A stretch of 64,000 nucleotides of DNA, taken from Microbacterium sp. (lineage in GTDB: Bacteria > Actinomycetota > Actinomycetes > Actinomycetales > Microbacteriaceae). Position numbers and translations under genes: made by a program. Location: NCBI GenBank assembly GCA_017306415.1, contig JAFKIL010000007.1:1-64000 (forward strand), read 5' to 3'. Below the pieces are notes generated by a model that saw only the letters and a list, made by a program, of their open reading frames with translations, did no database searches and was not told where the DNA came from. Every line of letters begins with the position of its first letter. The stretch's first letter is position 1. Shown here piece after piece: positions 1 through 64,000 of this stretch.

Positions 1-88
1 CGATCTGCTCGATCGTCACTCCGGGCTCGCGGTTTCTCGCGACGCGCACCACGTCGTCACGGAACTCGCTCGGGTAGGGCTTGGGCAC
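1..88 (-). CDS. Partial IS transposase, N-terminal fragment
   Basis: The minus strand reads from a GTG at 86-88 off the left window edge and encodes about 29 residues beginning VPKPYPSEFRDDVV, followed by RNREPGVTIEQI. This is the typical start of an IS3-type OrfA helix-turn-helix transposase subunit, which binds the element's ends. Only the amino end is visible, so the element may be complete or broken beyond the window. No terminal inverted repeat could be identified to its right. Its position next to sparse, unrelated small genes suggests the left end is an accessory segment. Confidence 0.7.
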   Translation of the reverse strand, partial: MPKPYPSEFRDDVVRVARNREPGVTIEQI

Positions 89-267
89 AGCAACATCCTT
101 CCAGGCCCACCCCTCGGGCAAGCCAGATCAGATGTCACCTACTCGTGCAGCAGTCCCTTCTGGTGCTTCGGGAGGGCATAGCTGGGTTATTCCCAAAGCC
201 AGCGACGATGGACGCGATAGATGCCCGCATTCCGGTCCCTTAGCGTTCGAAAGCCCTGCCGGCGGGC

Positions 268-549
268 TTACAGGATGACGCCAGTTCCGACTCGTCGGGC
301 ACCTTCGACGATCGAGAACGCGACACCTGGCTGTGACGGCGAATAGTCGATGTCGTAGAGCAGTTCTAGATCGACCACCCCGGATTCTCCAGGTTCGATT
401 GATCGCCCCTCGCCGACAACCTCGACCCCGAGCATCTCGCCGCCATCAACACGTACATGCGGTCGATAGCCACCACTGGTATCAATCCCGCGCTCGCGTC
501 CGCCCGCAACCGTCTCAAGCAGGGTGATTCGAGCGCGAACCGACAGCAC
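268..549 (-). CDS. Stand-alone EF-Tu domain III-like protein
   Basis: A 93-residue protein that looks like the third (C-terminal) beta-barrel domain of elongation factor Tu without the GTPase or domain II. Visible landmarks are RARITLL near the start, GGYRPHVRV near residue 27 (EF-Tu has NGYRPQF), a PGE segment near residue 53, then DLELL, and FSIVEGARRVGTGVI at the end (EF-Tu has FAIREGGRTVGAGVV). In EF-Tu this domain contacts tRNA and EF-Ts; what a free copy does is unknown. The GTG start is the only one available after an upstream stop and has no clear Shine-Dalgarno sequence, so a decayed or leaderless gene is possible. It lies in the accessory edge beside a transposase fragment. Confidence 0.6.
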   Translation of the reverse strand: MLSVRARITLLETVAGGRERGIDTSGGYRPHVRVDGGEMLGVEVVGEGRSIEPGESGVVDLELLYDIDYSPSQPGVAFSIVEGARRVGTGVIL

Positions 550-734
550 GCGCCGAGTTTACGTCGATGGCACGCACGTCGGTCCTCATTCGCGCTGGCC
601 GGCCGCCAACGTGACGATCCCATCGATCTGGCGACGATGTACAGAAGTCTCGCTGCGGCGGTCGCGGCCATATCTGCTCCATCCACTAAGTCGTCGGTGC
701 CATCCGATCCTCTGCGGTCCAGCCTCGGTCGTGC

Positions 735-1055
735 TCATACGTTGAAGACGTACCCAGCCTTGAGCAGTACCTCAGGGATTTGACGCTTCCCAAACCCCTC
801 GTTCATTGAGGCGGTCAGATCTCGGCCATCCTGCGACCACCGCAACCGAACGATCCCTGCGTCCTGGTAGAGCTCGTCGATGGCGTCTCGCGGAATCCAC
901 GTTTCGACGCCGAGCTGCCGGAAGAGAAGACCCTCACTGTATACAAGGACCGATCGCGGGAATGGCCAGGACACGTTGAACGGAATGTCTTTGGTGACTC
1001 CGACCACGAACGGGCGGAGGGTGGCCAGCGGCTCGGTAGCGGGCTTGTCAAGCAT
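735..1055 (-). CDS. Hypothetical protein, possibly PH-like fold
   Basis: A 106-residue protein of unknown family. It has a regular alternation of hydrophobic and charged residues (VLVYSEGLLF, TWIPRDAIDELY, IVRLRW), which suggests a small beta-rich fold such as a PH-like domain, and no signal peptide or membrane segment. The ATG at 1055 is preferred because GAAGGA lies about ten bases upstream; an ATG at 1082 would add nine residues but has no ribosome site. No neighbour points to a role. Codon-position bias supports a real gene, but the function is not recognised. Confidence 0.55.
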   Translation of the reverse strand: MLDKPATEPLATLRPFVVGVTKDIPFNVSWPFPRSVLVYSEGLLFRQLGVETWIPRDAIDELYQDAGIVRLRWSQDGRDLTASMNEGFGKRQIPEVLLKAGYVFNV

Positions 1056-1247
1056 CGAATGCGTGTCCTTCGGGGAATGCAAAGCGCATCGACTCCACTT
1101 GTCGCCGAACCCTGTCGGATAGCACGGGTGGTGCAGCGTTCAACGGCATCGTGATTGGCGAATCTACTACGACTTGCGGGTGCCGAAGGCGGGCGTCATA
1201 AGCCGGTCCTTGAGCGGGCCAAAGCGCAGGCCGTCTAGGCTCGCCGC

Positions 1248-1694
1248 ATGCCAAGATCCGATTACGTTGCAACGATCCGCGCGCGAATCGGAACTGATCT
1301 CCTCCTGCTTCCAGCGGTCACGGCGGTGATTCGTGATGCTGAGCGATTCCTGCTCGCTCGGCATTCTCACTCAGAGCTGTGGAGTCTGATCGGTGGTGCC
1401 GTCGAACCAGGAGAGGAGCCCTTCGACGCCGTCGTGCGGGAAGTTCTCGAGGAGACCGGAGCGCGAATTCGTGTCGACGGCATCGTCGGCGCCTACGGTG
1501 GCGCTCCCTTGATGGTCGAGTATCCGAACGGCGACCAGGTGGGTTATGTGACAACGGCATTCGAATGCCACCTCATGGATGATCCGCGTCCCGACCTCGA
1601 CGAGCTGCTCGAGCTCGGCTGGTTCGACCGGGATGCGGTCATCGAGCTCCCAAGGCACAGTTGGATCGACCGAGTCGTTGCGGACTGCCGATGA
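1248..1694 (+). CDS. Nudix hydrolase
   Basis: A 148-residue cytosolic pyrophosphohydrolase of the Nudix superfamily, which cleaves nucleoside diphosphates linked to another moiety. The full Nudix box G-x5-E-x7-REVLEETGA runs from about residue 50 to 72, with the metal-binding REVLEE helix intact. The N-terminal strand AVTAVIRD and the segment LWSLIGGAVEPGE are typical of MutT/ADP-ribose-type members. The substrate cannot be told from sequence. It is monocistronic, with no clear Shine-Dalgarno sequence before the ATG, and is the last gene of the accessory edge before the HtrA gene on the other strand. Confidence 0.85.
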   Translation: MPRSDYVATIRARIGTDLLLLPAVTAVIRDAERFLLARHSHSELWSLIGGAVEPGEEPFDAVVREVLEETGARIRVDGIVGAYGGAPLMVEYPNGDQVGYVTTAFECHLMDDPRPDLDELLELGWFDRDAVIELPRHSWIDRVVADCR

Positions 1695-1925
1695 GGGCCT
1701 CGCCTGAGCACGACAGAGTTGCTGCGTGCTCGATAGCCGGTCCCTCTTCGTGCGCCGATCAACAGGGCTACCCACTCGGGCGCGTCCGGGCCGCGCCGAT
1801 GTACGTATAGCCGAATCGGTGAGATGCCCGGCGACGGAGGCGTAACTGCAACACCCGAGACAGACGGCTGGCCGCGCCCGCCGCTCGACCAAACGAGCGG
1901 GACCTGCTTGCCCCACGTGACGGGT

Positions 1926-1945
1926 CGGCCGCCCTCAGGCGGCCG
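1926..1945 (-). terminator. Hairpin at the end of the HtrA gene
   Basis: A perfect 8-bp stem, CGGCCGCC with GGCGGCCG, closes a 4-base loop at 1934-1937. The loop contains the TGA stop codon of the HtrA gene. There is no T tract, so this would be a GC-rich actinobacterial-type terminator or an mRNA 3' stabiliser. Confidence 0.5.
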
Positions 1946-3272
1946 GCCCCGCGATGAGCGTCACGGCCGCCGAGTGCGTCGCACCCGTCGCATCCACCCA
2001 CGTCACCGTGACGCGGTCGCCCGGCTCGTGTGCCGCGATGGCCGAGGACAACGCGCTCGCATCCGTCACCGCCGTGCCGTCGATCGCGGTGATGGTGTCG
2101 CCGGCGACGAGGCCCGCGCTCGCGGCGGGGGTGCCGTCGTAGACCTCGCCGATGCTGACGCCGGCGGTCGTGCTCGTCTGCGACCGATACCCGCCGTACG
2201 TGCTCCCGCGGCCGGTGGTCTGGGCGATGCCGATGCCGAGGAACGCCGGGTATCCGAGCGTGACGTTGCCCGACTCGTCGCCGTTCTCCATCTGCTGCGC
2301 GAGCGTCAGGGCGGTCTCGATGGGGATCGCGAAGCCGGTGACATCCGCGCTACCGGAGGAGGCGGCCGTCGTCATGCCGATGACCTCGCCGTCGGCGTCG
2401 AGCAGCGCCCCGCCTGAGTCGCCCGAGACGACCTGCGCCCCGACCTGGATCATTCCGTCGAGCGTCTCGCTCGCGATCGACCCCTCGGCTGAGGTGGTGA
2501 CGGATGCGTCGAGCGCGGTGATGGCGCCATCCGCGGCCATCAGCACCCCGCCGCCCTCCGCGTTGCCGACCGCCGTCACGGCGTCGCCGACGCTCTCGGT
2601 GTCGTCCTGGTCGATCGCGACGGTGTCCAGGCCGCTGGCGCCCTGCAGCTTCAGGAGGGCGACGTCGTCCGTGGCATCCGTCCCGACCACCGTCGCGGTG
2701 TACGTCTGGCCGGTCGAGGCGATCGTGACCGAGATCTTCGTGGAGCCTTCCACGACGTGGTTGTTGGTGAGGACGTACCCGCTGCTGTCGATCACCATTC
2801 CGGTGCCGGCCGCCTGCGCGTCCTCGTAGCCGAGCTCTGTGTCGATCAGGACGATGCCCTTCGACTCGCTCGCCGATGCGGTGGTCGCCGCGGACTGCGT
2901 GCCCGTCGACGTGCCGCCGTACGTCCCGCCGGAGCCGGAGCCGGACCATCCACCGCCGTAGTACGAGCCGCCGCCGTACGTGCCGTGACCGTTCGTCTCG
3001 GCGGGGACGGTGACAACGCGGGAGGATGCCGCGACCGTCGTCGTCGCGGCCAGCGCCACTGGTACGCCGACGGCGAGGGTGCCCGCCGCGGCGAGGCACG
3101 CCGCGAACCCGACCACGCGCGCCGGCCGCCGGTACCAGGGCCGCTTCGCGACCGGCGGGGATGCCAGGGCCGACGCGGGCGCGGCCGACGACGCGGACGC
3201 GGCGGACGACGCGGCGGACGGCGCGGCGGGGACCGCGGGAACGGACGGTTCGGGCTGCTCGGGGATGCTCAT
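1935..3272 (-). CDS. HtrA/DegP-type serine protease with PDZ domain
   Basis: A 445-residue membrane-anchored envelope protease. After a low-complexity Ala/Pro/Ser cytoplasmic tail, a single membrane segment lies at about 53-77, followed by a Gly/Ser/Tyr-rich linker (90-135). The trypsin-like domain carries the triad H172 (TNNHVVEG), D203 (TDDVALLK) and S286 (SGDSGGAL). A PDZ domain follows at about 345-440 (TPAASAGLVAGDTITAIDG). The ATG at 3272 is chosen over an upstream ATG at 3308 because it gives the usual short MSIPEQPEP start and has AGGAAAGCGAGG before it. Such proteases degrade or sense misfolded exported proteins. The gene stands alone; the downstream two-component system is also on the minus strand but 194 bases upstream of its start. 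Confidence 0.9.
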   Translation of the reverse strand: MSIPEQPEPSVPAVPAAPSAASSAASASSAAPASALASPPVAKRPWYRRPARVVGFAACLAAAGTLAVGVPVALAATTTVAASSRVVTVPAETNGHGTYGGGSYYGGGWSGSGSGGTYGGTSTGTQSAATTASASESKGIVLIDTELGYEDAQAAGTGMVIDSSGYVLTNNHVVEGSTKISVTIASTGQTYTATVVGTDATDDVALLKLQGASGLDTVAIDQDDTESVGDAVTAVGNAEGGGVLMAADGAITALDASVTTSAEGSIASETLDGMIQVGAQVVSGDSGGALLDADGEVIGMTTAASSGSADVTGFAIPIETALTLAQQMENGDESGNVTLGYPAFLGIGIAQTTGRGSTYGGYRSQTSTTAGVSIGEVYDGTPAASAGLVAGDTITAIDGTAVTDASALSSAIAAHEPGDRVTVTWVDATGATHSAAVTLIAGPAA

Positions 3273-3466
3273 GATGGGCCTCGCTTTCCTCACGACCGAT
3301 CCCAGCAAGGCAGTTCAAGCGAGCCCGATCCGAGGGCTGTGGATCACCTATGCGTCCCGGGCGGGGGCCGGACGGGCGGCGTCGCGGCCGGCGGCCGTCC
3401 AGCGGCGGGGGCGCGGCAGGAGAGGCGGGCGCCGGGCCCGGTGGCTGAGTACCGGCGCGGCCCGCT

Positions 3467-4611
3467 CTACGCGACGGCGAGCCGTGGCAGGACCACGTCG
3501 AACCGGCATCCGCCGTCGACGTTGCGCGCGACGACGTCGCCGTCGTGGGCCTCCACGATGCCGTGCACGATCGCCAGCCCCAGCCCGGCCCCGCTGGAGC
3601 GCCCCCAGAGCTGCTCGGGTGTGCGGGACACCGTCGCCCTCCACCCGGCGCGGAAGATCTGGGGGAGGTCGGACTCGGGGATGCCGCCGCCTGCGTCGAC
3701 GACGCTGAGCACGGCGTTCCCGTCGGCGTCGCTCTCGGTCGTCACCGAGATCTGGCTGCCCGCCGGCGAGTGCTGGATGGCGTTGACGAGCAGGTTGCCG
3801 ACGACGCGCGAGAGCTCCCGCGCATCGCCGTGGACCATGAGATCCGGGCGGGGCGACTCGCGGATGACGATCCCGCGCGCATCGGCGACCGAGCGCAGCT
3901 CCGACACCGCGTCGCTCACCAGGTCGTACAGCGACACCGTCTCCATCGTCAGCACCAGACGACCCGACTGGATCTTCGACAGCTCGAACAGGTCGTCGAC
4001 GAGGTCGGAGAGGTGGTCGATCTGCGACCTCATCTGACGGTGGAAGCGCTGCGGGTCGCTCGCCATGCCGTCCTCGAGCGCCTCGGCCATCGCGCGGAGG
4101 CCCGCGAGCGGAGTGCGCAGGTCGTGCGAGATCCACGCGACGAGCTCCCGGCGCGACTCTTCGAGCGCGTCCACCTTCTCGCGCGCTTCGTGCAGGCGGC
4201 GACTGGTCAGAGCCAGCTCGGCCTCCACGGCCGCGAGCTCCGAGCGGTCGCGGTCGCCCTGCGCCGCCGTCACCGGCGTGCCGTCGCCGAGGTCGGCGGC
4301 GAGTCGCTGCAGTCGGCGGCTCTGCCGGGTGACCGTGCGTCCGAGAACGAGTGCGGATCCCAGCGAGACGACCGTGGCGGTCCCGGCGATCCAGATCCCG
4401 ACGAGCAGATCGTGGCCGGAGAGGAACATGGCCTGCGCGACAGCGACCATGCCGGATGCCATGGAGACGCTGGCGGTGAGGACCACGATGCACAGCCGGA
4501 CGAGCATGGGGCTCCGGCGGGCGGCGTGCAGCAGCACGAGTCCGGCGGCGCCCACCACGATCGCGCAGGCGAGCGCGATCCCGACGATCGCGACGAGGTC
4601 GGGGAGCGGGA

Positions 4612-4615
<4 letters not shown>
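3467..4615 (-). CDS. Sensor histidine kinase
   Basis: A 382-residue membrane sensor kinase and partner of the overlapping response regulator. Three hydrophobic segments occupy about residues 7-92, with little extracytoplasmic sequence, so it may sense a membrane signal. A coiled-coil linker (125-158) leads to the H box WISHDLRTPL with phospho-acceptor H164, then an N box (VVGNLLVNAIQHS), a G1 box (VDAGGGIP) and a G2 box (GAGLGLAIVHG). The ATG overlaps the regulator's stop as ATGA, so the two are translated together. The signal is unknown. The pair sits divergent to the glycosyltransferase cluster and may control it. Confidence 0.92.
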
Positions 4616-5355
<740 letters not shown>

Positions 5356-5403
5356 GCGCCCAGGATAGATCCGCGCCGCGCACGGCGGAGGGCGCCCGTG
5401 CAC

Positions 5404-5421
5404 GCTGTCCCCGGTTCGTAA
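5404..5421 (+). promoter_or_regulatory. 18-nt conserved motif, copy 1
   Basis: The sequence GCTGTCCCCGGTTCGTAA lies 46 bases before the glycosyltransferase start. The reverse strand at 9211-9228 carries the same sequence with one change, also exactly 46 bases before its gene. The location between divergent promoters next to a response regulator suggests a regulator binding site or a specific sigma-factor promoter element. Confidence 0.6.
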
Positions 5422-5467
5422 TGCGCCGCCCCGCGTGCCCCGGCGGTCGCCGCCTTAGCGTCGGAGC

Positions 5468-6127
5468 ATGTCCGTCGATGTCGTGCTGCCTTGCCTGAAC
5501 GAGGCCGGCGCCCTGCCCGCCGTGCTGCGCGGCCTCCCACCCGGGGTCCGGGCGATCGTCGTCGACAACGGCTCGACCGACGGCTCTGCGGAGATCGCCG
5601 CCGCGCACGGCGCCCTCGTGGTGACCGAGTCGCGCCGAGGCTTCGGCGCCGCCGCGCACCGCGGGCTGCTCGCCGCGACCGCGGATGTCGTCGCCTTCTG
5701 CGACGCCGACGGCTCGTTCGATCTCGGCGAGCTGCCCCGCGTGTACGCGCCCGTGGCAGACGGACGGGCAGACCTCGTCCTCGGCCGGCGACGCCCGCAG
5801 TCGTGGGGGTCCTGGCCGCTGCACGCCCGGCTGGCCAACGCGGCGCTCGCCTGGCGCCTGCGTCGCCGCACCGGCGTCGCACTGCACGATCTCGGGCCGA
5901 TGCGCGCCGGCCGGCGCGAGCAGCTCCTCGCGCTCGGAATGACCGACCGGCGCAGCGGGTATCCGCTCGAGATGGTCGTTCGCGGTGCGCGCGCGGGCTT
6001 TCGCATCGCCGAGACCGATGTCACCTACCGTCCCCGCGTGGGGCGCTCGAAGGTCACGGGGACGGTGCGCGGAACGGCCCGCGCGATCGTCGACATGGCG
6101 CGCGTGCTGGCGGAGGTGCGGGCGTGA
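5468..6127 (+). CDS. Family 2 glycosyltransferase
   Basis: A 219-residue GT-A-fold transferase of the dolichyl-phosphate-mannose-synthase type, which moves a sugar from a nucleotide donor to a lipid-phosphate or similar acceptor. Landmarks are VVLPCLNEAGALP at the start, VVDNGSTDGS at 31-40, and the metal-binding CDADGS with D79 and D81. It has no membrane segments, so it is the short soluble form. It is the first gene of a three-gene operon with overlapping starts (GTGA, then ATGA) and lies divergent to the two-component system. The substrate is not known. Confidence 0.88.
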   Translation: MSVDVVLPCLNEAGALPAVLRGLPPGVRAIVVDNGSTDGSAEIAAAHGALVVTESRRGFGAAAHRGLLAATADVVAFCDADGSFDLGELPRVYAPVADGRADLVLGRRRPQSWGSWPLHARLANAALAWRLRRRTGVALHDLGPMRAGRREQLLALGMTDRRSGYPLEMVVRGARAGFRIAETDVTYRPRVGRSKVTGTVRGTARAIVDMARVLAEVRA

Positions 6128-6780
6128 CGGCGGTGCTCGTGATGGCCAAGGAGTGCGTCCCCGGCCGGGTCAAGACCCGGCTGACCCCGCCCTGGACCCC
6201 CGCGGAGGCGGCCGCGATCGCGGCGGCGAGCCTCCGCGACACGCTCGCGTTCGTCGGCCGGCTGCCCGTCGACCGCCGCATCCTCGTGTTCGACGGCACT
6301 CCGCCGCCGGGCATCGACGGGTTCGAGGTGGCCGCGCAGTCGTCCGGCGGTCTGGACGGGCGGATCGCAACAGCCCTCGATGGATGCCGCGAACCGGCGC
6401 TGCTGCTCGGGATGGACACGCCGCAGCTGCGACCGGATGACGTCGCCGCGCCCCTCGCGGCGTGGCGCTCGGGTCGGGCCGGCGCCGACGCATGGATCGG
6501 GCCCGCTGCGGACGGGGGGTTCTGGGCGCTCGCGCTCACGCATCCGTCCGGCGATCTGGTCCGCGGCGTCCCCATGTCCCGCGCAGACACGGGGGTCCGT
6601 CAGCGCGCACGATTGGTCGACGCCGGGATGGTCGTGGAGGATCTCCCGACGCGCACCGACCTGGATGACGCGGCGAGTCTCGCCGAGGTGCTGATCGCGT
6701 GCCCGCCGACGAGCGCGCTGCGCCGGCTGCTGCAGCCCGCGCCGGCGCACCGCGACGCGGAGGGAGCGGCCGGCCGATGA
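6124..6780 (+). CDS. DUF2064 / TIGR04282-type glycosyltransferase
   Basis: A 218-residue protein of the DUF2064 family, a GT-A-like nucleotidyl/glycosyl transferase related to CofC and MobA. Landmarks are MAKECVPGRVKTRL at the start, LLGMDTPQLRPDDV near residue 95 and IGPAADGGFWALAL near 122. The GTG start overlaps the GT2 stop by four bases, so the two are translationally coupled. GT2 and DUF2064 genes side by side are a recurring arrangement in Actinobacteria. The acceptor is unknown. The C-terminal 30 residues are Ala/Arg-rich and look unstructured. Confidence 0.85.
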   Translation: MTAVLVMAKECVPGRVKTRLTPPWTPAEAAAIAAASLRDTLAFVGRLPVDRRILVFDGTPPPGIDGFEVAAQSSGGLDGRIATALDGCREPALLLGMDTPQLRPDDVAAPLAAWRSGRAGADAWIGPAADGGFWALALTHPSGDLVRGVPMSRADTGVRQRARLVDAGMVVEDLPTRTDLDDAASLAEVLIACPPTSALRRLLQPAPAHRDAEGAAGR

Positions 6781-7523
6781 CGGGACTGATCCTCGGCCCG
6801 CGCGCCGTGTCGGCTCCGGTTCCGGCTGCGACGCCCGAGCCCGCAGCGCGGGTCGAGGAGGAGCGCACGGCCGACGCGTTCGGCGCCGGCGCCGCGGAGC
6901 CCTACGAGCGTGCGCTGCGCGGAGCGTCGACCCGGCTCGTGCTGCGGGATGCCGGTCGGCCGCGGCGTCGCGCACATCTCGACGTGGCGCGGTATCTCAC
7001 CGCTCCGACCGCGCGCGAGCGCCTGCTCGTGCTCGAGGGCGACGGTCCGGTGCTGGACGTCGGGTGCGGCCCGGGCCGCATGGTGCAGGCGGCGCTCCTC
7101 GCCGGCCGGCCGGCGCTCGGCATCGATCTGTCCGAGACATCCATCGCCCTCGCCCGCGCACGACGCCTGCCCGTCGCCCGCCTGTCGGTCTTCGAACCCG
7201 TGCCCGATGAGGGCGAGTGGGGGACGGTGCTGCTCATGGACGGCAACATCGGCATCGGCGGCGACCCGGCCCGACTGCTCGTCCGGTGCGCGGAGATCGT
7301 CCGTCCCGGCGGTCACGTGGTCATCGAGACGCACCGCCGCGCGCGGCGCGATCGCCGGTTCGCCGCCGAGCTCGTCGGCGACGATCTCATCGCGAGTCTG
7401 CCGTTCCCCTGGGCGGAGGTCGGCGCGACCGGGCTGCGTCGCCACGCCTCGGGCGCCGGGCTCGTGCCCGTGACGCGGCGGCGGCTCGGTCGGCGCCGCG
7501 TCGAGATCTACCGCCGCGGCTGA
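6777..7523 (+). CDS. Class I SAM-dependent methyltransferase
   Basis: A 248-residue cytosolic methyltransferase. Motif I, PVLDVGCGPGRMV, is at about 91-103, followed by an acidic loop (GIDLSETSI) and a motif IV-like LLMDGNIGIGGDP. The N-terminal 80 residues are poorly conserved-looking. It ends the GT2 operon with an ATGA overlap and runs 16 bases into the convergent membrane-protein gene. Its place suggests that it methylates the product or an intermediate of the two glycosyltransferases, but nothing in the sequence identifies the substrate. Confidence 0.85.
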   Translation: MTGLILGPRAVSAPVPAATPEPAARVEEERTADAFGAGAAEPYERALRGASTRLVLRDAGRPRRRAHLDVARYLTAPTARERLLVLEGDGPVLDVGCGPGRMVQAALLAGRPALGIDLSETSIALARARRLPVARLSVFEPVPDEGEWGTVLLMDGNIGIGGDPARLLVRCAEIVRPGGHVVIETHRRARRDRRFAAELVGDDLIASLPFPWAEVGATGLRRHASGAGLVPVTRRRLGRRRVEIYRRG

Positions 7524-7963
7524 GCGTCGCCGGAGTCGGTGCGGGCGGCGCGGGCTCCCCGCAGGACGACGCGGACGACGACGAGCACGGCGACCGCGAC
7601 GAAGGTCAGCACCAGGAGGAGGCGGCCGGCGTAGTCGCCCTGGAGGATCGTCGGGTTCGGGCTGCCGCGGTGCTGGGCCCACAGCTCGGGCAGCACGAAG
7701 AGCGTGACCGTCCCCGCCACCGCGAAGCCGACCTCGATCGCCGCGACCGCGAGCGGAGGCCAGGTGGTGCCCCTCCGCCGCAGTCCCGCCCGGGCGAGGG
7801 CGAGCAGTGGCACGAGGACCCCGTCGTGCACGATCACCGCGCCCGCGAGCCACACACCGAGCCACACGAGCCGGGCGGGCGTCAGCGACGTCACGGCGAA
7901 GAACCCGCCGATCGCCACCAGCGCCGCCCCGGCGGCGATGAGTACCCTTCGCGCCGCGTTCAT
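7508..7963 (-). CDS. Small integral membrane protein of the molybdopterin arm
   Basis: A 151-residue protein with about four membrane segments (roughly 7-25, 30-52, 68-88, 112-135), a charged C-terminal tail and no recognised catalytic motif. Its ATG overlaps the stop of the molybdopterin protein gene as ATGA. It is therefore the third gene of the cytochrome b – molybdopterin protein – membrane protein operon and probably part of, or an accessory to, that membrane redox unit. The function is not recognised. Its 3' end overlaps the convergent methyltransferase gene. Confidence 0.75.
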   Translation of the reverse strand: MNAARRVLIAAGAALVAIGGFFAVTSLTPARLVWLGVWLAGAVIVHDGVLVPLLALARAGLRRRGTTWPPLAVAAIEVGFAVAGTVTLFVLPELWAQHRGSPNPTILQGDYAGRLLLVLTFVAVAVLVVVRVVLRGARAARTDSGDAQPRR

Positions 7964-8574
7964 GCCTCGACCCGGATCCGGGTCAGCCATTTCGTCTGCA
8001 GCACCCCGGGGCGACCCGGCGCGATGATCCGGGCCGGATAGCCGTGGTCGAGGTCCAGCGTCTCGCCGTTCAGGCGCAAGGCCACGAGGGTGAGCGGATC
8101 CCGGGCGTACTCCGCCGGCATCGTGGTCGCCCGGTACGGACCGTGGGTCTGCATGCTCTCCAGCCGGATCGTGCGATCCGCCGGCACGCCCACACGGTCG
8201 AGGAGGTCGCGCAGGCGCACCCCCTCCCAGTCGGCGCTCGTGCTCCACCCCTCGACGCACGCGATCGGCAGACGGGCCGCGGCCTGCGGCATCCGGTCGA
8301 GGTCCGCCCGCGACAGGCGGAGGGTCCCTGCCGGCCCGCTCACGTCGAGCGTCCATCCGTTGCGTGCCGCGTCGTCGGTCACGCCCGCCTGCCGTGCGGT
8401 GCGGTTGACCGGCAGCGCCTGGGGCCCCGCGCCCTTCGTCCGCGGCGCGAAGAGGTTCAACGGGGCGAGCGCGTCGAACGACTGCCCGGCGGTGAGGGCG
8501 ACGAGGGCCGCCGCGGACGCGCCGATCCCCACCAGGAATCCGCGCCGGCCCAGGTCCGGTCCCCGCCGCGCCAT
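7960..8574 (-). CDS. Tat-exported molybdopterin-dependent oxidoreductase (MsrP/YedY-like)
   Basis: A 204-residue protein of the sulfite-oxidase fold. The start has a twin-arginine signal, LGRRGFLVG, followed by a hydrophobic stretch, so it should be exported folded. C106 in PIACVEGWS is the expected thiolate ligand of molybdenum. Later blocks such as LDHGYPARIIAPGRPGVLQTKW match the cofactor-binding end of this family. It lacks the C-terminal dimerisation domain of sulfite oxidases. It is translated with a cytochrome b (TGATG overlap) and a small membrane protein, so electrons probably pass between the outside protein and the quinone pool. The substrate is unknown. Confidence 0.85.
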   Translation of the reverse strand: MARRGPDLGRRGFLVGIGASAAALVALTAGQSFDALAPLNLFAPRTKGAGPQALPVNRTARQAGVTDDAARNGWTLDVSGPAGTLRLSRADLDRMPQAAARLPIACVEGWSTSADWEGVRLRDLLDRVGVPADRTIRLESMQTHGPYRATTMPAEYARDPLTLVALRLNGETLDLDHGYPARIIAPGRPGVLQTKWLTRIRVEA

Positions 8575-9164
8575 CACGCGTCCCCGTCCTCGGCGGAGTC
8601 CTCGGGCGCCGCCTCCCCGCCCCGACGCCAGTGGCGCACGATGAGCGGCAGCTTGACGCCGATGTGGACCGCCATCGCGCCGACGAGCAGCCACGACACC
8701 GCGAAGTGCGTCGCCGTGAACGAGAACGGCCACGGGTACCACTGGAACGTGTTCAGCGCGCCCATCACGACCTGGAGGAGCGCGGTCGCCACGAGCAGCG
8801 CGATCGACGCCCGTTCGAAGACCTGGGCGACCGAGCGCACCGGAGGCCAGTCGAACAGGCGCGGGTAGACGACCCACAGCTTGCCCAGCAGCACGGGGAT
8901 CAGCGCGGTCCCGGTGGCGACGTGGGCACCCTGCGTCCACTGGTACAGCTCGACGGGCCGCGTCGGCAGCGGCAGCCACGAGATCGGATGCTGCAGCAGG
9001 TGGCTGTAGATCCCGGTCGCGAAGCAGATCAGGATGCCGGCGCCGAGCACGCGCCCGAGGATGACCGCCGTGCGCGGCGTGCGCTCAGGAGCGTCCAGCG
9101 CCCGACGCACGGCGGCGAAGCGCGGCTCGATCGCGTCGCTCAGCCGGTTCACCATGCCGCTCAT
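8574..9164 (-). CDS. Cytochrome b/b561-type membrane subunit
   Basis: A 196-residue integral membrane protein with four membrane segments at about 33-55, 76-98, 115-135 and 150-172. Histidines suited to bind haem lie in or near them (IYSHLLQHP, WTQGAHVATG, TATHFAVSW, AVHIGVKLP). It is the first gene of the three-gene operon and its stop shares a base with the next start. It probably carries electrons to or from the exported molybdopterin protein. It starts 46 bases after the second copy of the 18-nt motif and is divergent to the MTA-phosphorylase-like gene. Confidence 0.85.
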   Translation of the reverse strand: MSGMVNRLSDAIEPRFAAVRRALDAPERTPRTAVILGRVLGAGILICFATGIYSHLLQHPISWLPLPTRPVELYQWTQGAHVATGTALIPVLLGKLWVVYPRLFDWPPVRSVAQVFERASIALLVATALLQVVMGALNTFQWYPWPFSFTATHFAVSWLLVGAMAVHIGVKLPLIVRHWRRGGEAAPEDSAEDGDA

Positions 9165-9210
9165 GTCGTCAGTGTGTGCGATGAGCGGCCGTGGGCGCCG
9201 GGTCGCCGGG

Positions 9211-9228
9211 TTACGAACCGGAGACAGC
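9211..9228 (-). promoter_or_regulatory. 18-nt conserved motif, copy 2
   Basis: Read on the minus strand this is GCTGTCTCCGGTTCGTAA, identical to the copy at 5404-5421 except for one base and also 46 bases before the downstream start (9164). It lies between the divergent cytochrome and phosphorylase genes and may serve both. Confidence 0.6.
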
Positions 9229-9292
9229 GGACGTCACCGAACGGTAAGACCTGTGCCGCGGATCCGTGCGCGCAGGGTGCCACCGTGGAGGC

Positions 9293-10138
9293 ATGGATGC
9301 GCACGGACCCTCGCAGGCCGCGATCGCCGTGATCGGCGGCTCGGGGCTGTACACCCTGCTCGACGAACCGCGGCTCCTCCGCATCGAGACACCGTACGGC
9401 CCGCCGTCGAGTGAGATCGCGGTCGGGGAGCTCGCCGGCCGGCGCGTCGCGTTCCTCGCACGCCACGGCGTCGACCACGGCATCCCTCCGCACCGGATCC
9501 CGCACCGCGCCAATGTGTGGGCGCTCGCCGCGCTCGGGGTGCGTACGGTCTTCGCCACCGCGGCCGTGGGGAGCCTCGACGAGACCGTGCGGCCGGACGT
9601 GTTCGCCGTGCCCGATCAGCTCCTCGACCGCACGGGTCGGGGCGGGGACACGTTCTTCGACGGCCCCGACGTGCAGCACCTCGGCTTCGCGGATCCGTTC
9701 GACGAGGACGCGCGGGCGGCGCTCGCCGCGGGCCTGCGCGAACGCGGCGAACCCCTTCGCACCGAGGTGACGATCGCCGTCATCCCGGGCCCGCGCTTCT
9801 CCACGCGCGCCGAGTCGCGGGCGCTGCGTGCGGCCGGAGCGCACCTCGTGAACATGACGGTGTACCCCGAGGCGGCGCTCGCCGCCGAGCTCGGGCTCGG
9901 CTACGCGGTGCTCGCGTTCGTCACCGACATGGATGCCGGGATCCGGGGCGGGGCGGGGGAGGATGCCGCCGTCAGCGCCGACGCCGTGCTGCAGCGGCTG
10001 GCGGCGGCGCGTTCGCGCATGGTGGCCGTGATCGAGGCGGCGGTGCGCAGCCTGCCGGCGGATCCGAGCCCCGAGCCGCGCATCGCGCGCGAAGCCGTCG
10101 ATGCCGTGCTCGGGCGGGTCGCGGAGCGGGTGGGATGA
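9293..10138 (+). CDS. S-methyl-5'-thioadenosine phosphorylase-like enzyme
   Basis: A 281-residue member of the MTAP/PNP family, which splits MTA or a related nucleoside with phosphate into adenine and the sugar-1-phosphate. Seen are VIGGSGLY at the start, the phosphate-binding RHGVDHGIPPHRIPHRANVWAL block near residue 60, VPDQLLDRT, PRFSTRAESR, the ribose-site NMTVYPEA and the purine-selecting TDMDAG. The ATG at 9293 with GTGGAG just before it is preferred over an ATG at 9266. The gene overlaps the epimerase by four bases. Inside a glycosyl-transfer cluster it may act on a special nucleoside rather than in ordinary methionine salvage. Confidence 0.87.
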   Translation: MDAHGPSQAAIAVIGGSGLYTLLDEPRLLRIETPYGPPSSEIAVGELAGRRVAFLARHGVDHGIPPHRIPHRANVWALAALGVRTVFATAAVGSLDETVRPDVFAVPDQLLDRTGRGGDTFFDGPDVQHLGFADPFDEDARAALAAGLRERGEPLRTEVTIAVIPGPRFSTRAESRALRAAGAHLVNMTVYPEAALAAELGLGYAVLAFVTDMDAGIRGGAGEDAAVSADAVLQRLAAARSRMVAVIEAAVRSLPADPSPEPRIAREAVDAVLGRVAERVG

Positions 10139-11220
10139 CGGGGATCCTGCTCGTCACGGGCGGCGCGGGCTTCATCGGCTCGCGTGTCGTCCAGGCGGCA
10201 CGGCGCGAGGGGTGGCGGGTCCGCGTCCTCGACTCGTTCCGCCGCGACGTCCATGGCGACGCGATCCCTGTGCTCCCGGACGACGTCGAGGTCGTACGGG
10301 GCGACGTCGCCGACCGCGGGGCTGTCGACGCCGCACTCGACGGTGTCGACGCGGTGTGCCACCTCGCCGCCAAGGTCGGGCTCGGCGTCGACTTCTCGGA
10401 CGCACCGGACTACGCGGCGAGCAACGTGCTGGCGACCGCGCAGCTCCTGGCCGCGATGGCGGCGACGGAGGTCAGGCGGCTCGTCCTCGCCTCATCCATG
10501 GTCGTGTACGGCGAGGGCGCGTACCGCGACAGCCACGGCCGGGTCGCCGCGCCGCCGCGTGCGGTCGCCGACCTGCGCCGCGGAGAATTCGAGCCGCGCT
10601 CTCCGCGGACGGGCGAGCCGCTCATCCCGGACCTCGTCCGCGAGGACGACGCGGTCGACCCGCGCAACGTGTACGCGCTGACCAAGCTCGCGCAGGAGCA
10701 CCTGGCGACGGCGTGGGCGCGCGAGACCGGCGGTCGGGCGGCGATGCTGCGGTACCACAACGTGTACGGTCCCGGGATGCCGCGGGACACTCCCTACGCG
10801 GGGGTCGCGGCCCTCTTCCGCTCCCGGCTCGAGGCCGGTCTCGCGCCGCTCGTCTTCGAGGACGGATGCCAGCGCCGCGACTTCGTCCACGTCGACGATG
10901 TCGCGAGCGCCACGGTCGCCGCCGTCGGCTGGACGGCACGGGTCACCGGAGGGGAGGGGCCCGCGTCCCGGGCATTCAACGTGGCCTCGGGCGAGGTGCG
11001 CACGATCGGGGAGCTGGCGGCGGCGATCGCCGCCGCCAGGGGAGGCCCGGCACCGATCACGACCGGAGACTTCCGGCTCGGCGACATCCGCCACGTCACG
11101 GCCTCGGCCGACCGCATCCGGGCGGAACTGGGATGGCGGCCCCGCGTGGCTTTCGCGGACGGGGTGCGGCGGTTCGCCCTCGAGCCGATGCGCGACGCGG
11201 CGGCGGTGCCGGTGCCGTGA
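10135..11220 (+). CDS. NAD-dependent epimerase/dehydratase
   Basis: A 361-residue extended short-chain dehydrogenase of the nucleotide-sugar epimerase type. The NAD-binding VTGGAGFIGSRV is at 7-18, LAAKVG near 81, the catalytic Ser in LASSMVVYGEG near 122, and YALTKLAQE near 180 gives the Tyr-x3-Lys pair. RYHNVYGPGMP and CQRRDFVHVDD are typical of sugar-nucleotide epimerases. The ATG overlaps the phosphorylase stop and the stop overlaps the next GTG, so three genes are translated as one unit. It probably modifies an activated sugar used by the cluster's glycosyltransferases. Confidence 0.88.
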   Translation: MTGILLVTGGAGFIGSRVVQAARREGWRVRVLDSFRRDVHGDAIPVLPDDVEVVRGDVADRGAVDAALDGVDAVCHLAAKVGLGVDFSDAPDYAASNVLATAQLLAAMAATEVRRLVLASSMVVYGEGAYRDSHGRVAAPPRAVADLRRGEFEPRSPRTGEPLIPDLVREDDAVDPRNVYALTKLAQEHLATAWARETGGRAAMLRYHNVYGPGMPRDTPYAGVAALFRSRLEAGLAPLVFEDGCQRRDFVHVDDVASATVAAVGWTARVTGGEGPASRAFNVASGEVRTIGELAAAIAAARGGPAPITTGDFRLGDIRHVTASADRIRAELGWRPRVAFADGVRRFALEPMRDAAAVPVP

Positions 11221-12626
11221 CGGGATCGCCCGAGCTCGTCGACGCCCGCGCGCCCCGGGTGGGAGGCGGCGTCAGGGAGCCGCGGTGGGGTCGGGTCGTC
11301 GTCATCGGCGTCGGCTGCTGCGTCGTGCTGATCGCGGCCGCGATGCTCGTTCCCTACCTGACGGGGTGGCAGACGCACGCGCAGTCCTTCCCCCCGCTTC
11401 ACGCACGCCTGCAGGCGCGCGTGGGTCCGGGCACGCCCGCCGCGCTGCTGCTCGGTGTGCTGGCCGTCGTCTTCGCCCCGCGCGCGACGACGTGGCGGTG
11501 GGGACGCCTGCTCATCGCCGTCTTCGCGTTCGGCGTCGCCTGGATGGTGAGCCTCGCCGCCGTCGACGGAGTCGCGGGCCTGGGTTCGGTGCTCGAGTCG
11601 CACGGCGAGTACCTCCAGACCGCGCGCCGGGTGGACGACGCGTTCGCGCTCCTGCACGGCTACATCGCCCGCATCCCCCTGCACAGTCCGGGTCATTGGC
11701 CCACCCATCTGGCGGGGCATCCGCCGGGCGCCGTGCTGTTCTTCGTCCTCCTCGTCCGCGTCGGCCTGGGCAGCGCCCTGGCCGCGGGACTCGCGGTGAT
11801 CGTCATCGCCGCCACCACCGCGGTCGCGGTGCTCGTCACGCTGCGCCGGCTCGGGGCCGAGGGCGTGGCGCGTCGAGCGGCGCCGTTCCTCGCCGCGGGA
11901 CCGGCGGCGATCTGGATGGGCGTGTCGGCCGATGCCGTGTTCGCCGCGACCGCCGCCTGGGCCGCGTGCGCGCTCGCCGTCGCAGTCACGTCCCCGACGC
12001 GCGCCCGGATGCTGTGGTGGGGGGCGCTGGCAGGGGTGCTGTTCGGCTGGTGCGTGATGTTCTCGTACGGCCTGCCGCTCCTCGGGGTGCTGGCACTCGC
12101 GATGCTGTGGCGCGGGCGGTCGTGGCTGCCGCTGGTCACCGTGGTCGTCGGGGGAGCCACTGTCGTCCTCGCCTTCGCGGCGGCGGGCTTTGCGTGGTGG
12201 GACGCGCTGCCCGTCCTTCAGCGCCGGTACTGGGACGGCATCGCGAGCAGCCGCCCGGGTGCCTACTGGACGTGGGCCGATCTCGCCGCGCTGTCAGTGA
12301 GTGCGGGGCCGTGGGTCGGCGCGGGCGTGGCCGCCGCGTCGGTCGAAACATTCGGGCGACGGGCGCGCGCCGCACGCGCCGTGGGCGGCGCGGGATCGCG
12401 GGCCCGGGCCACGGCCGCGATCCTGACGCTGGCCGTCCTCACCATCATCCTCCTCGCGGATCTGTCGCAGATGAGCCGGGCGGAGGTGGAGCGGATCTGG
12501 CTCCCCTTCGTCCCCTGGCTGCTCGCGTCGATCGGCCTGCTCCCCGCCCACTGGCGCCGGGTCGGCATCATCGTGCAGGTCGTGTTCGCGCTCGCGGTCC
12601 AGCACCTCATCTGGAGTCAATGGTGA
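11217..12626 (+). CDS. Polytopic membrane protein, GT-C glycosyltransferase-like
   Basis: A 469-residue protein with about ten membrane segments. A soluble loop near residues 120-165 contains THLAGHPPGAV; an HPPG motif after the first large loop is common in GT-C membrane glycosyltransferases that use lipid-linked sugars. The C-terminal part has IWLPFVPWLL and further helices. The GTG start overlaps the epimerase stop. With the GT2 and DUF2064 enzymes nearby it may flip or transfer a lipid-linked sugar outside the membrane. Assignment to GT-C rests on topology and the HPPG motif only. Confidence 0.65.
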   Translation: MTGSPELVDARAPRVGGGVREPRWGRVVVIGVGCCVVLIAAAMLVPYLTGWQTHAQSFPPLHARLQARVGPGTPAALLLGVLAVVFAPRATTWRWGRLLIAVFAFGVAWMVSLAAVDGVAGLGSVLESHGEYLQTARRVDDAFALLHGYIARIPLHSPGHWPTHLAGHPPGAVLFFVLLVRVGLGSALAAGLAVIVIAATTAVAVLVTLRRLGAEGVARRAAPFLAAGPAAIWMGVSADAVFAATAAWAACALAVAVTSPTRARMLWWGALAGVLFGWCVMFSYGLPLLGVLALAMLWRGRSWLPLVTVVVGGATVVLAFAAAGFAWWDALPVLQRRYWDGIASSRPGAYWTWADLAALSVSAGPWVGAGVAAASVETFGRRARAARAVGGAGSRARATAAILTLAVLTIILLADLSQMSRAEVERIWLPFVPWLLASIGLLPAHWRRVGIIVQVVFALAVQHLIWSQW

Positions 12627-12654
12627 TCGGGTCCGCGTCGGCCCGGCCCCTCGC

Positions 12655-13674
12655 CTACGCCGCAGAGCGCTCCGGCACCGGGCGACGGCGCAGCGCGGCA
12701 TCCAGGATCGCGGGAGTGCTGTACTCCTGATCCATCCGGCCCACGCCCGTGCCGGGCGGGACGATCGCGTCGATCCGGTCGAGCACCTCGTCGGACAGCT
12801 CGACCTCGGCCGCCGCCAGGAGGTCGTCGAGCTGCTCCATCGTGCGCGGGCCGATGAGGGCGGCGGTCACGCCGGGATGCGCGATCACGAACGCGAGGGC
12901 GAGGTGCGTGAGCGACATCCCCGCCTCTTCGGCCAGCGGGATGAACTCCTCGACCGCGTCGATCCGTCGCTCGTCGTGCAGCGCCGCGAACAGCTTCGTG
13001 CGCCGCAGGTCGGTCTCCTGACCGCGGCGGACCCGGCCGGTGAGCATGCCGCTCGCGAGCGGGCTCCAGATCACGGTGCCCATGCCGTAGCGCTGCGCCA
13101 CGGGCAGCACCTCGCGCTCGATGGTCCTGTCGAGGAGGGAGTAGTGCGGCTGCTCGGTGCGGAAGCGCTCGAGCCCGCGACGCTCGGCGACCCACTGGGC
13201 CTCGACGATCTCGGATGCCGGCATGTCGGACGACCCGATCGCCCGGACCTTGCCGCTGCGGACCAGATCGGTCAGGGCCGACAGGGTCTCCTCGATATCG
13301 GTCTGCGGGTCGGGGCGGTGCATCTGGTACAGGTCGAGGTGGTCGGTCTGCAGGCGGCGGAGCGAGTTCTCGACGGCGGTCATGATCCACCGGCGCGAGC
13401 CGCCCCGGTGATTCGGGTCGTCGCCGATCGGTCGCGCGAACTTCGACGCGAGCACGACCTCGTCGCGGCGGCCCTTCAGCGCGCGGCCGAGCATCTCCTC
13501 CGAGTCGCCGTAGGCGTCGGCGGTGTCGACCAGGTTGATGCCGGCGTCGAGCGCGCGCGACACCATCCGGTCGACCTCGCCCTGGTCGCCGTTGCCGAAC
13601 GAACTGAACATCATCGCGCCGAGCGCGAAGGGCGAGACCTGGATGCCGGTGCGGCCGAGTGGACGGTAATGCAT
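12655..13674 (-). CDS. Aldo/keto reductase
   Basis: A 339-residue NADPH-dependent oxidoreductase of the aldo-keto reductase superfamily (TIM barrel). The catalytic tetrad is visible as Asp and Tyr in LVDTADAYGDS, Lys in VLASKFARP and His in LYQMHRPDP. The C-terminal block ALIGPRTMEQL matches the cofactor loop. The ATG at 13674 has GGAGG six bases upstream. It is divergent to a TetR regulator across a 104-base region with a perfect palindrome, so it is probably that regulator's target. The substrate is unknown. Confidence 0.92.
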   Translation of the reverse strand: MHYRPLGRTGIQVSPFALGAMMFSSFGNGDQGEVDRMVSRALDAGINLVDTADAYGDSEEMLGRALKGRRDEVVLASKFARPIGDDPNHRGGSRRWIMTAVENSLRRLQTDHLDLYQMHRPDPQTDIEETLSALTDLVRSGKVRAIGSSDMPASEIVEAQWVAERRGLERFRTEQPHYSLLDRTIEREVLPVAQRYGMGTVIWSPLASGMLTGRVRRGQETDLRRTKLFAALHDERRIDAVEEFIPLAEEAGMSLTHLALAFVIAHPGVTAALIGPRTMEQLDDLLAAAEVELSDEVLDRIDAIVPPGTGVGRMDQEYSTPAILDAALRRRPVPERSAA

Positions 13675-13742
13675 GATTCTCCTCCAGCGACCGTCCGGGG
13701 AGCGGTATGCTCGACGTAAGCGGAACGGTCGTCCGCAACTAT

Positions 13743-13759
13743 ACGGAACAATGTTCCGT
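13743..13759. promoter_or_regulatory. Palindromic operator between AKR and TetR genes
   Basis: ACGGAAC and GTTCCGT form a perfect inverted repeat around three bases. A weaker related pair, GCGGA with TCCGC, lies at 13720-13736. The site is 20 bases before the TetR start, the usual place for an autoregulatory TetR operator. Confidence 0.65.
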
Positions 13760-13778
13760 TTGTCACGTGAGGAGCGGG

Positions 13779-14369
13779 ATGAGCGCCGTCGAGGCATCCG
13801 CCGCTGCACCCCGCCGCAAGCGCGCCGACGCCGTGCGCAACACGGAGGTCGTGCTCGAGGCCGCCAAGGCTGCGTTCGCCGAGTCGGGGGTGGACGCTTC
13901 GATGCGCGACATCGCCGCACGTGCGGGCGTGGGCGTCGGGACGATCTACCGCAACTATCCGCAGCGCTCCGACCTGATCATCGCCGTCTTCCGTCGCGAG
14001 CTGGATGCCACCGCCGCCGAAGCCGACCGGCTCGGCGCCGAGCACCCGCCGGCCGAGGCCCTCCGGCTCTGGGCGCAACGACTCGGCGGATTCATCGCGA
14101 CCAAGCGGGGATTCGCGAGCGCCCTGCACTCGGGCGACCCGGCGTATGCGCCGCTCGCCGGGCAGCTCATCGGCGTCCTCACGCCGAAGGTGCAGGCGAT
14201 CCTCGATGCCGGCGCCGCCGATGGCACGATCCGCGGCGACGTGCGGGCGGAGGACCTCATCCACGCCCTCAGTCGGCTGGCGGACGCCCATCTGGGTGAT
14301 CCGGAGGCGCGCGCCGGGCGGATGACCGACGTCCTGCTCGACGGCGTGATCCTGGCGCCCCGAGGCTGA
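13779..14369 (+). CDS. TetR-family transcriptional regulator
   Basis: A 196-residue repressor. The N-terminal helix-turn-helix region (about 18-62) shows EAAKAAFAESGVDASMRDIA and AGVGVGTIYRNYPQRSDLI, the TetR signature. The C-terminal helical part would bind a ligand. The start at 13779 follows GAGGAGCGGG; an upstream in-frame ATG at 13707 would place the operator inside the gene and is rejected. It probably represses itself and the divergent aldo-keto reductase gene. Confidence 0.92.
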   Translation: MSAVEASAAAPRRKRADAVRNTEVVLEAAKAAFAESGVDASMRDIAARAGVGVGTIYRNYPQRSDLIIAVFRRELDATAAEADRLGAEHPPAEALRLWAQRLGGFIATKRGFASALHSGDPAYAPLAGQLIGVLTPKVQAILDAGAADGTIRGDVRAEDLIHALSRLADAHLGDPEARAGRMTDVLLDGVILAPRG

Positions 14370-14398
14370 CCCCAGAGACTTAACCTCGCCGGCCCCGC

Positions 14399-16105
14399 TC
14401 AGCTCACCGAGATGAGCGAGCGCTGCCAGCCCGTCGAGCCGTTCGGGGCGATCGGGGTGCGCTTCTCCTCCTGCATGCGGCCCTTCTTGTCGAAGGCCCG
14501 CACCTCGACGTAGTGCACGCCGGGCGTGGCATCCCACTCCAGCATCCACTGCACCCAGGTGTCCTCGTTGATCGGTGTCGAGAGCTTCGCCGGCATCCAG
14601 GCGCCGTCATCGACGCGCACCTCGACGCGCTCGATGCCGACCGACTGCGCCCACGCGACGCCGGCGACCGGGACGCGCCCGGCCGCGACCGGCTTGCCGA
14701 TCTTCGGGGTGTCGACGCGGGACGAGAGCTTGATGGGCGCCTGTGCGCTGTAGCCGCGCGGCGTCCAGTACGCCTGGTCCTTCGCGAACGTGGTGACCTT
14801 CAGCTCGGTGAGCCACTTCGTCGCCGAGACGTAGCCGTAGAGCCCCGGCACGACCATCCGCACCGGGAAGCCGTGCTCGAGGGGGAGCGGCACGCCGTTC
14901 ATGGTCACCGCGAGGATGGCGTCCAGGTTGTCGTCGGTCAGCGACGACAGCGGCGTGCTGGCGGTGAACCCGTCGACGCTGCGCGACAGCACCATGTCGG
15001 CGCCCTTCTTGGGGCGGGCCATGCGCAGGATGTCGCGGACCGGGACCCCCGTCCACTTCGCGTTGCCGACGAGGTTGCCGCCGACCTCGTTCGAGACGCA
15101 CGTGAGGGTGATGGCGTATTCGTCGAGGCCCATCTTCACCAGGTCGTCGAAGCTCAGCTCGACGCGCTTCTCGACCATCCCGTCGATCACGAGTCGCCAC
15201 GTCCCCGGGTCGATCGAGGGAACGGTGAGCGCCGTGTCGACGCGGTAGAAGCTCTTGTTGGGCGTGAACAGCGAGCTGATGCCCGGCACGTCGAGCTCCG
15301 CACCGGCGGGCACGGCGACCTTGGACCGGGGGCCCGGGATGTGGAGCGCCTTGCGGACCGCCTCCGCCGACGACGTGGCGGCGTTGACCACACGAGCGGT
15401 GGCGCCCACGACGATCGCCGACGCTCCGGCGATCGCGGTGAGGAGGAGGAAGCGGCGGCGGTCCATCGGGCTGTGGGCCGCCGCCGCGGTCCCGGTGTCC
15501 CGGCGGGAGGCGGGGTTCTCGGGGTCGGTGAGCGCCGCGGGGTTCTCCGGAATGGCCGTCGAGCCCGCGACGGGCTCTGCGGCTTCCGGCGCGTGGGCGA
15601 CCGGGATGGTCGGAGCGGGTGCGGCTGCGGCATCCGTCTCGCGGGGTGCGGTGCGCCAGCGCGGGAGGTGCCGGCGCAGCCAGATGAGCACGAGGGCGCC
15701 GGCGACGGTTCCGAGCACCGGGGGCAGGAACGAGAGCGGAGTCACGGATGCGCGCGTCACGATCGCGGCGATCGAGAGGATGCCGGCGATGCCGAGCGCG
15801 ATCACCCCGAGCGGGGGCCGGAGGAGCTGCAGGATGCCGGCGATCGCCGACGCGATCACAACGGCGAGGCCGAGCCCGGTCAGCAGTGCCAGCTTGTCGT
15901 TCGAGCCGAACGTGGAGATCGCGAACTCCTTGAGCGGCTGCGGCACGATGTCGATCACGAACGACCCGACCGCGAGGATCGGGCTCGCATCCTTCGCGAC
16001 CAGGAGCGCGACGAGCTCCGCGACCGCGAGGAACACCGCCCCGCTCGCGATGCCCGCGAGGGCCGCGAAGAAGAGGAGTCCCGCCTTCTGGCGCTTCGTG
16101 CTCAC
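14399..16105 (-). CDS. Membrane-anchored sulfite-oxidase-like molybdopterin enzyme
   Basis: A 568-residue protein. The first 145 residues hold about four membrane segments, followed by a Pro/Ala linker (150-210) and a fifth hydrophobic segment at about 218-240 behind MDRRRFLLL. The external part is a sulfite-oxidase-fold domain with the molybdenum-ligand C336 in LTCVSNEVGG, and LPLEHGFPVRMVVPG as cofactor contact. A C-terminal Ig-like dimerisation domain (about 450-568) begins after TPKIG. The GTG start has GAGGAGAG upstream. It likely oxidises or reduces a small sulfur or oxo compound outside the membrane, with electrons passed through its own helices or a partner. Nothing next to it encodes a partner. 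Confidence 0.87.
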   Translation of the reverse strand: MSTKRQKAGLLFFAALAGIASGAVFLAVAELVALLVAKDASPILAVGSFVIDIVPQPLKEFAISTFGSNDKLALLTGLGLAVVIASAIAGILQLLRPPLGVIALGIAGILSIAAIVTRASVTPLSFLPPVLGTVAGALVLIWLRRHLPRWRTAPRETDAAAAPAPTIPVAHAPEAAEPVAGSTAIPENPAALTDPENPASRRDTGTAAAAHSPMDRRRFLLLTAIAGASAIVVGATARVVNAATSSAEAVRKALHIPGPRSKVAVPAGAELDVPGISSLFTPNKSFYRVDTALTVPSIDPGTWRLVIDGMVEKRVELSFDDLVKMGLDEYAITLTCVSNEVGGNLVGNAKWTGVPVRDILRMARPKKGADMVLSRSVDGFTASTPLSSLTDDNLDAILAVTMNGVPLPLEHGFPVRMVVPGLYGYVSATKWLTELKVTTFAKDQAYWTPRGYSAQAPIKLSSRVDTPKIGKPVAAGRVPVAGVAWAQSVGIERVEVRVDDGAWMPAKLSTPINEDTWVQWMLEWDATPGVHYVEVRAFDKKGRMQEEKRTPIAPNGSTGWQRSLISVS

Positions 16106-16187
16106 AGTGCTCTCCTCGCCCCGACGGTGTTGTCGCCGGTTGTTCGGAGCGAAGCGGGGATCGGATCGGATGCGGCGACGCGCGCGA

Positions 16188-16263
16188 GTCGGAAGAGCAG
16201 GCTCAAGTGAGTCTGAACACCGCCCCGGCGCCCATTTGTTCCGCCTCAGCCTGCTTTTACGAC
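16188..16263. repeat. 76-bp element with 16-bp inverted ends, copy 1
   Basis: The left end GTCGGAAGAGCAGGCT and right end AGCCTGCTTTTACGAC match as inverted repeats at 14 of 16 positions. A second element of the same length and with the same end sequences lies at 56931-57006; the 44-base interiors do not align well. It lies between the DeoR gene end and the sulfite-oxidase-like gene start and could fold into a long hairpin. Confidence 0.65.
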
Positions 16264-16309
16264 AAGAACGCGCACACCCACACGCGCGGTTCCGTCGAGC
16301 GGCTCTCAC

Positions 16310-17068
16310 TCACCCGGAGGTGTGCACCAGCGCCGCGCCGGCGGCTGCGAGTTCGCGCGCGCTCGCCGCGTCGGCACCCACGTCGGTGATGATCCCGGTC
16401 ACCTCGCCGAGGCCGAGCACGCCGTAGCGCGACGCGGCCCCGATCTTCTCCTCGCTCGCGAGCACATAGCTGTCGGCCGCGCGGGAGGCGAGCGCGCGTT
16501 TCATCGCGGCTTCATCGGCGTCGCCGGTGGTCAGCCCGGCGGTGGGATGCACGCCCGTCACGCCGAGGAAGAACAGGTCGGCGCTGATCCGGTTCGCCGC
16601 CTCCACGGCGGCCGCGCCGCACGACACCGCCGAGTGCTTGAACAGCCGACCGCCGATCAGGAACACCTCGGCCTCGTGATCGAGGAGGGCGGCCGCCACG
16701 GTCGGGCTGTGGGTCACGATCGTTCCGCGGAACGTCCGGGGGAGGGCATCCACCATGGCCAGGGTGGTGGTGCCGCCGTCCAGGATGACGGTCGCCCCCG
16801 GTGGGATGAGCGCCACCGCGGCGGCCGCGATGCGGCGCTTGCTGTCGGTCGCCACCGTCGTCCGCGTGGCGTAGTCGGCCACCGCGGGCGACGCGGGGAG
16901 CGCACCGCCGTAGACCCGTACCGCCAGGCCCGCTTCGTCCAGCTCGCGCAGATCTCGCCGGATGCTGTCTTCGGAGAGTCCCAGTTCGGCCGCCATCTCC
17001 TTCGCGACGATTCGTCCGTCACGACGGAGGCGGTCCAGCAGCAGATCCTTGCGCGCGGCGGCGAGCAT
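16310..17068 (-). CDS. DeoR-family transcriptional regulator
   Basis: A 252-residue repressor. The N-terminal helix-turn-helix (about 10-55, KEMAAELGLSEDSIRRDLRELDEAGL) is followed by a sugar-isomerase-like sensor domain with ILDGGTTTLAMVDAL, LIGGRLFKHS and LFFLGVTGVHPTAGLTT, typical for binding a sugar phosphate. The ATG at 17068 is preferred to that at 17074 because GGAAGG then sits six bases upstream; at 17074 it would touch the start. It is divergent to the two-domain fusion gene with only 47 bases between them, so it likely controls that gene. Confidence 0.92.
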   Translation of the reverse strand: MLAAARKDLLLDRLRRDGRIVAKEMAAELGLSEDSIRRDLRELDEAGLAVRVYGGALPASPAVADYATRTTVATDSKRRIAAAAVALIPPGATVILDGGTTTLAMVDALPRTFRGTIVTHSPTVAAALLDHEAEVFLIGGRLFKHSAVSCGAAAVEAANRISADLFFLGVTGVHPTAGLTTGDADEAAMKRALASRAADSYVLASEEKIGAASRYGVLGLGEVTGIITDVGADAASARELAAAGAALVHTSG

Positions 17069-17087
17069 CCTCATCCTTCCTGTTTAT

Positions 17088-17115
17088 GCACGTTCTTACT
17101 GTATCGCACACGTTC
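17088..17115. promoter_or_regulatory. Direct repeats in the DeoR divergent control region
   Basis: GCACGTTC at 17088-17095 and ACACGTTC at 17108-17115 share CACGTTC with a 20-base period, about two helical turns. This fits a repressor site covering both promoters in the 47-base gap. Confidence 0.4.
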
Positions 17116-18120
17116 ATGACGAATTCCCTCATGATCCTCATCGCGGGTCCCTACGCCTCCGGCACGAACGGAGCCCCCGACCTCATGGCGCAGAACCTCG
17201 CGCGCCTCGAAGAGGCAGCGTGGCCGATCTTCCGTGCCGGGCACGTGCCGATGATCGGCGAATGGGTGGCGCTGCCCGTCCTCTCCAGCGCCGGCGCGAC
17301 CGGCCCGGCCTACCCGCTCGCGTCCGACGTCATGTACCCCACGGCGGAGCGGCTCCTGCAGCACTGCGACGCGGTGCTGCGCCTGCCGGGAGCCTCGCGC
17401 GGAGCGGACCAGGACGTGGCGATCGCGCGCCGCCGCGGCATCCCGGTGTACACCTCGCTCGACGAGATCCCCGGCATCGCCCCCGCTGTGCCGGACGCCG
17501 CAGAGGAGCCCGGCGCGAGCTTCCTCGCCGACCCCGAGGTCACGCCCGACGTGCAGGCGATGTACGACGAGGATGTCGCCGACGACGGCTTCGTGTGGAA
17601 CCTCTCGCGGCTCTGGGCGCATCAGCCCGGCACGCAGAAGCGGCTCTACGCGCTCATGCTCGACGCGTTCCGGCCCAGCGGGCTCAGCGTGCGGCAGCGG
17701 GCGATCCTGGTGGTCGCGACGGCCTCGACACTCCGGGACTCGTACTGCTCCTTCGCGTGGGGCGGGCGGCTGGCCCGGTATGCGGATGCCGCGACCGCCG
17801 CGAGCGTGCTCACCGGCGTCGACGCGGGGCTGACCGTGCAGGAGGCGGCGATGGCGGCGTGGGCGCGGCGGATCGCCACCGATCCGAACGCGACGACGCC
17901 GGCGGACGTCGATCGGCTGCGGGAGGCCGGGCTCGACGACGACCAGATCTTCGCGATCACGGTGTTCGTCGGGCTCCGCATCGCCATGGCCACCGTCGAC
18001 GGCGCCCTGGGTGCGCGGCCCGACGCCGAACTCATCGCGGCGCTTCCGGCCGAGGTTCGCGCCGTCGTGGATTACGGGCGGCAGCCGCTGCCGGCGAGGC
18101 GCGTCGCTGACGGGGCTTAG
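17116..18120 (+). CDS. Fusion of DUF4406-like and AhpD/carboxymuconolactone decarboxylase-like domains
   Basis: A 334-residue protein in two parts. Residues about 5-125 (ILIAGPYASGTNGAPDLMAQN, IGEWVALPV, DAVLRLPGASRGADQDVAIARRRGIPVYTSLDEI) look like a DUF4406 / nucleoside 2-deoxyribosyltransferase-type Rossmann domain. Residues about 150-320 (LWAHQPGTQKRLYALMLDAF, LSVRQRAILVVATASTL, SYCSFAWGGRLA) look like an alkylhydroperoxidase-D/carboxymuconolactone-decarboxylase helical domain with a Cys in DSYCSFAWG. I know of no function for this pairing. The start is uncertain: ATG at 17116 or 17131, neither with a clear ribosome site. It is divergent to the DeoR regulator, which hints at a sugar or nucleoside-like substrate. 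Confidence 0.7.
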   Translation: MTNSLMILIAGPYASGTNGAPDLMAQNLARLEEAAWPIFRAGHVPMIGEWVALPVLSSAGATGPAYPLASDVMYPTAERLLQHCDAVLRLPGASRGADQDVAIARRRGIPVYTSLDEIPGIAPAVPDAAEEPGASFLADPEVTPDVQAMYDEDVADDGFVWNLSRLWAHQPGTQKRLYALMLDAFRPSGLSVRQRAILVVATASTLRDSYCSFAWGGRLARYADAATAASVLTGVDAGLTVQEAAMAAWARRIATDPNATTPADVDRLREAGLDDDQIFAITVFVGLRIAMATVDGALGARPDAELIAALPAEVRAVVDYGRQPLPARRVADGA

Positions 18121-18234
18121 GTCCCGTCTCGCGGTTCCGCGCACTCCTATCGTCTGTTCACGGGATGCCGAACGTCGTGACCGCGCGCGTGTCGACGACG
18201 GCACACCGGTCCGAGCGGATGGAAGGGGAGGATC

Positions 18235-19182
18235 GTGCGGGCGAACGTCGGCGATCGACTTGTCATCGCATCGAATCATCTCGAGCAGCCTCCCCGCGTG
18301 GGGGTCATCGAAGAGGTCCACGGCGAGCACGGCGACCCGCCGTATGTGGTCCGCTGGGAGGACGGCGGTTCGGCAACGGTGATCTTCCCGGGCGCCGACG
18401 CCCGCGTCGAGCATCCCGGACACGATCGGGTTCCTCCGTCGAGAGAGCCATCGCCTGAACGGGCGGGGACAGCGGCTGAGACGGATCCCGAGGTCCTCGT
18501 GCCGGCGAGCGGCGTGAGCCTGCCGGGGTCGCTCGCCGTCCCCTCTGACGCGATCGGCATCGTGATCTTCGCCCACGGGAGCGGAAGCTCTCGGAGGAGT
18601 CCGCGCAATCGGCATGTCGCGTCGGAACTCAACGATCGCGGGATCGCCACACTGCTGCTCGACCTCCTCACCCCCGATGAGGAGCCGGACCGCCGCCATG
18701 TCTTCGACATGGACCTTCTCGCCGGCCGACTCGCCGCTGCAACCGCGTGGGTGCGCGAACACGCATCGACCCGGGGTCTCCCGGTCGGGTACTTCGGCGC
18801 CAGCACGGGTGCGGGAGCGGCTCTCGTGGCGGCGGCCGAGCCCGGCGCCGGTATCGCGGCCATCGTCTCGCGTGGCGGTCGCCCCGACCTGGCCGGAGCG
18901 AAGCTGCCGGCGGTCACCGCTCCCACCCTGCTCATCGTCGGTGGGGCGGACGACGAGGTTCTCACCGTCAATCGCATGGCGCAGGCGAGGATGCGATGCC
19001 CGAACCGGCTCGAGATCGTGGCGGGAGCCACCCATCTGTTCGAGGAGCCCGGTGCGCTGGACTCCGTGGCGGCGCTCGCCGGCGCGTGGTTCAGCGACCA
19101 TCTGGCGCGTCCCCGAGATGTGAGCGCGAAGGGTGCGGGTGGCGACGAGTCCGCGAAGAGAGGAGGACCTGATGAGTCGTGA
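18235..19182 (+). CDS. DUF1918 domain fused to an alpha/beta hydrolase
   Basis: A 315-residue protein. The first 58 residues are a complete DUF1918-type unit (MRANVGDRLVIAS, YVVRWEDGG, PGADARVEH), which in Actinobacteria is usually a separate small protein of unknown role. After a disordered linker, an alpha/beta hydrolase of the dienelactone-hydrolase type spans about 85-295. It carries the oxyanion segment FAHGSGSS, the nucleophile in GYFGASTGAG, Asp in VGGADDEVL and His in AGATHLFEEPG. The GTG at 18235 follows GGAGG closely and is well placed. It overlaps the next small membrane-protein gene by 11 bases. Confidence 0.82.
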   Translation: MRANVGDRLVIASNHLEQPPRVGVIEEVHGEHGDPPYVVRWEDGGSATVIFPGADARVEHPGHDRVPPSREPSPERAGTAAETDPEVLVPASGVSLPGSLAVPSDAIGIVIFAHGSGSSRRSPRNRHVASELNDRGIATLLLDLLTPDEEPDRRHVFDMDLLAGRLAAATAWVREHASTRGLPVGYFGASTGAGAALVAAAEPGAGIAAIVSRGGRPDLAGAKLPAVTAPTLLIVGGADDEVLTVNRMAQARMRCPNRLEIVAGATHLFEEPGALDSVAALAGAWFSDHLARPRDVSAKGAGGDESAKRGGPDES

Positions 19183-19384
19183 GGATGAGACGAGTCGTCG
19201 GCTCGCTCCGCTCGGCGGGAGAGTGGGCACGACGATGGTCGCGCTGTCGCCGTTCGTCGCGGTCATACTCTTCTTCGTGGTCGGGTTCCAGGGGGCATGG
19301 CTGTGGAGTTGGCTGTTCTTCCTGCTGATTCCGGTGACGGCGATCATCGTCTACGGGCCGTTGGGACGAGGCGACCGGCGCTGA
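19172..19384 (+). CDS. Small membrane protein
   Basis: A 70-residue protein with two hydrophobic segments (about 21-40 and 43-63) and charged ends (MSREDETSRR and GRGDRR). The ATG at 19172 has AGGAGGA eight bases upstream and lies inside the end of the DUF1918-hydrolase gene, so the two are translationally coupled. No family is recognised. Confidence 0.7.
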   Translation: MSREDETSRRLAPLGGRVGTTMVALSPFVAVILFFVVGFQGAWLWSWLFFLLIPVTAIIVYGPLGRGDRR

Positions 19385-19524
19385 GGTCGATCGGCCTGCG
19401 CGGCGCTCGGTCGGCAGCCGCCGCCTGCGGAGACCGTGCCTTGCACAGTTCGGCGGCGGAGTCATCCCCGTTGTCTGCTCGGCATGGCCGGGGGACCCTG
19501 GGTTCACCGACCGAAGGAGCACAG

Positions 19525-19827
19525 ATGACCGAGTCACGCGAGCCCGACGCCGACAAGGTGCCGGACGACGAAGAACTGCAGGAGCCGAGCACCGAGAAGG
19601 AGCCGGACGAGGAGCCGAAGGACGCCGAGTCGGAGCCCGAGGAAGCAGACCACCAGGCGGTCGGCATCGGCGTCGTGGACGGGCCCGCGGCCGTGGGCGA
19701 TGATTCCGGTGAGCAGGTGTCGCCGCCGCACCCGACCGCTGCCGAGACCGCGAAGCCCGATTCGGCGCCGCCGACGGATGCCGTGACCGACGACGTGAAG
19801 AGGGATACCGTCGACGCGCCAGAATAG
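19525..19827 (+). CDS. Acidic, disordered hypothetical protein
   Basis: A 100-residue protein made almost wholly of Glu, Asp, Pro, Ala and Ser, with repeated EPD/EPE motifs and no predicted fold. The ATG follows GAAGGAGC. Such small acidic proteins are common in this group and are often stress-linked, but nothing in the sequence shows a function. The 140 bases before it show no gene. Confidence 0.65.
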   Translation: MTESREPDADKVPDDEELQEPSTEKEPDEEPKDAESEPEEADHQAVGIGVVDGPAAVGDDSGEQVSPPHPTAAETAKPDSAPPTDAVTDDVKRDTVDAPE

Positions 19828-19868
19828 GACGCACCCGCCTCGTCGGGAGCGGGCTAAGGAGCGCCGTC

Positions 19869-21542
19869 ATGCTCGACACACCGTGGAAGCGCCCGGGCCG
19901 CCGGGCGTACGCGGCCGCGCGGCTGAGGGCGTTCCGGCGTCCGCCCGTCGAGGTGTACCCGTTGCCGGAGGACGTGCTCGTCGAGACGGACGTTCCGGTG
20001 CGGATGCCGGACGGCGTGACGCTCCGTCTCAACCTCTTCCGGCCCCGCGGCGCGAGCGGCCCGCTTCCTGTGCTGCTCTCGGCGCATCCCTATGGCAAGG
20101 ATGCCGTGCCCACGAGGAAGCGCGGCCGGTGGTCGATCAACCCGCAGTTCCGCATCATGAACCAGCCGGCCCCGCTGCGGATCTCCGACCACACCAGCTG
20201 GGAGGCCCCGGACCCGGGATGGTGGGCGCAGCGCGGGTATGCCGTCATCAACCTCGACACCCGCGGCGGGGGCAATTCCGAGGGGCGGGGCGCGCTGCTG
20301 TCGGACCAGGAGGCGGACGACATCGCCCACGTGATCGGCTGGGCCGCGGAGCAGCCCTGGTCGAACGGGCACGTCGGCATGCTCGGGGTGTCGTACCTCG
20401 CGCTCTCGCAGTACAAGGTGGCCGCGCTCCATCCACCGGCGCTGAAGGCGATCTGCCCGTGGGAGGGGTTCACCGACGCCTACCGCGACTTCTTCACGCC
20501 CGGCGGAGTGGTGGAGAACGGGTTCGCCCGCATCTGGCTGCTCCTCACGAAGCGGGTGGCGCGGCTCTCGGTCGATCTCGCGAAGGAGCGGCCGCGGCAT
20601 CCGCTCCGCGATGCGTGGTGGGAGGCGCTGACTCCCGACCTCGCGAAGATCACGGTCCCGATGCTCGTGTGCACGAGCTTCTCCGACGCGAACCTGCACA
20701 GCGTCGGGTCGATGCGCGCGTTCCAGCGGGTCTCGTCGCCCGAGCGTCATGCGTACGCGCACCGCGGACCGAAGTGGGCCACGTTCTACGGCGACGACGC
20801 GCTCGCCCACCAACTCCGGTTCTTCGACCGCCACCTCCGCGACCAGGATGCGCCTGCCCTTCCGCCGCTCCGGCTCGAGGTGCGCGACCGGGGCGATCGC
20901 GTGGTCGAGATCCGCGACGAGCACGAGTGGCCGCTGGCCCGCACGGCGTGGCGGCGGCTTCACCTCGCCGACGCCGGGACGCTGAGCGAGGTCGCGCCCA
21001 CCGCGGGCAGCGCGACGTTCCGCCTTCGTCGTGGCGCCGTCGCGTTCGACTTCCGGTTCGCGGAGGACACCGAGCTGAGCGGTCCCATGACCCTGCGGCT
21101 CCGGGTCGCGACGACGGGCGCAGAAGACCCGCGTCTGTTCGTCGGCGTCGAGAAGCGGGATGCCGGTGGTGCGATGCCGTTCGAGGGATCGTACGGGTAC
21201 GGTCGCGACCGCGTCGCGCAGGGCCGGCTCCGGCTCGCGCTGCGCGCGCTCGACGACGCGGCGGGCATGCCGCATCAGCCCGAGCACGCGTTCCGGACGG
21301 TCGAGCACGTCCACGACGGCGAGGTGATGGACGTCCTCATCCCGTTGAGCCCGTCAGCCACGCTCTTCCGTGCGGGCGAGGCGCTGCGGTTGATGGTCGC
21401 CGGCCAGTACCTGGAGCCGCGGAACCCGCTCTTCGGCCACTTCCCCACGCACTACGTGCCCAGCCGCTCGGGCACGGCCACGATCAGCTGGTCGCCGGAG
21501 CGCCCCTCGTATCTCGAGGTCCCCGTCATCCCGAGCGCGTGA
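19869..21542 (+). CDS. CocE/NonD-family (X-Pro dipeptidyl-peptidase-like) hydrolase
   Basis: A 557-residue alpha/beta hydrolase with a C-terminal jelly-roll domain (about 330-557), as in cocaine esterase, glutaryl-7-ACA acylase and X-Pro peptidases. The nucleophile S175 lies in MLGVSYLA, and the acid is probably D273 in TSFSDANL. The usual catalytic His in a GPWxH motif is not seen; the matching place reads RGPKWATFYG, with the nearest His in YAHRG. It may therefore use a shifted His or be a poor hydrolase. The oxyanion segment YAVINLDTRGGGNSEG is normal. It stands alone between the small acidic protein and a toxin gene. Confidence 0.85.
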   Translation: MLDTPWKRPGRRAYAAARLRAFRRPPVEVYPLPEDVLVETDVPVRMPDGVTLRLNLFRPRGASGPLPVLLSAHPYGKDAVPTRKRGRWSINPQFRIMNQPAPLRISDHTSWEAPDPGWWAQRGYAVINLDTRGGGNSEGRGALLSDQEADDIAHVIGWAAEQPWSNGHVGMLGVSYLALSQYKVAALHPPALKAICPWEGFTDAYRDFFTPGGVVENGFARIWLLLTKRVARLSVDLAKERPRHPLRDAWWEALTPDLAKITVPMLVCTSFSDANLHSVGSMRAFQRVSSPERHAYAHRGPKWATFYGDDALAHQLRFFDRHLRDQDAPALPPLRLEVRDRGDRVVEIRDEHEWPLARTAWRRLHLADAGTLSEVAPTAGSATFRLRRGAVAFDFRFAEDTELSGPMTLRLRVATTGAEDPRLFVGVEKRDAGGAMPFEGSYGYGRDRVAQGRLRLALRALDDAAGMPHQPEHAFRTVEHVHDGEVMDVLIPLSPSATLFRAGEALRLMVAGQYLEPRNPLFGHFPTHYVPSRSGTATISWSPERPSYLEVPVIPSA

Positions 21543-21564
21543 CCGCCACCCCGTTCGTGACGTC

Positions 21565-21825
21565 TCAGTAGTGGTCGCGGGCCTGGAGAATGACGACGTG
21601 CTCGTCCGTGACGTAGTACACGAGCCGGTTGGCGTCGTCGATGCGACGTGACCATGCACCTGCGAGAATGTGTTTGAGAGCTTCCGGCTTGCCGATGCCG
21701 GTGAACGGATCACGCAGCACGTCGGCGATGAGTTGGTTGACGCGCCTCAGCGTCTTCCGGTCTTGAGTCTGCCAGTAGACGTAGTCTTCCCACCCGTGCC
21801 GGTCGAAGGCGAGGCGGCGACTCAT
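21565..21825 (-). CDS. yoeB: YoeB-family toxin (mRNA interferase)
   Basis: An 86-residue RelE-superfamily toxin that cuts mRNA on the ribosome. The family pattern is complete: FDRHGWEDYVYWQ at the start, GIGKPEAL with the catalytic Glu, WSRRIDDANRLVYYV with the catalytic Arg, and ILQARDHY at the end, where E. coli YoeB has CRYHY. The ATG overlaps the antitoxin stop as ATGA, the standard order antitoxin then toxin. Confidence 0.93.
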   Translation of the reverse strand: MSRRLAFDRHGWEDYVYWQTQDRKTLRRVNQLIADVLRDPFTGIGKPEALKHILAGAWSRRIDDANRLVYYVTDEHVVILQARDHY

Positions 21826-22073
21826 GCCTCGAGCAGATCGTGCTGCTCGAACTCACCTCGACGCGCGCGCTCGATCGCCTCGAGAAGCCGCTGCGCTCCC
21901 ACGCTGTTGCGCAGCAGGTACGCGGTCTCGGTCATCGCGTCGTAGTCGTCCTTCGACACGATGACGGCGTTGCCGTGCCGCGAAACGACCTCCACCGGTG
22001 CGTGATCGTCATTGACCTGCTGGATGAGACCGAACAGATTCTTGCGCGCTTCGGATGCGGTGATCGCCGACAT
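21822..22073 (-). CDS. yefM: Phd/YefM-family antitoxin
   Basis: An 83-residue antitoxin. The N-terminal DNA-binding part shows ITASEARKNLFGLIQQVND, then VVSRHGNAVIVSKDDYDAM; the C-terminal part (YLLRNSVGAQRLLEAIERAR) would wrap the YoeB toxin. The ATG at 22073 has GGAGG upstream. The palindrome at 22089-22108 covers the likely -10 box, so the complex should repress its own promoter. Confidence 0.93.
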   Translation of the reverse strand: MSAITASEARKNLFGLIQQVNDDHAPVEVVSRHGNAVIVSKDDYDAMTETAYLLRNSVGAQRLLEAIERARRGEFEQHDLLEA

Positions 22074-22088
22074 GACTACCTCCGTGAG

Positions 22089-22108
22089 TGGTACCGAATA
22101 TTGTACCA
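22089..22108 (-). promoter_or_regulatory. Promoter and operator of the yefM-yoeB module
   Basis: TGGTAC and GTACCA form inverted hexamers around an AT-rich 8-base core. Read on the minus strand the core gives TACAAT, a good -10 box. Operator and promoter overlap, as expected for toxin-antitoxin autoregulation. Confidence 0.7.
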
Positions 22109-22114
22109 GTAGCG

Positions 22115-22774
22115 TCAGTCCTCGCCGAGCCCCGCTCCGCCGTCCGGCCAGGCCGTGATGCACACCTTGTTGCCCGATCGGTCCGCGAGGATCCACGACG
22201 CGTTGCCGGGCGAGTCGTGCACCAACGTGCCGCCGGCGGCGACGGCCGCGGCCACCCGTCCCTCCGCCTCGTCCTTCGAGACCGAGACATCGATGTGCAT
22301 CGCGTGGCGCAGCGGCTTCGCCGGATCGAGCTCCTGCATCCACACCGTCGATCCCAGTCCGAGCGGATCGAGGGCGTTGTCGTCGCTGAGCGGTCCGTAC
22401 CCGAGCGCCGCGCGCCAGAACGGCAGGTCGATCTGGTCGGGCTGAGCCGAGATCGCGACCTGGACCTCCTGCACCGCGCTCCGGTCGGCCCGCGCGCCGT
22501 GCGCTCGCGCCACCTCCGAGATCGCCCGCGCGAGCGCGACATGCTCCGCCTCCGTGTCCCACATCTCGCGCGTGAGCTTGACCGTCAGACGGTCGGATGC
22601 CGCGGTCAGCACGGTGCGCGGACCCAGCCCGGGCACCGCGGCCACCGCGACCGCCAGCGCGGCCGCCTGCGCCAGCGAGTCCGTGCGGAAAACCGCCGTC
22701 GGACCCCCGTGCAGCACGGCCCAGTCGTCGACCCCTTCGGCGGAGAGGAACTCCCGCCAGCCCGCTTCGCTCAT
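22115..22774 (-). CDS. Pterin-dehydratase-like domain fused to a VOC/glyoxalase domain
   Basis: A 219-residue protein. Residues about 25-100 (AVFRTDSLAQAAALAVAVAAV, LTAASDRLTVKLT, ALARAISEVARAHG) resemble a pterin-4a-carbinolamine dehydratase-type domain. Residues about 103-212 (VQEVQVAISAQP, PFWRAALGYGPL, MHIDVSVSKDEAEGRV, WILADRSGNKVCI) form a vicinal-oxygen-chelate domain. This pairing is known in actinobacterial VOC proteins of unknown substrate. The usual His-rich active site of the dehydratase is not evident. The gene lies just upstream of the toxin-antitoxin promoter on the same strand. Confidence 0.72.
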   Translation of the reverse strand: MSEAGWREFLSAEGVDDWAVLHGGPTAVFRTDSLAQAAALAVAVAAVPGLGPRTVLTAASDRLTVKLTREMWDTEAEHVALARAISEVARAHGARADRSAVQEVQVAISAQPDQIDLPFWRAALGYGPLSDDNALDPLGLGSTVWMQELDPAKPLRHAMHIDVSVSKDEAEGRVAAAVAAGGTLVHDSPGNASWILADRSGNKVCITAWPDGGAGLGED

Positions 22775-22845
22775 CCCGACACGATACGGCGACCCTGCGA
22801 CACGCGCACGACCGCCGGCATCCGGTGCGGCTCTACCCTGAGTGG

Positions 22846-23589
22846 ATGGTCGAGATGGCGCAGGCGACAGGCGGCACGGCGGTGCTGCGGCGCTACCCGG
22901 TCACCATCGTCGTCACCGCGGCGGTGACTCTCGGGTTCGCGCTGCAGTGGTTCCTGCCTCTCGCGGACGTACTCCAGCGCGACCCGCAGGCGATCGGCGA
23001 GGGGCAGTGGTGGCGGGTCCTCACCTCGGTGTTCGTGCAGGGCTCGGGCTGGGGCCAGTACATCTTCAACACACTCGGGATGGTGGTCGTCGGCGCGGCG
23101 GTCGAGCGGACGCGCGGGTCGATGCAGTGGCTCGCCGCGGCGCTCGTCGCACAGCTCGGTGCGAGCATCGCGGCAGTCGTGTGGGCACCCGCCGTGCACG
23201 ACTCGGGCAGCTCGCTCGTCGTCGGCGGACTGGTCGGGATGCTGACGGTGACGCGCTTCGTCCATCCGACTCCGTGGGCGGCGACGGCCGCCGGCTACCG
23301 GGTGTTCTTCCTCTCGTACCTCGCGGCGCTCGCGCTCGGCGGTCCCGTCGTCGGGGCGGTCACGGGGTCGGTGCTGACCGGCATCGCGGTGGCGGCGGTC
23401 ATCCGTTCCCGCTTCGCCACGTGGGCGCTGACCGGGGTGCTCGCGGTGGTCGTCGCGGCATCCGTCGTGCTCGTCGTGGCGCACGACCAGCACGGGGTCG
23501 CCGCGCTTCTCGGCCTCGTCGTGGCGCTCGTGGTTCGGCTCATCCCGCGGGGCGCCGGTCGAACACGATCGCGGCCGGGAAGCGCCTGA
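22846..23589 (+). CDS. Rhomboid-family intramembrane protein
   Basis: A 247-residue membrane protein with about seven hydrophobic segments. The family's L1 region is visible as GQWWRVLTSVFVQG, then YIFNTLGMVVVGAAVERTRG (rhomboids have HilfNm...G...E...G). SGSSLVVGGLVGM matches the GxS nucleophile segment of the fourth helix and HDQHGVAALLGLV the His segment of the sixth, so both catalytic residues may be present. The ATG at 22846 or the one three codons on could be the start. A rhomboid would cleave other membrane proteins; its targets are unknown. Confidence 0.72.
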   Translation: MVEMAQATGGTAVLRRYPVTIVVTAAVTLGFALQWFLPLADVLQRDPQAIGEGQWWRVLTSVFVQGSGWGQYIFNTLGMVVVGAAVERTRGSMQWLAAALVAQLGASIAAVVWAPAVHDSGSSLVVGGLVGMLTVTRFVHPTPWAATAAGYRVFFLSYLAALALGGPVVGAVTGSVLTGIAVAAVIRSRFATWALTGVLAVVVAASVVLVVAHDQHGVAALLGLVVALVVRLIPRGAGRTRSRPGSA

Positions 23590-23615
23590 TCACCCTGCTC
23601 GGACCCGTGGCTCGG

Positions 23616-24260
23616 TCAGTTGGCCGGCTCACCGCATGGTTTGACCGGTTCCGGGACACGGACGCCCGTGTCCGCTGACACCTGGTTGCCCCCTGAGTCC
23701 ACGAAGTACACGGTGATCGTCTTGTCCTGGCCGGAGCACGCGAGCGAATCCACCCTTGCCGCATCGATCATCAGATAGGTCTTCTGCGTCGCACCACTCG
23801 CGAGCGTTATGGGCAACGGGCAGGTGATCGTGGACGTTGCGTCCGGATCGGGGTTCTCGCAACTCAACGAGCTGAATGACAGCGATGCACCCTCGCCGGC
23901 CCGCACGCCCGCATCGGCGACGAGACCGCTCCCTTTGCCGATGTTCGTGACGTGCGCGATGACGTAGAGCCTGGTCTGGTCAGCGCGAGGTGTCGGTGCC
24001 CGATCGCCCTTCTTCAGCGAGTCGCCGTACGTGCGCTTGGCGATGTCGTAGGCCTTCACTTCCGCTCGAACGGAGAGCTTCTCGGAGATGGCGTCCCTGT
24101 CGACGCGAACCTGCTCCCACTGACCCCAGGCGGACACACCCGACAGCAGGAGTGCGACGACCGAGATGATGATGGCCGCAACGTCCAAACCACGTGAGCC
24201 GGATTGTTGCGATGACGCCCTGAGCGCCGGGTTCCCGCTCCGAGGCGTCGGTCTTGCCAT
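23616..24260 (-). CDS. Membrane-anchored hypothetical protein
   Basis: A 214-residue protein with one membrane segment at about 25-48 (VAAIIISVVALLLSGVSAWG) and an external domain of beta strands. Two Cys pairs (SCENPD, ITCPL, LACSGQ, KPCGEP) could form disulfides. The layout, an N-terminal anchor followed by a charged helix and an immunoglobulin-like domain, is seen in many actinobacterial surface proteins, but no family is recognised. It is monocistronic and convergent with the rhomboid gene. Confidence 0.65.
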   Translation of the reverse strand: MARPTPRSGNPALRASSQQSGSRGLDVAAIIISVVALLLSGVSAWGQWEQVRVDRDAISEKLSVRAEVKAYDIAKRTYGDSLKKGDRAPTPRADQTRLYVIAHVTNIGKGSGLVADAGVRAGEGASLSFSSLSCENPDPDATSTITCPLPITLASGATQKTYLMIDAARVDSLACSGQDKTITVYFVDSGGNQVSADTGVRVPEPVKPCGEPAN

Positions 24261-24382
24261 GGCGAGATCGTATCCCGATGCAGAGGTGACGCCGGCAGAT
24301 CCCTGACTCCCTGGACGGGACGGTCGCGCGCGGGATCTCGTCCTGTCGGGTCAGCGTCGGACCCGCCCGCCACACTGGAGTC

Positions 24383-25462
24383 ATGACCGACCCCGAGCGC
24401 GCGTGGGTGCTGCACGTCGATCTCGACCAGTTCATCGCGGCGGTCGAGGTGCTGCGGCGGCCCGAGCTCGCGGGCAAGCCGGTGATCGTCGGGGGCCGGG
24501 GCGATCCCACCGAGCGCGCCGTCGTGTCGACGGCGTCGTACGAGGCGCGGGCGTTCGGCGTGGGGTCGGGGATGCCGCTGCGCATCGCCGCGCGCAAGGT
24601 GCCGGACGCGATCATCCTGCCCGTCGACGCGCCCGCGTACACGGCCGTGTCGGAGGAGGTCATGGCGACGCTGCGGGCGCAACCGGGTGCCGTCGTGCAG
24701 GTGCTCGGGTGGGACGAGGCGTTCGTCGGCGTCACCACCGACGACCCGGAGGCGTACGCCCGCGCGATCCAGGCCGCCGTCCTGGAGCGGACGCGCCTGC
24801 ACTGCAGCGTCGGGATCGGCGACACGCTCGTGCGCGCGAAGAACGCGACCGACTTCGGCAAGCCGCGCGGCACGTTCCGGCTCACCGCCGAGAACTGGAT
24901 GGCGGTCATGGGCGAGAAGCCCACGGCGGCGCTGTGGGGAGTGGGGTCGAAGATCTCGAAGCGGCTCGCCGCGCACGGCATCCGGACCGTCGCCGATCTC
25001 GCGGATGCGGACGAGGCCGTGCTCGCGGGGGAGTTCGGCCCGAAGATGGGGCCGTGGTTCCGCCAGCTGGGCCGCGGCGACGGGTCGGCGGTGGTGGATG
25101 ACACGCCCTGGGTCGCGCGTGGGCACGGGCGCGAGACGACGTTCCAGACAGACCTCGTCGACCGCGCCGACATCGAGCAGGCGGCGCGCGACCTCACCGC
25201 CCAGGTGCTGGAGGATGTCGCGGCCGAGGGCCGGCCGGTGATCGGCGTGGGACTGAAGGTGCGCTACGCGCCCTTCACGACGAAGACCCTCGTGCACAGG
25301 ATCGCCGAGACGTTCGACCGCGACGTCGTGCTGGCCGAGATCCTCGCGCTCGTCGCGAAGATCGAGCCGGACCGTCCGTTGCGCCTCCTCGGCGTGCGGG
25401 CCGAGATGGCCATGCCGGACGACGCCCGGGAGGGGCACACGCCGACGCGCGGCGGATGGTGA
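24383..25462 (+). CDS. dinB: DNA polymerase IV (Y-family)
   Basis: A 359-residue translesion polymerase. The palm carries the metal ligands in VLHVDLDQFIAAVE and in VLGWDEAFVG (canonical SIDEAF), followed by SVGIGDTLVRAKNATDFGKP. A helix-hairpin-helix unit is at ALWGVGSKISKRLAAHGI, then FGPKMGPWFRQLGRG, and a little-finger domain occupies the last 120 residues. No C-terminal beta-clamp peptide is obvious. In this group there is often more than one dinB; this one, with LGWDEAF instead of YSIDEAF, is a divergent copy. Confidence 0.9.
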   Translation: MTDPERAWVLHVDLDQFIAAVEVLRRPELAGKPVIVGGRGDPTERAVVSTASYEARAFGVGSGMPLRIAARKVPDAIILPVDAPAYTAVSEEVMATLRAQPGAVVQVLGWDEAFVGVTTDDPEAYARAIQAAVLERTRLHCSVGIGDTLVRAKNATDFGKPRGTFRLTAENWMAVMGEKPTAALWGVGSKISKRLAAHGIRTVADLADADEAVLAGEFGPKMGPWFRQLGRGDGSAVVDDTPWVARGHGRETTFQTDLVDRADIEQAARDLTAQVLEDVAAEGRPVIGVGLKVRYAPFTTKTLVHRIAETFDRDVVLAEILALVAKIEPDRPLRLLGVRAEMAMPDDAREGHTPTRGGW

Positions 25463-25488
25463 GCCGCGGAGACCGAGGCGGCCGCGCG

Positions 25489-26715
25489 TCAGCCGCGCAC
25501 CCGCACGGATGCCGCGCGGCTCCGGACCCGGATGGCCGTGGTCAGGGCATCGACCCCCGCTTCGCAGTCGGCTTCGTCGGCGTGCTCCGCGGGCGAATGC
25601 GTGACACCGCTGCGATTGCGCACGAGGATCATCGCGGCGGGGATGCCGGCGCTCGCGAAGACCCCGGCGTCATGGCCGGCGCCCGCGGGGAGGACAGGGA
25701 CGTCGCCGAGCGCGGCGGCGAGGCCGGCCGTGAGGGCGGGGTCGAACGTCGTGCCGGCGGTCCACGCCTCCTGGACGGGGTCGAACCCGCTCATCCGCCG
25801 GACGTCGCGCAGGAGCCGCCGGATGCGCGCCTCGTCGCCGGCGCGCGCGTCGATCCACAGGCGCGCGGTCGCGGCGATGGTGCTCGGCGATCCCGGCTCG
25901 ATCCGCAGATCGCCGACGGTCGCCATCGCGCCGTGCGCGACGGCCGCGCGCCGGACGGCGAGGACGACGTTCGCGAGGCCCGTGACGGGGTCCTTGCGCC
26001 CCTGCATCGCCGATGTTCCGCCGTGGTCCTGGCGTCCGTCGATGTCCACTCGCCACTGCCCGTGCGGCCAGATCCGCTCGGCGACGCCGATGGCGGCACC
26101 CGCCGCGGCGAGCCCCTCGTGCGCGCCGTCGCGGGTCGGGAGCCGGCCCTGCTCGATGTGGAGCTCGATGACCTCGCCGATGCGGGCGAGCCGTGCGGGG
26201 TCGCGCCCCATCCGTCCGGGATCCAGCCCCGCCCCCGTGACCGCGTCGGCCATCGCCGTGCCCCCCTCGTCGCGGAGCGCGAGCGCGACCTCGGCGGGCA
26301 GAGCGCCGGTCATGAGCCGCGATCCGATCTGCTCCACGCCGAACCGCGCGCCCTCCGAGTCGGCGAAGACGGCCACGGCGACCGGACGGGACGGCTCGTA
26401 GCCGTCCCGTCGAAGCTGGGCGATCGCGGCGAACGCCGACGCGATCCCGAGCGGACCGTCGAAGGCGCCCCCCGCGAGGACGCTGTCGAGGTGCGACCCC
26501 ACGACCAGCGCGGAGGTACCGGTGTCGGCTCCCCACCACGCCCAGAGGTTGCCGTTGCGGTCGGTCTCCACTTCCAGGTCGAGGGCGTCCGCGCACTGGA
26601 CGAACCAATGCCGGCAGTCCAGGTCCGCCCCGGTCCAGGCGCGCCGGTCGTAGCCGCCGGACGCGAGGCGTCCGATCCTCGACAGCTCGCCGAGCAGACC
26701 CATGACGATCGACAT
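25489..26715 (-). CDS. M20-family amidohydrolase (allantoate/N-carbamoyl amino acid hydrolase-like)
   Basis: A 408-residue metal-dependent amidohydrolase, the last gene of the large operon. Metal ligands appear as H75 in GSHLDS, D86 in GGAFDGPLG, E121 in FADSEGARF, His in ELHIEQG and His in THSPAEHAD; AGHDAG is also kept. The usual Glu-Glu pair of this family is Ser-Glu here (S120), so the expected general base is missing or replaced. In actinobacterial histidine-use clusters a protein of this family stands with hutH and hutF, which suggests that it releases an N-formyl or N-formimidoyl group; that is inference. The ATG at 26715 follows GGGGG; an ATG at 26775 lies inside the ammonia-lyase gene. 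Confidence 0.82.
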   Translation of the reverse strand: MSIVMGLLGELSRIGRLASGGYDRRAWTGADLDCRHWFVQCADALDLEVETDRNGNLWAWWGADTGTSALVVGSHLDSVLAGGAFDGPLGIASAFAAIAQLRRDGYEPSRPVAVAVFADSEGARFGVEQIGSRLMTGALPAEVALALRDEGGTAMADAVTGAGLDPGRMGRDPARLARIGEVIELHIEQGRLPTRDGAHEGLAAAGAAIGVAERIWPHGQWRVDIDGRQDHGGTSAMQGRKDPVTGLANVVLAVRRAAVAHGAMATVGDLRIEPGSPSTIAATARLWIDARAGDEARIRRLLRDVRRMSGFDPVQEAWTAGTTFDPALTAGLAAALGDVPVLPAGAGHDAGVFASAGIPAAMILVRNRSGVTHSPAEHADEADCEAGVDALTTAIRVRSRAASVRVRG

Positions 26716-26740
26716 CAGGCCCCCGTCCGCGGCATCCGCG

Positions 26741-28336
26741 TCATACGAGCACGCCGCCCGCGCCGCGCGCCGCATCCAGCAGCGTGCCGTCGACGACCAT
26801 GCCGTGCGCCGCGGAGATCTCGGGCGCGAGATACCGATCCTCGCCCGGCGCCGCGACCGCCGTGCGCAGCTGCGCGACGACGGCGGAGCTCACCGGCCCC
26901 GGCCGCAGAGGCGCGCGCATGTCGAGGGCGCGGGCGGCGGTCAGCAGCTCGATCGCCAGCACGCGCGAGAGCCCGTCGACCGCACGGCGGAGCTTGCGCG
27001 CCGCCGACCATCCCATCGAGACGTGGTCCTCCTGCATGGCGCTCGAAGGGATGGAGTCGACGGATGCCGGTACCCCGAGCCTCTTGAGCTCGCTGACGAT
27101 CGCCGCCTGCGTGTACTGCGCGATCATGTGTCCCGAGTCGACTCCCGGGTCGTCGGCGAGGAAGGCGTTGAGCCCGTGATTGCGCGCGACGTCGAGGAAG
27201 CGGTCGGTCCGTCGCTCGCTCATGCTCGCGAGATCGGCGGAGACGATCGCGAGGAAGTCGAGCACGTACGCGATCGGTGCGCCGTGGAAGTTGCCGTTCG
27301 ACTCGACCCTGCCGTCGATGGTCACGGCGGGGTTGTCGACAGCGGCGGAGAGCTCGCGCTCGGCGACCCGCGCCGCATGGTCGATCGTGTCGCGGACGCC
27401 GCCGTGCACCTGCGGGGCGCAGCGCAGCGAGTAGGCGTCCTGTACGCGGGCGAACCCGTCCGGTCGGGCGAGGAGCTCCGAGCCGTCGAGGACCGCGCGG
27501 ATGTTCGCGGCCGAGTCGCGCTGACCCGGATGCGGTCGCAGCTCCTGGAGGTCGGCGGCGAACACGCTGTCGACTCCCCGCAGTCCCTCTACGCTCATCG
27601 CGGCGGCCAGGTCGGCCGTCGTGACGAGGCGCCGCAGGTCGGTGAGGGCGAGCACCAGCATCCCGAGCATGCCATCCGTCCCGTTGATCAGCGAGAGCCC
27701 CTCCTTCTCCACGAGCTCGAGGGGCGCGATGCCCTCCGCCCGGAGGGCGACGCTGGCCGGAACCACGGCACCCGCGACATCGCGCACGTCCCCCTCGCCC
27801 ATGAGGGCGAGGGCGCAGTGCGCGAGGGGAGCGAGGTCACCGGAGCAGCCGAGGCTCCCGTACTCGCGCACGATCGGCGTGATCCCGGCGTTCAGCACGG
27901 CGGCGTACGTCTGGGCGACCACGGGGCGCACCCCGGTGCGCCCCGTGGCGAGGGTGGAGAGCCGCAGCAGCATCAGAGCGCGCACGACCTCCCGCTCGAC
28001 CTCGGGACCGGACCCGGCGGCGTGACTGCGCACGAGCGAACGCTGCAGCTGGGTGCGTCGCTCGAACGGGATCTGCTTCGATGCGAGCGCACCGAATCCT
28101 GTCGAGACGCCGTAGTGCGGCCGCGTGTCCGAGGCGAGCGCGGCGATCACTCCCGCGCTGCGCGCCATCTCATCGAGGGCGTCCGGGGTGAGCTCGATGG
28201 GCGCGTCGCGGCGCGCGACGCGCACCACCTCCGCGAACGAGAGGCCGCCGATACCGACCCTGACCGGGTCGGTGACGGCCGGATCGGCCTCCGTCCGGGA
28301 CGTGGCGGAAGGGGCTGCGGCGAAGGTGGATGTCAC
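26741..28336 (-). CDS. hutH: Histidine ammonia-lyase-type MIO enzyme
   Basis: A 531-residue aromatic amino acid lyase, which removes ammonia from histidine to give urocanate. The self-made MIO cofactor would form from C164-S165-G166 in GSLGCSGDLAPLAH; most family members have Ala-Ser-Gly. HYGVSTGFG, NGTDGML, NFHGAP and SVDSIPSSAMQEDHVSMG are present, and the QEDH block with Glu is the histidine-type, not the phenylalanine-type, signature. Segment VSELK replaces the common ASENK. The GTG at 28336 has AGAGGA upstream and gives a roughly 20-residue extra N-terminus. No urocanase or imidazolonepropionase gene is nearby, so the product may go elsewhere. Confidence 0.88.
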   Translation of the reverse strand: MTSTFAAAPSATSRTEADPAVTDPVRVGIGGLSFAEVVRVARRDAPIELTPDALDEMARSAGVIAALASDTRPHYGVSTGFGALASKQIPFERRTQLQRSLVRSHAAGSGPEVEREVVRALMLLRLSTLATGRTGVRPVVAQTYAAVLNAGITPIVREYGSLGCSGDLAPLAHCALALMGEGDVRDVAGAVVPASVALRAEGIAPLELVEKEGLSLINGTDGMLGMLVLALTDLRRLVTTADLAAAMSVEGLRGVDSVFAADLQELRPHPGQRDSAANIRAVLDGSELLARPDGFARVQDAYSLRCAPQVHGGVRDTIDHAARVAERELSAAVDNPAVTIDGRVESNGNFHGAPIAYVLDFLAIVSADLASMSERRTDRFLDVARNHGLNAFLADDPGVDSGHMIAQYTQAAIVSELKRLGVPASVDSIPSSAMQEDHVSMGWSAARKLRRAVDGLSRVLAIELLTAARALDMRAPLRPGPVSSAVVAQLRTAVAAPGEDRYLAPEISAAHGMVVDGTLLDAARGAGGVLV

Positions 28337-28429
28337 GGGGGTCCTCTGTGGAGTGGGGAAGGGACGAATGCGGTTCCCGACGGCGCCGGAGCATGTCACG
28401 GCGCCGCCGGGAAGGGGTGCTCGGCGGGG

Positions 28430-28855
28430 TCAGGCCGCGATCGCGAGCTCGACGAGCTGGCCCTGCTGGAGCCAGTTCTTCATGCCGACGAGAGCGAGTT
28501 CGAGCTCGCCCTCCTCGACCTCGCCGATGTAGCTGATCTTCAGAGGCTCGTCGGCCAGATCGTCGCCGTAGACCACGCAGAACTGCTGGCGCGGGTTGTA
28601 CCAGCACACCGAGCCGCGGGCGTGGCCCTTCTCCTTCCGACGGAGGGCGCCCACCTCCTCGGTCAGGTACACGTTCTCCCAGGGGGCGACGATGGGCATC
28701 GTCCAGAACACCATCTCGCCGACGATCTTGCCGTGCTGCAGGATGCTCTTCTGGGGCAGGTTCTCCTTGAGCGCCGCGACGATGCCGGGGACCAGTTCCT
28801 CGAAGACGCGGATCGTGCAGACCTTCTCGCCGTCGACGGACATGATGAGCTTCAT
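28430..28855 (-). CDS. Cyclophilin-like DUF3830-type protein, copy 1
   Basis: A 141-residue protein with the look of the small cyclophilin-like fold (DUF3830 type): TIRVFEELVPGIVAALKENLP, WTMPIVAPWENVYLTEE, then SVCWYNPRQQFCVVYGDD. From memory of the family, mikimopine/cucumopine synthases combine such an N-terminal domain with a C-terminal helical bundle. Here the helical-bundle partner is the gene just upstream. A paralogue lies at 29394-29825 with conserved ELVP/DMVP, QH, PMEN/PWEN, SPRQ/NPRQ and YIGEV positions. The ATG has GAGAGAGA upstream. The catalytic role is inference. Confidence 0.65.
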   Translation of the reverse strand: MKLIMSVDGEKVCTIRVFEELVPGIVAALKENLPQKSILQHGKIVGEMVFWTMPIVAPWENVYLTEEVGALRRKEKGHARGSVCWYNPRQQFCVVYGDDLADEPLKISYIGEVEEGELELALVGMKNWLQQGQLVELAIAA

Positions 28856-28884
28856 GGGGGTTCTCTCTCTCGTGTTGCGGATGC

Positions 28885-29361
28885 TCACGCGCTGACGCGC
28901 TTGAAGCCGTTGGTGACGCCCCAGGGGAAGACGGCGTCCACCCACATGTGCACCTTGTTGACGTAGCTGATGGCCGCACGGGTGACCTCGAGGAACTCCT
29001 CGACGGACGTCGCGGCGTTCGCCGCCTCGACGTAGCGCGCGACGAACCCGCCGGCGACCGGCATCCCGACGAAGTCGAAGAACGCCGCCTTGTAGCCGAC
29101 GATCTGGTCGACGAGCGCCTGCAGCGTGGCGAGGTCGAGCGTGCGGGTCTCGCTGGCCTCGATGATGCCCCAGAGCACCTCGTCGGACAGCGTGCGCGCC
29201 TCGGACTCGGCGAACATGAGAGTGGACAGGTACTGCCCGTGGGTGCCGGTGCGGCGGGGGATGATGCCCTTCCCCATGTCGACGATCTCCTGGGGGCATT
29301 CCAGCCAGATCTTCTCGCGCTCGGCGTTCAGCTCCGCGATGACGTCGGTGACGATGCTCAC
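28885..29361 (-). CDS. Helical-bundle protein, cucumopine-synthase C-terminal-domain-like, copy 1
   Basis: A 158-residue, almost fully helical soluble protein: MSIVTDVIAELNAEREKIWL, MGKGIIPRRTG, YLSTLMFAESEARTLSDEVLWG, FFDFVGMPVAGGFVARYVEAA and VHMWVDAVFPWG. It is a close paralogue of the gene at 29856-30344, and each copy is followed by a cyclophilin-like gene. Its size, helicity and pairing match what I recall of the helical-bundle domain that ends cucumopine and mikimopine synthases. If right, this operon holds a two-gene version of an enzyme normally made as one chain. No motif directly proves the activity. Confidence 0.6.
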   Translation of the reverse strand: MSIVTDVIAELNAEREKIWLECPQEIVDMGKGIIPRRTGTHGQYLSTLMFAESEARTLSDEVLWGIIEASETRTLDLATLQALVDQIVGYKAAFFDFVGMPVAGGFVARYVEAANAATSVEEFLEVTRAAISYVNKVHMWVDAVFPWGVTNGFKRVSA

Positions 29362-29393
29362 GACGGTTCCTTTCTCGTGGTGGGTGGGGGGTC

Positions 29394-29825
29394 TCAGGAC
29401 TCGTCGCGGATGCGGAGCTCGACGAACTTGTCCTGCTTGCGCCAGGTCTCCTCGCCGACGAGGGCGAGCTCGGTGAGGCCGTCGATGACCTCGCCGATGT
29501 AGCCGTTGGCGAGGGGCTCGACGGCCAGGTCGTCGCTGTAGGTGACGCCGAACACCTGGCGCGGGCTGTAGAAGACGACCGTGCCGGCGACGGTGCCCTT
29601 ATCCTTGCGGCGCAGCTCCGCCAGATCCTCGGTCATGATGAGGTTCTCCATCGGGATGACGAAGGGGAGCACGGCGAACAGCTGGTCGCCGACGAGGGTG
29701 GCGTGCTGCAGCTTCGTGCGGATCGGCAGCCGGCGGCGGAACTCCTCGGTGGTGTTCGGAACCATGTCCTCGAAGATGCGGATGCCGCACACGTACTTCT
29801 CGTCGACGACGAAATCGATGATCAT
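29394..29825 (-). CDS. Cyclophilin-like DUF3830-type protein, copy 2
   Basis: A 143-residue paralogue of the protein at 28430-28855, similar along its whole length: GIRIFEDMVPNTTEEFRRRLP, LPFVIPMENLIMTEDL, TVVFYSPRQVFGVTYSDD and GYIGEVIDG. Trp residues in copy 1 (FWTMPIVAPW, VCWYNP) become FAVLPFVIPM and VVFYSP here, so the pockets differ. This suggests that the two pairs act on different substrates or stereoisomers, or form mixed complexes. It is preceded by the helical-bundle gene copy 2 and followed by pair 1. Confidence 0.65.
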   Translation of the reverse strand: MIIDFVVDEKYVCGIRIFEDMVPNTTEEFRRRLPIRTKLQHATLVGDQLFAVLPFVIPMENLIMTEDLAELRRKDKGTVAGTVVFYSPRQVFGVTYSDDLAVEPLANGYIGEVIDGLTELALVGEETWRKQDKFVELRIRDES

Positions 29826-29855
29826 CTCTGGGTTGTCCTTCGTTCGGTTCGGGTC

Positions 29856-30344
29856 TCAGGCGGTCTGCTTGGCGTCGGCGCGGGGGAAGGCGCTCGCGAT
29901 GCCCCACGGGAACACGCTCTGGATCCACATGTGGACGCGATTGGTGTACGACAGGGCGGCCCCGGTGACGGCGGCGAACTCCTCGAGCGTCTCGGCGGCG
30001 CGGGCGCCCTCGGCGTAGCGGTGGATCCACCGGCACGTCAGCGGCAGTCCCACGAAGTCGAAGAAGTCGGCCTTGTAATCGACGATCTGCGTCACGAGCT
30101 TCTTCAAGGTGCCGAGGTCCGTCTCAGGATCGTGGGAGACCTCGATGAAGCCCCACAGGATCTCGTCGGCGAGGGTGCGGGCCTCGCCCTCCGCGTACAG
30201 GAGGGAGGTGAAATACTGCTTCTTCGGCCCGGTCAGGCGCGGGATGATGCCGTTGCCGAGATCGCGGACGTCCTCGGGGAGCACGAGCCAGATGCGCTCG
30301 CGTTCGGCATCCAGCTCGGCGATGACCTCGTCTACCAGAGACAT
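29856..30344 (-). CDS. Helical-bundle protein, cucumopine-synthase C-terminal-domain-like, copy 2
   Basis: A 162-residue helical paralogue of the gene at 28885-29361. Shared positions include the start MSLVDEVIAELDAERERIWL, GNGIIPRLTG, YFTSLLYAEGEARTLADEILWG, FFDFVGLPL, SYTNRVHMWIQSVFPWG and the hydrophobic pattern between them. The ATG has AAAGGA upstream. With the next gene it forms pair 2 of the tandem duplication. The order is always helical gene first, cyclophilin-like gene second, the reverse of the domain order I recall for the fused plant and Agrobacterium enzymes. Confidence 0.6.
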   Translation of the reverse strand: MSLVDEVIAELDAERERIWLVLPEDVRDLGNGIIPRLTGPKKQYFTSLLYAEGEARTLADEILWGFIEVSHDPETDLGTLKKLVTQIVDYKADFFDFVGLPLTCRWIHRYAEGARAAETLEEFAAVTGAALSYTNRVHMWIQSVFPWGIASAFPRADAKQTA

Positions 30345-30385
30345 GGTTTTCCTTTCTTCGGTGGGTACGGGGAGCGGGCGGGCGG

Positions 30386-31162
30386 CTAGACGAGCCGCCG
30401 GCCACCGTCGACGGGGATGGTGGCGCCGGTGAGTGATCGGGGGGCATCGGCGAGGAAGAGGAGCACGTCGATCACGTCCCGGAGGGCGGTCTCCCGGATG
30501 GGGATGCCCTTGACCTCGCTGAGCTCGCCGTGCACGGGTGTCTCGCCACGGGCCGCGCGCAGGTCGTCGTTCACGCCGTCGTCGGAGCGGTAGAACTGCG
30601 TCGGGGCGACGCTGTTGCACGCGACGATGGGGCTGAGCGCCACCGCGAGCTGCTCCATCAGACGTCCGAGCGCCGACTTGCCGACGACGTGCGGCACGAG
30701 CTCGGGCCATGACTCGGACAGCGAGTTGCCGAGGATCGCCAGGATGCGACCATCGCCCTGCGCCATCATCACGGCGGCGACCGCCTGCGAGAGGAACAGC
30801 GGCCCACGCAGGTTCACCCCGAGGGATGCGTCGACGTCTGCGACCTCGAGTTCGAGGAAGGGCCGGGGGCGGAAGCTGCTGGCGTTGTGGAGGAGCAGGT
30901 CGATGCGACCGGCCTCGCCGACGATCGCGTCGACCATGGCCCGGGATGCCGTGGGGTCGGCGATGTCCGCCTCCACCGGGCGCACCCGCCCGGACCCGGG
31001 CACGCCGTCGGCGTGATCGGCGAGCTCGCGCGCCTGCGCCGACTGTCCGAGGTGGTTGACGAACACCGTGGCGCCGGCGGCGGCGAAGGCGAGCGCGATC
31101 TGTGCGCCGGCCCGCTCCGCGGCGCCCGTGATGAGGACGATCCTGCCGTCGAGGGGCGTCAT
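30386..31162 (-). CDS. Short-chain dehydrogenase/reductase lacking the catalytic Tyr (copy 1)
   Basis: A 258-residue Rossmann-fold protein of the classical SDR family. The nucleotide-binding [13 protein letters not shown] is at 11-23, LLHNASS at 90-96 and [11 protein letters not shown] near 117, and NSVAPTQF near 184 fits the cofactor loop. The active-site Tyr-x3-Lys is H158-x3-K162 (PHVVGKSAL), with possible Ser at 147 or 149. The change to His suggests altered chemistry or a structural or binding role. It overlaps the next SDR by four bases, and the two proteins are distant paralogues. Confidence 0.85.
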
Positions 31163-31908
31163 ACGCGCTCACCTCCGGCGAGGCTGATGGTCTGGCCCGA
31201 CACGGCCGTGGCATCCGGCCCGAGGAGCCAGCGCACGGTGCGCGCGATGTCCTGCGGCGTGGGCAGCGGGAGGACGCGGCGGAGCGCGCCGATCTCATCC
31301 AGCGCGGCGAACGTCGGGTCCGACTCGGCGAGATCGCCGTCGCCCGTGGCGACCCGACCGGGGCTCACGACGTTGGCCCGCACGCCGTGCGCACCCTCCT
31401 CCAGCGCGAGCACGTGGGTGAGCGCGGTCGCGGCGGCCTTCCCCGCGCCGAAGAGCCCGAGCCCGGGATGCAGGCGGGTCGAGAGCGCGCCGCCGATGAA
31501 GACCACGGCGCCGCGGGCGCGACGGAGCGCAGGCAGCGCCGCGCGGCAGAGGTGGACGTGACCGCGCGCGCCCGCGAACGCGGCATCCAGGGCGTCGTCG
31601 TCGGCATCCGCCACTGTCGCGCTCGGCACCGCCGGCCACGCGGCGTTCACCAGGTCGTCCACGTCGCCCCATTCGGCGGCCAGGAGTGCGAGGGCGGCAT
31701 CCACCTCCGCGGCGTCCACGAGATCGGCCTCCACCACCGCGTGCGTCGCGCCTGCCGGCGCCGGGAGCGACGCCGCGAGCCGTTCGGCGGCGTCGCGGCG
31801 GCTGCGGCAGTGCACGGCGACCGGATGCCCGTGAGCGGCGAGCTCGTGCGCGATGACCGTGCCGATCGCGCCGGTCGCCCCGGCGACGAGCACGCGCCGC
31901 CCGGTCAA
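31159..31908 (-). CDS. Short-chain dehydrogenase/reductase lacking the catalytic Tyr (copy 2)
   Basis: A 249-residue SDR. It shows [13 protein letters not shown] at 8-20, LVNAAWP near 86, and [15 protein letters not shown] in the cofactor and substrate loop. The catalytic Tyr-x3-Lys is F153-x3-K157 ([10 protein letters not shown]). The Ser position is probably S143. Tandem SDRs that have both lost the Tyr are unusual and may form a heteromer in which neither subunit does standard hydride transfer. The gene overlaps both neighbours by four bases (ATPase upstream, SDR copy 1 downstream). Confidence 0.83.
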
Positions 31909-32693
31909 TGCAGCCCCCGCGCGAGGAAGCTGCGGATGCGGGGGGAGTGGTCGGGGTCGAGGACGACCGTCGGGGCGCCGGCGGCCTCGACGACCCCATC
32001 GGCCATGAAGACGACCTGGTCGGACACCTCGCGCGCGAAGCCGATCTCGTGCGTGACGACGATCATCGTCGTGCGTGCTTCGTCGGCGAGCCGGCGCATG
32101 ACGTCCAGCACCTCGCCCACCAGCTCGGGGTCGAGCGCGCTCGTGGGCTCGTCGAAGAGGATCAGCTCCGGCTTCATGGCGAGCGCGCGCGCGATCGCCA
32201 CGCGCTGCTGCTGGCCCCCGGAGAGCTGGCCCGGGTACTGGTCGGCCTTCTCCGCGAGCCCCACCAGCGCGAGGAGCTCACGCGCCTCGGTCTCGGTCTC
32301 CCGCCGCGGGCGCCGCTGCACGACCTGCGGCCCTTCGACGAGGTTCGCGAGCACGGTCATGTGCGGGAAGAGGTTGAAGTTCTGGAACACCATCCCGATG
32401 CGCTGCCGCTGGCGGCACAGGTCGCGGTCGGACAGCTCGTGGTATCTGCCGCCGCGGTTCTCGTAGCCGATCAGCTGATCGCCGACGCGGATGGTCCCGC
32501 CGTCGATCGGGATGAGTCGGTTGATGCAGCGCAGCAGGGTGGACTTGCCCGATCCGCTCGGCCCGAGGATGGACGTCACGGTGTTCGCGGGAACGGTGAA
32601 GCTGACACCCTTGAGGACCTCGTGGTGGTGGTAGGACTTGCGGACGTCCTCGACCGTGACCGACGTGCTCGTGGTGGCGATGATGGCGGACAT
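31905..32693 (-). CDS. Polar amino acid ABC transporter ATPase
   Basis: A 262-residue ATP-binding subunit. It has Walker [11 protein letters not shown] loop [13 protein letters not shown], signature LSGGQQQR, Walker [14 protein letters not shown] and the switch VTHE, the full set of the GlnQ/HisP type. It works with the permease at 32695 and the solute-binding lipoprotein at 33684. The gene is one base after the permease stop and overlaps SDR copy 2. The length and motifs are normal. Confidence 0.95.
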
Positions 32694-32694
32694 C

Positions 32695-33612
32695 TCAGGC
32701 CTTCCTTCCCGTGCGGCGGAGCATGTGCAGCATCCCGTTGCGCCCGCTGAGGCCCGCCTCGGCGGTGACGCCGCGGCCGAAATGGTCCTCGATCTTCGAC
32801 TGGCCGAAGCTCAGGATCGACGTGAGGACGAGGTACCAGACGGACGCGGTCAGCAGCAGCGGGATGACCTCGAACGTCCGGGAGTAGATGCTCTGCGCGC
32901 TGTACATCAGGTCGGAGAGGGCGATCACCGAGACGAGCGACGTGGACTTCAGCATCCCGATCGTCTCGTTGCCCGTGGGCGGGATGATGACGCGCATCGC
33001 CTGGGGCAGCACGATGCGGCGGAAGGACTGCGCGCGCGTCATGCCGATCGAGGTGGCGGCCTCGCGCTGACCGGAGGACACCGAGAGGATGCCGGCGCGG
33101 ATGATCTCGGCCAGGTACGCGCCCTCGTTGAGGCCGAGGCCGAGGATGGCGGCCAGGAGCGGAGTGATGAGGTCGTTGGTGCGCGCCGTGAACCACGGAT
33201 CTGCGAAGGGGATCCCGATCGAGATGTCGGGGAAGAGGTAGCCGAGGTTGTACCAGAACACGAGCTGGACGAGCACGGGGGTGCCGCGGAAGAACCAGAT
33301 GTAGAAGCCGGACGACCACCGCAGCGTGCGGCTCGCCGACACGCGCATCACGGCGATGACGACGCCGATCACGAGCCCCACGACCATCGCGATGAACGTG
33401 AGGAAGATCGTCATCCACAGACCCGACAGGATCCGGGGGTCGAAGAGGTAGTGGAAGACCACGTTCCACTGGAATCGCGGGTTGAGCACGACGACGGCGG
33501 CGAGGGCCAGCGCGGCGAGGAGTACGACGACGATGCCGACGATGCGCCACGGGTGCCGGCGCGGCACGAACTCTGCGACGGGGGACGTCGTGGTGCGCTC
33601 CGTGATGCTCAT
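32695..33612 (-). CDS. Polar amino acid ABC transporter permease
   Basis: A 305-residue membrane subunit of the HisM/GlnP type with a long N-terminal region. Membrane segments lie at about 24-43, 60-90, 105-125, 160-185 and 245-275. The coupling motif is present as GQREAATSIGMTRAQSFRRIVLPQA (EAA loop). It carries both functions of the permease pair as a single gene, so it probably works as a homodimer. The ATG at 33612 has AGAGG upstream. Confidence 0.93.
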   Translation of the reverse strand: MSITERTTTSPVAEFVPRRHPWRIVGIVVVLLAALALAAVVVLNPRFQWNVVFHYLFDPRILSGLWMTIFLTFIAMVVGLVIGVVIAVMRVSASRTLRWSSGFYIWFFRGTPVLVQLVFWYNLGYLFPDISIGIPFADPWFTARTNDLITPLLAAILGLGLNEGAYLAEIIRAGILSVSSGQREAATSIGMTRAQSFRRIVLPQAMRVIIPPTGNETIGMLKSTSLVSVIALSDLMYSAQSIYSRTFEVIPLLLTASVWYLVLTSILSFGQSKIEDHFGRGVTAEAGLSGRNGMLHMLRRTGRKA

Positions 33613-33683
33613 GCGGACCTCTTCTCGGGTGGGGGTGGAACGAAGGTGCCGGCCGGAGGCAGGGTGCCCCCGGCCGGCCGATG

Positions 33684-34583
33684 TCACTTGATGGGGCGGG
33701 TGGTGGCGAGGTTGATCCCCGGCTTGTCGAGGGCGAGCGACTCCAGGCCCCACTTCTCGAGGATCTTCGTGTACGTGCCGTCGGCGACGATGGCGTCGAG
33801 GCCCGCGAGGAGCGCCTTCTGCAGCTTCGTGTTGTCCTTGGCGACGGCCATGCCGAGGTACTTCTGCGGGAAGGAGTCGATCGACTCGTAGTTGATCTTG
33901 GTCGGCGCGGTCTTGTTGAGATACGCCGCCGACGACGTGCCCAGGATCATGAAGTCGACCCGACCCGATGTGAGTGCGTTGAAGGTGCCCGCGGCGTCCG
34001 GGTACTCCTGGATGGTGACGTCGGCCTTCCCGGCCGCCTTGCAGGCGGGGTTGAGGATCTGCTTGACCTTGTCGATCGTGTCGAAGCCCGTCTGGGCGCC
34101 CATGGTCTGGCCGCACAGCGACAGGTCGTCGCCCTTCTTGATGGGGCCCTTGTACGACTGGATGGTCACGACGTCGGTCTTGTCGTAGATGTAGTTGACG
34201 AACGTGACCTGCTGTTCGCGCTCTTCGCTGTCGCTCATGCAGCCCATGGCGAAGTCGTAGCGCCCGGACTGCACGCCCGGGATGAGGCTCGCGAACTGCG
34301 TGTTCTCGATCTTCAGGGTGGCGCCGAGCTTCTTGGTGATGGCATCCCAGAGGTCGACCTCGTAGCCGACCATCTTGTCGGAGCCCTCTTCGAAGTACTG
34401 GCAGGGCGGGTAGTTGGCGTCGGTCGCGACGGTGATCGTCTTGCCGTCGAAGGAGCTGGCGACAGCGGCGCCGGACGAGCTCGATCCGGGGGTCGAGGAG
34501 CCGCTCGCGCAGCCTGCGAGCGCGACGGCCGCGGTCAGGGCGAGGGCCGCGAGGGCGGCTGCTCGGGTGCGGGGGACGTGCAT
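33684..34583 (-). CDS. Amino acid-binding lipoprotein of the ABC transporter
   Basis: A 299-residue extracellular solute-binding protein. The signal peptide ends in a lipobox, ALAGCASG, so it is lipid-anchored. The mature part begins with a Ser-rich linker, then ITVATDANYPPCQYFEEGSDKMVGYEVDLWDAITKKLG in pieces typical of the glutamine/histidine-binding family, and GRYDFAMGCMSDSEER. Two lobes are evident, with Cys residues in PPCQY, AMGCMS, LSLCGQ and NPACKA. It is the first gene of the 11-gene operon and is preceded by the palindromic site at 34745. The ligand should be the compound the operon handles. Confidence 0.93.
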   Translation of the reverse strand: MHVPRTRAAALAALALTAAVALAGCASGSSTPGSSSSGAAVASSFDGKTITVATDANYPPCQYFEEGSDKMVGYEVDLWDAITKKLGATLKIENTQFASLIPGVQSGRYDFAMGCMSDSEEREQQVTFVNYIYDKTDVVTIQSYKGPIKKGDDLSLCGQTMGAQTGFDTIDKVKQILNPACKAAGKADVTIQEYPDAAGTFNALTSGRVDFMILGTSSAAYLNKTAPTKINYESIDSFPQKYLGMAVAKDNTKLQKALLAGLDAIVADGTYTKILEKWGLESLALDKPGINLATTRPIK

Positions 34584-34744
34584 GGTGGTGCCTCTCCTGG
34601 TGCGTCGGTGTGGAGCGTCGGAATGGAGCTTTCGGGTCGCGATCCGCCTCGTCTGAGCGAGGGGGACTTCCGTCTTTCGGGCCGGAAGTTGTGGCAACTC
34701 TAGGAACCCGTCGGGCGTTGTCGAACGGCCTGAACGGCCCGCGC

Positions 34745-34761
34745 GTCCGGTATCCCGGACG
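34745..34761. promoter_or_regulatory. Probable IclR-family operator, copy 1
   Basis: GTCCGGTATCCCGGACG contains a perfect inverted repeat, GTCCGG and CCGGAC, around TATC. The identical 17 bases occur in reverse at 38434-38450 before the ferredoxin reductase operon. This copy lies 161 bases before the transporter operon and 121 before the IclR gene. Confidence 0.7.
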
Positions 34762-34882
34762 TCCCCGGGGTTGATTACGGCGACGTTTCCCGGTTGTTCC
34801 ACCCCGGCGAACCCTCTGGATGCGCCCTCCCCGGACATCGCGGCGAAAAGCGTCCGAAATGCGGGACGCCTAGCCTCGCGCC

Positions 34883-35650
34883 ATGGCAGACATCCCGGCC
34901 GCGCGTCACGCGCTGCGCGTACTCAAGTTCGTCGCGAGTCAGAGCGGACCGGTGCGCGCCGCCACCGTCGTGCGCAGCCTCGACATTCCGCGGTCGACGA
35001 CGTATCAGCTGATCCGGGTGATGCAGGACGAGGGGTTCCTGGTCCACTTCCCCGAGGATCGCGCATACGGCCTCTCGCCGCTCGTGTCCGAGATCGGGTC
35101 CAACTACCTTCGTACGCAGAAGGTGAGCCGGCTCGCCGAGCCGCTCCTCGCCAAGCTGGTCAAACGGACCGCGCTGCCCGTCGTCGCACACCTGGGTGTG
35201 CTGCACAACGGCGACATCGAGTACGCGGTCAAGAATGCGGCGATGCGTGCGCCCTCACTGGTGACCGATGTCGGTGTGCATCTGCCGGCGCACCTCACGG
35301 CGACCGGGCGGGCCATCCTGTCGGTGCTGTCGCACGAGCAGGTCCGGGCGCTGTACCCGGATGTGGCGAGCCTCACCACGCGCAACGGACGGGGCCCGCG
35401 TACGCTGCGCGACCTCGACGACATCCTCGCCGAGACCCGCGCACGGGGGTATGCAGTCGAGACGGGAGAGATCACGCCCGACTGCGCGTCGGTCGCCGTC
35501 GCGGCGCTCGACCACAACGGCTACCCCGCCGCGGCCGTCGGGCTCACGTTCCGCAAGATGGCCGTGGACGTCGGCATCTGGCCACAGCTCGGCGCGGCGG
35601 CGCAGATCTCGGCCGGCGCGCTGTCGATGCGCCTGCGCGGCAAGATCTGA
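34883..35650 (+). CDS. IclR-family transcriptional regulator
   Basis: A 255-residue regulator. The N-terminal winged helix (about 8-65) reads ALRVLKFVASQSGPVRAATV, SLDIPRSTTYQLIRVMQDEGF. The effector domain shows GVHLPAHLTATGRAILS, RGYAVETGEITPDCASVAVA and GYPAAAVGLTF, all typical. It is divergent to the 11-gene operon and adjacent to the P450 operon, which runs towards it. IclR regulators usually bind a catabolic substrate, so it is the likely controller of both operons through the two identical palindromes. Confidence 0.93.
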   Translation: MADIPAARHALRVLKFVASQSGPVRAATVVRSLDIPRSTTYQLIRVMQDEGFLVHFPEDRAYGLSPLVSEIGSNYLRTQKVSRLAEPLLAKLVKRTALPVVAHLGVLHNGDIEYAVKNAAMRAPSLVTDVGVHLPAHLTATGRAILSVLSHEQVRALYPDVASLTTRNGRGPRTLRDLDDILAETRARGYAVETGEITPDCASVAVAALDHNGYPAAAVGLTFRKMAVDVGIWPQLGAAAQISAGALSMRLRGKI

Positions 35651-35671
35651 GGGCCGCTGCCGACGGCGGAC

Positions 35672-35980
35672 TCACGACGTGCGGCGGAGCGATCCGTCCA
35701 CCGGGGCGACGTCGATGATCTCGATGGGATCCTCGGCCGGCAACTCGAGCACGTCGCCCGTCGTCAGGTCGAACTCCGCGCCGTGGCAGTTGCACACCAG
35801 GACGCTGCCGTCGACGACCTCTCCGTTGGTGCTGAACGCGCAGGGCGCGTGCGAGCAGCGATCGGCGAACATGCACCATCCCCCCGCGTGGTGTGCGACG
35901 ACGAAGGCCTCGCCGTCCACGACGACGGGCACGAGTGCCCCGAGGGGGACGTCATCAGGGCTGAGTCCGAGATCCGTCAC
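35672..35980 (-). CDS. Rieske-type [2Fe-2S] ferredoxin
   Basis: A 102-residue soluble Rieske protein. The cluster ligands are Cys and His in RCSHAPC and Cys and His in VCNCHGAEFD; the rest (FDLTTGDVLELPAEDPI) matches the small Rieske ferredoxins of oxygenase systems. The GTG start overlaps the P450 stop as GTGA. It should carry electrons from the reductase gene to the P450; bacterial P450s more often use a 3Fe-4S or adrenodoxin-type ferredoxin, so a Rieske partner is notable. Confidence 0.88.
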   Translation of the reverse strand: MTDLGLSPDDVPLGALVPVVVDGEAFVVAHHAGGWCMFADRCSHAPCAFSTNGEVVDGSVLVCNCHGAEFDLTTGDVLELPAEDPIEIIDVAPVDGSLRRTS

Positions 35981-37179
35981 GGGGCGTCCCACACGATCGG
36001 CAGCGTCTTCGGTCCGCGCGCGACCCAGCCGCGCACCTCCGCGTCCTGCTCGGGGTCGAATCGCACGTTGGGCAGGAGGGAGAACACCTCTTCCAGGACC
36101 ACCTGGGCCAGATTCCGCGCCGTGAAATGGCCGATGCAGAAGTGCATGCCGTACCCGAACGAGGCGTGCGCCTGGGTCTCGCGGAACAGGTCGTACACGT
36201 CGGGATCGGTCCAGCGCGTGGCATCCCGGTTCGCAGATCCGATGACGAGCGCGACCGGGGTGTCCTTCGGGAAGTGGAGGCCGCCCAGGTCGACGTCCTC
36301 CGTCGTGCGCTTCTCCGTCGTCCCGAACGGGGAGAGCCAGCGCAGCCCCTCCTCGACGGCCTGGGCCGAGAAACCGGTGGGATCGCCGGCGAACGCCGCC
36401 GCCTGCTCCGGTCGTCCCAGCAGTCCGTACAGCGTGCTCGCCGAGGCGTGGGCCGGCTCTTGGAAGCCGCCCACGATGAGGACTCCGAGGTTGCCGATCA
36501 GCTCCTCGACGCTGCGGGGAGTGCCGTCCGGGCGCCCGTCGTACAGCATGTGCCAGATCGCACTCCGGCCGCCGCCGACCGAGGTCCACTCGCCCCGCGC
36601 GATGTTCTCCTCCAGCAGCTCGCGCAGCTCGTCCTTCACGCCCTCCACGTCGGCGCGGGTCGATTCGTCCCGGCCGAGGTCTGCGATCCAGCCCGCGTAG
36701 ACGCGCAGCCAGCGGTCCAGCGTGGCGTCGTCGACGCCCTCGAACCCGATGAGATCGCCGACCGCGCGCTGGCTGATGGGTTCCAGCAGACCGCCGACGG
36801 CGTCGATGCGGCCGAGCGGCGCGACCGCCGAGATGTACCGGCGGGCGGTGGCTCGCAGGAGGTCGTCGCGGTAGCCCATCACCGTGCGCGGGCGGAACGG
36901 CGGATTCACGCGGTTGCGAAGGGCCGTGTGCTCCGGTCCGTTCATCGCGAGCACGTTCGGCGCTCCGAACATGCGGGCCGAGAACACCGAGTCCGGGCTG
37001 AACACGGCGTCGTTGTTCCCGGCCTCGTCGCACAGATCCCACGTGGTGACCAGGACCTGATCCGAATGGGGCAGGTACGCGATGGGCTGGTTCTCCCGCA
37101 TCCATCTGTAGGTCGGGTAGGGGTCGTGCTCGAGCGCCTCCTCCGAGACGTCGAGGACGATGTCGGTCGCGTTGCGCAA
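35977..37179 (-). CDS. Cytochrome P450
   Basis: A 400-residue bacterial P450. The haem ligand is C348 in FGYGMHFCIGH, the ExxR pair is E277/R280 (EEGLRW) and SANRDATRW lies before the meander. The I-helix oxygen-activation motif reads GGFQEPAHA, so the usual acid-Thr pair is Glu241-Pro242. The conserved Thr is absent, which can go with unusual reactions. No ATG fits: the TTG at 37179 is preceded by GAAGGGA and gives the normal length. It overlaps the Rieske gene and follows the reductase gene by 14 bases. Confidence 0.9.
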   Translation of the reverse strand: MRNATDIVLDVSEEALEHDPYPTYRWMRENQPIAYLPHSDQVLVTTWDLCDEAGNNDAVFSPDSVFSARMFGAPNVLAMNGPEHTALRNRVNPPFRPRTVMGYRDDLLRATARRYISAVAPLGRIDAVGGLLEPISQRAVGDLIGFEGVDDATLDRWLRVYAGWIADLGRDESTRADVEGVKDELRELLEENIARGEWTSVGGGRSAIWHMLYDGRPDGTPRSVEELIGNLGVLIVGGFQEPAHASASTLYGLLGRPEQAAAFAGDPTGFSAQAVEEGLRWLSPFGTTEKRTTEDVDLGGLHFPKDTPVALVIGSANRDATRWTDPDVYDLFRETQAHASFGYGMHFCIGHFTARNLAQVVLEEVFSLLPNVRFDPEQDAEVRGWVARGPKTLPIVWDAP

Positions 37180-37193
37180 GAGAGTTCCCTTCG

Positions 37194-38357
37194 TCAGGCG
37201 TGCGCGGGTTCGGGGAGGATGGGGCCGAGACGGAGCTGCTTGCGAATCGCGGCGAACGGCCGTCCGCCGTTCACTGCCGCGGCACCGACGATCCGATCGT
37301 CGGCATCGAGGTACGCGACGAGCTCGCCGCGCTCGATCGGATGGCGCTGGGCGCGCAGACCCGGGCGGACGGCCCCGATCTTCTCGAAGCGCACGCCGTA
37401 CTGGTCGCTCCACACGTAGCCCGACGGCCGGAAGGGTGCGACGTCTTCGCCGAGCAGCGCCGGGACCAGGACGCGCGCCTGGTCGACGGCGTTCGTCCAG
37501 TGCTGGTGAGACCGCACCTCGCCACTGTCGACGTCGGTCCACGCCGAGACATCGCCCAGGGCGTAGACGCCGTCGATCCCGATGACCCTGCCATGCGCGT
37601 CGCAGCGGATCGGACCACCCGTTCCGGCGTGCGGGCCGATGCCCGCCTCGGGGACCGCTCCGACCGCCGCGACGACGAGATCCGCGGTCAGCTCGCTGCC
37701 GTCATCCAGGATGAGTCGGGCGGCGTCGCCGTCGGGTCGGGCGCCGACCACCGTGCGGCCGCTCACCACCTCGACGCCCCTCTGCCGGTGGAGGTCCGTC
37801 AGGGCGCGCGCGACATCGTCGCCGAGCGCGTGATGCGACAGCAGCGGGTGCGAGTGCACGACGGTGACGCGCTTCCCGTGCTCTCGGAGGGATGCCGCCA
37901 CCTCCGCGCCGACCAATCCTCCGCCGACGACCAGCACGGTCTCGCTGGTGCGCGCCCGCCGGTTGATCGCTGCCGCGTCGTCGGCGTCTCGAAGCATGAG
38001 GACCTCTGTCCCTGCCGCCCAGTCTGGCCGTCTTGCGGTCGCGCCGGTGGCGATGACCACGGTCGAGTACGCGATGTGCTCTCCCGACGTCAGCCGTGCG
38101 ACGCGCTGCGTGTAGTCGACGGTGGCAACGGCATCGCCCAGGATGAGCGTGAAGTCCGGATCGCCGACGATGAGCTCCCGCGTTCCCGCGACCGGGTCGA
38201 GGATCATCTGCTTCGAGAGGGGAGGCCGGTCGTACGGCGTCCTGTGCTCGCGGGAGACGACTGTCACCCGCATCTCCGGCGCGCGGCGGGCGAGCTGGTG
38301 CGCAACCTCGATGCCTGCGACCGAGGCGCCGACGATGAGCACGTCCGTTCGCTGCAT
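37194..38357 (-). CDS. FAD-dependent ferredoxin reductase
   Basis: A 387-residue NAD(P)H-dependent reductase of the putidaredoxin/rhodocoxin-reductase type. The FAD-binding VLIVGASVAGIEVA is at 6-19, the second Rossmann motif VLVVGGGLVGAEVA near 145, and GIDGVYALGDVSAW near 265 closes the FAD site. It feeds electrons to the Rieske ferredoxin and P450 encoded just downstream. It is the first gene of this operon and has the second 17-bp palindrome 76 bases upstream. Confidence 0.93.
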   Translation of the reverse strand: MQRTDVLIVGASVAGIEVAHQLARRAPEMRVTVVSREHRTPYDRPPLSKQMILDPVAGTRELIVGDPDFTLILGDAVATVDYTQRVARLTSGEHIAYSTVVIATGATARRPDWAAGTEVLMLRDADDAAAINRRARTSETVLVVGGGLVGAEVAASLREHGKRVTVVHSHPLLSHHALGDDVARALTDLHRQRGVEVVSGRTVVGARPDGDAARLILDDGSELTADLVVAAVGAVPEAGIGPHAGTGGPIRCDAHGRVIGIDGVYALGDVSAWTDVDSGEVRSHQHWTNAVDQARVLVPALLGEDVAPFRPSGYVWSDQYGVRFEKIGAVRPGLRAQRHPIERGELVAYLDADDRIVGAAAVNGGRPFAAIRKQLRLGPILPEPAHA

Positions 38358-38433
38358 GGCCCCTCCGTTCGGTGTCGGATATCGCCACCCTACGAACGCG
38401 CTCGGCCCGGGAACGTTGCGCTCGCGGCAGGCC

Positions 38434-38450
38434 CGTCCGGGATACCGGAC
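38434..38450. promoter_or_regulatory. Probable IclR-family operator, copy 2
   Basis: The plus strand reads CGTCCGGGATACCGGAC, the exact reverse complement of the site at 34745-34761. It is 76 bases before the ferredoxin reductase start and not inside any gene. Confidence 0.7.
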
Positions 38451-38566
38451 ATCGGCGTCCTCGGTTTCCGCCCCGTTACGCGGGCATCGGCCGTGGCCCG
38501 TGCTGGATGACGTCGACGAGGCCGCACTCCCGCGCTCGTGTCGACGGCGTCGCACGAGGTGCGGGG

Positions 38567-39484
38567 TCAGGCGGCGGATTCCCCCGTGCCGAGTTCCTCA
38601 CCGGCGCGCCAGTAGTTCAAGCTGCACACGACTCCAGTCGCCGTCACCAGGATGCCGATGGCGACGAACGTGAGGACGCCGGGGAGCGCGGCAGCGAGGT
38701 CGGCCCCGCTCGCATCCGGCCCGACGGCTCCTCGCAGCGGAGTGAGGGCGAGCACCAACGTCAGACCGCCGAGGCCGGCGAGCCACAGGTCGAAGCGCCA
38801 GCGGTAGTCGAACCAGCGCCAGAACCGCTGTCCGCGAGCAGGACCGTCGTGCGACGTCAGGCCCCGGGCGACGGCCCGTCGATAGGCCAGCTTCTTCAGC
38901 AGAGAGGCCGCGGCGGCCACGGTCACGGCGAAGGCGATCCCACCGTAGATGACCCAGTACACGTCGAACGCGTCCTCATCGTCGATGCTCGTCGGCCATC
39001 CCCCGGTGAACCACGACGAGACGGGAACCGCGACCAAGAGGACCGAGATCGCCAGACCGACCACGATCCACAGCGCGTGCCAGCCGGTGGGCAGCACGCG
39101 GAAGCGCGACACGAAGGATGCCGCGGGGAGCCCCCGCGACGCAGACCGCGCTCGCGAGTGCGCCGCCTCATTGCGGCCGATCCGCCCCCCACGCATCTGC
39201 TCGCCGGCGATCAGCCCGCACATCGCGAAGAGGGCCAGCACACCCGGCGCCGAGCTGAGCGCGAACGTCGCCGTCCCCCGCAGGCCGTCGGCGGTGTCGT
39301 CATCGATCCCGGGAGGAGCCGAGGCGAGCCATGTCAGCAGCAGCCCGCCGGCGACCAGCGCCACGAGGGCCACGGCCGCCAGCACCCCGCCGATCACCGA
39401 GAGAACGGCGCCGAATCTGCGGTTCGCCGCCGCCACCTGCTCTCTGCGGGTATCCACAGCCGCGTCCGTGGATGCGTCGGTCAC
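38567..39484 (-). CDS. Polytopic membrane protein of unknown function
   Basis: A 305-residue protein with about six hydrophobic segments (roughly 22-48, 68-88, 118-140, 160-183, 215-238, 260-283) and basic cytoplasmic loops (RGGRIGRNEAAHSRARSASRG). No catalytic motif is seen. The GTG at 39484 is the best start; its Shine-Dalgarno sequence is weak. It faces away from its neighbours and shows no operon link to the P450 genes downstream. Confidence 0.7.
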   Translation of the reverse strand: MTDASTDAAVDTRREQVAAANRRFGAVLSVIGGVLAAVALVALVAGGLLLTWLASAPPGIDDDTADGLRGTATFALSSAPGVLALFAMCGLIAGEQMRGGRIGRNEAAHSRARSASRGLPAASFVSRFRVLPTGWHALWIVVGLAISVLLVAVPVSSWFTGGWPTSIDDEDAFDVYWVIYGGIAFAVTVAAAASLLKKLAYRRAVARGLTSHDGPARGQRFWRWFDYRWRFDLWLAGLGGLTLVLALTPLRGAVGPDASGADLAAALPGVLTFVAIGILVTATGVVCSLNYWRAGEELGTGESAA

Positions 39485-39681
39485 GCCGTCACCGCAGGTC
39501 CGATGCGAAAGCCGATCAACCCGCTGAGGCCTACCGAACCGGGGACGCAGCGAGCCGCCGAGATCCGGAGTGAGATCACAGATCCGCGCGACGACCGAGG
39601 CATCCGGCAACCCTAGCGGGGGAGTCGAGCGGATTCCACTCGCGACGTCGGCGTGCCCCGCCGCCCGGGTGCCCGAGCGGA

Positions 39682-39798
39682 GACGGCCGCGTACCCAACT
39701 CAGGAGAATCGATGTCCGCTGCTGACGCATTCCGCGCGTTCTCGGGTGCTCCCGCCGGTGCGCGGAGCAGTCTTCCTGAGTTGGGTACGCCGGCCGTC
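39682..39798. repeat. 117-bp palindromic element with 24-25-bp inverted ends
   Basis: A perfect 15-base inverted pair (39691-39705 GTACCCAACTCAGGA and 39774-39788) extends outwards through GACGGCCG with a one-base gap, to about 24 bases. The inner 68 bases are not an inverted repeat overall. This is most of the 312-base gap 39485-39796, in which no gene is seen. The right end touches the stop codon of the next gene. It resembles a MITE or a terminator-like palindrome. Confidence 0.6.
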
Positions 39799-40384
39799 AG
39801 ACTCCGGCTTGATCACGTTCAGTGCGCAACTCGTGCAGAGCTGCCTGCAGCCCCTCGACATCCGGCACGTCGTAGAAGGCGAAGGGCAGTCCTGGTCCGA
39901 CGCGCGCGAAGAAGTCCATCCCGGTGTTCGCATAGATGCGGAGCATCGAATACCCGGGAAGACGCGAGAGCGGCCCGCTGCGATTCCCGAAGACCACGTC
40001 GAGGTGGGACCGGTGCAGCGTCGTCGTCGGCGGCGCCTTGCGGTCCACGTCCAGAGCGTCCTCCCGCTGGTCCGTGACGATGATCGCGCGCCAGTTCGTG
40101 AGGTAGTACCGGGTGCGTCGCTTGACGTGAGCCTTGACGTAGAACCGGCCGACCACCGCGTAGACGCCCGCTGCGACGAAGGCCACCCCGATGAGCCAGA
40201 TCAGTGGCGGGGCGGCGGGACTCCTTGCGGCCGTCAGCGTCCACAGCACCGCGAACCCCGTCCAGACCAGGCTGAACGGGACGAAGAACGTGTCTGCGCG
40301 CGTGAATCTGACGTTCGGATCGGGAGACCCCGACCACTTCACCTCTTCGCCGGGAAGGATGGCGAATCCAGGACCAACACCCAT
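39797..40384 (-). CDS. Membrane protein with PH-like domain
   Basis: A 195-residue protein. After LPGEEVKWSGSPDPNVRF, two membrane segments lie at about 32-50 and 56-74, then a beta-rich domain (RTRYYLTNWRAIIVTD, TTTLHRSHLDVVFGN). This layout is the bacterial PH-like (DUF304/YdbT-type) arrangement. The start is uncertain: ATG at 40384 gives the family-like start but has no ribosome site, and ATG at 40420 would add twelve residues. It is divergent from the small membrane protein at 40475. Confidence 0.65.
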   Translation of the reverse strand: MGVGPGFAILPGEEVKWSGSPDPNVRFTRADTFFVPFSLVWTGFAVLWTLTAARSPAAPPLIWLIGVAFVAAGVYAVVGRFYVKAHVKRRTRYYLTNWRAIIVTDQREDALDVDRKAPPTTTLHRSHLDVVFGNRSGPLSRLPGYSMLRIYANTGMDFFARVGPGLPFAFYDVPDVEGLQAALHELRTERDQAGV

Positions 40385-40474
40385 GAGGAGAAGGATGGCA
40401 CGGGCCGACACGATCCGCATACGCCGCCTGCGAGGCAGGATGGAGTCGACGTCGATCCGGAGGAGGCTGTGGCC

Positions 40475-40894
40475 GTGCGCGATCACTTGCAGAGGATGAC
40501 GGCCCAGATCGCGGTGCCGTTCGGCTTCACGCTCACGATCTCGGGTGTGATCATCTCGTCGGCGGCACGATGGCATTCACCCGGGATGTGGGATGCCTGG
40601 CTGTTCGTCGCGGGCGCGTTCTGCGCTCATCTCGTTCTCACGCTCGTGGCTCGCGTGCGCACGCGACCGGCAGACGGGCAGTCGCCCCTCCTCATCAACG
40701 TCGTGCCGCTGATCGCCGTGCCACTCGCGGTCGGCGGGTCCGAGTGGATCGAGAGCCGCGAGCTCGGCTACCTGGCGGCCGGCTTCCTCGGCTGCGGGCT
40801 GTATGTCGCGGGCGTGGCGGTGTCCGCTGCCGTATGGACGCGCTTCGCCGGGCGGAGACGACCGCGCGAGGTCTCGGCGGACGGAGAGGTCTAG
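40475..40894 (+). CDS. Small polytopic membrane protein
   Basis: A 139-residue protein with four hydrophobic segments (about 11-30, 38-57, 68-85, 92-117) joined by short loops (VRTRPADGQ, SEWIESRELG) and a basic C-terminus. The GTG at 40475 has AGGAGG eight bases upstream and is chosen; an ATG at 40496 would be too close to its site. No family is recognised. Confidence 0.65.
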   Translation: MRDHLQRMTAQIAVPFGFTLTISGVIISSAARWHSPGMWDAWLFVAGAFCAHLVLTLVARVRTRPADGQSPLLINVVPLIAVPLAVGGSEWIESRELGYLAAGFLGCGLYVAGVAVSAAVWTRFAGRRRPREVSADGEV

Positions 40895-40920
40895 CGCCTC
40901 GTATCCGGGACCGTGACGCG

Positions 40921-42135
40921 TCAGCCGGTGGGAGGCAGCGCGGTGTCGAGGCTGTGCAGGACGTAGTCGAGCTCTTCCGTCGTGAACAGTCCGGGATGCC
41001 GGACCACGACGGTCCCGGTCGGGGACAGGATGACCGTGTAGGGCAGCTCGCTCACGCGGAAACGGGCGGCGAGAGTCCCCTGGGGGTCCCGGAGGGTGGG
41101 GAACGCGACGTGGTCGCGAGCCAGGATCGCACGACCCGTCGCCGCGTCGTCGTCGACGTCGACGCCGAGGAAGGCGACACTCGCGCCGAGGCTCCGTGCT
41201 TCGGCCTGATCGTCGGGCAGCTGGATGCTGCACGCCGCGCAGGTGGACGACCAGAAGTCGACGACCGTATACCTCCCGCGGCTCGCTGCGCTCGTCGTAG
41301 TCGTGCCGGCGAGCGCGGGGCCGCTCAGGGGCGCAGGGGTGTCGCCGATGTCGGTTCCACCCGGAACCGCTGTCGTGAGGTTCGCCCCGCCGACCGGACC
41401 GCGCCGGCTCGAGCGGAGGGCATCGTTCGCGAGGGCGGCCAGCCCGTGCCCGAAGGGGGCCGTGTCGGCGGCCTCCGCGCCGAACGCGGCCTGTTCCACG
41501 ATGTGACCCGAGGCGCCGATGACGAAGATCTGGCTGCCGTGCGACACGGATCGGGTGGCGGGATCGAGCTGGATGGGGACGGCGTAAGCGCGAGCGGCGG
41601 CCGCGAGCTGGGCGGGTGTTCCGGTGAGGAAGTACCAGTTCGACAGGGCACCCAGGCCGTGCTGGTCCGTCCAGCTCTTCACGTCTGCGGCGGCGGGGTA
41701 GTAGGGGTTGGCGTTGATCGACACGAAGGCGATGTGCGCGCGGGCGGCCGGCGCCAGGTCGTGGTCGGCGGCGACGATGTCGGTTGCGAGCATGGCGCAC
41801 TGGTCGAGGCAGCGGTCGTCGTTGAACGTGAGGACCACCACGCGTCCGCGCAGGTCGCTGCTGCCGATCAGGTGTCCGTGCTGGTCGGTAAGCCGGTAGC
41901 CCGGGGCGGTCACAGGGTCGGTGGGGACGGGCGCGACCCCGAGCAGATCGGCGGTGGCCTGGTTCATCCCCGCCGGTACGGTGTCGGGCGATGGCGCCGC
42001 AGCCGAGGGCGTGCGGGCCGCGACCCCGATCGTGACGAGAACCGCGATGACGACGACGAGCGCGGCCGACGACAGCCACAGCGCCCAGCCCGGCACATTC
42101 ATCGTGTCGCGGTCGTCGGTGCCCGGTGAGCTCAC
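40921..42135 (-). CDS. Fusion of Sco1-like and TlpA/ResA-like thioredoxin domains
   Basis: A 404-residue membrane-anchored protein. One membrane segment at about 19-40 precedes two thioredoxin-fold domains facing outside. The first (about 75-225) resembles Sco1/SenC copper chaperones with C109-x3-C113 and a His in VSHGSQIFV. The second (about 265-400) is TlpA/ResA-like with C299-x2-C302 in WSSTCAACS. The GTG at 42135 has GGAGG upstream and overlaps the CcdA-like stop. It is the last gene of a four-gene operon and probably metallates or reduces a copper or haem protein, using electrons from the CcdA-like protein. Confidence 0.85.
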   Translation of the reverse strand: MSSPGTDDRDTMNVPGWALWLSSAALVVVIAVLVTIGVAARTPSAAAPSPDTVPAGMNQATADLLGVAPVPTDPVTAPGYRLTDQHGHLIGSSDLRGRVVVLTFNDDRCLDQCAMLATDIVAADHDLAPAARAHIAFVSINANPYYPAAADVKSWTDQHGLGALSNWYFLTGTPAQLAAAARAYAVPIQLDPATRSVSHGSQIFVIGASGHIVEQAAFGAEAADTAPFGHGLAALANDALRSSRRGPVGGANLTTAVPGGTDIGDTPAPLSGPALAGTTTTSAASRGRYTVVDFWSSTCAACSIQLPDDQAEARSLGASVAFLGVDVDDDAATGRAILARDHVAFPTLRDPQGTLAARFRVSELPYTVILSPTGTVVVRHPGLFTTEELDYVLHSLDTALPPTG

Positions 42136-43001
42136 TGTGATCCTCCCTCTCGGTCGCGAGCCGCCGTCGCGGCGGCGGGTCTCGGGCGCCGGTGCCGCGC
42201 GGCGAGCGCGAGCGCGGCGAGCACGATGACCACGAGCGTCACGCCGATCGGGAGCCAGGCGCTTTCGACCGCGGACGCGAGGCCGCTCTGCATCACGTCG
42301 AGCGCGCGTGTGAGCGGGGCGACGAGGTCGGGGCCGCCGAGCTGGGCTGTCCAGTAGCCGACGAGGTAGACGCCGATCAGGACGCACAGCGCGCCGGCGA
42401 CGCGCGGGAGCGCGCCCATGACGGGACGCCAGCGGCGGAACACCGTGGCATCCGTCAGCGACATGGCCACCGCGAGGACCATCGCGAACAGGCCCATCCC
42501 GAGCCCGTAGGCCACCACGACGGCCCCGACCAGCAGAGCGGATCCGGAGGCGAGGGCCCCGCCGATCGCGGCGACGAGCACCGGCAGCGAGCAGCTCAGC
42601 GAGCCGATCGCATACGCCACCCCGAACCCGATCATCGCGACGAATCCGCGCCCGCTGCGGAAGCGGGGGGCGAGGCGCAGCCGCGGTGCCGAGCCCCGCG
42701 CGCTGAGCGCCCCCTGGGCGGCGATGGCGACGCCCACGCCGATCATCGCCCAGGGGGCGATCCGCAGCACGACGGCGTGGACGGATCCGACGAGAAGCGC
42801 CGCCGCGCCGAACACCGCGACGAACCCGACCGTGAGCGCGATGCCCGCACGGATGCCGGACAGGGCCCGCGTCGCCGGATCGCGATGGCGGTCGCCGACG
42901 AACGCGGTGAGGTAGACGGGGAGGAGTGGGAAGCCGCAGGGATTCAGCAGGCCGATCATGCCGAGGGTGAAGGCGTACGCGACGACGGATCCGGTGCTCA
43001 C
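42132..43001 (-). CDS. CcdA/DsbD-type thiol-disulfide membrane transporter
   Basis: A 289-residue protein with six to seven membrane segments. The two redox Cys are in NPCGFPLLP near residue 22 and GSLSCSLPVL near 155. These proteins carry electrons from cytosolic thioredoxin to outside thiol proteins. Here the natural acceptor is the two-domain thioredoxin-like protein encoded next. The GTG overlaps the CtaG-like gene stop, and its own stop overlaps the next start, so the chain is tightly coupled. Confidence 0.88.
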   Translation of the reverse strand: MSTGSVVAYAFTLGMIGLLNPCGFPLLPVYLTAFVGDRHRDPATRALSGIRAGIALTVGFVAVFGAAALLVGSVHAVVLRIAPWAMIGVGVAIAAQGALSARGSAPRLRLAPRFRSGRGFVAMIGFGVAYAIGSLSCSLPVLVAAIGGALASGSALLVGAVVVAYGLGMGLFAMVLAVAMSLTDATVFRRWRPVMGALPRVAGALCVLIGVYLVGYWTAQLGGPDLVAPLTRALDVMQSGLASAVESAWLPIGVTLVVIVLAALALAARHRRPRPAAATAARDREGGSQ

Positions 43002-44032
43002 GACCGGGCGTCCCGCCGGGCCAGCCTCTCGAGCCTGGCGTTGTACTCGTCCAGTTCGACGTCGCCGAACCGTGCGGCGTGCCGCTCGGCGGCCGCCGCC
43101 CGTCGCGTGTCGCTGCGCTGCCACTGGATGAACAGCACGAGCAGCACCAGCAGCGTAGGAAGCTCGGTGAACCCCCAGGCGATGCCGCCGGCGGTCTGCT
43201 GGTCGTGGAGCGCGGCTGCGTCCAGCGACGCCATCGGCGCCGAGTAGTACGACACCATCACGGTGGTCGCCATCATGAGGACGACGCCGAAGAACGCGTG
43301 GAACGGGACGGGCACGGCCATCTCCGCGATCCGGGCCACCGGGCTCCCGGCCTGACCCATCAGGCCCGTACCGCGGCGAGGCGACGGGTCGATGCCCAAG
43401 ACGCCCCAGAAGTAGAGCGACCCGATCAACAGGAAGTGGACGAGCATCAGATTGTGGCCCCACATCGTGCTCATCAGCACGTCGAACAGCGGGGTGAAGT
43501 ACAGCGCGTACAGGCTGAGGAGGAAGAGGATGCCGGTCACGATCGGGTTCGCCAGCACCGCGGCAGGGCGGGAGTGGAGAACCCGCAGCAGGCCGATCCG
43601 CACGCGGCGCCGGGCCGGTCCGCCGCCGGACAGCGCCCGCAGCAGCAGGGTCACGGGTGCGCCGAGGCAGAGCAGGATGGGCGTCAGCATGCTCAGCGTC
43701 ATGTGCTGGATCATGTGGATGCTGAACAGCTCCATCCCGTAGCCGTCGAAGCCCGTCGCCGTCATCAGCTCGAGCGTCGCGACGCCGAGCAGCCAGCAGA
43801 CGCCCCGCAGAGGGGACCAGGCATCCCCCCGCCGGGTCAGGGTCACCACGCCGACGGCGTATGCGGCGAGGAGCAGGAGTCCGAGGATCGGCAGGATCGG
43901 GGCGGGCTGAGGATGGACCGCGAAGAGTCGTGCCGTCGTCAAAGGCCGTGTCGGCATCCACATCAGCCCGGTCATGTGCGCCGCGCCGAGGGTCGGCGGC
44001 ATCGGCATGTCCGACAGCAGCGCGAGCATCAC
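42998..44032 (-). CDS. CtaG-like cytochrome c oxidase assembly membrane protein
   Basis: A 344-residue protein with seven to eight membrane segments and conserved His patterns (FSIHMIQHMTLSMLTP, GHNLMLVHFLLIGSLYFW, VPFHAFFGV) that match the caa3-CtaG/DUF1404 family. This family supports copper insertion into haem-copper oxidases. A GTG at 44032 is chosen because it overlaps the MarR stop as GTGA; the ATG next to it (44029) is the alternative. It is the second gene of the MarR operon. Confidence 0.82.
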   Translation of the reverse strand: MMLALLSDMPMPPTLGAAHMTGLMWMPTRPLTTARLFAVHPQPAPILPILGLLLLAAYAVGVVTLTRRGDAWSPLRGVCWLLGVATLELMTATGFDGYGMELFSIHMIQHMTLSMLTPILLCLGAPVTLLLRALSGGGPARRRVRIGLLRVLHSRPAAVLANPIVTGILFLLSLYALYFTPLFDVLMSTMWGHNLMLVHFLLIGSLYFWGVLGIDPSPRRGTGLMGQAGSPVARIAEMAVPVPFHAFFGVVLMMATTVMVSYYSAPMASLDAAALHDQQTAGGIAWGFTELPTLLVLLVLFIQWQRSDTRRAAAAERHAARFGDVELDEYNARLERLARRDARS

Positions 44033-44499
44033 AGGCCGAGGATCAGCAGCTCGGCGACGGACGGCTCGCCCGCCGCGGCCGTGAAGCCGCGCAGCGCGTC
44101 AACCAGGTGGTCGCGCTGCGCGAGCGCCATGCCCTCGAGCACGGCTTCGATGAGTCGACGGCGGCTCTCGGTCACCGAGGTGACGAGCCGGGAGCCCTTC
44201 TCGCTGAGAGCCAGGATGACCTCGCGCCGGTTGTCGGGGTTCCCCTCGCGCGTCGCCCATCCGCCGAGGACGAGCCGGTCCGCGGTGCGACTGAACGTCG
44301 ACACGGTCACCCCCAGGTCCTCGGCCACGGCGCCCATCCGCTGCGGCCCCGCGGAGGACAGCAGCACCAGCACCCGGAACTGCGGCAGCGACAGCTCCTC
44401 GAGGGCGGGCAGCATCGACCGGGCGATGATGCCCAGCAGGGCACGCGACGCCGTCAGCGCCGCATCGGCCGCCGGTCGGAGGTCGTCGTCACCGCTCAT
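44029..44499 (-). CDS. MarR-family transcriptional regulator
   Basis: A 156-residue winged-helix regulator: LPQFRVLVLLSSAGPQRMGAVAEDLGVTVSTFSRTADRLVLGGW contains the recognition helix, with the wing at ATREGNPDNRREVILALSEKG. It heads a four-gene operon for copper and thiol handling, so it probably represses that operon in response to a small molecule or oxidant. The region just upstream of it contains AT-richer sequence (44521-44575) suited to a promoter. Confidence 0.9.
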   Translation of the reverse strand: MSGDDDLRPAADAALTASRALLGIIARSMLPALEELSLPQFRVLVLLSSAGPQRMGAVAEDLGVTVSTFSRTADRLVLGGWATREGNPDNRREVILALSEKGSRLVTSVTESRRRLIEAVLEGMALAQRDHLVDALRGFTAAAGEPSVAELLILGL

Positions 44500-44613
44500 C
44501 CTGTTCTCCCGCACTCCTGGGATGATTGCATTACAACAAGTATTGCATGGTGCCAATGATTGGTGGATGCCACTGGTCGGAGAGCATGGTCCGCGACTCG
44601 CTAGCGTGTCAGC

Positions 44614-45987
44614 ATGTCCTCTCGCCGTGCCCAGATCATCCGGCTGCGTGCATCGATCGTCGGCATCGAGCCCGAGATCTGGCGGACGATCGACGTCGAC
44701 GACAGCATGTCGCTCGTCGACCTGCACCGCGTGCTGCAGGTCGCGTTCGGCTGGCATGACGCCCATCTCCACAGCTTCTCGGATCACGACCCGTCGGCGT
44801 CGGCGAACGGCATTCCGCGGATCGGTCGGCGGCCTCGTCTGTGGGTCGACGCCGATTCGCTCGGCGAGTTCGAGGGCGCTGACGGCGAGGATGCGGCGGA
44901 CGAGGCCGGTGCATCCGCGCGCGAGGCGATGTCGTTCGACGGGCCGCTGTGGTACGTCTACGACTTCGGCGACGGCTGGGTGCACCGGCTCGACGTGATC
45001 GACCGCGACGGGGTTCGGGCGGGCGAGGCGCCCGCATCGATCGTCGCCGGTGAGCGCCGCAGTCCCTTCGAGGACTCCGGGGGAGAGGACGGGTACCGCG
45101 AGCTCACCGGCATCCTCGCCGATGCGCGGCATCCTGAGCACCGGTCCGCGCGGGGGTGGGTGCGGTCGGCGGCCGGGCCCTGGGGCGTCACCGATCCGGA
45201 GGACGCCGACCTCGCCGGGGCTCGCGCCGAGCTGGCCGAGGTGTTCGCGGACGCGTCGTGGCCGGAGGGCTCGCTGATCGAGGAGTTCGCCGCCGGACTG
45301 CACGCGCCGCTCCGCTCGAACCTGCGCCGCCACCTCCGGCGAACCGGGGTGCTCGACGATGCGCCGTTGCCGGATGGCGTCGTCGCCGACAGCGTTGCGC
45401 CCTACCGATGGCTCGTCGAGCGCATCGGGACGGAGGGGGTCACGCTGACGAAGGCGGGGTGGATGCCTCCCGTGGTCGTGCGGGAGGGCATGGAGCAGCT
45501 CGGGTGGCGGGACGACTGGATCGGCGAGGCGAATCGCGAAGATCTCACCTACCCGATGCGACACCTCCGGGCGTCGGCGGAGCGGCTCCGGCTCGTGCGG
45601 AAGGTCACGGGCCGACTCGTCCTCACCACTCGCACGGGGCGTGCGCTCGGCCGGCCGGGGGCACTCGCCGACGAGATCGCGCACGGCCTGCTGCGCCAGC
45701 GGATGACGGAGGGCCAGCGCGTTGCCGGCACGATCTTCGTGCTCGGTCTGGCCGACGGCACCATCACGTCACGGCGCGACGCCGAGCGCACGGTGGTCGA
45801 GACGCTGACCGCGCTCGGCTACGTCGACCGAGAGGGTCGCGACATCGACGTTCGATCCTTCTCCGGGCTCGTGGACCCGGTGCTGGACGTGCTCCGGACA
45901 CTCGGCCTCTGGCGCGTGAACGGCCGGAGCCGCGACGTGCCGCCCAGTGCGGGGGTGCGGGCGATCGCGCGGCGCGCACTACGGTGA
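44614..45987 (+). CDS. pRiA4b ORF-3-like protein
   Basis: A 457-residue protein whose first 175 residues are a pRiA4b ORF-3 domain: AQIIRLRASIVGIEPEIWRTIDVDDSMSL in pieces, VLQVAFGWHDAHLHSF, LWYVYDFGDGWVHRLDV and ASIVAGERRSPFEDSGGEDGY. The remaining part, a long helical region (about 200-450), is found in some actinobacterial members. The function of the family is not known; plasmid and chromosome copies both occur. The gene is monocistronic. Confidence 0.85.
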   Translation: MSSRRAQIIRLRASIVGIEPEIWRTIDVDDSMSLVDLHRVLQVAFGWHDAHLHSFSDHDPSASANGIPRIGRRPRLWVDADSLGEFEGADGEDAADEAGASAREAMSFDGPLWYVYDFGDGWVHRLDVIDRDGVRAGEAPASIVAGERRSPFEDSGGEDGYRELTGILADARHPEHRSARGWVRSAAGPWGVTDPEDADLAGARAELAEVFADASWPEGSLIEEFAAGLHAPLRSNLRRHLRRTGVLDDAPLPDGVVADSVAPYRWLVERIGTEGVTLTKAGWMPPVVVREGMEQLGWRDDWIGEANREDLTYPMRHLRASAERLRLVRKVTGRLVLTTRTGRALGRPGALADEIAHGLLRQRMTEGQRVAGTIFVLGLADGTITSRRDAERTVVETLTALGYVDREGRDIDVRSFSGLVDPVLDVLRTLGLWRVNGRSRDVPPSAGVRAIARRALR

Positions 45988-46035
45988 AGCAACCCCGGAC
46001 CGGGGCATCCCGACGCAAAGGAGAGGAACGCGACC

Positions 46036-46425
46036 ATGACTGACGCGCAAGCAGGCTGGTACGACGACGGCACCGGCACGACGCGGTGGTGGGACGGCGC
46101 GAACTGGACGGAGACCGTTCAGCCGCCCGCACCGAAGGCCCCGGGAATCGACGGAATGATCGCGCGAGCACAGGCGGATGCCGTCGCCGGCGCGCAGCCC
46201 CGGCCCGCGCCCGCGGGCATGAGCTACGTGGTTCTGCAGGTCGTCCTCAAGGAGAAGTTCTTCGGTACCGGCTCCGGCAACCTGACCGAACTCGAGAAGG
46301 CGATCAACAAGCAGGCCGCCCTCGGCTATCGCTTGCACACGATCAGCACTGCGTCCTCGGGGAGCTCGGGATTCGGGGGCGGTGACCGCATCCAGGCGAC
46401 GATGGTCTTCGAGAAGCTGTCCTGA
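46036..46425 (+). CDS. DUF2510-DUF4177-type small protein
   Basis: A 129-residue protein. The first 30 residues (AGWYDDGTGTTRWWDGANWTE) are a DUF2510 unit with its WYDD...WWDG...W pattern, common at the ends of actinobacterial membrane or regulatory proteins. The rest (SYVVLQVVLKEKFFGTG, LEKAINKQAALGYRLHTIST, IQATMVFEKL) is DUF4177-like. The ATG follows AAAGGAGAGG. No membrane segment is present. Function unknown. Confidence 0.8.
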   Translation: MTDAQAGWYDDGTGTTRWWDGANWTETVQPPAPKAPGIDGMIARAQADAVAGAQPRPAPAGMSYVVLQVVLKEKFFGTGSGNLTELEKAINKQAALGYRLHTISTASSGSSGFGGGDRIQATMVFEKLS

Positions 46426-46455
46426 CCACGCGCTCGTCGGCGGTCGCGCCTCGCC

Positions 46456-47010
46456 TCACCGGGCGAGCGGCACCCAGAGAGCCTCGGTCGCGACCACGAG
46501 GACCGCGGCGCCGGTGATGCTCCACACCGCGATGCGGGTCCAGTCGATCGGCCGCGGTGCGACGCGACCTGTGCTGAAGCCCAGCGCATCCGTCCACTGC
46601 ACGAACTCGTCGAAACGCAGCGTCACGCGGGGTGGCGCCTCGGTTCGCGGCGGCGGAGCGGTGCGCGGCGGCGCCGCCGTGCGCGGGCGCGTGCGGGTCG
46701 AGGGGCGAGGCTCCGCGGTGCGCGACTCTCGGTAGGCGCGGCGGCTGCTGGTCTCGGCAGGGCTCGACGCTGCCGTGGCCGCCGGCGCCGGCATCCGACC
46801 GGTGTCGCCGACGTGGGTGACGAGGATGTCTCGGGCGGTGCGCGCCCGGTCGAACTCGAGCTCGAGCCGCCGACGACCGTACGGGTCCGCGTCGGGGTGC
46901 CGGTCGGGATGCACTTCGCGCGCGCGCATGCGGAACGCCTCGCGGATCTCCTGGACGCCCGCGTCGCGCCCCAGGCCGAGGCACGTGCGCGCTTCGTCGA
47001 CGGTCATCAT
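46456..47010 (-). CDS. J-domain membrane protein
   Basis: A 184-residue protein. The N-terminal J-domain (about 3-62) has the HPD motif (VHPDRHPDAD) and helix patterns ARTCLGLGRDAGVQEIREAF and RRRLELEFDRARTARDIL. A low-complexity Arg/Pro/Ser linker follows (70-125), with one membrane segment at about 162-182. It could call DnaK to the membrane. The ATG overlaps the stop of the gene upstream as ATGA, so it works with that two-helix protein. Confidence 0.8.
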   Translation of the reverse strand: MMTVDEARTCLGLGRDAGVQEIREAFRMRAREVHPDRHPDADPYGRRRLELEFDRARTARDILVTHVGDTGRMPAPAATAASSPAETSSRRAYRESRTAEPRPSTRTRPRTAAPPRTAPPPRTEAPPRVTLRFDEFVQWTDALGFSTGRVAPRPIDWTRIAVWSITGAAVLVVATEALWVPLAR

Positions 47011-47492
47011 GCGGCGTCCCGCAGGTAGAGCTGGTATTCGCGGGTGAGGCGCTTGGTGCGCTCCTCCTCCGCGACGAGCGCGAGTTCGGAGAACACCGTG
47101 GCCGTCGTCCGCTTCCAGAGGGCACGGTGGGCGAGTGCGAAGCCGATGCCGGCGACGAAGGCGGCGAGCGCCACGGCGCGCAGCGAGACAGCGGTCGGCT
47201 GCAGGGCGGTCGCGATGGAGGTGATGATCCAGACCGCGGCCAGCACGTTCGCGGTGAGCGCCCACTTGCGGATCGGGCGGTAGAACGGCGCGGTGTAACG
47301 CGACCACCCTTCGTTCGGCGTCCAGAACCGCCACCCGGTAGGCGGGCGCGGAGCGCCGGGGATCGGCCGCCATGCCGGCGGAGGTGCCCACAGCGCGTTC
47401 TCGCGGACCCAGCGCTCGGAGGGCACCGGCCATCCTGGAGGCACGCAGAAGTCCGCGGGGAGACCGGAGATCCGGACACGTCTGACGCTCAT
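47007..47492 (-). CDS. Two-helix membrane protein with Trp-rich N-terminus
   Basis: A 161-residue protein. The first 75 residues are rich in Trp and Pro (PPGWPVPSERWVRENALW, WRFWTPNEGWSRY), like the short membrane-surface domains before DUF2510-type proteins. Two membrane segments lie at about 80-98 and 103-122, and the C-terminal helix (SELALVAEEERTKRLTREY) is charged. The ATG at 47492 has AGAGAGGA upstream. It is translated with the J-domain protein. Function unknown. Confidence 0.7.
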   Translation of the reverse strand: MSVRRVRISGLPADFCVPPGWPVPSERWVRENALWAPPPAWRPIPGAPRPPTGWRFWTPNEGWSRYTAPFYRPIRKWALTANVLAAVWIITSIATALQPTAVSLRAVALAAFVAGIGFALAHRALWKRTTATVFSELALVAEEERTKRLTREYQLYLRDAA

Positions 47493-47691
47493 TCGATCCT
47501 CTCTGGGGTGAGGATGCGGCGAAGCCGGCACCAGTGGGGAGCTGGTGCGCGACGTGAGGCCGCCCGAACGGCCTCGTGCCTTCCGGAAGTATGGCAGAAG
47601 ATGAGAGAGTTCTCATCTAGTCCCGGCGGCGGAGGCTACCTGCTTCGATCATCGCGCCGGCCGGCGCCACGAGGTCGCGTAGCATCTGACG

Positions 47692-47994
47692 ATGATCTCC
47701 GATCCGGCGACCCGCCGCATCGAGCTCGTCCTGCGCCGGCCGTGGTTCGCGCTCTACGTCGGCATACGGCCGACTCTCGTCATCGCCGGGCGAGGCCAGC
47801 CCGCGCAGTGGGGGATCGGCACCTGGCAGGTGCCCGTCGATCAGACCGTCGTGATCGGAGTCTTCCTCTTCAACCGGATGTGGCGATTCGGGCACGCGGA
47901 GGTCGCTCTCGAGCCCGAGCAGGGACCACGGCTCGCGTACCGCGCCCCCGTGCTCCCCTTCGGGCGCGGGAGGTTCCGCTCCGCGGCATCCTGA
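47692..47994 (+). CDS. Hypothetical protein
   Basis: A 100-residue basic protein with alternating strand patterns (FALYVGIRPTLVIAG, QTVVIGVFLFNR, AEVALEPEQ), no membrane helix and no recognised motif. It probably folds as a small beta-sandwich. No clear ribosome site precedes the ATG. It stands alone just before the tRNA gene; the 119 bases after it show no gene. Confidence 0.5.
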   Translation: MISDPATRRIELVLRRPWFALYVGIRPTLVIAGRGQPAQWGIGTWQVPVDQTVVIGVFLFNRMWRFGHAEVALEPEQGPRLAYRAPVLPFGRGRFRSAAS

Positions 47995-48113
47995 CGCATC
48001 TGTTGCTCGCTCCCGCCGGGCTCGACGGAGCGTGCGCCAGAACGTCGCGCCGGCGATCTGCCGTGGTCTGCGCCTGACTCGGGCGAGAAATGCCCGGTCT
48101 TTGCGTGAAAAGA

Positions 48114-48201
48114 TGGCGGAGGATGGGGGATTCGAACCCCCGAGGGCTTGCACCCAACACGCTTTCCAAGCGTGCGCCATAGGCCACTAGGCGAATCCTC
48201 C
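48114..48201 (-). tRNA. tRNA-Ser (anticodon GGA)
   Basis: Read on the minus strand the gene starts GGAGGATTCGCCTAGTGG and ends ATCCTCCG plus an encoded CCA at 48114-48116. The acceptor stem GGAGGAT pairs with ATCCTCC. The anticodon stem CACGC/GCGTG encloses TTGGAAA, giving anticodon GGA, which reads UCC and UCU. The long variable arm is typical of serine tRNAs. Confidence 0.96.
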
Positions 48202-48224
48202 TGGGCCCCGGAGGGCCGTCGACC

Positions 48225-48230
48225 ATCCTA
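48225..48230 (-). promoter_or_regulatory. Probable -10 box of tRNA-Ser
   Basis: TAGGAT on the minus strand, 24 bases before the mature 5' end. A weak TTCGGA lies about 18 bases further upstream. This is a plausible sigma-70-type promoter. Confidence 0.4.
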
Positions 48231-48282
48231 CCGTGCAAGCGCCAACCGTCCGAACCGGCCCGCTCCGGGCCCGCTCGCTCGG

Positions 48283-48351
48283 AGTTTCGGTCGCAAAGCG
48301 TCGTTCTGGGCACCGCGGGGGCCGCCATAACGCCCATTTGCGACCGAAACT
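48283..48351. repeat. Short palindromic element
   Basis: AGTTTCGGTCGCAAA at 48283-48297 and its exact reverse complement at 48337-48351 enclose 39 bases. It lies in the 353-base gene-free gap 48202-48554, between the tRNA gene and the transglutaminase gene. It resembles a mobile palindromic repeat. Confidence 0.6.
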
Positions 48352-48399
48352 GCGTGACGGTGGGCCGAGAATGAGCTCGACCCGCCGCCTCAGGGTGAA

Positions 48400-48521
48400 G
48401 GTGGCGCCTCATGTCGCTTCAGGGGCGGGGATGCCGCGCGACGCGCCACCTCGGCCCCGCCTCCCGGTGATGGTGGCGCGTCATGTCGGCTTCGGGCATC
48501 GGATGCGGCATGAAGCGCCAC
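48400..48521. repeat. Tandem pair of REP-like hairpins
   Basis: Two units start alike (GGTGGCGCCTCATGTCG at 48400 and GGTGGCGCGTCATGTCG at 48472). Each has an inverted partner 3' (GCGCCACC at 48443-48450 and GCGCCAC at 48515-48521), so two similar hairpins follow each other. They lie downstream of the transglutaminase gene and may act as terminators. Confidence 0.5.
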
Positions 48522-48554
48522 TTCCGGCGCCGGGTACCCGAGCCAGACCCCGGG

Positions 48555-50870
48555 CTACCGCCGCGCCCCGACCCGTTCCGCCGACCCGGCGTACACGCTC
48601 CCCGGTCGCACGACCAGCGACCGCGGGAAGAGCAGGCCGAGCCACCGCCGTGCCGCGGGCGCCGACCGCAGCAGCGCCACCCGGACCGCGACCGACGACG
48701 CGGCCAACTCGGCGTCCTGCCAGTACCAGCGCTGCCCGTCCTGGGCGTAGGCGGACTGCTCGATCGCACCGATGAGCACGCCCATCGGGTCGGGCGGCAC
48801 GCCGTGCTCGCGCACGAGTCTTCGCCCGAAGGCGCGCGCCGACTCGCTCGCCGGCACGGGGATGCCGAGGTCGATCGCCGTCTCCTGCACGCTCACCCAC
48901 GCGGCCTCGGGGTCGCCGTCGCGGGCGGCGGCATCCTGCCTCCGCCGCCGGATGAATCCGATCACCGATGGCACGGCGAGGACGATCAGCACGCCCAGCG
49001 CTCCGAGCGCCCACGGCACCGACTGGGATGCGGGGTTGGCGGACGTGAGGTTCTGGTCGTCGCCGAGCTGCCGGCCGCTCGCATCGACGCTCGTCGTGGG
49101 GCTCGGGCTCGCCTGGTCCGGCGAGGTCGTGGCATCCGTGCCGTCCTGGCTGTCGGCCGAGCCCGTCACTCCCGACACGAAGTTCGTCGCGTTGCCGAGG
49201 CTCTTGGTGGGCTCGAACGGGATCCACCCGATGCCCTGGAAGTACACCTCGGGCCACGCGTGCAGCTGTGCGCTGGACACCGAGTACACCGAGTCGCCCT
49301 GGAAGCTCGCGGTGGTGTCGGTGCCGGGGAGGTAGCCGACGACGATGCGCGACGCCATTCCGAGCTCGCGCGCCATGATCGCGAACGCCGACGCGAAGTG
49401 GATGCAGTACCCCTCCTTCTGCTTGAGGAAGGCCGTGACGGACGCGATGCCCGACGTGTCGTACCCGTCGCGGACCGGCGCGGTCAGCGAATACGTGAAG
49501 TCGGGGCCGCGGAACCAGTTCTGCAGGTCGATCAGCGCGTCGTAGTCGCTCTGTGCGCCGTCGGTGAGCTGCCGAGCCAGCCCGCCGATCGTGGCGGGGG
49601 TGTTCGGCGGCAGGCTCTTGTCGTAGGGGTTGCTGTTGCCGAGCCGTGCGGACGCGGCGCGGATCTGCTCGAGCGTCGGCTCGGGGAGGTCGGTGATCAC
49701 CTCGTACGACAGCCCCTGCACGGTCGTCGTGCTCCCGATCACGGTCCGATTCTGGGGCATCACCGCCCACTGCCCGGTGAGCCCGTCGATCGCGACGGCG
49801 GGGAATGGGATGGGAAGATACTGCGTCACGAGGTTCTGGATCGTGACCTTGGTCTGGTACTCCTCGACCTTGATCTCGGGGTCGACCGGGACGTCGCCGA
49901 ACCCGGCTCCGCGTCCGACGGGCGTGCTGTCGGTGCGGTCGGGGAGCCACACCTTGCCGTTGAAGCTCGACAGTGTCACCGCGCGCAGGTACGGCACGTT
50001 CGGCATCGTCGAGGTGAAGGTGAGGACCTGGACGTCCTTCGGCTTGCGCAGGTCGTCGCCGAGCGTGAGGTTCGGGTTGATCGACGCGGTGCCGATCCCG
50101 ACGTCGCCGGCACGGGAGGCGGGCGTCGGCAGCAGGGGAGTGGCCACGATCGCCACGATCACCGCGATGGCGCCGATCCCGAGGGCGGTGGCCGACGTGC
50201 TCGCGGGCGTGCTGAATCCGCCGGCTCGGGGCCGCGCCGGCGACTGGTTCCGCGTGCGGGTCTCCGTGCGCAGGAGGAAGAGGATGGCGGCCGCCAGGAG
50301 CGCGAACCCGATCACGTCGAACGCCGAGGGCACCGCGATCGAGGGGATGAGCGACACCGCGACGAGTCCGACGGCGGCGACCAGCGGCATCCGCGCCGTG
50401 ATGACCACGTGGTCGATCACGATCGTGAGCAGCCCCATCGACCCGACGATGAGGAACGCCAGCGCCGGGCTCGCGGTGAGGGGAGCCGCGCCGACGATGA
50501 TCTCGTCGACCGCCTGCCGCACGAGCGCGGGAACCACCTCGATCGACGCGAGCGTCGGGATGATCCCCACCAGCGCGGTGTCCCGCAGGAACACGAGCGT
50601 GATCAGCACGACCCACACGCCCGCCTCGATGAGGCTCACCGCGACGGCGGGCAGCCGGTACCAGCGCGCCCCGCACCCCGCGGCGAGCACGGCCAGCGGC
50701 ACGAACACGGCCCCCGCGACCCACGCCGACGGATCGACCACCTTCAGCAGCGGCAGCAGCGCCGCCATGAGCGCCACGAACACCCCGATGGCGAGGATGA
50801 GCTCGCCCCGCTGCCAGCGCACGCCGGTCGTGCCGGTGTCGGTTGCTGTCGCCGTCTCAGCCGAGGGCAT
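48555..50870 (-). CDS. Transglutaminase-like membrane protein (TgpA type)
   Basis: A 771-residue membrane protein. About six membrane segments occupy the first 240 residues. An outside transglutaminase-core domain follows, with the catalytic Cys near residue 489 (KEGYCIHFA) and His near 537 (QLHAWPEVY), and the expected downstream GWIPFEPT segment. A further membrane segment lies near 635 and a cytoplasmic DUF4129-like tail ends the protein. The gene overlaps the DUF58 gene by 14 bases and is third in MoxR–DUF58–transglutaminase order, a standard actinobacterial operon. The substrate is unknown. Confidence 0.9.
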   Translation of the reverse strand: MPSAETATATDTGTTGVRWQRGELILAIGVFVALMAALLPLLKVVDPSAWVAGAVFVPLAVLAAGCGARWYRLPAVAVSLIEAGVWVVLITLVFLRDTALVGIIPTLASIEVVPALVRQAVDEIIVGAAPLTASPALAFLIVGSMGLLTIVIDHVVITARMPLVAAVGLVAVSLIPSIAVPSAFDVIGFALLAAAILFLLRTETRTRNQSPARPRAGGFSTPASTSATALGIGAIAVIVAIVATPLLPTPASRAGDVGIGTASINPNLTLGDDLRKPKDVQVLTFTSTMPNVPYLRAVTLSSFNGKVWLPDRTDSTPVGRGAGFGDVPVDPEIKVEEYQTKVTIQNLVTQYLPIPFPAVAIDGLTGQWAVMPQNRTVIGSTTTVQGLSYEVITDLPEPTLEQIRAASARLGNSNPYDKSLPPNTPATIGGLARQLTDGAQSDYDALIDLQNWFRGPDFTYSLTAPVRDGYDTSGIASVTAFLKQKEGYCIHFASAFAIMARELGMASRIVVGYLPGTDTTASFQGDSVYSVSSAQLHAWPEVYFQGIGWIPFEPTKSLGNATNFVSGVTGSADSQDGTDATTSPDQASPSPTTSVDASGRQLGDDQNLTSANPASQSVPWALGALGVLIVLAVPSVIGFIRRRRQDAAARDGDPEAAWVSVQETAIDLGIPVPASESARAFGRRLVREHGVPPDPMGVLIGAIEQSAYAQDGQRWYWQDAELAASSVAVRVALLRSAPAARRWLGLLFPRSLVVRPGSVYAGSAERVGARR

Positions 50871-52131
50871 GCGTCACCCCCCGCTCCGCGACGTCCGCCC
50901 ACGCCGCGCGCAGGTCGACGCCGGGTCCGATGCCCGCACTGCGCCATCCGGATGCCTCGGCGCGCGCGAGCGCGTCACCCTGCGGCGCCACCGCCAGGAG
51001 CAGCGGGAGCCCGGAATGGTGCGGCACGGCGGCGAGCGCATCCGTCTCCGCGGTGTCGAGCCGGCCCGTGATGACCACGATCGGGCCGGTGCTGATGCCG
51101 GTGAACAGCTGCGCGACACGGCCGAGGTCGCTGTCGAGCCGGGCGGTCACCGTCGCGAAGTGGGTCGTCATGGCGTCGACCTGGGCGCTGTCGCCGCCTT
51201 CGATCGGGTCCCACAGGACCGTGCCGTCCGAGTCGACGACCTCGACGGAGTATCCCTCCTGCACGAGCCGCGCGACGGCGGAGACGCACGCCGACACGCC
51301 CAGCTCGAACAGCGGATCGGCGCCCGGCGCATCCATCGCCTCGGGCGACCAGCGCGACAGGCCGCGGTCGAAGACGACGGATGACTCGGGCGTCGACTCC
51401 TGCTCCTCCTGCCGCACCATGAGCGTGTCGCGATGGGCGGAGGCGCGCCAGTGGATGCGCCGCATCGAGTCGCCCGGCAGGTACGAGCGCGGAGTGAGGT
51501 TGTCGGACCCCTGCCCGAGCTGGTTCGTCGTCGCGTGCAGGGTGCCGCCCGTGTCGCCCGCGAAGCTCGTGAGCGGCGGCAGCTCGACGACCGCGGGTGC
51601 CACGACCACGCGCGTCCGGTCGCCCACGAGGCTCGAACGACGCGCCAGGCCGAACGGGTCGGCCGAGGTGAGCTGCAGGGGTCCGAGCCAGTGCACGCCC
51701 CGGCGCAGCGCCTCGAGCTCGTAGCGGAACTCCACCGTGCGGTCGCCGCCGCGCAGCCCGGAGCCGATGGCGGGGAACTCGCCGCTCGCGGGCCCGGCGC
51801 CCTGGCTCGACGCACCGGGGGCGAGGGCGCCCTTGGGGAGCGTGTCGCGCCAGGTTCCCGGAGCGGTGGGGAGCGCCGTCCGCACCGCGACCCGCACCGT
51901 CACGCTCGTGCTGCGGCCGACCACCGCGACATCCGGCGACAGCGACCGCGAGACGGTCTCGGTGCGCCGCACCGCGTACAGCGACGCGAAGCTGACCGCG
52001 ACGACGGCGAGCAGCAGCAGCCCGAAGTAGAGGAGCTCGACGAGTCCGAGCTGGTTGGCCACCGCGAAGCACGCGATCGCCAGCACGAGCGCGCCCGTCC
52101 CGCGCGGGGTGAGCGGCCAGACGCGTCTCAT
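50857..52131 (-). CDS. DUF58 (vWA-like) membrane protein
   Basis: A 424-residue protein. Two membrane segments lie at about 13-33 and 35-55, followed by a beta-rich domain (about 60-200) and the DUF58 core, with the signature RSYLPGDSMRRIHWRASAHRD near 215-235. This is the partner of MoxR ATPases. It sits 4 bases downstream of the MoxR gene, with the transglutaminase gene next. Together they are likely to assemble or modify envelope proteins. Confidence 0.9.
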   Translation of the reverse strand: MRRVWPLTPRGTGALVLAIACFAVANQLGLVELLYFGLLLLAVVAVSFASLYAVRRTETVSRSLSPDVAVVGRSTSVTVRVAVRTALPTAPGTWRDTLPKGALAPGASSQGAGPASGEFPAIGSGLRGGDRTVEFRYELEALRRGVHWLGPLQLTSADPFGLARRSSLVGDRTRVVVAPAVVELPPLTSFAGDTGGTLHATTNQLGQGSDNLTPRSYLPGDSMRRIHWRASAHRDTLMVRQEEQESTPESSVVFDRGLSRWSPEAMDAPGADPLFELGVSACVSAVARLVQEGYSVEVVDSDGTVLWDPIEGGDSAQVDAMTTHFATVTARLDSDLGRVAQLFTGISTGPIVVITGRLDTAETDALAAVPHHSGLPLLLAVAPQGDALARAEASGWRSAGIGPGVDLRAAWADVAERGVTHALG

Positions 52132-52135
52132 GGGA

Positions 52136-53200
<1,065 letters not shown>

Positions 53201-53359
53201 CGGCTTCCCCCTCGATGCGGGCGCTCGGGTTCGGGCGCTCGGGTTCGGGTACACGGGCGTCGTCGCCCGCGTTATCCGATCGTAACCCGCATGCGTCTGG
53301 AGAGGACCGGGAGATGCCTGGGGATCCGGTCCGATTCGGCGGCGCGCCACGGGCCCGGT

Positions 53360-53365
53360 TAGAAT
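53360..53365 (+). promoter_or_regulatory. -10 box of the SRP RNA gene
   Basis: TAGAAT, a near-consensus -10 box, lies seven bases before the likely 5' end of the SRP RNA. Confidence 0.6.
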
Positions 53366-53371
53366 GGGCTC

Positions 53372-53460
53372 AGCTCTCCGCGAGGCGGCATCCAGGCCAA
53401 CTCCCCCAGGACGGAAACGTAGCAAGGGTAACCAGGCTCTGCCGGGTTCGCGGAGAGTCT
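53372..53460 (+). ncRNA. ffs: Small (4.5S-type) signal recognition particle RNA
   Basis: The ends CTCTCCGCG (53374-53382) and CGCGGAGAG (53449-53457) pair. The conserved apical part CCAGGACGGAAACG, then TAGCAAGGGTAACCAGG, contains the GNRA-type loop and the Ffh-binding bulge. The RNA forms the core of the particle that targets nascent membrane proteins. It has its own -10 box upstream and a short T tract after it, and it stands between moxR and pta. Confidence 0.93.
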
Positions 53461-53469
53461 TACTTTTCC
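53449..53469 (+). terminator. Terminator of the SRP RNA
   Basis: The 3' strand of the RNA's closing stem is followed by TCTTACTTTT, a T-rich run unusual in this GC-rich DNA and suited to intrinsic termination. Confidence 0.55.
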
Positions 53470-53516
53470 CGGCGCCCGCCCTGCGGGGGCGGCCGTCGCG
53501 AACGTAGGGTGGACGC

Positions 53517-55667
53517 GTGGCGCAGAGCATCTTCATCACGTCCGCGGAGGGCCATTCCGGCAAGTCCACGGTGGCGCTCGGCGTCCTGGACGCGCTCAGC
53601 CACGCGACCCCGCGGGTCGGGGTGTTCCGCCCCATCGCCCGGTCCACCGCCGAGCGCGACTACGTCCTCGAGATGCTGCTCGCGCACGACGGCGTGGACC
53701 TCGACTACGACGCCTGCATCGGCGTCACGTACGACGACGTGCGCCACGACCCGGAGGCCGCGCTCGGGGTCATCGTGGAGCGGTACAACACCGTCGAGGC
53801 GCAGTGCGACGCGGTCGTCATCCTCGGCAGCGACTTCACGGATGTCGGCAGCCCCGCCGAGCTCGGCTACAACGCCCGCATCGCCGCCAACCTCGGCGCG
53901 CCCGTCCTCCTCGTGCTGGGCGGGCGCTCGCAGCAGGGCCTCGGCGAGCAGCTCGGCGCCACCCACGCGCGCACGCCCGACGAGATGGGGCAGATCGCGA
54001 CGCTCACCCTGACCGAGCTCGAGCACGCGCGCGCCGACCTCCTCGCCGTCATCGCCAACCGCGCCGATCCCGACCGCCTCGCCGAGACGATCGCCGCCAT
54101 CGGCGCGGTGGTGGATGCCGCGCCCGCCTTCCGGAAGCAGGAGCCGGCCCGCCGCATCCCGGTGTGGGCCATCCCCGAGGACCGCTTCCTCGTCGCGCCC
54201 TCGGTGCGCGGAGTGATGCGCTCGCTCGACGCGACGCTCGTCAAGGGCGACCCCGAGCTCCTCACGCGCGAGGTGCTCGGCGTCGTGATGGCAGGGATGT
54301 CGATGGTCAACGTCCTGCCCCGGCTCCTCGAGGGGGCGATCGTCGTGGTCGCGGCAGACCGCACCGAGGTGCTGCTCGCGACGCTCCTCGCCAACGCCTC
54401 GGGGACCTTCCCCTCGGTGGCGGGCATCGTCCTCAACGGCCCGTTCCCGCTGCCCGACACGATCGACCGGCTGATCGACGGGCTCGACTCGTCCCTCCCG
54501 ATCCTCGCGACCGACTTCGGCACCTACGAGACCGCGCTGCGCATCATGGGCACGCGCGGCCGGCTGGCCGCCGACTCGCAGCGCCGCTACGACACGGCGC
54601 TCTCGCTCTTCGAGCAGCACGTCGACGTGGAGGAGCTCACGGTCGCGCTCGGCGTCGCCCGCTCGACCGTCGTCACGCCCCTCATGTTCGGCTACCGGCT
54701 CATCGAGCGCGCACGGTCGGACCGTAAGCGCATCGTGCTGCCCGAGGGCGACGACGACCGCGTCCTGCGTGCGGCGGCCACCGTCCTCGCCCGCGGCATC
54801 GCCGACGTCACGATCCTCGGGGACGAGACCGAGGTGCGCACGCGCGCGACCGAGCTCGGGCTCGATCTGGGGGCGGCGCAGATCCTGAGCCCCTTCGACC
54901 CGGAGCACGTCGAGCGGTTCGCCCGCGAGTACGAGCGGCTCCGCGCCCACAAGGGCATGACCTATGCCCGCGCCGCCGACACGGTCACGGACGTCTCCTA
55001 CTTCGGCACGATGATGGTCCACCTCGGCCTCGCCGACGGCATGGTCTCGGGGGCGGCGCACACCACGGCGCACACGATCCGTCCCGCGTTCGAGATCATC
55101 AAGACGAAGCCCGGGGTGTCGGTGGTGTCGAGCGTGTTCCTGATGGCGCTCGCCGACCGGGTGCTCGTGTACGGCGACTGCGCCGTCGTCCCCGACCCCA
55201 CCTCGGCGCAGCTGGCGGACATCGCCATCTCCTCGGCGGCGACCGCGCAGCAGTTCGGCATCGAGCCGCGCGTCGCGATGCTCTCCTACTCCACCGGCGA
55301 GTCGGGAGCCGGTGCCGACGTCGACAAGGTGCGCGAGGCCACCGCGCTCGTGCGCGAGCGGGCGCCCGAGCTCCTCGTGGAGGGGCCGATCCAGTACGAC
55401 GCGGCGGCCGACGCGGCGGTGGCGAAGGCCAAGCTCCCGGGCTCTTCGGTCGCGGGACGGGCCACGGTGTTCGTGTTCCCCGACCTGAACACCGGGAACA
55501 ACACGTACAAGGCGGTGCAGCGCTCGGCCGGCGCCGTCGCCATCGGACCGGTCCTGCAGGGCCTCAACAGGCCCATCAACGACCTGTCCCGCGGCGCGCT
55601 GGTCGAAGACATCGTCAACACGATCGCGATCACCGCCATCCAGGCCCAGGGAGTGGCATCCGCATGA
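53517..55667 (+). CDS. pta: Phosphate acetyltransferase
   Basis: A 716-residue enzyme that interconverts acetyl-CoA and acetyl phosphate. The N-terminal part (about 1-215) is a BioD/P-loop-like domain with ITSAEGHSGKSTVALG, the middle is a DRTGG-like domain and the C-terminal 330 residues are the catalytic domain (IVLPEGDDDRVLRAA, GMVSGAAHTTAHTIRPA, DCAVVPDPTSAQLADIA, SYSTGESGAG). This is the long form. A GTG is the start. The stop overlaps the acetate kinase start (ATGA), so the two genes of the acetate overflow pathway are co-translated. Confidence 0.95.
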   Translation: MAQSIFITSAEGHSGKSTVALGVLDALSHATPRVGVFRPIARSTAERDYVLEMLLAHDGVDLDYDACIGVTYDDVRHDPEAALGVIVERYNTVEAQCDAVVILGSDFTDVGSPAELGYNARIAANLGAPVLLVLGGRSQQGLGEQLGATHARTPDEMGQIATLTLTELEHARADLLAVIANRADPDRLAETIAAIGAVVDAAPAFRKQEPARRIPVWAIPEDRFLVAPSVRGVMRSLDATLVKGDPELLTREVLGVVMAGMSMVNVLPRLLEGAIVVVAADRTEVLLATLLANASGTFPSVAGIVLNGPFPLPDTIDRLIDGLDSSLPILATDFGTYETALRIMGTRGRLAADSQRRYDTALSLFEQHVDVEELTVALGVARSTVVTPLMFGYRLIERARSDRKRIVLPEGDDDRVLRAAATVLARGIADVTILGDETEVRTRATELGLDLGAAQILSPFDPEHVERFAREYERLRAHKGMTYARAADTVTDVSYFGTMMVHLGLADGMVSGAAHTTAHTIRPAFEIIKTKPGVSVVSSVFLMALADRVLVYGDCAVVPDPTSAQLADIAISSAATAQQFGIEPRVAMLSYSTGESGAGADVDKVREATALVRERAPELLVEGPIQYDAAADAAVAKAKLPGSSVAGRATVFVFPDLNTGNNTYKAVQRSAGAVAIGPVLQGLNRPINDLSRGALVEDIVNTIAITAIQAQGVASA

Positions 55668-56905
55668 GCGTCGTCCTCGTCGTCAACAGCGGATCGTCGT
55701 CGTTCAAATACCAGCTGCTCGACATGGACGCCGAGACGGTGCTCGCGTCGGGGCTCGTGGAGCGGATCGGAGAGCCGACCGGCGGCGCGTCGCACACCGT
55801 CACGGCCGCGGCGCTCGGCGGGGGAGGCGGGGACGGCCCCGTCCCCACGATGCTGGACGCGACCTTCCGCCGGGAGCTGCCGATCCCCGACCACACGGCG
55901 GGCTTCCGCGTCATGCTCGAAGCGTTCGCCGAGCACGGGCCGTCGCTCGAGGACCGGGCGCCCGTCGCCGTCGGCCACCGCGTCGTGCACGGCGGGGCGC
56001 GGTTCTTCGAGCCGACGCTCATCACGTCGCTCGTCGAGATCAACATCGACGAGCTGTCCGTGCTGGCCCCGCTGCACAACCCCGCGAACCTGGCCGGGAT
56101 CGTCGCGGCGAAGCACGCCTTCCCCGACGTGCCGCACGTCGCGGTGTTCGACACGGCGTTCCACCAGACGCTCGCCCCCGCGGCCTTCACCTACGCGATC
56201 GACGCCGAGCTGGCCGCGCACCACCGCATCCGTCGCTACGGGTTCCACGGGACTTCGCACAAGTTCGTGAGCGAGGAGGCGGCGGCGTTCCTGGGCCGGC
56301 CGCTGCCGGAGCTGAAGCAGATCGTGTTCCACCTCGGCAACGGGGCGTCGGTCACCGCGATCGACGGCGGCCGCTCCGTCGACACCTCGATGGGCCTCAC
56401 CCCGCTCGAGGGCCTCGTGATGGGCACCCGCTCCGGCGACGTCGACCCCGCGGTGCTGCTGCAGCTCGCGCGTCGCGCCGGGCTCGGCATCGACGAGCTC
56501 GACGACCTCCTCAACAAGCGCAGCGGGCTGCGGGGCCTGGCCGGGGTGGCCGACATGCGGGACATCCTGGAGCGCGCCGAGCGCGGGGATGCCGCGGCCG
56601 CCCTCGCCTTCGACGTCTACGTCCACCGGCTCCGCGCGTACGCCGGCGCCTACTTGGCCCAGCTCGGCGGCGTCGACGTGATCTCGTTCACGGCAGGTGT
56701 CGGCGAGAACGCGGCACCGGTGCGGGCGGCGGCGGTCGCGACGCTCGGCTTCGCCGGCGTCGAGCTCGACGACGAGCGGAACGCGGCGCGGGGGCGCGGC
56801 ATCCGGGTCATCTCCTCCGACGCGTCGGCCGTCGCGGTGCTCGTAGTGCCGACGAACGAGGAGCTCGAGATCGCGCGGCAGACCCTCGCCGTCGCCCAGG
56901 CCTGA
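55664..56905 (+). CDS. ackA: Acetate kinase
   Basis: A 413-residue ASKHA-fold kinase that makes ATP and acetate from acetyl phosphate. Seen are VLVVNSGSSSFKYQLLD at the start, AVGHRVVHGG with the conserved Arg, FDTAFHQT, YGFHGTSHKFV, FHLGNGASVTAI, DTSMGLTPLEGL and TAGVGENA. A Gly-rich insertion (ALGGGGGDGP, about 46-55) is not in most enzymes. It ends the pta-ackA operon, and a 76-bp palindromic element begins 25 bases downstream. Confidence 0.96.
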   Translation: MSVVLVVNSGSSSFKYQLLDMDAETVLASGLVERIGEPTGGASHTVTAAALGGGGGDGPVPTMLDATFRRELPIPDHTAGFRVMLEAFAEHGPSLEDRAPVAVGHRVVHGGARFFEPTLITSLVEINIDELSVLAPLHNPANLAGIVAAKHAFPDVPHVAVFDTAFHQTLAPAAFTYAIDAELAAHHRIRRYGFHGTSHKFVSEEAAAFLGRPLPELKQIVFHLGNGASVTAIDGGRSVDTSMGLTPLEGLVMGTRSGDVDPAVLLQLARRAGLGIDELDDLLNKRSGLRGLAGVADMRDILERAERGDAAAALAFDVYVHRLRAYAGAYLAQLGGVDVISFTAGVGENAAPVRAAAVATLGFAGVELDDERNAARGRGIRVISSDASAVAVLVVPTNEELEIARQTLAVAQA

Positions 56906-56930
56906 GCCGCCGGCGTCATCGGCCGGATCC

Positions 56931-57006
56931 GTCGGAAAAGCAGGCTCGGATGCCGCCCCGGACCTCGGCGAGCCGGACCGGGACCGATTCAGCCTGCCGA
57001 TCCGAC
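56931..57006. repeat. 76-bp element with 16-bp inverted ends, copy 2
   Basis: The ends GTCGGAAAAGCAGGCT and AGCCTGCCGATCCGAC pair at 12 of 16 positions, and the same end motif occurs at 16188-16263 with the same total length. It follows the ackA stop by 25 bases and could act as a terminator or be a mobile repeat. Confidence 0.65.
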
Positions 57007-57152
57007 GCCGACCGGCCCGACGACGTCTCCCGGCCGTCGCCGAACCGTCATCGCACAGGGTTCAGACGACGGGTCGCGACCACTACGCTGGCAGGACGGC
57101 GCGATGGCGAGCCGCTGCCCGCGAACCGCCCACCTGGAGGCCCGAGAACACT

Positions 57153-57881
57153 GTGACCGACGCCCTGCCCGACCTCACCGCCTACGACGCGGTGCTGTTC
57201 GATCTCGACGGGGTGCTCACCCCCACCGCCGAGGTGCACATGCACGCCTGGGCGACCATGTTCGCGGAGCTGTTCGCCGCGTGGGAGATCACGCCGCCGT
57301 ACACCGAGCGCGATTACTTCGAGTACCTCGACGGCAAGAAGCGGTACGACGGCGTCGCGAGCCTCTTGCGGAGCCGGTCGGTCGAAGTGCCGTGGGGCGA
57401 GCCGTCGGATCCCGAGACGGCGGATACCGTGTGCGGCATCGGCAACCGCAAGAACGCCTACTTCGAGCGTGCGCTGCGCGAGGACGGCATCGCCCCCTAC
57501 CCGGGTTCGATGCTCCTGATCGAGCGGCTGCGCGCCGCGGGGACGCCCATCGCCGTCGTGTCCAGCTCGAAGAACGCGGAGGAGGTGCTGCGGGTCGCCG
57601 GCATCCGCGACCTCTTCCCCGTCGTCATGGACGGCGTCATCGCCGAGCGCGACCACCTCGCGTCCAAGCCCGCCCCCGACGTCTTCGTCGAGGCCGCGCG
57701 GATGCTGGGGGTCGACCCCGCGCGCAGCGCCGCCGTAGAGGACGCCCTGAGCGGCGTGCAGTCCGCGGCCGCAGGAGGCTTCGGACTCGTCGTGGGCGTC
57801 GACCGCGGCGTGGGCGCGGACGACCTCGTCGCCGCGGGGGCGGATGTCGTCGTCGACGACCTCGCGGCCTTCGCGGCCTGA
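57153..57881 (+). CDS. HAD-family beta-phosphoglucomutase-like phosphatase
   Basis: A 242-residue HAD hydrolase. The nucleophile motif is FDLDGVLTPT near residue 15, motif II is VVSSSKNAEE, the Lys motif is ASKPAPDVF and motif IV is VEDALSGVQSA. The subfamily (beta-phosphoglucomutase/RhgB type) commonly pairs with GH65 phosphorylases, as here 49 bases downstream. It could convert beta-glucose-1-phosphate to glucose-6-phosphate. The GTG at 57153 is the first suitable start. Confidence 0.88.
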   Translation: MTDALPDLTAYDAVLFDLDGVLTPTAEVHMHAWATMFAELFAAWEITPPYTERDYFEYLDGKKRYDGVASLLRSRSVEVPWGEPSDPETADTVCGIGNRKNAYFERALREDGIAPYPGSMLLIERLRAAGTPIAVVSSSKNAEEVLRVAGIRDLFPVVMDGVIAERDHLASKPAPDVFVEAARMLGVDPARSAAVEDALSGVQSAAAGGFGLVVGVDRGVGADDLVAAGADVVVDDLAAFAA

Positions 57882-57930
57882 TCCCGAAACCCTCCAGACC
57901 TTTCCCGGAACCATCGAGACAGGAACCCGA

Positions 57931-60453
57931 ATGATCGACCGCGACCGCTTCCCCGTGGACCCCTGGCGCCTCGTCGAGACCAGCTTCGACGTCGACTCCG
58001 CCGGAGTGACCGAGACGCTGTTCGCCGTGGGCAACGGCTATCTCGGCCTGCGAGGCAACCACCCCGAGGGGCGTCATGCGCAGGAGCAGGGCACCTTCAT
58101 CAACGGCTTCCACGAGACGTTCCCGATCCGCCATGCCGAGCAGGCGTACGGCTTCGCCGAGGTCGGCCAGACGATCATCAACGCACCCGACGCGAAGGTC
58201 ATGCGGGTCTACGTCGACGACGAGCCGCTGTCGCTCGACGTCGCCGACATGCGCGAGTACAGCCGCGTCCTCGACATGCGCGACGGCGTGCTGCGCCGGC
58301 ACATCCTCTGGAACACGCCGAGCGGCAAGCAGGTCAAGATCGACTTCGAGCGGATGGTGTCGTTCGAGGCCAAGCACCTCGCGATCATGAGCGTCGAGGT
58401 GACCGTCCTGAACGCGGATGCGCCGGTGACCGTGAGCTGCCAGGTGCTGAACCGGCAGGACGGCGAGGACGTGTACGGCGGGACGCCGTCGGTGCCGCGC
58501 AAGGCCGGCTTCGATCCGCGCAAGGCGGAGCGCATCCAGGAGCGGGTGCTCCAGCCGCAGGAGTTCTGGCAGGACAAGCTCCGGTCCGCCCTGAGCTTCC
58601 GGGCGACCGACTCGGGCATGACGATGGCCGTGATCGCGGACCACATCGTGGAGACGGAGTCCGAGTACTCGGCCCGCACGCTCATCGAGCCGGACATCGC
58701 GAAGAACGTCTTCCGCGTGCAGGCGAAGGCGGGCGTCCCGGTCAAGGTGACGAAGCTCGTCAGCTACCACACCTCCCGCGGGGTGCCCGCGCGCGAGCTC
58801 GTCGACCGCTGCCGTCGCACCATCGACCGGGCGATGGCAGAGGGGGTCGCCGTCCAGTTCGAGCGCCAGCGGGCGTGGCTCGCCGCGTTCTGGGAGCGGT
58901 CGGACGTGCGCATCGGGGGACGCGACGAACTGCAGCAGGCGGCGAGGTGGTGCCTGTTCCAGCTGGCGCAGGCGGCCGCGCGGGCCGACAGCCTCGGCAT
59001 CCCCGCAAAGGGCGTCACCGGCTCCGGCTACAGCGGCCACTACTTCTGGGACACCGAGATCTACGTGCTGCCGTTCCTCGCGTACACGACCCCGCAGTGG
59101 GCGCGCAACGCGCTGCGGATGCGGTACCTCATGCTCCCGGCGGCGCGACGGCGCGCGTTCCAGCTGAACGAGGCGGGCGCGCTGTTCCCGTGGCGCACGA
59201 TCAACGGCGAGGAGGCGTCGGCCTATTACGCCGCCGGCACCGCGCAGTACCACATCAACGCCGACGTGAGCTATGCGCTCGCGAAGTACGTGCGCGCCAC
59301 CGGGGACGTGGACTTCCTCTACCGCGAGGGCGTCGACGTCGCCGTGGAGACGGCTCGCCTGTGGGCCACGCTCGGCTTCTGGCGGAGCAACGGGGGCACG
59401 GAGAGCTTCCACATCCACGGCGTGACCGGCCCGGACGAGTACACGACGGTCGTCAACGACAACCTCTTCACGAACGTGATGGCGCGGTTCAACCTGCGCT
59501 TCGCGGCCCACACCGTGCGCGACATGCAGGAGGTCGACGGCGAGACGTACCGGCTCATGGTCGACCGCCTCGGGCTGGACCCGTCCGAGCCGGAGGCGTG
59601 GGAGCGCGCCGCCGACGCGCTGCACATCCCGTACAGCGAGGCGCTGGGCATCCACCCGCAGGACGAGGTCTTCCTCGAGAAGGAGGTGTGGGACCTCGAG
59701 CGCACGCCTCCGGAGCAGCGCCCGCTCATGCTGCACTTCCACCCGCTGGTGATCTACCGGTACCAGGTGCTCAAGCAGGCGGATGTCGTGCTGGCGCTGT
59801 TCCTGCAGGGCAACCACTTCACGGCCGAGGAGAAGCTCGCCGACTTCGAGTACTACGACCCGATGACCACGGGCGACTCGACGCTGTCGGCGGTCGTGCA
59901 GGCGATCCTGGCGGCGGAGGTGGGGTACCAGGACCTCGCGCTGGAGTACTTCGACCAGTCGCTGTTCGTCGACCTCGCCGACCTGCACCACAACGCGTCG
60001 GACGGCGTGCACGTGGCGTCGGCGGGCGGGGTCTGGACGGCGCTCGTCTCGGGCTTCGGCGGCATGCGCGACCACTTCGGCGACCTGACCTTCGATCCCC
60101 GGCTGCCCGCGGACTGGACGGAGCTGTCGTACGTGCTGCACTGGCACGGCACGCGTCTCGGGGTGACCGTGACCGCGGATGCCCTGTCCATCGTGGCCGG
60201 CGAGGGCGACGCCGTGTCGTTCTCGGTGCGCGGTGCGGGCTACACGGTCCAGGGTGGCGAGACGGTCGTGATCCCGCTGGCCGATCAGGGACCGGTGATC
60301 GCCGGGAAGCCCTCGCTGCGCGAGGTGATCGGGGAGCGCCGCGAGGACGGGACGCTGCTGTCGGCGTCGATTCCAACGGTGACGACGACGATCCCGATCA
60401 TCACGACCGAGATCCCCACGGTCGGCGAGGTGACCGACGCCGTCGACGCATGA
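57931..60453 (+). CDS. Glycoside hydrolase family 65 phosphorylase
   Basis: An 840-residue (alpha/alpha)6-barrel phosphorylase that splits a disaccharide such as trehalose, maltose or kojibiose with phosphate to beta-glucose-1-phosphate. The N-terminal beta-sandwich has FAVGNGYLGLRG. The catalytic acid is about Glu503 in VTGPDEYTTVV, FWDTEIYVLPF precedes it, and HNASDGVHVASAGGVW near the end forms the phosphate site. It follows the HAD gene, so the pair can feed glucose-6-phosphate. The exact disaccharide cannot be read from the sequence. The ATG at 57931 has AGGAACCC upstream. Confidence 0.92.
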   Translation: MIDRDRFPVDPWRLVETSFDVDSAGVTETLFAVGNGYLGLRGNHPEGRHAQEQGTFINGFHETFPIRHAEQAYGFAEVGQTIINAPDAKVMRVYVDDEPLSLDVADMREYSRVLDMRDGVLRRHILWNTPSGKQVKIDFERMVSFEAKHLAIMSVEVTVLNADAPVTVSCQVLNRQDGEDVYGGTPSVPRKAGFDPRKAERIQERVLQPQEFWQDKLRSALSFRATDSGMTMAVIADHIVETESEYSARTLIEPDIAKNVFRVQAKAGVPVKVTKLVSYHTSRGVPARELVDRCRRTIDRAMAEGVAVQFERQRAWLAAFWERSDVRIGGRDELQQAARWCLFQLAQAAARADSLGIPAKGVTGSGYSGHYFWDTEIYVLPFLAYTTPQWARNALRMRYLMLPAARRRAFQLNEAGALFPWRTINGEEASAYYAAGTAQYHINADVSYALAKYVRATGDVDFLYREGVDVAVETARLWATLGFWRSNGGTESFHIHGVTGPDEYTTVVNDNLFTNVMARFNLRFAAHTVRDMQEVDGETYRLMVDRLGLDPSEPEAWERAADALHIPYSEALGIHPQDEVFLEKEVWDLERTPPEQRPLMLHFHPLVIYRYQVLKQADVVLALFLQGNHFTAEEKLADFEYYDPMTTGDSTLSAVVQAILAAEVGYQDLALEYFDQSLFVDLADLHHNASDGVHVASAGGVWTALVSGFGGMRDHFGDLTFDPRLPADWTELSYVLHWHGTRLGVTVTADALSIVAGEGDAVSFSVRGAGYTVQGGETVVIPLADQGPVIAGKPSLREVIGERREDGTLLSASIPTVTTTIPIITTEIPTVGEVTDAVDA

Positions 60454-60517
60454 TCGTCGTCGTGCCGGTCGCGCTGCGACCCGTCTCGGTGTCGCGGGCA
60501 ACCCGTAGGCTGTGGGG

Positions 60518-62818
60518 GTGACCACCGCTCTCTACCGCCGCTACCGACCGGAGTCGTTCGGCGAGATGATCGGGCAGTCCCAGGTCACCGAGCCGCTGAT
60601 GACGGCGCTGCGGACCGATCGGGTGGGCCACGCGTACCTCTTCTCCGGCCCGCGCGGCTGCGGCAAGACGACGTCGGCGCGCATCCTCGCCCGCTGCCTC
60701 AACTGCGCCCAGGGCCCGACCGACACGCCCTGCGGCGTGTGCGACAGCTGCGTCGAGCTGGGGCGCGGCGGGGGCGGCTCGCTCGACGTCGTCGAGATCG
60801 ACGCGGCCAGCCACAACGGCGTCGACGATGCGCGCGACCTGCGCGAGCGCGCGGTGTTCGCGCCGGCCCGCGACCGCTTCAAGATCTTCATCCTCGACGA
60901 GGCGCACATGGTGACGCCGCAGGGCTTCAATGCGCTGCTGAAGCTCGTCGAGGAGCCGCCCGACCACGTCAAGTTCATCTTCGCGACGACCGAGCCCGAG
61001 AAGGTCATCGGCACGATCCGTTCGCGCACGCACCACTACCCGTTCCGTCTCGTGGCTCCGGCGGCGATGCTCGAGTACGTCGGCACCCTGTGCGAGCAGG
61101 AGGGCGTGACGGTCGAGCCGGGCGTGCTGCCGCTCGTCGTGCGCGCGGGCGGCGGGTCGCCGCGCGACACGCTGTCGCTGCTCGATCAGCTCATCGCCGG
61201 GTCCGAGGGGACGGTCGTGACCTACGAGCGCGCGGTGTCGCTCCTCGGCTACACGCACGCCGAACTGCTGGACGCCGTCGTCGACGCGTTCGGTGCGGGG
61301 GATGCGGCGGCCGCGTTCTCCGCGGTCGACCGGGTCGTGCAGACCGGGCAGGATCCGCGCCGGTTCGTCGACGATCTGCTCGAGCGCCTGCGCGACCTCA
61401 TCGTGATCGCCGCGACCGGCCAGGGGGCGGCGGCCGTGCTGCGCGGCGTCCCCGCCGACGAGCTGGAGCGGATGTCGCGTCAGGCGGCGGTCTTCGGAGC
61501 CGAGCGCCTGTCGCGCATCGCCGATCTCGTCGTCGGGACGCTCGACGAGATGACCGGCGCCACCTCGCCGCGACTGCAGCTCGAGCTCATGATCGCCCGC
61601 GTGCTCGCCCATGGCGGCGTCGGCGGTCAGAGCGTTCCCGTTGCCGTTGCCGTTGCCGCCCCTTCTCCCGCCGCATCTGCCGCCCCGACTCCTGCGCCCG
61701 CTCCAGCCGCTGTGCCTGCTCCTGCCGCTGTGCCTGCTCCTGCCGCTGTGCCTGCTCCTGTCGCGGCGGAGGTAGCCGAGGCGGCCGCAGCGCCCGCGAC
61801 CGCCGCCGCGCCCGCCCCCGAGGCGACCCCCGTCGCGGCGCCCGCGGACGAGGGCGACGAGGTGCCCGCGGCATCCGCACCGGCGCTCGCGCCCGTCGCG
61901 CCCGGTCCGGTCACGCTGCAGCACATGCGCGATGCGTGGCCCGAGGTGCTGCAGCAGCTCGAGGGAATCAGCCGCGCGTCGTGGCTCATCGCGTCGGTCG
62001 CGAACGTGGCGGGGCTCGACGACGATGTCCTCACCCTGACGTTCCGCAGCCAGAGCGACGTGCAGAAGTTCAAGCAGCGCAACGCCGGGGCGGGGCCGAG
62101 CGAAGACCTGCGGTCCGCGATCCAGAGCGTGCTCGGCCTGCGCGTGAAGTACATCGCCCGCCAGGATGCCGAGGCGCCCGCGCCGCGCGCCGACGCGGAC
62201 CCGCCCCCCGACGCCGATCCGCATCCGGACGCCGATCCCGGCCCTGACGCGCCCGAGGGCACTGCGCCGGCGGATCCGTCGCCGCCCGAACCCCGGATCG
62301 CCGCCCCCGCGCCGGCGTCAGCTCCGCCGACCGCCGCTCCGCCGGCGCCCCGCGCGACGCGCCCGGCCGCGCCGTCGGCGGAACGTCGGGTGGCCTCCGC
62401 CGCGGCACCCGCGCCGGTCACCGAGTGGGCCGTCGCGCCGATCCCGACCGACGCGGGCGGTGAGACCTCGACGTCCCTCGGGTCCGCGTCGGCCGCGGCG
62501 ACCCCGGCGCAGTTCGCCGTGGACGACGACCCAGAGGACGCGGCATCCGCCCGCGCGCGGGTCGCGACGCTCGCCCCGGTGCGTGAGGGGGAGGTGCTCC
62601 CGGCCGACGAGGTCGAGACCTCGCTCGAACCCGACGACGACGAGCAGGAGGCGGAGGCCCTCTCGGTCGACGTCCCGGTCCCGCCGGTGATCGCCCCGCC
62701 CACGACCTCTCTCCGCGAGGACGGCGTGCAGCGCGTCGGCGAGGCCGTGATCCGGCAGGTGCTCGGCGCGCGATTCGTGCGCGAGGAGCCCTACGAGCCG
62801 CCCACGAGGTTCAGCTAG
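60518..62818 (+). CDS. dnaX: DNA polymerase III subunit gamma/tau
   Basis: A 766-residue clamp-loader subunit. The N-terminal AAA+ part (about 1-360) has FSGPRGCGKTTSARIL (Walker A), the zinc-binding Cys set from CLNCAQ to CGVCDSC, and ILDEAHMVTPQGFNALLK (Walker B). A long Ala/Pro/Glu-rich tail follows, with an 18-bp tandem repeat, and a tau-like segment (LQHMRDAWPEVLQQL). The GTG at 60518 gives the standard VTTALYRRYRPESF start; a GTG six bases earlier is also in frame. recR follows directly, the usual dnaX–recR order. Confidence 0.95.
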   Translation: MTTALYRRYRPESFGEMIGQSQVTEPLMTALRTDRVGHAYLFSGPRGCGKTTSARILARCLNCAQGPTDTPCGVCDSCVELGRGGGGSLDVVEIDAASHNGVDDARDLRERAVFAPARDRFKIFILDEAHMVTPQGFNALLKLVEEPPDHVKFIFATTEPEKVIGTIRSRTHHYPFRLVAPAAMLEYVGTLCEQEGVTVEPGVLPLVVRAGGGSPRDTLSLLDQLIAGSEGTVVTYERAVSLLGYTHAELLDAVVDAFGAGDAAAAFSAVDRVVQTGQDPRRFVDDLLERLRDLIVIAATGQGAAAVLRGVPADELERMSRQAAVFGAERLSRIADLVVGTLDEMTGATSPRLQLELMIARVLAHGGVGGQSVPVAVAVAAPSPAASAAPTPAPAPAAVPAPAAVPAPAAVPAPVAAEVAEAAAAPATAAAPAPEATPVAAPADEGDEVPAASAPALAPVAPGPVTLQHMRDAWPEVLQQLEGISRASWLIASVANVAGLDDDVLTLTFRSQSDVQKFKQRNAGAGPSEDLRSAIQSVLGLRVKYIARQDAEAPAPRADADPPPDADPHPDADPGPDAPEGTAPADPSPPEPRIAAPAPASAPPTAAPPAPRATRPAAPSAERRVASAAAPAPVTEWAVAPIPTDAGGETSTSLGSASAAATPAQFAVDDDPEDAASARARVATLAPVREGEVLPADEVETSLEPDDDEQEAEALSVDVPVPPVIAPPTTSLREDGVQRVGEAVIRQVLGARFVREEPYEPPTRFS
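61709..61762 (+). repeat. 18-bp tandem repeat inside dnaX
   Basis: Three copies of GCTGTGCCTGCTCCTGCC, the third with one change, encode an AVPAPA repeat in the linker. The codons end in T or G (GCT, GTG, CCT), unlike the rest of the gene. Confidence 0.7.
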
Positions 62819-62821
62819 CCC

Positions 62822-63415
62822 ATGTACGACGGCATCGTCCAAGACCTGATCGACGAGTTCGGCCGGCTGCCGGGCATCGGCCCGAAGTCCGCGCAGCGCA
62901 TCGCGTTCCACATCCTGCAGACGCCCGACTTCGACGTCGCGCGCCTCTCCGTCCTGCTCGGCGAAGTGCGTGAACGCGTACGGTTCTGCGAGATCTGCGG
63001 GAACGTGTCCGAGCAGGAGCGCTGCACGATCTGCCGCGACCCGCGACGCAACCAGACGCTCATCTGCGTCGTGGAGGACGCGAAGGACGTCGCCGCGATC
63101 GAGCGCACGCGCGAGTTCCGCGGCCTCTACCACGTGCTGGGCGGCGCGATCAGCCCGATCGGCGGTGTGGGGCCGGACGACCTGCGCATCACGCAGCTCA
63201 TGCAGCGGCTCGCCGACGGCACCGTGCAGGAGGTCATCCTGGCCACCAATCCCAACCTCGAGGGCGAGGCGACCGCGACCTACCTCAGCCGGCTGCTTCA
63301 CACGCTCGAGATCACCGTCACGCGGCTGGCGTCCGGCCTGCCCGTCGGAGGCGACCTCGAGTACGCCGACGAGGTCACCCTCGGTCGCGCCTTCGAGGGC
63401 CGTCGCTCGGTCTGA
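62822..63415 (+). CDS. recR: Recombination protein RecR
   Basis: A 197-residue DNA repair protein that helps load RecA with RecF/RecO. It has the helix-hairpin-helix [17 protein letters not shown], the four-Cys zinc finger ([20 protein letters not shown]) and the Toprim segment [14 protein letters not shown]. It starts four bases after the dnaX stop. The length is normal for the family. Confidence 0.96.
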
Positions 63416-63417
63416 CG

Positions 63418-64000
63418 ATGAGCGCACGGGGCTGGTGGCTCTTCGCCGCGATGGCGGTGATCTGGGGGCTTCCGTACCTGTTCATCAAGGAGGCCGTGGA
63501 CTCCTTCTCGCCGGCCGCCGTCGTCGCAGGACGGACGCTCGTGGGGGCGCTCCTCCTCCTGCCGATCGCACTGCACCGCCGAGCGTTCGGGCCCGCGCTC
63601 CGGATGTGGCCGTGGGTGCTCGCGTTCGGGGCGATCGAGATGGCGGGCCCGTTCTTCCTCCTCGGGCACGCCGAGCAGACGATCTCGTCCGGTCTCACCG
63701 GGCTCCTCGTCGCGACCGTCCCGCTGTTCGCGGCCATCATCGCGGCGTTCCGCGGCGATCGACGGGCGCTCCGTCCGTTGCGGGCACTCGGTCTCGTCGT
63801 CGGGTTCGGCGGCGTCGCGGTGATCGTCACGGGCGAGGGCTTCGCCGTGCGGGGGGACGCCGCGGGGCTCATCGCCGTCGGAGAGGTGCTGCTCGTCGCG
63901 ATCATGTACGCGACCGCTCCGTTCATCGTGGCGACCAAGCTCAAGGACGTGCCGTCGCTGGGCTCGATCACCCTGTCGCTGGGCGCAGTGGGCATCGCCT
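63418..64000 (+). CDS. EamA/DMT-superfamily transporter, truncated by the window end
   Basis: About 194 residues are visible of a protein that runs off the right edge. It starts MSARGWWLFAAMAVIWGLPY, the classic first helix of drug/metabolite exporters, and has six hydrophobic segments so far, with GLTGLLVATVPLFAAIIAAF typical of the repeated EamA unit. It begins two bases after recR. The transported compound is unknown. Confidence 0.85.
   Translation, partial: MSARGWWLFAAMAVIWGLPYLFIKEAVDSFSPAAVVAGRTLVGALLLLPIALHRRAFGPALRMWPWVLAFGAIEMAGPFFLLGHAEQTISSGLTGLLVATVPLFAAIIAAFRGDRRALRPLRALGLVVGFGGVAVIVTGEGFAVRGDAAGLIAVGEVLLVAIMYATAPFIVATKLKDVPSLGSITLSLGAVGIA

Follow-up and report, generated by a model that had tools for sequence, protein, structure and literature searches.

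The 64,000-nucleotide stretch of Microbacterium sp. DNA analyzed here (the window) contains four small genes in a row followed by a gene for histidine ammonia-lyase. The question is what alternating helical and cyclophilin-like proteins do beside a histidine-degrading enzyme. A preliminary description read them as two tandem pairs of split cucumopine/mikimopine synthase-like genes. Each pair probably encodes a two-subunit enzyme of the cucumopine synthase/KslB/McbB family, and the operon is probably catabolic.

The double pair

The four genes are transcribed on the minus strand, from 30344 to 28430, in the order HEL1, CYC1, HEL2, CYC2.

29856..30344, minus strand: HEL1 (P0001), helical subunit of the upstream pair, 162 aa; Pfam Cucumopine_C, 150.7 bits (cut-off 27)
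29394..29825, minus strand: CYC1 (P0002), cyclophilin-like subunit of the upstream pair, 143 aa, H41 and E103 kept; DUF3830 E value 5.4e-4, under the cut-off; 47% identical to CYC2
28885..29361, minus strand: HEL2 (P0003), helical subunit of the downstream pair, 158 aa, GTG start
28430..28855, minus strand: CYC2 (P0004), cyclophilin-like subunit of the downstream pair, 141 aa, H41 and E103

All four reading frames were confirmed, and the alternation of helical (158 and 162 residues) with cyclophilin-like proteins (141 and 143 residues) is real. The two pairs are paralogous, as had been proposed. HEL1 and HEL2 are 56% identical, and CYC1 and CYC2 are 47% identical. The Trp-rich pocket claimed for one copy was located in the downstream CYC2, which has W51, W59, and W85 where the upstream CYC1 has A, M, and F.

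Orthologues of all four genes are 78 to 96% identical in three other assemblies (L016, L017, and L018). Rough NG86 dN/dS values were 0.06 to 0.33 in 12 of 12 comparisons. The four therefore look like real genes, both copies of the pair are retained in these assemblies and the window, and a decayed paralogue is ruled out by the dN/dS values. A single frameshifted gene is also ruled out. Split pairs with the helical gene first were compared; there were 53, of which 5 are repeat readings of one genome. Their gaps range from −4 to 59 bases, and the three relative frames are about equally common (18, 16, and 19). HEL and CYC are thus separate genes. In the window, each has a stop, a gap, and its own start, in place of the one polypeptide of the fused enzymes.

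Neighboring genes in the window

An ABC importer and two SDR-like genes precede the double pair. HutH and an M20 amidohydrolase follow it.

25489..26718, minus strand: M20 amidohydrolase, start uncertain; NF006770, 458.7 bits (cut-off 372)
26741..28336, minus strand: HutH, histidine ammonia-lyase, one of two genome copies; TIGR01225, 622.8 bits (cut-off 539); start codon uncertain, possible upstream start at 28399
30386..31162, minus strand: SDRa, beside HEL1/CYC1 in relatives; with pair 1 in L016 to L018 and L020
31159..31908, minus strand: SDRb, beside HEL1/CYC1 in relatives
31905..32693, minus strand: ABC importer ATPase, polar amino acid type
32695..33612, minus strand: ABC importer permease, polar amino acid type
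33684..34583, minus strand: solute-binding protein, SBP_bac_3
34883..35650, plus strand: IclR-family regulator, divergent; same place in L016 to L018

The histidine ammonia-lyase reported right after the pairs is indeed there (28336 to 26741), with its TIGR01225 score above the cut-off. It keeps the HAL motifs CSG and QEDHVS. The MIO-forming tripeptide motif of histidine ammonia-lyase is ASG. HutH of the window and of its actinomycete relatives has CSG, not ASG, at this site. The M20 amidohydrolase perhaps carries out the N-formylglutamate step, judging by its place in hut operons. HutH was the only one of the hut genes found in the window string; HutU, HutI, and HutF were not found there. The genome's only HutU and HutI above cut-off and its HutF-like gene lie on another contig (C1:1044838-1050077), with the second HutH at C1:1050152-1051672. 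This second hut operon (C1:1044838-1051672) contains HutH, HutU, M20, HutF-like, and HutI and has its own IclR gene beside it. The window HutH is 79 to 84% identical to HutH of the pair operons in L016 to L018, versus 69% to the genome's second copy.

Short-chain dehydrogenases have a catalytic Tyr in a motif with x-x-x-K. SDRa has His at this position (H-x-x-x-K) in five of five genomes compared. SDRb has Phe there in three of the five and Tyr in two. By these residues, both may be non-classical.

Rieske ferredoxin, P450, and ferredoxin reductase genes adjoin the IclR gene (35672 to 38357). We rejected these genes (35.7 to 38.4 kb) as part of the system, as the only match to them in L016 to L018 is weak and involves a reductase (32%) near the outer end of L016.

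Protein families, folds, and conserved residues

The preliminary description had named the cucumopine synthase C-terminal family and DUF3830 as the families to compare. The comparison of the helical proteins came out in its favor. HEL1 and HEL2 match Cucumopine_C (PF18631) with 150.7 and 152.7 bits (E values 3.8e-44 and 9.4e-45), above the curated cut-off of 27. CYC1 and CYC2 scored 20.4 and 19.5 bits against DUF3830 (PF12903), under its curated cut-off of 26. They also match Cyclophil_like2 under the Pfam cut-off. NCBIfam gave no family for any of the four proteins.

HEL2 has sequence relatives in the PDB: McbB (3x27, 1.1e-16), an unnamed family member (9uwa, 8.5e-7), and KslB (9ns6, 1.4e-5). 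The PDB sequence search with CYC2 gave no significant match. The predicted CYC2 model nevertheless shows the cyclophilin-like fold that had been claimed, despite the Pfam scores under cut-off. Foldseek ranked 3kop first and also matched 1zx8; both are stand-alone cyclophilin-like proteins. The models are single chains of pair 2 only. The HEL2 and CYC2 models tile complementary halves of fused KslB (about 1 to 148 and 180 to 317) and of fused McbB (157 to 306 and 2 to 141). By these predicted models, pair 2 has both family folds, the cyclophilin-like fold and the helical bundle.

H41 and E103 of the cyclophilin-like subunit align with H44 and E97, which are invariant in nine fused enzymes. We take E97 of McbB to be the catalytic Glu; the window proteins have E103 in its place. 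Every one of the 50 split cyclophilin rows has both H41 and E103. Alignments A5 and A6 omit second readings of the same genome (L011, L012, L013, and L066) and the truncated L045 cyclophilin.

A split two-gene family

A scan of genome contigs from 84,980 species retrieved 41 loci, several of them near relatives. Helical and cyclophilin-like proteins are encoded by separate adjacent genes in 41 of 41, partly by construction because the scan patterns came from split helical proteins. Family searches with PF18631 are free of this bias. They found split genes in five of seven matching genomes among 398 and in three of nine among 394, with the Microbacterium genome itself included in both. Rather than a fused enzyme split locally, the window genes represent a two-gene family that is widespread, a point that goes beyond the preliminary description.

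The helical gene precedes the cyclophilin-like gene in 40 of the 41 loci; L021 has the reverse order. The cyclophilin-like gene also comes first in pRi1724, Sodalis, and Sinorhizobium, outside the 41. L021 contains a second, very divergent pair on the opposite strand, directly after the first (10675 to 11725).

The double pair is present in the window, L016, L017, L018, and L020, where HEL1 is partnered with CYC1 and HEL2 with CYC2. The duplication copied HEL and CYC together and predates the separation of these genera, because the orthologues are far closer to each other (78 to 96%) than HEL1 is to HEL2 (56%) or CYC1 to CYC2 (47%). Across 48 pairs, the distance matrices of HEL and CYC have a correlation of 0.92, and permutation gave at most 0.32; shared ancestry explains part of this correlation.

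Gene context of the relatives

The histidine link is stronger than first stated. Hut genes lie beside 14 of the 41 split loci (HutH or HutU in 12), and the closest relatives have HutH-HutU-M20-HutF-like-HutI strings. Importer permease or binding-protein genes were found in 37 of 41 (polar amino acid type in 27, peptide type in 10). These counts come from tblastn of named proteins, with hut and importer thresholds fixed after the neighborhoods had been viewed. The four loci with no permease or binding-protein match are L019, L027, L031, and L045; the contigs of L027 and L045 are short, and that of L031 starts within an ABC ATPase gene. The control, only six fused McbB-type neighborhoods, had hut genes in none and an importer permease or binding protein in none. 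It contained lone ABC ATPase matches in L095 and L098 and weak P450 matches in L095, L097, and L098.

L016 to L018 encode the string SBP3-permease-ATPase-SDRb-SDRa-HEL1-CYC1-HEL2-CYC2-HutH-HutU-M20-HutF-like-HutI. Their HutF-like protein is 33 to 35% identical to an alphaproteobacterial HutF. L020 divides the string into two blocks, the importer, SDRs, and pair 1 in one and pair 2 leading the hut genes in the other. In L010, the same hut genes come after a single pair of the second type. HutH immediately follows pair 2 in the window and in the four double-pair relatives. Both SDRs were found at identities of at least 45% in 4 of the 41 loci; these are L016 to L018 and L020, the same four that have a close double pair. 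The hut repressor HutC is encoded in the alphaproteobacterial loci L036, L038, and L040. L014 has a fused KslB-type enzyme between hut genes and an importer. Hut-associated pairs occur in several branches of a tree of 48 pairs.

Another cluster surrounds the pair in 16 of the 41 loci, from Enterobacterales, Pseudomonas, Martelella, and Methylobrevis. It contains type III glutamine synthetase (GS-III), an aldo-keto reductase, and oxidoreductases.

GS-III-type loci: L022-L024, L027, L029, L030, L032-L035, L037, L039, L041-L043, L055

GS-III and the aldo-keto reductase are present in 16 of 16, a Rieske oxygenase in 15, and luciferase-like genes in 13. This is a candidate catabolic cluster. Strain names suggest that several of these strains come from wood, beetle, or plant. 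The remaining 11 loci have neither hut genes nor the GS-III cluster.

Opine plasmids and known enzymes

Plasmid pRi1724 is described as mikimopine type and pRi2659 as cucumopine type (PMC8554961; PMC6733357).

pRi1724 (L057) encodes two family members, a fused one beside rolB and a split pair (3611 to 4537 and 5528 to 6495, respectively). The fused protein (L057:3611-4537, 308 aa) is presumably mikimopine synthase. The split pair is followed by an amine importer, hydantoinases A and B, HutF, HutI, HutH, HutG, and HutU. Sodalis praecaptivus likewise has a split pair with hutH, an importer, and hydantoinases. Hydantoinases may open lactam opines, according to a paper on a succinamopine plasmid (PMC6733357). 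The same paper explains a neighboring asparaginase, which copes with freed asparagine, by the logic applied here to HutH and histidine.

The pRi1724 members share both domains with the window pairs and are their neighbors in the tree. The split pair of pRi1724 also lies with an importer and hut genes. It differs from the window pairs in its low identity to them (23 to 30%), its order (cyclophilin-like then helical), and its hydantoinases, of which none was noted in the window string. The presumed mikimopine synthase is one polypeptide, whereas the window enzyme is encoded by two genes.

pRi2659 encodes two fused copies back to back (L058:4591-5547 and 5929-6876) with opposite domain order. By these sequences, the domain order is swapped within the family. 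The copies lie beside hutC, hutH, importers, HutF, HutI, HutG, and HutU. This plasmid thus resembles the window in having family members beside hut genes and importers and differs in that both copies are fused. On pTiAg57 (NZ_MZ773647.1, 70371 to 71862), the hutH match is in two adjoining pieces in different frames; related plasmids have it intact.

Compared with the split pairs of pRi1724, Sinorhizobium medicae, and Sodalis praecaptivus, the fused pRi1724 protein is 52 to 54% identical in its cyclophilin part and 37 to 40% in its helical part. It is 23% identical to the fused pRi2659 protein. In a tree displaying 36 hand-chosen rows of 64, it groups with the split pairs (support, 99), with a long branch flagged and its placement unsure. 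The presumed T-DNA mikimopine synthase therefore resembles a catabolic pair whose two genes have fused. The window pairs adjoin the clade of this protein and the split pairs (support, 90) under a midpoint root, with a weak neighboring branch (74).

KslB (PDB 9ns6 and 9nst) is a bacterial Pictet-Spenglerase of one polypeptide and is about 16 to 24% identical to the window proteins. Its PDB entry titles name products of L-Trp with 2-oxoglutarate or succinic semialdehyde. McbB (3x27; L060 is the same sequence, judged by eye) shares both domains and has invariant H44, Y92, G93, and E97. Unlike the window pairs, it is fused, with opposite domain order, and its type of neighborhood lacked hut and importer permease or binding-protein matches in all six cases.

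Proposed function and alternatives

The preliminary description had left the reaction as Pictet-Spengler type or its reverse; the gene context favors the reverse. A histidine-destroying enzyme beside a histidine-consuming synthase would make little sense. The ABC transporter would import a histidine-derived, opine-like tetrahydro-imidazopyridine, such as cucumopine, mikimopine, or a relative. The two subunits, acting as a complex, would cleave it in the reverse Pictet-Spengler sense. Glu103 would protonate the imidazole carbon, and the C-C bond would break to give an imine. Water would then free 2-oxoglutarate (or another oxo-acid) and L-histidine, which HutH and the hut pathway would consume. 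Pair 2, in front of the hut genes, is most likely the histidine-releasing one. Pair 1, which travels with the two SDR-like proteins, may handle a related stereoisomer or an earlier step. Plants with intact, expressed cucumopine synthase-like genes, for example Arachis, are possible natural sources of the substrate (PMC11351324).

The pairs could instead be synthases that, like KslB, McbB, and the opine synthases, join histidine or another amine to an oxo-acid; the product would be an osmolyte, a signal, or an opine-like compound. The named relatives with solved structures, KslB and McbB (which we take to be a synthase), work in this direction, and the aligned residues are identical to theirs. 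We consider this unlikely given the amino acid or peptide importers in 37 of 41 loci, the hut genes in 14, and the genome's second HutH in the window string. It is improbable, too, that the same fold and retro-type chemistry act with no release of free histidine or 2-oxoglutarate. The substrate would then be spinacine-like or derived from tryptophan or an amine, or the reaction would be an epimerization or ring opening with no C-C cleavage. Such a reading would suit the non-hut clusters with GS-III, Rieske oxygenase, and aldo-keto reductase, and the two pairs with different pockets and two SDR-like proteins; it fits poorly with HutH directly after pair 2 in all five double-pair loci and with hut genes recurring in several branches of the pair tree. 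That the proteins are a folding helper, sensor, or transporter accessory and no enzyme is very hard to credit. The cyclophilin-like subunit does resemble the stand-alone proteins 3kop and 1zx8, but the pairs are halves of a known enzyme with an invariant catalytic Glu.

Implications for the family

The domains and the opine link were already known. Hooykaas 2022, which deals with the cucumopine catabolic plasmid pAtAg67, may already have proposed that the Agrobacterium genes are catabolic. Among the matches listed in the open-licence literature, which includes few subscription journals, none was found to describe a two-subunit branch linked to importers and hut genes across actinomycetes and proteobacteria. 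In the literature searched, the word DUF3830 was absent, and no paper contained both "Pictet-Spenglerase" and "cucumopine synthase."

A wider reading of the catabolic pair is held tentatively. Widespread two-subunit retro-Pictet-Spenglerases (C-C lyases) may let soil, plant, and wood bacteria feed on opines and alkaloids derived from histidine. The T-DNA mikimopine synthase may be such a pair fused into one plant-expressible polypeptide and run backwards. Pictet-Spenglerases are known as alkaloid makers; a two-subunit version in histidine-degrading operons would, if true, be a class that unmakes alkaloids. It would also indicate a role for DUF3830-like proteins, offer a path along which a catabolic pair could have become a T-DNA opine synthase, and account for the possible consumption of cucumopine-type opines outside Agrobacterium.
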